From contig DIWJ01000042.1 in assembly GCA_002428445.1 (NCBI GenBank), forward strand, positions 1-16,106: a stretch of DNA of 16,106 nt, given 5' to 3'. Of this stretch, positions 1-16,106 are shown in pieces. A model generated the notes under the pieces. It was not told the DNA's origin, searched no databases, and saw only the letters and a list, made by a program, of their open reading frames with translations. Position 1 is the stretch's first letter. Every line of letters starts with the position of its first letter. Both the position numbers and the translations under genes were made by a program. The DNA comes from Syntrophaceae bacterium UBA6109 (lineage in GTDB: Bacteria > Desulfobacterota > Syntrophia > Syntrophales > UBA6109).

Positions 1-2
1 TG

Positions 3-203
3 AGGTCTCCCGTGGAGCTCATTCCACCGGGCAGGCTTCCCATCGCCGCCTCGGAGCACGAACAGATTCTGCAAAAGATCAAGGAACGGGATGTCGTTCG
101 TGCGAGGGAGTACCTGGAAAGGCATATCCGGGAAGCAAAAGAAGCCAGAAGGGCGATGCTGGCGGCCCTGCCGTCGATGAACCTATCAGCAGCAGGCATG
201 TAG
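3..203 (+). CDS. GntR/FadR-family regulator, 3' end only (FCD domain tail)
   Basis: The reading frame is open at the left edge of the window and stops at TAG 201-203, so only about the last 66 residues are visible and the true start lies outside. The stretch SEHEQILQKIKERD followed by AREYLERHIREAKEA matches the last two helices of the FCD ligand-binding domain of FadR-subfamily GntR regulators. In that family a His starts one helix (H-x-x-I-x-x-x-I-x-x-x-D) and another sits near the end (the ERHI motif here). By family knowledge this is a DNA-binding repressor or activator responding to a small carboxylate. It is co-directional with the transport/enzyme block that follows and may control it, but that is inference. 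The DNA-binding half cannot be seen. Confidence 0.75.
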   Translation, partial: RSPVELIPPGRLPIAASEHEQILQKIKERDVVRAREYLERHIREAKEARRAMLAALPSMNLSAAGM

Positions 204-204
204 G

Positions 205-493
205 AAGAGTGAATGTACGCCTGAGAACGCAACCATGATCGCGGACGGGGTCTACACGCTGGGAAGGCTTTTCAACAAGCGGGAGGGCTTCTCCAAAACC
301 GACGACACGTTGCCCCGGCGGTGTTTGAACGAGCCACTGCCGGACGGTCCGGCGAAGGAGAATGCTGTGGCGCTCGAGGGCATGCCGAAGGATTATTACT
401 ATCAGGACGCGACTGGAGCGAGGACAGCGGTCTGCCGGAAGGGAAACGATTGAGTGGCTCGGCTTGTACGACCCGGTTCGCGAGTGCCAATAG
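205..493 (+). pseudogene. Remnant of aldehyde:ferredoxin oxidoreductase C-terminus, frameshifted
   Basis: No intact gene lies between 204 and 556, but the conceptual translation reads as the C-terminal end of the tungsten/molybdopterin aldehyde:ferredoxin oxidoreductase (AOR) family. From about 205 the first frame gives TPEN..MIADGVYTLGRLFNKREGF, then KTDDTLPRR and NEPLPDGPAK, ending MPKDYYYQ near 405. The AOR-like sequence continues one frame over (RDWSEDSGLPEG, about 408-443). It then moves to the third frame (ETIEWLGLYDPVRECQ, 443-490, stop TAG 491-493). Both shifts equal loss of one base. The rest of the usual ~600-residue protein is absent: the first frame meets a stop at 178-180, inside the preceding regulator gene. 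No start or credible ribosome site is associated with it. This is recognition by motif; I could not align it. Confidence 0.7.
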
Positions 494-556
494 GAAGGTC
501 AAGAGAGACTGCCGATCATGTAAATGGAATTCTTTTTAGGTACGGGAGTAACGCCG

Positions 557-1294
557 ATGAAATATCACCAGATCATTCCTATTGATGTGGGCCATTACAC
601 GGCACTTCCCAAGCAGACTTGTACGTATCGGATGTACGGCGGTGTCACCTATGAAGCGCCTTGCATCATGTGGTACGTGAAAGGAACGGCCGACAACATC
701 ATTGTAGACCTGGGACCGCCGGAACCAGCGCAGTGTCTCGCGAATCACGGCATGGTCATCAAACGGTCGCCCGAACAGGAGCCTCTGAATGCATTGCGGG
801 CTCACGGCCTGTCTCCGGACGACGTTAAGACGGTTCTGATCACCCACCTTCATTATGACCACGCCAATGGATTTCACCTCTTCAAGAATGCCACGTTCAT
901 CATCCAGAGAAAAGAAGCCGAATACGCCATCGCTCCGTTGCCTTGCCATCAGTCTCTCTATTACGAAAAGGATCTTGGCAGGCCCCCCTTCGTCGATTAT
1001 CTGCATCGGATCGAGTTGATCGACGGAGACCGCGAAATCGAAGACGGCGTAAACGCCGTATATATTCCGAGCCATTCACCGGGTTTCCAGGGCGTATCGG
1101 TCCGAACGGAAAAAGGGAATTATTTCATTGCCGGGGATGCCGTCGGCCTCTTCGAATGCTGGGAGACCGTTCCGCATATCCCCTCGGGGATCTTCAACAA
1201 CCTGGAACAGTATTACGAATCCATGAAGAAGATATCCGGTTTTGTACTGCCGGGACACGATGCGAAGGTGTTCGACAAGGACATCTATCCGTAA
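557..1294 (+). CDS. Metallo-beta-lactamase-fold hydrolase, N-acyl homoserine lactonase-like
   Basis: A 245-residue MBL-fold hydrolase with the full dinuclear-metal set: THLHYDH (H97, H99, D101, H102), PSHSPG (H173), AGDAVG (D194) and PGHD (H234). The N-terminal part, with a hydrophobic strand MWYVKG and NIIVDLGP, and the overall length resemble the AttM/AiiA lactonase-like branch, so hydrolysis of a lactone or ester is likely. Family membership does not fix the substrate, and quorum-signal cleavage should not be assumed. It is cytoplasmic, with no signal peptide. The start at 557 is preferred because GGGAG (544-548) lies 8 nt upstream; an in-frame ATG at 524 has no comparable site. It leads the transport/enzyme block and may open a lactone form of the imported substrate or an intermediate (inference). 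Confidence 0.85.
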   Translation: MKYHQIIPIDVGHYTALPKQTCTYRMYGGVTYEAPCIMWYVKGTADNIIVDLGPPEPAQCLANHGMVIKRSPEQEPLNALRAHGLSPDDVKTVLITHLHYDHANGFHLFKNATFIIQRKEAEYAIAPLPCHQSLYYEKDLGRPPFVDYLHRIELIDGDREIEDGVNAVYIPSHSPGFQGVSVRTEKGNYFIAGDAVGLFECWETVPHIPSGIFNNLEQYYESMKKISGFVLPGHDAKVFDKDIYP

Positions 1295-1412
1295 ACGGGC
1301 TTTTCTCAAGTCTCGGAGAGTTCAACGGGGGTTTTCACCGGCTGCGGATGTCTTCGATGAAGCAAGGAGTGGGCAGAAAATGAACCATGTCTATCTAAGG
1401 GAGGGAATGAAA

Positions 1413-2420
1413 ATGAAGTCAAATCATGCTGCCAGGTATCATGTTCTCGTTACAGGTTTTCTGATTGTGTGTTTGTGCTTTCTTTGCCCTGCCGCCGGAA
1501 CGGCCAAGGAAAAGCTGGGACAAAGCATAACGATTACAACCGGCGCGGTGGGAGGCAGTTGGTATCCGATCGGCGGAGCTCTCTCCGATCTGCTGAACAA
1601 GGAATTCGAGGGGTCCCCTGTGTCGTCGGTGCCCGGAGGCGGAACGGCCAACCCGAAGATCGTTTCCCAGGGGAAAGCGGATATCGGGTTGAGCTATTCC
1701 ACCACCCTCGCATCGGCGGAAGCCGGCACGGACCCGTATGACAAGCCGATGAAGAACCTCCGCGCCGTGGCGCTCCTCTACGACATGGCATGGCACGTCA
1801 TCACGAAGCAGTCCTCCAAGTTCAATTCCTTCAAGGATATTGCGAAAAACAAGATCCCCATCAAGTGGGTTCCGAACAAGAAGGGGACCGGCGACGAGTA
1901 CATCGCGGAGAAGACGATCAAGGAATACGGATTCACCTATGATGACATCCGCAAGAAGTGGGGCGGTCAGGTGCAGTTCGTTTCGATGGGCGAGGCGGTC
2001 AGCCTCTTCAGAGACGGACACATCAACCTGTACAGTTCCCACACCCTGCCGCCTCAGCCGACTTTTATGGAGCTTGCCTCGACGTTCGACTGCAAATTCC
2101 TGTCCCTGGAAGAAGAAATACGCGACGGGCTTGTAAAGAAATATTCTCTGAAAAAGGTCGTCATTCCTGCGGGAACGTACAACAAGCAGAATTACGAAGT
2201 GAAAACGGTCGGCATGCCCTGCGTTCTGTTTGTTCGCGAAAACGTGCCGGACAAGGTCGTGTATCTGCTTACGAAGAAGCTGGTTGAGGAACAGAAATAC
2301 CTGATTTCCGTGCACGCCCTCTTCAAGGAGTTCAAGGCGGCGGCGGCATGGAAGGACACCGGCATCCAACTTCACCCGGCAGCCGAGAAGTACTATCGGG
2401 AAGCAAAGCTCATGAAATAG
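1413..2420 (+). CDS. TRAP transporter solute-binding protein, TAXI family
   Basis: A 335-residue periplasmic binding protein of the TAXI type. An N-terminal signal peptide is visible: a short basic start, a hydrophobic stretch around residues 10-26, and a likely signal-peptidase I site after AAGTA (residue 31). The mature protein opens with ITTGAVGGSWYPIGG (about 41-55), the hallmark TAXI motif, followed by VPGGGTANPK and a KADIGLSYS segment. It captures a substrate, in known cases usually a carboxylate or amino acid, for the permease encoded next. ATG 1413 is preferred because AAGGGAGGG (1397-1405) lies 7 nt upstream and gives a normal signal peptide. ATG 1407 (only 1 nt from that site) and ATG 1380 (own site AAGGAG at 1364-1369) are possible alternatives. 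The ligand cannot be predicted. Confidence 0.93.
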   Translation: MKSNHAARYHVLVTGFLIVCLCFLCPAAGTAKEKLGQSITITTGAVGGSWYPIGGALSDLLNKEFEGSPVSSVPGGGTANPKIVSQGKADIGLSYSTTLASAEAGTDPYDKPMKNLRAVALLYDMAWHVITKQSSKFNSFKDIAKNKIPIKWVPNKKGTGDEYIAEKTIKEYGFTYDDIRKKWGGQVQFVSMGEAVSLFRDGHINLYSSHTLPPQPTFMELASTFDCKFLSLEEEIRDGLVKKYSLKKVVIPAGTYNKQNYEVKTVGMPCVLFVRENVPDKVVYLLTKKLVEEQKYLISVHALFKEFKAAAAWKDTGIQLHPAAEKYYREAKLMK

Positions 2421-2436
2421 AATGTGATCACCGATC

Positions 2437-2488
2437 CGGCTGGAACGGCAAGAAAGGTTGCCCCGCACTGCCCTTGCCGTTCCGGCCG
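2437..2488 (+). promoter_or_regulatory. Long stem-loop between binding-protein and permease genes
   Basis: Bases 2437-2452 pair with 2473-2488 over 16 bp with a single G-U wobble (2441/2484), closing a 20-nt loop. No run of T follows, so it is not a typical intrinsic terminator. It lies in the 122-nt gap after the solute-binding protein stop and about 55 nt before the permease start. Such hairpins between a periplasmic binding protein and its membrane partner commonly stabilise the upstream mRNA or attenuate read-through, giving an excess of binding protein. That role is inferred here. Confidence 0.6.
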
Positions 2489-2542
2489 TCACGTCATACG
2501 CATTTGAAAGGTAACGTCCGTTCCAGGGAAGGGAAAAGAACG

Positions 2543-4444
2543 ATGGAAAAGTCAACGGGATCTGTTGAAGCAACCTCGGCCCTCGAGTCGATCCTTGGCA
2601 AAGTCGGAGTCGTCCTGGCGGTTGTCATGTCGCTCTTTCAGCTCTATACGGCGGCGTTCGGCTCTCTGGAGGGGGTTCTTCAGCGCTCCATTCATTTCGG
2701 TTTTGCCGCATCGATTGTGCTGATCCTGTTTCCGCTGAAGGGGAAGAAATGGCAGATCATCAATTATCTGTTTGTCGTCCTCACCATCTGTTCCTTTGCA
2801 TGGATCTTTGCGGATTACGAGAGGATCAGCACACGTTGGCCGCTGGCGGACGACGTATTCACCCTTGACTACATCTTCGGGACGCTGGCCGTCCTCCTTA
2901 TATTGGAGGCGACCAGAAGGTGCATGGGGTGGTCGCTGCCGCTGATTGCCGGCATTTTTCTCGTCTATGCCTTTGTCGGTCCATACCTGCCGGGACTGCT
3001 GCACCATCGCGGCTATTCCTATACAATGGTGCTGGACGAACTGTACCTGACGACGGAGGGCATCTTCGGCGTGGCGGCGTCCGCCTCGGCAACGTTCGTC
3101 TTTCTCTTTGTCCTTTTCGGCGCATTCCTCGACAAGACCAAAGTCGGCGAATTTTTTCTCACCCTGACGCATTCGATCACGGGAAGCATGAAGGGGGGGC
3201 CCGCCAAGACGGCCGTCGTGGCGAGCGGTCTGATGGGCATGGTCTCGGGCAGCGGGATCGGCAACGTCGCGACAACGGGAGTCTTCACCATCCCCTTGAT
3301 GAAGCGAATGGGCTATCAGCCGCACATCGCCGGCGCCATTGAGGCAGCGGCTTCGAGCGGCGGGCAGATTATGCCGCCCATCATGGGTGCCTCGGCGTTC
3401 ATCATGGCGGAATTCACGGGCGTGCCCTATATCGAAATCATCAAAATCGCTCTTATTCCGGCGATTCTGTACTACGTGCTGCTCATTTTCCAGGTCCACT
3501 TCCGAGCCTACCGGCGAAACATCCCGGCGATACCGAGAAGCGAACTGCCGTCCGTCATGGGAATCCTGAAAAGCGGCTGGTATCTGTCGATCCCCCTTTT
3601 TGTTCTCGTGGTGTTGCTCGTCATGCAGTACACGCCGCTGTATGCAGGCGTGAATGCGATTGTCGCGATCGTGATCGTCAGCATGTTCCGCAAGGACACC
3701 CGGCTGAACCTGAGAAAACTGCTCGGCGCACTTGAAGCGGGCGCCAAGAGCGCGGCGCCGATCGCCATGGCCTGCGCATGCGCGGGAATCGTCGTCGGGG
3801 TAATTACCCTGACCGGGCTGGGAATGAAATTTTCTTCCTTGATCGTTTCTTTTGCCGGCGGAAGTCTGTTCCTGGGAATTATCCTGGTCGCGATAACAGC
3901 CATGTTCCTCGGCATGGGCCTTCCCGTTGTTGCGGCCTATGTGGTTCTGGCCGTTCTGGCGGCGCCTGCTCTTACGGAATTGGGGGCGACCATCATCGCC
4001 GCGCATCTTGCCGTCATGTGGTTCACCCAGACGTCCAATATCACGCCGCCTGTCTGCCTGGCCGCATTCACCGCCGCCGCAATTGCCAAGGCGGAGCCGA
4101 TGAAGACCGGATGGAGCGCAATCCGCTACGGCCTCGGATTTTTCTTCATCCCGTTTCTTTTCTTTTACAGCCCGATTCTGCTGAACGGGAAGGTCTTCGA
4201 CATCGTTCTGACCATTGCAACGGCGTTCTTCGGGATCATCGCGATATCCGCAAGTTTTGAAGGATACCTCGTCAGGAGGCTGATGACGGCGGAACGTGTC
4301 ATTATCGCCATCAGCGGTATCCTTCTCGTATGGCCGCATCACATCGTCAGTGTTGTTGGACTCGTCATCGTGGCAGGTGCTGTCCTGTTTCAGATCAAGA
4401 CGCGGGAAAAATACGCAGGCGATCTGCGAGAGGGAACCATGTAG
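2543..4444 (+). CDS. TRAP transporter fused permease (4TM/12TM, DctQM-type)
   Basis: A 633-residue integral membrane protein in which the small (DctQ-like) and large (DctM-like) TRAP subunits are fused, as is usual for TAXI systems. Hydrophobic segments run through nearly the whole length. The family-specific core sits around residues 225-300: GLMGMVSGSG, TTGVFTIPLMKRMGY, AAASSGGQIMPPIMGASAF and a following EFTGVPY segment. A second conserved stretch, LGMGLPVVAAY, is near residue 455, and TQTSNITPPVCL lies beyond it. It drives ion-coupled uptake of the ligand delivered by the TAXI protein encoded just upstream. The start ATG 2543 is preceded by AGGGAAGGG. Length and order are normal for the family. 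The frame is open upstream to 2348, but that part overlaps the preceding gene and has no family content. Confidence 0.95.
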   Translation: MEKSTGSVEATSALESILGKVGVVLAVVMSLFQLYTAAFGSLEGVLQRSIHFGFAASIVLILFPLKGKKWQIINYLFVVLTICSFAWIFADYERISTRWPLADDVFTLDYIFGTLAVLLILEATRRCMGWSLPLIAGIFLVYAFVGPYLPGLLHHRGYSYTMVLDELYLTTEGIFGVAASASATFVFLFVLFGAFLDKTKVGEFFLTLTHSITGSMKGGPAKTAVVASGLMGMVSGSGIGNVATTGVFTIPLMKRMGYQPHIAGAIEAAASSGGQIMPPIMGASAFIMAEFTGVPYIEIIKIALIPAILYYVLLIFQVHFRAYRRNIPAIPRSELPSVMGILKSGWYLSIPLFVLVVLLVMQYTPLYAGVNAIVAIVIVSMFRKDTRLNLRKLLGALEAGAKSAAPIAMACACAGIVVGVITLTGLGMKFSSLIVSFAGGSLFLGIILVAITAMFLGMGLPVVAAYVVLAVLAAPALTELGATIIAAHLAVMWFTQTSNITPPVCLAAFTAAAIAKAEPMKTGWSAIRYGLGFFFIPFLFFYSPILLNGKVFDIVLTIATAFFGIIAISASFEGYLVRRLMTAERVIIAISGILLVWPHHIVSVVGLVIVAGAVLFQIKTREKYAGDLREGTM

Positions 4445-4497
4445 ATCGGGCCGGAGGCAAGGGACTTATCAATCGTGCAGTAAAAGGAGAAAAGAAG

Positions 4498-5403
4498 ATG
4501 GAAGAAAGAATCGGATTCATCGGACTCGGGGCCATGGGACTTCCCATGTCGAAGAATGTGATCCGCAAGGGGTATGCGGTCACCGCATACGACATTGCCA
4601 AGCCCAGGCTGGATGAGCTTGTCGCGTTCGGCGCAAAGGCGGCGGCTTCCGCGAAGGAGGTTGCCGAGCAGTCGGACATCGTCATCACCATGGTGCCTTC
4701 TTCTCCTCATGCGAGGGAGGCCATCCTGGGAGAAAAGGGCGTCATCAAAGGCATCGCCAAGGGGGCCGTCGTCATCGACATGAGCACCATCGATCCCGTG
4801 ACGACGCGGGAGATTTCCGCGGCGCTGTCGGCAAAGGGCGTGAAGATGCTGGATGCCCCGGTCGTCAGAGGCGTGCGGGGCGCGACGGAGGGGACCCTGG
4901 CGATTTACGTCGGCGGAGAGCCGGAGGTCTTCGAGAAGTGCAAGGCCCTGCTGTCGGCTATGGGAACGGACATCGAATATTGCGGCGGGACGGGGGCGGG
5001 CGAGATCGTGAAACTCATCAACAATCTGCTGATCGCCGTAACCATGTGCTCCCTGGCGGAGGGGATGGTCCTGGGCGTGAAAGCCGGTGTCGATCCTGCC
5101 GTGTTGTTCAAGACGCTGAGCAAGGGCTCCGCGAACAGTTTCGTGCTGCAGAACCACGTGAAGAATTTCGTCATGAAGGGGAATTTTGCCGAAGGGGTGT
5201 TCCCCGTTGATTACATCATGAAAGACCTGAATCTGGCCATGGTCACGGCGGACAAGTACCATATTCCGCAGTATTTCGGCTCCCTCGCCTACCAGGCCTA
5301 TGAAGCTGCGAGGGCGGCCGGTTACAGCAAGCAGTACTACCCGGCGGTCATCCAGGTCGTGGAAAAACTGGCCGGCGTCGAAGTGCGCGGCAAGACGGAG
5401 TGA
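4498..5403 (+). CDS. NAD(P)-dependent beta-hydroxyacid dehydrogenase, 3-hydroxyisobutyrate dehydrogenase family
   Basis: A 301-residue enzyme of the 3-hydroxyisobutyrate/6-phosphogluconate dehydrogenase superfamily. It has the N-terminal Rossmann motif IGFIGLGAMGLPM (GxGxxG at 9-14), the dinucleotide-domain stretch ITMVPSSP, and the catalytic Lys at 172 with N175/N176 in GAGEIVKLINNLL. The substrate-recognition loop usually reads DAPVSGG; here it is DAPVVRG (119-125), so the Ser-Gly pair is Val-Arg. That change suggests a substrate other than 3-hydroxyisobutyrate or tartronate semialdehyde, perhaps with an extra carboxylate for the Arg to bind (inference). The enzyme should interconvert a beta-hydroxyacid and its semialdehyde in the cytoplasm. 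ATG 4498 has a strong site, AAGGAGA (4484-4490), 7 nt upstream. It follows the permease after 53 nt, probably on the same transcript. Confidence 0.92.
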   Translation: MEERIGFIGLGAMGLPMSKNVIRKGYAVTAYDIAKPRLDELVAFGAKAAASAKEVAEQSDIVITMVPSSPHAREAILGEKGVIKGIAKGAVVIDMSTIDPVTTREISAALSAKGVKMLDAPVVRGVRGATEGTLAIYVGGEPEVFEKCKALLSAMGTDIEYCGGTGAGEIVKLINNLLIAVTMCSLAEGMVLGVKAGVDPAVLFKTLSKGSANSFVLQNHVKNFVMKGNFAEGVFPVDYIMKDLNLAMVTADKYHIPQYFGSLAYQAYEAARAAGYSKQYYPAVIQVVEKLAGVEVRGKTE

Positions 5404-5563
5404 CGATCGAGGAACGAGCGCCGATCAAAACGCACGTATCAACCTCGTTTCCGGATTTGCGAAGGGGACGGAACACCCGATATTCTGTCGAGGGTCCGCC
5501 AACGAAAGGTAAAAGATGATCGCGGTTTGGAGAACCAATACAATCTAAAGGGTGGTTGTGCGC

Positions 5564-7498
5564 ATGGATAAAATCGAGAAGCTGTTGGAGTCCCTTAAGG
5601 TCGGATCACGTACATTGCGCAACAGGATGGTTCTCTCGCCGATGCTTACCTGTTCGGCCAACGATGATGGCAGTGTCAGCGATGATACGGTCCGATACTA
5701 CACGGAACGGGCCGAAGGCGGAGTCGGGGCGATCATCACCGAGTATTTTTATATCGATGAAAAGGCCAGCAAGGCCAGGGGGCGGCAACTGGCCAATACG
5801 GGCGGCCGCTATCTTCCGGGCATGAAAAGACTGGCTTCGAGCGTAAAAGGGCTTGGCTGCGCAATCATCATGCAGCTATGCCACGCCGGAAGGCAGACAT
5901 CGGAAAAATGGATCGGCAGGCAACCGGTGGCGCCATCGCCCGTTCCGAATATGGGAACGCTTCCCCGCGAGTTGACCATAAATGAAATCATAGAGATTGA
6001 GGAAGCTTTTCGGGCGGCAGCCGAAAGGGCCGCGACGGCGGGATTTGACGGCGTGGAAGTCCACGGGGCCCATGGATACCTGCTGAATACCTTTGCATCG
6101 GAGGCCACGAACAAGCGGACCGACGCCTACGGCGGCTCCTGGGACAATATGATGAGATGTTCCATCGAAACGGTGGCAAAGGTCAGGGCAACCCTGGGAC
6201 GCGATAAAATTCTCGGATATCGGATCAATGGATCGGATTTCATACCCGGCGGCATTACGGAAGATCAATTGAGAATATTCGCGAAGCGACTGGAAGAGAG
6301 CGGTGTGGACTACCTTCATGTAAGTGCCGGCATGCAGGAATCGATGCATTATCTGATCCAGCCCCTGTATATTCCCGAGGCGGTCCTCGTTCCGTTTGCC
6401 GCCGTCGTCAAAGAGGCGGTGAAGATACCTGTTATCTCCGTCGGTTCCCATACGCCCGAAACAGCCGAGAGGACATTGAAGGAAGGGAAGGCCGATCTTA
6501 TCGCCTTCGGCCGGGCCCTCATCGCCGATCCCGAACTCCCGCGCAAAATCCGAGAGGGCAGGCAAGCGGACATCAGGCCCTGTCTCCGCTGCAACGGCGG
6601 CTGCGTGGGGCACTCCAGCAGGAATGAGATGATCCTCTGTGAAATCAACCCTGTGATCGGAAGATGGGACTGGGATTATTTTACGAAGGCGCCGAACGGA
6701 AAGAAAAAAATTGCCGTCATCGGCGGCGGGATCGCGGGACTGGAGTCGGCGAGGCTGGCCGCACTCAGGGGACACGAAGTCCACGTCTATGAAAAGACCG
6801 GATTGCTCGGCGGTCACCTGGTGGAAGGCATCGTTCCCGGCTTCAAGGAAGGGCTGGGAAGATATTTGCGGTGGCAGAAAAAACAACTCGGCGACCTGCA
6901 TGTCGCCATCCATCTGAATGCCGGAATGACCCCCGAAAAGGCAAAAGAGATGGATGCCGATGTCGTTGTGGTTGCCGTCGGCTCGGAGTTCATCCCGCCT
7001 CCCTTCCCCGTCGATTCAACGGATGTGATGATGGCTGATGCGGCCCTGCTGTATCCGCATACGGTCCGGGAGCCCATGGCGATTATCGGCGGCGGGATCG
7101 TGGGATGCGAAACGGCGCTCTACTTCGCCGGAGAGCTCGGCAGGAAAGTCATCCTCATCGAAGCTCTGGACGATATCCTGTCGGCGGAAAGCAATCCCAT
7201 CAACCGGAAGGCCATGATCAAGGGGCTCATCGATTCCGGCGCTGCCATTCACAGGGGAACCAAAGTTACCGGCATCCGTTCCGGCAAGATTTCCTGTCTG
7301 GACAGGCGCAACAAGGTCGTGGAATTTGAACCGGCGTCGGTCATCATCGCCCTCGGTCTCAGGCCAAAAGAAGATTCCGTCGACGAGTACAAAGATGCCG
7401 CCCCCGTCGTTGTTCGCGCGGGAGATTGCAGCAGCGTGCGAAACATCGCGGGGGCAATCGAAGATGCCTTCCAGATTGCCAACAAGTATTTTATTTGA
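5564..7498 (+). CDS. Old-yellow-enzyme-type Fe-S flavoprotein, 2,4-dienoyl-CoA/2-enoate reductase family
   Basis: A 644-residue protein with the full architecture of FadH-like and 2-enoate reductases. An FMN-binding TIM barrel (about 1-335) carries VEVHGAHGYLLN (H167, H170, Y172) and TNKRTDAYGGS. A [4Fe-4S] site follows with cysteines 340, 343, 347 and 359 (C-x2-C-x3-C-x11-C). The C-terminal FAD/NAD(P)H half has VIGGGIAGLE (about 385-394) and a second GGGIVG near 509-514. It reduces an activated C=C bond, or runs in reverse, using NAD(P)H. Whether the substrate is a CoA thioester or a free enoate cannot be read from the sequence. ATG 5564 is chosen because AAAGGGTGG (5547-5555) lies 8 nt upstream; in-frame GTG codons at 5552 and 5558 are less well placed. 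The 160-nt gap before it shows no clear promoter. Confidence 0.93.
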   Translation: MDKIEKLLESLKVGSRTLRNRMVLSPMLTCSANDDGSVSDDTVRYYTERAEGGVGAIITEYFYIDEKASKARGRQLANTGGRYLPGMKRLASSVKGLGCAIIMQLCHAGRQTSEKWIGRQPVAPSPVPNMGTLPRELTINEIIEIEEAFRAAAERAATAGFDGVEVHGAHGYLLNTFASEATNKRTDAYGGSWDNMMRCSIETVAKVRATLGRDKILGYRINGSDFIPGGITEDQLRIFAKRLEESGVDYLHVSAGMQESMHYLIQPLYIPEAVLVPFAAVVKEAVKIPVISVGSHTPETAERTLKEGKADLIAFGRALIADPELPRKIREGRQADIRPCLRCNGGCVGHSSRNEMILCEINPVIGRWDWDYFTKAPNGKKKIAVIGGGIAGLESARLAALRGHEVHVYEKTGLLGGHLVEGIVPGFKEGLGRYLRWQKKQLGDLHVAIHLNAGMTPEKAKEMDADVVVVAVGSEFIPPPFPVDSTDVMMADAALLYPHTVREPMAIIGGGIVGCETALYFAGELGRKVILIEALDDILSAESNPINRKAMIKGLIDSGAAIHRGTKVTGIRSGKISCLDRRNKVVEFEPASVIIALGLRPKEDSVDEYKDAAPVVVRAGDCSSVRNIAGAIEDAFQIANKYFI

Positions 7499-7512
7499 CC
7501 TGCCGAGTCGCC

Positions 7513-7537
7513 CGCTCCCTTGGTGAAAAAGGGAGCG
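7513..7537 (+). terminator. Possible terminator hairpin after the reductase gene
   Basis: A 9-bp perfect stem (7513-7521 with 7529-7537) and a 7-nt loop start 15 nt after the reductase stop codon. The position fits the end of the left transcription unit, and a separate promoter follows about 80 nt later. The stem is not followed by a T tract, so Rho-independent termination is doubtful. It may instead protect the 3' end of the mRNA. Confidence 0.4.
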
Positions 7538-7613
7538 CAGCGATTCATGGAAAATGGCCGGGACCTTCCGGACCAGTTTCGTTAAAAAAAGTCAGTTGAA
7601 CTTCAATTTTTTC

Positions 7614-7641
7614 TTGACTTCCAGGAAGGGGCGTGTACAAT
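7614..7641 (+). promoter_or_regulatory. Sigma70-type promoter for the second GntR gene
   Basis: TTGACT (7614-7619) and TACAAT (7636-7641) are separated by 16 bp, each one mismatch from the consensus boxes. Upstream is an A/T-rich stretch (7582-7615) that could act as an UP-like element. Transcription would begin near 7648, giving a leader of about 40 nt before the GTG start. This is the best promoter visible in the window and the likely entry point for the right-hand gene block. Confidence 0.7.
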
Positions 7642-7657
7642 ACGCGATCGAATATGA

Positions 7658-7676
7658 TTTCAGATATCATCTGAAA
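7658..7676 (+). promoter_or_regulatory. 19-bp palindrome, probable GntR operator
   Basis: TTTCAGAT and ATCTGAAA form perfect 8-nt arms around a 3-nt centre. The palindrome begins 16 nt after the -10 box, within the expected 5' leader, and its right end overlaps the ribosome-binding sequence AAAGGA (7674-7679) of the regulator gene. Length and symmetry suit a dimeric FadR-subfamily regulator, so autoregulation is likely. I did not find a second copy upstream of the flavoprotein gene. Confidence 0.55.
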
Positions 7677-7686
7677 GGATTGTTCT

Positions 7687-8379
7687 GTGCAATCCCATTC
7701 GTCCGAAGCAAACAGCAACAGCGCGAAAAGTCAGCCCCCCCTTCCTCTCAGAACCATCATCTATGAACAGTTGGTGAACGATATCATGCGGGGCCGCATC
7801 AACGCCGGAGAACGCTTGTCGGAAGCGGCTCTGGTGGAAAGGTTCGGCGTCAGCAAGACGCCCATCCGGGAAGCCCTGATTCAAATGGAGCGGGAAGGCT
7901 ACATCCTCTTGAGAAAGAATATCGGGGCTGTAGTCCAAAAGGTCTCCACAAAGATGGTGGAAGAGATATTCACCATTGTCGCCGTGCTGGAGTCGTATGC
8001 CACGGAGGTTGTCGTTGCCGAAGGGAAATTCACCAAGCGCGATATCGTTCACCTTGCGAAATTGATTTCCGAGATGAAGAAGCGGGCACAGCGGAGACAA
8101 TATCTTGAGTACCGGTCGTTGAATGCCGAGTTTCACGACTATTTTGTCGGAAAACTGGGAAACGAGACATTGAGACTGAAGGTCGTTGATCTCCGCAAAC
8201 GCATGTACGGCATCGTGTCGGGCGGGTTGACCCTGCCGATGCATATCGATCGGTACGTGGAATGCCACCGGCAGATTTTGGATGCCGTCAAGAATAGCGA
8301 CGCGACGAAAGCGGCCAGGCTTATGCGGGATCATCTTATGGAGTCAAAGAATTTCATGGTTGCCGCCCTGGGACAATGA
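7687..8379 (+). CDS. GntR/FadR-family transcriptional regulator with FCD domain
   Basis: A 230-residue regulator. The winged helix-turn-helix covers about 21-88, with the GntR signature GERLSEAALVERFGVSKTPIREAL and then MEREGYI. The C-terminal FCD ligand domain (about 92-222) has the expected histidines H150, H194 and H216, which in this family bind a metal that holds a carboxylate effector. The acidic residue that usually sits four positions before the first of these is Asn146, so metal binding may be altered. The start is GTG at 7687, supported by AAAGGA 7 nt upstream. A strong promoter and a 19-bp palindrome precede it. It heads the dehydrogenase/hydratase/lyase block in the same direction, so it probably senses the pathway substrate or an intermediate (inference). 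Confidence 0.92.
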   Translation: MQSHSSEANSNSAKSQPPLPLRTIIYEQLVNDIMRGRINAGERLSEAALVERFGVSKTPIREALIQMEREGYILLRKNIGAVVQKVSTKMVEEIFTIVAVLESYATEVVVAEGKFTKRDIVHLAKLISEMKKRAQRRQYLEYRSLNAEFHDYFVGKLGNETLRLKVVDLRKRMYGIVSGGLTLPMHIDRYVECHRQILDAVKNSDATKAARLMRDHLMESKNFMVAALGQ

Positions 8380-8490
8380 AGCACAGGTTCCTGGGACGGG
8401 GTATCGAGGCAGCGCGGGACGCTGTCCCGGCAGTACGGAGGAGCAGCACGGTAATAGAAAGCAGTCGTAATGATGAGGAGGAGATAGCGT

Positions 8491-10146
8491 ATGTCATATC
8501 CTGCGGGCATGAGGCCTTCAGTTGAAAAGGTTGAGCAACGAAGAAAAGATCGCCTGAACAATTATGAGTTTCCGAGGTTGACTCCGGAGGACAAGGCATC
8601 GTTGCTCAAGAGCCACCATCCCGACTTTCGCGAGGGGGACAAGGTCCTTCTCCGGTGCGGGGCGAATAAGGGAGAGCGCGTTCCGAAAGTGATGGCGGCG
8701 GTCATGGAGTCTCCGAGCCGTTTGAACTTGGACGCGGTCGACCTGAGCAAGCCGGACTATAGGACCGATGTGCTGGTCATCGGAGGGGGCGGCGGCGGGG
8801 TCACGGCCGCTTTGACGGCCCATGACAACGGTGCGAAGGTCATCCTTGCCACGAAATTGAGACTGGGCGATTCAAATACCATCATGGCCGAAGGGGGGAT
8901 TGCCGCCGCTTCTCTTCCGGAAGATTCGCCGGCGATTCATTACATCGATACGATGGTGGGAGGGCGGTTCAAGAACATCCCGGAGGTGGTTGAGGCGCTG
9001 GTGAATGAGGCGCCGTCCATTTTAGAGTGGCTTACAAACCTGGGAGTGAACTTCGACAGAAAGGCCGACGGAAGCTACTTCAACCACATGCCGGCAGGCC
9101 ATGCTTTCAAGAGATCTCATTCGATCAAGGATCTCACAGGGCTGGAGTTGATGCGCGTTCTCGGCGACGAGATCCGCAACAAAGACATTGAAGTGCTGGA
9201 ATTCTGCCCTGCAGTAGAACTGCTTCTGGATGAAAACGGCGAGTGTGCCGGCGCAATTCTCGAGGATCTCGACACGGGCAGGAATATTGTCGTAGAGGCG
9301 GGTTCGGTCATTATGGCGACAGGCGGGATGGGGCGCCTCCATCCGAACGGTTTTCCCACTTCGAATCACTACGGCGCCACCGCCGACGGGATTATCATGG
9401 CGTCCCGGGCCGGCGCGAAGCTGCTGTACCTGGAATATATTCAATACCATCCGACGGGCGTTGCCTGGCCGGAACAGATATTGGGTCTGCTTCTTTCCGA
9501 AGCGATCAGGGCCGAGGGAGCCCACGTGGTCAATTGCGACGGTGAGCCCTTCGTCAATCGTCTGGAGACAAGGGATGCGCTCTCCGCCGCCATTCTCCGT
9601 GAATGCGGACCGAAGGGAAAAGGTGTTGAGACGCCGACGGGGACGATGGGCGTATGGCTGGACACGCCGATGATCGATATGAAGCCAGACGGTAAAGGTA
9701 CGTTTCTGCGCAGGTTTGCCGGGATTCATCATCGGTACAAGAAATATGACATTGACCCCATACAGGAGCCGCTGTTGATCTATCCCACGCAGCATTACCA
9801 GAATGGCGGCGTTGCGATCAATGTGTATGGCCAGTCCAATGTCCCGTACCTCTATATGGCGGGTGAAGTCGCCGGAGGCATCCACGGTCATAACCGGTTG
9901 GGGGCGAATTCTCTGGTTGATATTTTTGTTTTTGGGCGTCGGTCAGGGAAGCATGCGGCGGAAAACTATCGGAAGAAGCCTGTCACGAGATTGTCTCTCG
10001 ATCATGTGAAGGCCCACCACAAGGAATTGGCGGCACTCGGGATCTCCACGACGTTGAGATCGCCGATGCTTTTGCCGGATTATCGATTCGAAAAGGCGCT
10101 GACCAGCACAAACTATGTCACTGACATCGTCGAGGCGGAGAAATGA
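8491..10146 (+). CDS. Fumarate reductase/succinate dehydrogenase-type flavoprotein subunit
   Basis: A 551-residue flavoprotein. FAD motifs are VLVIGGGGGG (94-103) and YMAGEVAGG (455-463). By comparison with remembered E. coli FrdA, every active-site residue has a counterpart: H320 in YHPTG, S336/E337, the proton-shuttle Arg as R361 in ETRDALS, H435 in QHYQNGG and R469 in HNRLGANSL. It therefore acts on a dicarboxylate C=C/C-C bond. The His that covalently binds FAD in SdhA/FrdA (S-H-T) is Asn129 (S-N-T), so FAD should be non-covalent. The N-terminus is extended by about 90 residues, and the C-terminal helical domain is short, with only about 60 residues after R491-equivalent helix AAENYR. AGGAGGAG lies 7 nt before ATG 8491. 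Its last codon overlaps the Fe-S subunit start. Substituted succinates or fumarates are possible substrates. Confidence 0.9.
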   Translation: MSYPAGMRPSVEKVEQRRKDRLNNYEFPRLTPEDKASLLKSHHPDFREGDKVLLRCGANKGERVPKVMAAVMESPSRLNLDAVDLSKPDYRTDVLVIGGGGGGVTAALTAHDNGAKVILATKLRLGDSNTIMAEGGIAAASLPEDSPAIHYIDTMVGGRFKNIPEVVEALVNEAPSILEWLTNLGVNFDRKADGSYFNHMPAGHAFKRSHSIKDLTGLELMRVLGDEIRNKDIEVLEFCPAVELLLDENGECAGAILEDLDTGRNIVVEAGSVIMATGGMGRLHPNGFPTSNHYGATADGIIMASRAGAKLLYLEYIQYHPTGVAWPEQILGLLLSEAIRAEGAHVVNCDGEPFVNRLETRDALSAAILRECGPKGKGVETPTGTMGVWLDTPMIDMKPDGKGTFLRRFAGIHHRYKKYDIDPIQEPLLIYPTQHYQNGGVAINVYGQSNVPYLYMAGEVAGGIHGHNRLGANSLVDIFVFGRRSGKHAAENYRKKPVTRLSLDHVKAHHKELAALGISTTLRSPMLLPDYRFEKALTSTNYVTDIVEAEK

Positions 10147-10841
10147 ATAAGAAAAACCTGAATATGATTTCGATTTATGTGATGGGGAAGAGATTCTCGG
10201 TGCCGGAGGACTTGACGATACTCAAGGCGCTTGAATTTTCCGGGTTCCAGGTTACGCGAGGCTGCGGCTGCCGGGGCGGTGTCTGCGGAGCCTGCGCGAC
10301 CGTGTACCGAAGAAAGGGCGATTACCGCATTGTTACGGGCTTGGCATGCCAGACGGTCATAGAACCGGAAATGAGTCTTGTCACGCTCCCGTACATTTCT
10401 TCGAATAGACCGCCCTATAAAGTCCGCGAGATGGATCCCGACAGTCTGGATATCGTGAAGACCTATCCGGAACTCATGCGCTGCATGGGCTGTAACACCT
10501 GCACAAAATCCTGTCCCGTGAATCTTCAAGTCATGAACTACATTTCCGCGGCCATTCGCGGCGACCTGAAGCAGGTGGTCGACTTGTCCATCGAATGCGT
10601 CATGTGTGGATTGTGTGCGGCGCGGTGCCCGGCGGAAATATCGCCCTACAACGTAGCCCTCTTGGTTCGCAGGTTGTACGGCGTACATAAGTTGCAGAGA
10701 TCTCCCCAATTGGAGAAAAGAGTGGCAGACATCGCGGCGGGAGTTTACAGCGCGGAGATCGCGGAGCTGAAGAAAAGCGACAACAAGAAACTTCAGGAAA
10801 AGTTCAATGAACTTCAGGCAAAGAAGGGTGCTTCGGTATGA
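10143..10841 (+). CDS. Fe-S subunit of the fumarate reductase-type complex (SdhB/FrdB-like)
   Basis: A 232-residue electron-transfer subunit. The N-terminal half is a [2Fe-2S] ferredoxin domain with C43, C48, C51 and C69. The C-terminal half has two ferredoxin motifs, C114-x2-C117-x2-C120-x3-C124-P and C152-x2-C155-x2-C158-x3-C162-P. In E. coli FrdB the second motif has Val at one Cys position and holds a [3Fe-4S] cluster. Here that position is Cys155, so two [4Fe-4S] clusters are predicted. The tail (about 200-232) is charged and probably helical. There is no C-terminal CCG domain of the kind found in thiol:fumarate reductase TfrB. The gene starts within the flavoprotein stop codon (ATGA, 10143-10146), implying translational coupling and a 1:1 complex that passes electrons to the membrane subunit encoded downstream. 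Confidence 0.93.
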   Translation: MNKKNLNMISIYVMGKRFSVPEDLTILKALEFSGFQVTRGCGCRGGVCGACATVYRRKGDYRIVTGLACQTVIEPEMSLVTLPYISSNRPPYKVREMDPDSLDIVKTYPELMRCMGCNTCTKSCPVNLQVMNYISAAIRGDLKQVVDLSIECVMCGLCAARCPAEISPYNVALLVRRLYGVHKLQRSPQLEKRVADIAAGVYSAEIAELKKSDNKKLQEKFNELQAKKGASV

Positions 10842-11389
10842 AAGATAAGAATGCGAGCAACAGGAAGGAAGAGGGCAAGACCATTCAACTCGATACGCCC
10901 ATCTCGGAAGAGGCCATCCGGGCTCTTCGCGTCGGCGATTTTGTCGAGATCAACGGGACCATTTTATGCGGTCGGGATGCGGTCTTGCCAAAGATGGTCA
11001 AGATGGCTGAGTCGGGAAACGACAAGGCAATTCTATCCCTGCTGAAGGGGGCGGTCATTTTCCATACCGCCGTCAGCATCGCCGGGATCGGTCCGACAAC
11101 CAGCGGCAAGCTGGAGATCGAGGGCAGCATCCCCGCCCTGTCCCAGGCGGGGGTAAAGGTTCATCTGGGGAAGGGCGCCCTGACCGCTGAGACCATGGCC
11201 GCCTTGAAAAAGCACAATTCCGTGTTCGCCGTTACGCCTCCCACTTCGGCCTATTTCTCGGCAAAGATGATTTCGCAAAAAGTGGCCATGTTTCCCGAAG
11301 AGGGCATGGAGGCGCTTTATGAAGTGAAGGTCAAAGGGTTCCCGGCGATCATCGCCATTGCAAACGGGGAGTCGATTTTCTCAAAATAA
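10838..11389 (+). CDS. Class I fumarase-type hydratase, beta (C-terminal) subunit
   Basis: A 183-residue subunit of the Fumarase_C/TtdB family. Visible family features are the early TPISEEAIRALRVGDFVEINGTI segment, GIGPTTSGKLE (typically GPTTxxRM), the LGKGAL strand-turn and the C-terminal block MEALYEVKVKGFPAIIAI. Several positions that are nearly constant in fumarases differ. The ARDxAHKR stretch is GRDAVLPKM, the Arg of the GPTT motif is Lys, and the GGAAAL loop is PPTSAYFS. With the alpha subunit it should add or remove water across a C=C bond in a di- or hydroxy-dicarboxylate. The divergence suggests a substrate other than fumarate, such as mesaconate (inference). It begins inside the preceding stop codon (ATGA, 10838-10841). 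Confidence 0.85.
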   Translation: MKDKNASNRKEEGKTIQLDTPISEEAIRALRVGDFVEINGTILCGRDAVLPKMVKMAESGNDKAILSLLKGAVIFHTAVSIAGIGPTTSGKLEIEGSIPALSQAGVKVHLGKGALTAETMAALKKHNSVFAVTPPTSAYFSAKMISQKVAMFPEEGMEALYEVKVKGFPAIIAIANGESIFSK

Positions 11390-11408
11390 CTGGCAGATAG
11401 AGGATGAT

Positions 11409-12290
11409 ATGCTCACGATAGAAAAAATACGAGAAGGCGTCGGGAAGTGCCTGGTGAAATCCGGTACGACTTACAGGGCTGACCAGTTTGAAGCCTACAA
11501 AGCGGCCATTGAAAAAGAGACGAACAAGAATGCCAGGTGGGTTCTTGAGCGGCTGGTCGAAAATGCCGGGATTGCGGAAAAAAGCAAATTCCCATTGTGC
11601 GACGACACGGGGATTCCCCATCTCTTCCTTGAAGTGGGGGACGATATCGATCTGCCGAAGGGCTGGCTTGTGGCCATCCAGGAGGGAGTCAAGCAGGGCC
11701 TGCGGGACATGCCCGGACGGCCCATGGCGATCAAGGGCAACGATGTCCAACGGGTCGAGCAGTCCGGGGGACTTTCCGAGGATCCGTCGGATGTTCTGCC
11801 GCCCTCGGCGATCACGAAAGCGGTCCCCGGGAACCGCTTGTCCGTGACGGTCCTGCTCTTCGGCGGGGGACCGGAAATCCGCGCGAAGACTTACCGCATC
11901 TATCACAAGCGAAGCATGAACAGGGTCGTGGAAGAGGCGGCCAGCTGGGCAGCGGGTGAAATAGGCGGTCTGGGCTGCACTCCCGGCACCATTGCCATGG
12001 GCATCGGCCGATCGCACACTGAAGCGACCATGCGGATGGTCGAGGCGATGCGAAACGGCGATTTGAGAAAACAGAGCGAGTGGGAACGGAAAGTCACCGA
12101 GATCGTCAACGCCACGAAAGTGGGGCCGTTGGGCATGGGGGGCGACTACTCCGTCCTCGGGACGTTTCTCAATGTCGGGCCTGCCCGAGCCAGCGGCGTG
12201 CGAATCGTGTGTATGAGGCCCTGCTGCTGCGTGGAACCGAGACGGGCCACGGTTTCTTTCGATGCCGCGGGGACGGTGACGTTGGAATAA
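11409..12290 (+). CDS. Class I fumarase-type hydratase, alpha ([4Fe-4S]) subunit
   Basis: A 293-residue alpha subunit of the Fumerase/TtdA family. Likely cluster cysteines are in PLCDDTGIP near residue 59, GLGCTPGTIAMGIG near 190, and the RPCCCVEPRRATV block near 276-280. The LGMGGDYSVLG region is also retained. Two substrate-side motifs are unlike classic fumarases: the usual NTGDNTPA region reads SEDPSDVLPPSA, and GGGSEN reads GGGPEI followed by RAKTYRIYHKRS. The fold and cluster chemistry should be conserved, while specificity is open; mesaconate, fumarate or a related hydroxyacid are candidates. ATG 11409 has GAGG 6 nt upstream. The frame is open to 11358, but that part overlaps the beta subunit. 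Beta precedes alpha in this operon, with a 19-nt gap. Confidence 0.87.
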   Translation: MLTIEKIREGVGKCLVKSGTTYRADQFEAYKAAIEKETNKNARWVLERLVENAGIAEKSKFPLCDDTGIPHLFLEVGDDIDLPKGWLVAIQEGVKQGLRDMPGRPMAIKGNDVQRVEQSGGLSEDPSDVLPPSAITKAVPGNRLSVTVLLFGGGPEIRAKTYRIYHKRSMNRVVEEAASWAAGEIGGLGCTPGTIAMGIGRSHTEATMRMVEAMRNGDLRKQSEWERKVTEIVNATKVGPLGMGGDYSVLGTFLNVGPARASGVRIVCMRPCCCVEPRRATVSFDAAGTVTLE

Positions 12291-12329
12291 CCTTTCTTCT
12301 GTAATGATAAGGAAATATGGAGTTCCGTT

Positions 12330-13256
12330 ATGGGCAATGATTCAAAATTACATGCGCTTCACACGCAGCATCTCCTGGACGAAGCCTGGAGTCCGGTCGC
12401 ACGGTTTCGGCTTCTTTCGCGGGGCATCAATGAAAATACCCGCCTCCTGGACACTTCCCAGGTTGTCGGCGACAGCGCCTGCCTTGCCTGCGGGAACTGC
12501 ATAGACAATTGTCCCGTCGTCAAGACCAATGTCGGGCTGGTTTTCGACCAGAATCAGAGAACATCGATGAATCTGGAAAATGTCGTGCAGGAAGAGTGCC
12601 GCCGCTGCTACCGCTGCGTCTTGTCCTGCCCGCAGGTGAGCAAGAACCTGAAGGAATATGCCGCCGGTTTCAGAAGGGTGGAAAAGATCGTCCATCTCCT
12701 GGCGGCTTTTGCCATTGTTTCCCTTGCGGCGACGGGCGTAAGCCACTCCCACTATGCCGATGTCCTGAACCCTCTGGAGGCGGATTTTCTGAAATATGCC
12801 CACAGGACGATCGGCGCGCTCGCCATCTTGATTCCCATTCTCTATTACAAGCTGGATATCGGTCATTTTCGGATGACCGTAAAGAAAATTTTCACATGGG
12901 GGCATGCCGACGTTGAGTGGCTGAAAAACACCTGGTCCCATATCTTCAGGCCGAGCAGCCAGAAACCGCTGGCGCGGAACCAGTTCAATCCGGGGCAGAA
13001 GATCTGGTATCTCTTCATCATGTCGTTTTTCCCCATTCTCTATCTGTCGGGGTGGACCGCCATCATCATGAGTGGCGGAAAGGAAAGCGCCAGCCTCGTC
13101 GATGTGAAGGTATTCCACATGGCGTTTGCCCTTCCTTTCGACATCATGCTTTTCATCCATATTTACATCAAGTACATCCGGGAGTGGATCAAAGACGGCT
13201 TTAAAATATTCAAGAACTACAAAGAGACAAAATCCTTTGTATTTACCAGAAATTAG
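12330..13256 (+). CDS. 2x[4Fe-4S] / cytochrome b561-like membrane fusion protein (probable complex anchor)
   Basis: A 308-residue protein in two parts. The N-terminal part has two ferredoxin motifs, C51/C54/C57/C61-P and C90/C93/C96/C100-P. The C-terminal part has four hydrophobic segments (about 118-138, 158-174, 225-247, 262-284) with histidines H122, H158, H263 and H277. Their spacing (R-x-x-x-x-x-H, AHRTIG, FHMAF..., FIHIYIKY) matches the di-heme cytochrome b of formate dehydrogenase gamma subunits rather than the SdhC/FrdC type. It probably takes electrons from, or gives them to, the Fe-S subunit encoded two genes upstream and exchanges them with quinone. Partnership is inferred from operon position, since no other anchor is present. 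GGAG (12319-12322) lies 7 nt before the ATG. Confidence 0.85.
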   Translation: MGNDSKLHALHTQHLLDEAWSPVARFRLLSRGINENTRLLDTSQVVGDSACLACGNCIDNCPVVKTNVGLVFDQNQRTSMNLENVVQEECRRCYRCVLSCPQVSKNLKEYAAGFRRVEKIVHLLAAFAIVSLAATGVSHSHYADVLNPLEADFLKYAHRTIGALAILIPILYYKLDIGHFRMTVKKIFTWGHADVEWLKNTWSHIFRPSSQKPLARNQFNPGQKIWYLFIMSFFPILYLSGWTAIIMSGGKESASLVDVKVFHMAFALPFDIMLFIHIYIKYIREWIKDGFKIFKNYKETKSFVFTRN

Positions 13257-13296
13257 TCTTGCGACCCCATTACTTTATCAGAAGTGAGGATGACCT

Positions 13297-14514
13297 ATGG
13301 CGATGAAACAGGCATTTGCGGGGAACAAAGGTCCGAAAGTCAAGAACGACTGCCACATCACTTTGGAACTGGGGAAAACCGGCGGCCTCAAGATTCAGAT
13401 CGACAGCAAGGTCGGCGTTTATTATGGCGGGAGCATCGAGAAATTGTGCAAAGACGTTCTCCGCCACTTCGGCATCAAGAATGCCACCTTGGTCATTGAA
13501 GATGCGGGGGCCTACGATTTTGTCATCGCCGCCCGTATCGAGGCCTGTGTCCGCCAGCTGAAAAAGATTGATAAACCCTATCTTCCGAAGTTCCTACCTG
13601 AAAACCATTATGCATCGAGCGCGGACAGGATGCGTTTCTCCAGGCTGTACATACCCGGCAACAGCCCCGGAATGATGCTCAATGCGGGCATCTACGGAGC
13701 GCATGGAATCATCCTGGACCTTGAAGATGCTGTGGCACCGCCGAAGAAGGACGAGGCGCGCTTGCTGGTCCGGAACGCGTTGCGCCAGGTCAATTTCTAC
13801 GGGGCGGAGCGGATGGTCCGAATCAATCAGCTGCCCAGGGGCCTCGATGACCTGGAGGAGATCATCCCTCACAATGTCCATGTGGTGCTCCTGCCCAAGT
13901 GCGAGTCCAGGGAACAGATCCAGGAGGTCAACAAGAAGATTGCATCGATTCAGAAGCGAAATAAGTTAAAGGGCGAGATTTATCTTATGCCCATCATCGA
14001 AAGCGCCCTCGGTGTAATCCGCGCCTATGAAATTGCATCCGCCGCGGACAATGTGGTCGCAGTCGCCATCGGTCTTGAAGACTATTCCGCCGATCTCGGC
14101 GTTCAGAGGACCAAGGAGGGATTTGAGTCGCAACATGCAAGGAACTGTCAGGTCACTGCCTGCAGGGCGGCCGGAGTCCAGGCGATTGATTCGGTCTTCT
14201 CCGACTTCCAGGATGAGGAAGGCTTGCGGAAAACAGTCCTCAGAGCGAAGTCCCTCGGTTTTGAGGGAATCGGCTGTATCCATCCCAACCAGATCAAGCC
14301 GATTCATGAAAGCTTTGCTCCCCAGGAAGAGGAAATCGCAAAAGCCAAAGCCATTGTTCGCGTATTTGAAAAAGCGAAGGAAAGCGGCCTTGGGGTTGTC
14401 GCCCTGGGTTCAAAAATGATTGATGCACCCGTTGTAAAGCGCGCGGTTCTGTCGATTGATCGAGCCATCGCATTGGGGAAAATTTCTAAAGATTGGAGAA
14501 CGCAAGATGAATAA
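13297..14514 (+). CDS. citE: Fused citrate lyase-type acyl-carrier (CitD) and beta (CitE) protein
   Basis: A 405-residue fusion. Residues 1-88 match CitD without gaps from D18 on, with IDS at 35-37 and IEDAGAYDFVIAARIEA at 67-83. A linker of about 20 residues leads to a CitE TIM barrel (about 110-397) with LYIPGNSPG, DLEDAV (141-146), MVRIN (R175), PIIESALG (E235), GLEDYS (E261/D262) and GFEGIGCIHP. CitE cleaves citryl- or citramalyl-thioesters to an acetyl thioester and a keto acid, using Mg2+. The Ser that carries the phosphoribosyl-dephospho-CoA arm in CitD (Ser14 in Klebsiella) aligns with Lys16, and there is no Ser before residue 37. The carrier role is therefore probably lost. GTGAGGA lies 6 nt before the ATG. 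The fusion preserves the D-E-F gene order of citrate lyase operons. Confidence 0.92.
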   Translation: MAMKQAFAGNKGPKVKNDCHITLELGKTGGLKIQIDSKVGVYYGGSIEKLCKDVLRHFGIKNATLVIEDAGAYDFVIAARIEACVRQLKKIDKPYLPKFLPENHYASSADRMRFSRLYIPGNSPGMMLNAGIYGAHGIILDLEDAVAPPKKDEARLLVRNALRQVNFYGAERMVRINQLPRGLDDLEEIIPHNVHVVLLPKCESREQIQEVNKKIASIQKRNKLKGEIYLMPIIESALGVIRAYEIASAADNVVAVAIGLEDYSADLGVQRTKEGFESQHARNCQVTACRAAGVQAIDSVFSDFQDEEGLRKTVLRAKSLGFEGIGCIHPNQIKPIHESFAPQEEEIAKAKAIVRVFEKAKESGLGVVALGSKMIDAPVVKRAVLSIDRAIALGKISKDWRTQDE

Positions 14515-16066
14515 AGACAAGCTGGTTAAGAATGCTATCGGCCGCCTTGTGCCAACCGTCATCAACAACATGCCGGCTGTGCCTTATAAAGGCGTTGGAA
14601 AACATCGCCCGACAGGGCGGATATACGGCCCTCCGATCTCAACCTGCGCAGATTATCCCGCTGACGGCAATAAATTGGTCCCATCGCTCAAAGAGGCCCT
14701 GCTCAAGGCCGGCTTGAGAGACGGAGTGACGATCTCCACGCATCACCATTTTCGCGACGGTGACCTCCTCGCCAACCAGATCTTCGATATCGCAGCCGAA
14801 CTCGGGATGAAGAATCTCATCTGGGCGTGCTCGGCATCCTTCCCCTGCCACAAACCCATTATCAAACACCTTGAGAGCGGCGTCATTCACCATATTGAAG
14901 GAAGCATGAACGGCGCTCTTGGACGTTTCTGCTCCCAGGGGAAAATGGCCGGCATGGGGGTTCTGCGATCGCACGGAGGACGGTACCAGGCCATTCAGGA
15001 TGGAGAGCTGCATATCGATATCGCGGTGATTGCCGCCCCGACGGCCGATGCCTTCGGCAATGCAAACGGCGTCAACGGCAAGGCAGCCTGCGGTTTGATC
15101 AATTTCGCCCTCGCGGATTCGGAATATGCCGATAAAGTCATTGTCGTTACGGATAACCTTGTCCCGTTCCCCTGTATCCCCTGGCAGATTCAGGGCAACA
15201 ATGTCGATTATACCGTTGTCGTTGACCAGATCGGGATTCCGGAAAAGATTATCTCCGGAACCACTCAGATTACCCGCAGCCCCGACAGGCTTTTGATCGC
15301 CGAAATGACGGCCAGGTTCTGCGAAGAGGCGGGCATCATCCGCGACGGATTTTCGTTTCAGGCAGGCGCCGGCGGGACGGCGCTGTCTATCGGGATCTAC
15401 TTCGCGGAAATACTGAAAAAGAAGGGCATGAAGAGCGGTTTTGCCCGCGGCGGCAGCAACAAGTACCTGGTCCAGATGCTGGAAGAGGGTCTCACGGGCA
15501 ACATCCTTGACGGACAGACCTTTGACCTCGAAGGTGTAAGGTCCATGCGGGACAATGCAAAACACGTCGCTACCAGCCCCTTTACGAGCTACAACTACCA
15601 CGGCAAGGGCAATATTGCTTCCATGCTGGATGCGGTCATCCTCGGCGCCACGGAAGTTGACTTGAATTTCAACGGAAACGTCGTGACGCATTCGGATGGC
15701 TATCTCCTGCACGGCATCGGCGGATGGCAAAACTGCCTCTTCGCGAAGTGCACGATCCTGCCTATTCCGTTGTTCCGGGGAAGGGTTCCCATCATCCGGG
15801 ACGAGGTAACGACCATCTGCGGGCCCGGCGAATTGATTGACGTGATCGTCACGGAAAGAGGGATTGCCGTGAATCCGCTGAGGCAGGATTTGTTGGATGC
15901 TGTAAAGCATTCGTCCCTGCCAATCAAGAGCATCGAAGAACTCAAGGAAGAATCCGAACGCATCTGCGGAAAGCCGGCGCAACCGACTCTCGGTGATAAA
16001 GTGGTCGCTGCCGTGAAGTGGGTTGATGGAACGGTTATCGATTCCATTCGAGAAGTTCGGAAATGA
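14507..16066 (+). CDS. citF: Citrate lyase-type alpha subunit (acyl-CoA/ACP transferase)
   Basis: A 519-residue CitF homologue, close to the family length and similar throughout to remembered E. coli CitF. Matching stretches include VTISTHHHFRDGDL (about 76-89), SHGGRYQAIQDGELHIDIA, DAFGNANGVNGKAACG, FSFQAGAGGTALSI (about 284-297), GRVPIIRDEVTTIC and DVIVTERGIAVNP. CitF swaps the acetyl group on the thioester carrier for the incoming hydroxy-diacid, releasing acetate. It supplies the citryl- or citramalyl-thioester that CitE cleaves. ATG 14507 overlaps the citDE stop by 8 nt, and GGAG (14495-14498) lies 8 nt upstream, so the two are translationally coupled. No citC, citX or citG appears in the 40 nt left after it or elsewhere in the window. 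Confidence 0.95.
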   Translation: MNKDKLVKNAIGRLVPTVINNMPAVPYKGVGKHRPTGRIYGPPISTCADYPADGNKLVPSLKEALLKAGLRDGVTISTHHHFRDGDLLANQIFDIAAELGMKNLIWACSASFPCHKPIIKHLESGVIHHIEGSMNGALGRFCSQGKMAGMGVLRSHGGRYQAIQDGELHIDIAVIAAPTADAFGNANGVNGKAACGLINFALADSEYADKVIVVTDNLVPFPCIPWQIQGNNVDYTVVVDQIGIPEKIISGTTQITRSPDRLLIAEMTARFCEEAGIIRDGFSFQAGAGGTALSIGIYFAEILKKKGMKSGFARGGSNKYLVQMLEEGLTGNILDGQTFDLEGVRSMRDNAKHVATSPFTSYNYHGKGNIASMLDAVILGATEVDLNFNGNVVTHSDGYLLHGIGGWQNCLFAKCTILPIPLFRGRVPIIRDEVTTICGPGELIDVIVTERGIAVNPLRQDLLDAVKHSSLPIKSIEELKEESERICGKPAQPTLGDKVVAAVKWVDGTVIDSIREVRK

Positions 16067-16106
16067 AGCCGCAGTCTGCAATCTTTGTTCGATATCAAGC
16101 AGATTC

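What the first reader, a model, noticed from the sequence alone, without database searches (positions are those of the whole stretch)
8491..16066. Candidate pathway: alkyl/methylsuccinate <-> mesaconate <-> citramalate -> pyruvate + acetate in one operon
The operon joins a fumarate-reductase-type complex, a fumarase-type hydratase and a citrate-lyase-type enzyme, with no malate dehydrogenase. With C4 acids (succinate, fumarate, malate), malate would have to be oxidised or converted before a lyase could use it. With the 2-methyl homologues, the hydration product citramalate is itself a lyase substrate, so the three activities form a complete route. Citramalate lyase is known from clostridial glutamate fermentation and is built from the same three subunit types. 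The direction could also be reversed, with mesaconate as an electron sink. I know of no described operon combining these parts, but I could not search.
Basis: partly seen in the sequence, partly recalled or inferred. Interest (0 to 1): 0.8.

Follow-up and report, generated by a model that had tools for sequence, protein, structure and literature searches.

The report
Anaerobic operon for splitting branched diacids
Seven bacterial genes sit together and look able to oxidise a branched four-carbon diacid (perhaps methylsuccinate), add water to it and cut it into acetate plus a keto acid, using a citrate-lyase-type enzyme that seems to have lost its usual attached cofactor; the true substrate still has to be measured.

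Summary
FrdA- and FrdB-like, two-subunit class-I-fumarase-like, 4Fe-4S/cytochrome-b, CitD-CitE fusion and CitF genes lie head to tail at 8491-16066, overlapping or at most 40 bases apart, with no malate dehydrogenase. The same seven-gene order occurs in Geobacter argillaceus, a MAG of its order and a third genome of its class. Pairing a class-I-type mesaconase with a CitDEF-type citramalate lyase was already proposed from clostridial clusters; I found no paper adding a membrane-bound complex-II-like unit. No sequence test fixes the substrate: methylsuccinate/citramalate is my first choice; tricarballylate/aconitate/citrate and ordinary C4 routes remain open.

A stronger finding emerged. The lyase belongs to a CitD-E fusion group; 36 of its genomes were tested and none matched CitG or CitX. 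In the operon's own clade the carrier-protein serine loop is eroded: 26 of 49 sequences, the window included, have no serine there. This lyase therefore probably works with free CoA esters instead of a covalently bound cofactor. I rate it a new variant of a known kind, testable by mass spectrometry and simple assays.

The parts
8491..10146 (+). FrdA/SdhA/NadB-type flavoprotein with a ~90-residue N-terminal extension; His320, Glu337, Arg361, His435, Arg469 (catalytic positions of the family) kept; no covalent-FAD histidine (Asn129)
   Evidence: 26 of 26 relatives aligned, chosen from the 120 listed; active-site roles recalled from complex II / flavocytochrome c3 literature
10143..10841 (+). FrdB-like iron-sulfur subunit: one 2Fe-2S and two 4Fe-4S motifs, no FrdB-type 3Fe-4S motif (by inspection); overlaps FrdA by 4 bases
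   Evidence: sequence shown
10838..11389 (+). beta subunit of a class-I-fumarase-type hydratase; GPTTxxK instead of GPTTxxR, IFHTAV where E. coli TtdB has IFHAGP
11409..12290 (+). alpha subunit of the hydratase; PLCDDTG instead of CQDTG
   Evidence: start codon chosen by alignment to L001
12330..13256 (+). membrane subunit: two 4Fe-4S motifs plus cytochrome b561-type domain; 8 Cys and 7 His invariant in 7 of 7 sequences aligned
13297..14514 (+). CitD-CitE fusion (acyl-carrier-like domain + HpcH/HpaI lyase); Lys16-Asn17-Asp18 where E. coli CitD has Ser14-Gly15-Asp16
14507..16066 (+). CitF, acyl transferase (alpha) subunit; overlaps CitDE by 8 bases
7687..8379 (+). GntR/FCD-type regulator directly upstream, likely regulator (inferred from position)

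Best explanation
The operon encodes a three-step anaerobic route for a 2-substituted succinate. (1) A membrane-bound complex-II-like unit (FrdA + FrdB + 4Fe-4S/cytochrome b) oxidises 2-R-succinate to 2-R-fumarate and passes electrons to the quinone pool; it could also run backwards as a reductase. (2) A divergent class-I-fumarase-type hydratase adds water to give 2-R-malate. (3) A citrate-lyase-type enzyme (CitD-E fusion + CitF) cuts it to acetate + R-CO-COOH. My preferred R is methyl: methylsuccinate -> mesaconate -> citramalate -> pyruvate + acetate. The lyase most likely has no covalently bound phosphoribosyl-dephospho-CoA: CitF would move CoA from acetyl-CoA to the hydroxy acid, and CitE would split that CoA ester, regenerating acetyl-CoA. 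Shown: gene content, synteny, conserved and lost residues, no match to cofactor genes in the genomes tested. Inferred: reaction order, direction, free-CoA mechanism. Least certain: the identity of R.
For: Seven-gene synteny in 4 loci: window, L001, L002, L115. Of 29 FrdA clusters at >=75% identity on contigs >=8 kb, 22 share their contig length with a Cytb or CitDE cluster from capped lists (includes the window's own). FrdA catalytic positions kept in 26 of 26 relatives aligned. The hydratase differs from fumarases at motif positions in 4 of 4 operons. G001 and G002 each hold a second Fumerase-family gene, so the operon copy is extra. Mesaconase and citramalate lyase genes are paired in clostridial clusters (PMC4682846, passages); an annotated citDEF set lies by glutamate mutase genes. 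In 17 of 77 loci with a called fused CitDE, IPMI/HACN- or IPMDH/HICDH-type genes lie within five ORFs (named by clustering with representatives scanned); these families' known substrates include citraconate and methylmalate (recalled). Arg198 of 4 of 4 citrate lyases is Leu in the window and Met in the citramalate-type lyase (post hoc). CitG and CitX: no match in 36 genomes tested, E. coli control positive. No serine in the carrier loop in 26 of 49 operon-clade sequences; serine state needs 10 changes on the tree, at least 7 forced.
Against: No tool result identifies R. Columns separating citrate from citramalate lyases split 15 to 13 for the window, and two Fusobacterium lyases of unknown substrate also have Arg198. 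FrdA relatives in Ilyobacter, Cupriavidus and Paraburkholderia lie near aspartase or dicarboxylate/anion transporters, hinting at fumarate/succinate. Oxidising a succinate-type diacid with menaquinone is uphill (recalled), so the direction is open. MDH exists elsewhere in G001 and G002. No methylsuccinate source gene is seen; methylaspartate ammonia-lyase is below cut-off in G001 and G002. L115 adds two IPMI/HACN-type proteins that the simple scheme does not need. All 91 other fused CitDE sequences keep a serine next to the expected position, so a modification there is not excluded. Completeness of the genomes tested for CitG/CitX is not given, and many are MAGs. CitC (PF08218) had matches over cut-off in 5 of 30 genomes, each over 62-99 of 182 positions and none in G001 or G002.
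Confidence: 0.4

Rival explanations
1. Tricarballylate / trans-aconitate route: the Frd-like unit interconverts tricarballylate and (trans-)aconitate, the fumarase-type hydratase makes citrate, and the lyase is a true citrate lyase giving oxaloacetate + acetate (R = CH2COOH).
For: Same reaction logic with the default substrate of the CitE/CitF families; CitF passes the citrate lyase alpha model; fused-lyase loci often carry aconitase-superfamily or isocitrate-type dehydrogenase genes (17 of 77), and one full operon (L115) continues into two aconitase-superfamily proteins.
Against: The small domains of those proteins carry IDTD/NTD motifs and their best profile hits are IPMI/homoaconitase-type families. 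No TcuA- or TcuB-type model appeared in the listed NCBIfam hits (best 25 of 51 for FrdA, all 10 for Cytb). Arg198 of four citrate lyases is Leu here (post hoc).
Confidence: 0.2
2. Ordinary C4 chemistry: citrate is cleaved to oxaloacetate + acetate, housekeeping MDH makes malate, and the operon's hydratase and Frd-like unit run malate -> fumarate -> succinate as an electron sink (or the reverse).
For: MDH is encoded elsewhere in G001 and G002; FrdA relatives sit beside aspartase and dicarboxylate transporters.
Against: In G001 and G002 the MDH matches lie on other contigs than the operon; none is seen among the ORFs read around the operon in L115 (by eye); G001 and G002 already hold another Fumerase-family gene; hydratase motif positions differ from fumarases; no recognised citrate transporter among the window's 13 scanned proteins.
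Confidence: 0.15
3. Malate lyase: succinate -> fumarate -> malate, then CitF/CitE split malate to glyoxylate + acetate via malyl-CoA.
For: Malyl-CoA lyases are among the closest solved structures of the CitE domain, and a 2-hydroxy-3-oxopropionate-reductase-like gene lies upstream.
Against: CitE scores far higher to citE (268 bits) than to the haloarchaeal malyl-CoA lyase model (62 bits); the upstream reductase gene was not detected in L001, L002 or L115.
Confidence: 0.07
4. The fused lyase does carry a prosthetic group, attached by enzymes that the CitC/CitG/CitX models do not recognise (for example the small conserved protein that accompanies many fused lyases).
For: 91 of 91 other fused sequences keep [R/K]-S-D in the carrier loop; a conserved ~185-residue protein is found in 18 of the 80 loci and follows citF in L115.
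Against: 26 of 49 operon-clade sequences, the window included, have no serine in the loop; CitG and CitX had no match in 36 genomes tested; no member of the small protein's cluster in L001 or L002.
Confidence: 0.25

Closest known systems
Methylaspartate pathway of glutamate fermentation: mesaconase MesAB + citramalate lyase CitDEF (+ CitC, CitX, CitG, GntR) in clostridia
   Same: Class-I-fumarase-type two-subunit hydratase next to CitD, CitE, CitF types with a GntR regulator (PMC4682846 passages; Peptoclostridium citDEF/citX/citC/GntR/glm/MAL, without a hydratase in the stretch shown).
   Different: Here no glutamate mutase or methylaspartate ammonia-lyase in the window, no CitC/CitG/CitX beside it, CitD and CitE fused, and a complex-II-like unit added.
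Methylsuccinate degradation in Pseudomonadota (Ict, Mcd, Ich, Ccl, Msi)
   Same: Would convert methylsuccinate to pyruvate + acetyl unit (PMC12290011, abstract and passages).
   Different: That pathway uses CoA esters from the start and an acyl-CoA dehydrogenase; here the free acid would be oxidised and hydrated before any CoA ester forms.
Succinate dehydrogenase / fumarate reductase (complex II)
   Same: FrdA family and catalytic residues; FrdB-like ferredoxin subunit.
   Different: No covalent-FAD His, two 4Fe-4S motifs instead of 3Fe-4S + 4Fe-4S, and a 4Fe-4S/cytochrome b561 membrane partner instead of SdhCD/FrdCD.
ACP-dependent citrate lyase (CitDEF with CitC, CitG, CitX)
   Same: CitD-, CitE- and CitF-type domains; 38-42% identity in CitF to four citrate lyases, 44% to the citramalate-type one.
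   Different: CitD-E fusion, no cofactor genes found, eroded carrier serine, unknown substrate.
FrdA-like clusters of Ilyobacter, Cupriavidus and Pseudoroseomonas
   Same: 45-53% identical FrdA, alignable from residues 3-28 of the N-terminal extension on.
   Different: Partners are Hdr/flavin-type or NuoF-like genes, not cytochrome b + hydratase + lyase.

Membership tests
Citrate (pro-3S)-lyase, ACP-dependent | CitF alpha subunit of the family | tested here: met
   TIGR01584 506.7 bits, cut-off 501.45
Citrate (pro-3S)-lyase, ACP-dependent | CitE over the equivalog cut-off | tested here: not met
   TIGR01588 267.9 bits, cut-off 443.4
Citrate (pro-3S)-lyase, ACP-dependent | CitD serine carrying the prosthetic group | tested here: not met
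   Lys16-Asn17 in place of E. coli Ser14-Gly15; no serine in the loop; TIGR01608 56.4 bits, cut-off 63.5
Citrate (pro-3S)-lyase, ACP-dependent | CitG and CitX in the genome | tested here: not met
   no match in 36 genomes tested with the fused lyase, among them three with the operon; completeness not given; the window's own genome is not held
[quoted passage not shown]
   MAAL_C below cut-off (21 bits vs 27) in G001 and G002; none among the window's scanned proteins; glutamate mutase itself not searched genome-wide; G604 not searched
Citramalate lyase / methylaspartate pathway | Activity on citramalate | not testable with these tools
   needs assay
Class I fumarase / mesaconase | Alpha and beta domains of the Fumerase families | tested here: met
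   PF05681 170.6 and PF05683 95.7 bits; NCBIfam subfamily cut-offs are not reached
Class I fumarase / mesaconase | Substrate-side motifs CQDTG and GPTTxxR | tested here: not met
   CDDTG and GPTTxxK in 4 of 4 operons; roles recalled from the Leishmania fumarase structures
Complex II (Sdh/Frd) | Flavoprotein with catalytic His, Glu, Arg, His, Arg | tested here: met
Complex II (Sdh/Frd) | Covalent FAD histidine | tested here: not met
   Asn129 at the column; Asn in 26 of 26 relatives aligned
Complex II (Sdh/Frd) | SdhC/SdhD- or FrdC/FrdD-type membrane anchor | tested here: not met
   Ni_hydr_CYTB (PF01292) + 4Fe-4S membrane protein instead
CoA-ester methylsuccinate pathway | Acyl-CoA dehydrogenase and itaconate CoA-transferase genes | tested here: not met
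   absent from the window's 13 scanned proteins; not searched genome-wide

The most novel reading that the evidence does not exclude
An undescribed anaerobic route that oxidises free methylsuccinate (the product of itaconate-reducing bacteria) through a quinone-linked complex-II-like unit, hydrates it and splits it with a new class of citrate-lyase-type enzyme that has abandoned its covalent cofactor and works on free CoA esters. The cofactor-free lyase group would extend well beyond this operon, to Bacteroidales, Cloacimonadota, Delongbacteria and Anaerolineales.
Probability: 0.3. Interest if true: 0.75.

Novelty: new variant of a known kind. Interest (0 to 1): 0.58.

Why it matters
Methylsuccinate is reported to be formed by itaconate-reducing gut bacteria, and the known degradation route runs on CoA esters, with its marker isomerase 96.2% in Pseudomonadota (PMC12290011, passages). 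An operon in iron-reducing and other anaerobes that handles the free acid would supply an anaerobic counterpart. Apart from the substrate, a citrate-lyase family without its covalent cofactor would show that this multi-subunit enzyme can work on free CoA esters in vivo, and would mean that many genes now annotated as citrate lyase are something else. Geobacter argillaceus is cultured and, as far as I recall, harmless, so both points can be tested.

Tried and rejected
FrdA pocket as a methyl marker: the Thr-to-Ser change is fixed in 26 of 26 relatives aligned, but Cupriavidus and Pseudoroseomonas relatives share it, so I dropped it. Lysine/arginine at CitE column 268 as a citrate marker: present in the citramalate-type lyase and absent in Klebsiella CitE, dropped. 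Point mutation or sequencing error at Asn17: rejected, because Asn occurs in 15 of 49 clade sequences, the window included. Glutamate fermentation via methylaspartate: no qualifying MAAL in G001 or G002; 3 of the 30 genomes had one over cut-off, none with the operon. Nicotinate route: Desulfocicer niacini (nicotinate degradation recalled) holds a clade member, but its neighbourhood could not be reached; left open. Wider scans with Cytb: 1 of 395 genomes drawn from the phylum, 2 of 141 in the order. PF08218 (CitC) in 30 genomes: 5 matches over cut-off, each over 62-99 of 182 positions; 7 of 14 control genomes also matched, so I read them as nucleotidyltransferase relatives (inference). Plasmid search with Cytb: no match. 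FrdA clusters below 75% identity: 39 on contigs >=8 kb, of which 1 shares a contig length with a listed Cytb and 1 with a listed CitDE (lists capped), so the wider FrdA family is not shown to carry the operon. Structure prediction was not used.

Papers: PMC4682846, PMC8473912 and PMC12137691 passages only; PMC12290011 outline, abstract and passages; all others search listings only. The statement that I found no such operon in print rests on searches, over open-licence papers only.

Rows dropped: the Paraburkholderia FrdA row was translated in a wrong frame and ignored; one Fusobacterium CitD row likewise. P0279 lacks the carrier loop and was left out. In some searches my ORF picker chose shadow frames over some genes in L001 and L002; gene positions there come from tblastn. 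CitC, CitG, CitX and MAAL were sought first in 30 of the 80 loci's genomes, chosen by me for spread. The tree used 20 of the 80 loci, and the carrier-loop columns were not taken out of it; its bootstrap had not fully settled.
Full report
What is there. The window holds a compact + strand operon from 8491 to 16066. Pfam and NCBIfam scans identify a FrdA/SdhA/NadB-type flavoprotein, an FrdB-like ferredoxin protein, the two subunits of a class-I-fumarase-type hydratase (beta before alpha), a membrane protein with two 4Fe-4S motifs and a cytochrome b561 domain, a fusion of a CitD-type carrier domain with CitE, and CitF. Genes overlap by 4, 4 and 8 bases or lie 19-40 bases apart (starts checked). 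Upstream on the same strand are a GntR/FCD regulator, an OYE-type flavoenzyme, a 3-hydroxyisobutyrate-dehydrogenase-type gene, a TAXI-TRAP transporter and a lactonase-like gene. None of these upstream genes was detected by tblastn in L001, L002 or L115, so the conserved unit is the seven-gene block.

Is it real elsewhere? A scan of genome contigs with CitDE kept the best 80 of 199 confirmed matches. Two of the 80, Geobacter argillaceus (L001) and a Deltaproteobacteria MAG held in the same order (L002), have all seven genes in the same order. A class-level search found fused CitDE in 8 of 277 genomes, and one more of these, G604 (L115), has all seven in order, 63-80% identical per gene. In the protein database FrdA relatives fall into a >=75% group (39 of the 120 listed clusters) and a <=69% group; Cytb shows a similar drop, from 56% and 426 bits to 53% and 323 bits. 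Of 29 FrdA clusters >=75% on contigs >=8 kb, 22 share the exact contig length with a listed Cytb or CitDE cluster, 16 with CitDE. This is indirect evidence of synteny from capped lists. Among the <75% clusters on contigs >=8 kb the figures are 1 (Cytb) and 1 (CitDE) of 39. Named sources of clade members include Syntrophales, Nitrospirota, Desulfuromonadaceae and Desulfocicer niacini. The unit is rare: Cytb was found in 2 of 141 genomes of the order and 1 of 395 drawn from the phylum.

The oxidoreductase. FrdA keeps the catalytic His, Glu, Arg, His, Arg positions in 26 of 26 relatives aligned (my choice from the 120 listed) but has Asn where covalent FAD attaches. FrdB carries one 2Fe-2S and two CxxCxxCxxxCP motifs, and the membrane subunit has 8 Cys and 7 His invariant in 7 of 7 sequences. 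The inferred path is FAD - 2Fe-2S - 4Fe-4S clusters - heme b - quinone. It works like a complex II but fails several of its membership features. FrdA relatives at 45-53% identity occur in Ilyobacter polytropus (in a cluster with aspartase, Hdr-type genes and a TAXI-TRAP), Cupriavidus metallidurans (followed by a NuoF-like gene and a dicarboxylate symporter), Paraburkholderia (near a divergent anion/citrate-type transporter) and Pseudoroseomonas (NuoF-like neighbour). These contexts suggest C4-type diacids and count against reading the FrdA sequence as methyl-specific.

The hydratase. Its alpha subunit is only 25-29% identical to the fumarases listed from plasmids (12 of 52 records shown). The pair carries CDDTG for CQDTG, GPTTxxK for GPTTxxR and IFHTAV for the IFHAGP of E. 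coli TtdB, in 4 of 4 operons. G001 and G002 each hold another Fumerase-family gene that scores 277-281 bits against about 175 for the operon copy. So the operon copy is extra and altered in conserved motifs, which favours a substrate other than fumarate but does not name it.

The lyase. On a tree of 80 fused proteins the operon group is one side of a branch (100/100 support, 49 rows). Citrate lyase normally carries phosphoribosyl-dephospho-CoA on CitD Ser14, made by CitG and CitX and acetylated by CitC (recalled). citC and citX lie beside citDEF, and citC and citG. For genomes with the fused lyase, CitG and CitX had no match in 30 and no match in 6 more, with E. coli positive as control; completeness of these genomes is not given and many are MAGs, but G. 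argillaceus is an isolate. CitC gave partial matches over cut-off in 5 of 30, none in G001 or G002. The window has Lys-Asn-Asp where E. coli has Ser-Gly-Asp. Across the operon clade 26 of 49 sequences have no serine in the loop, while 91 of 91 other fused sequences keep [R/K]SD; the serine state needs 10 changes on the tree, at least 7 forced by well-supported branches. The simplest reading is that the carrier domain is now structural and the enzyme uses free CoA esters, a side activity known for isolated citrate and citramalate lyase subunits (recalled). The conserved serine outside the operon clade is the main caution.

The substrate. R = CH3 gives methylsuccinate, mesaconate, citramalate and pyruvate. 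R = CH2COOH gives tricarballylate, aconitate, citrate and oxaloacetate. For methyl: the clostridial pairing of putative mesaconase with citramalate lyase (PMC4682846, passages), IPMI/HACN- or IPMDH/HICDH-type neighbours of the fused lyase in 17 of 77 loci, a post hoc Arg-to-Leu column, and a reported anaerobic source of methylsuccinate from itaconate (PMC12290011, passages). In the window alone, an OYE-type enzyme lies upstream; that paper cites reduction of citraconate to methylsuccinate by an enoate reductase as a synthetic route. For citrate: family defaults and the two aconitase-superfamily proteins after the operon in L115. For C4: FrdA contexts and MDH elsewhere. Comparing CitE with three citrate lyases and one citramalate-type lyase did not decide (15 against 13 of 53 columns). 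I put methyl at about 0.4, tricarballylate/citrate at 0.2, C4 at 0.15, malate lyase at 0.07 and the rest on other substituents.

Novelty. Mesaconase + citramalate lyase clusters are known. The combination with a quinone-linked complex-II-like unit, and a citDEF lineage without cofactor genes, did not appear in the searches listed in Tried and rejected. I file it as a new variant of a known kind.

Noticed in passing
window 524-7498: Upstream module on the same strand: lactonase-like MBL protein, TAXI-TRAP binding protein and fused permease, 3-hydroxyisobutyrate-dehydrogenase-type reductase, OYE-type FMN/FAD enzyme; not detected in L001, L002 or L115. The OYE could feed methylsuccinate if it reduces citraconate or itaconate.
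   Followed up: partly
L115:3635-7891 (-), also L022, L028, L031: A ~185-residue conserved protein without Pfam or NCBIfam match at the cut-offs used (HD-like by eye) and two different IPMI/homoaconitase-type fused proteins accompany the fused citrate-lyase genes; one of the two has GSSRQ instead of GSSRE.
   Followed up: partly
L048, L059, L063: Anaerolineales clusters of CitDE-CitF with HacA/LeuC-, LeuD- and HICDH-type genes and a PrpD/MmgE-family protein (profile-scanned for L048; the others by clustering): a possible separate pathway around the same lyase.
   Followed up: partly
21 of 77 loci, e.g. L025, L047, L061: Methylmalonyl-CoA epimerase- or carboxyltransferase-like genes (named by eye) within five ORFs of the fused CitDE.
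   Followed up: no
L100:2712-11614: Ilyobacter plasmid cluster: FrdAB-like pair with Hdr-type and flavin-type electron-transfer genes, aspartase, aminotransferase and TAXI-TRAP; looks like an NADH-linked, perhaps bifurcating, fumarate-type reductase.
   Followed up: partly
L116:7351-8715 and L117:4162-5511: A 4-aminobutyrate-transaminase-type gene (profile-scanned for L116) sits directly upstream of the fused CitDE in two genomes of the same class; the rest of the operon is not in the stretch read, which ends inside citF.
   Followed up: no
L115:358-1941 and 17536-19179: Two further TfrA/NadB-like flavoproteins flank the operon in G604.
   Followed up: no
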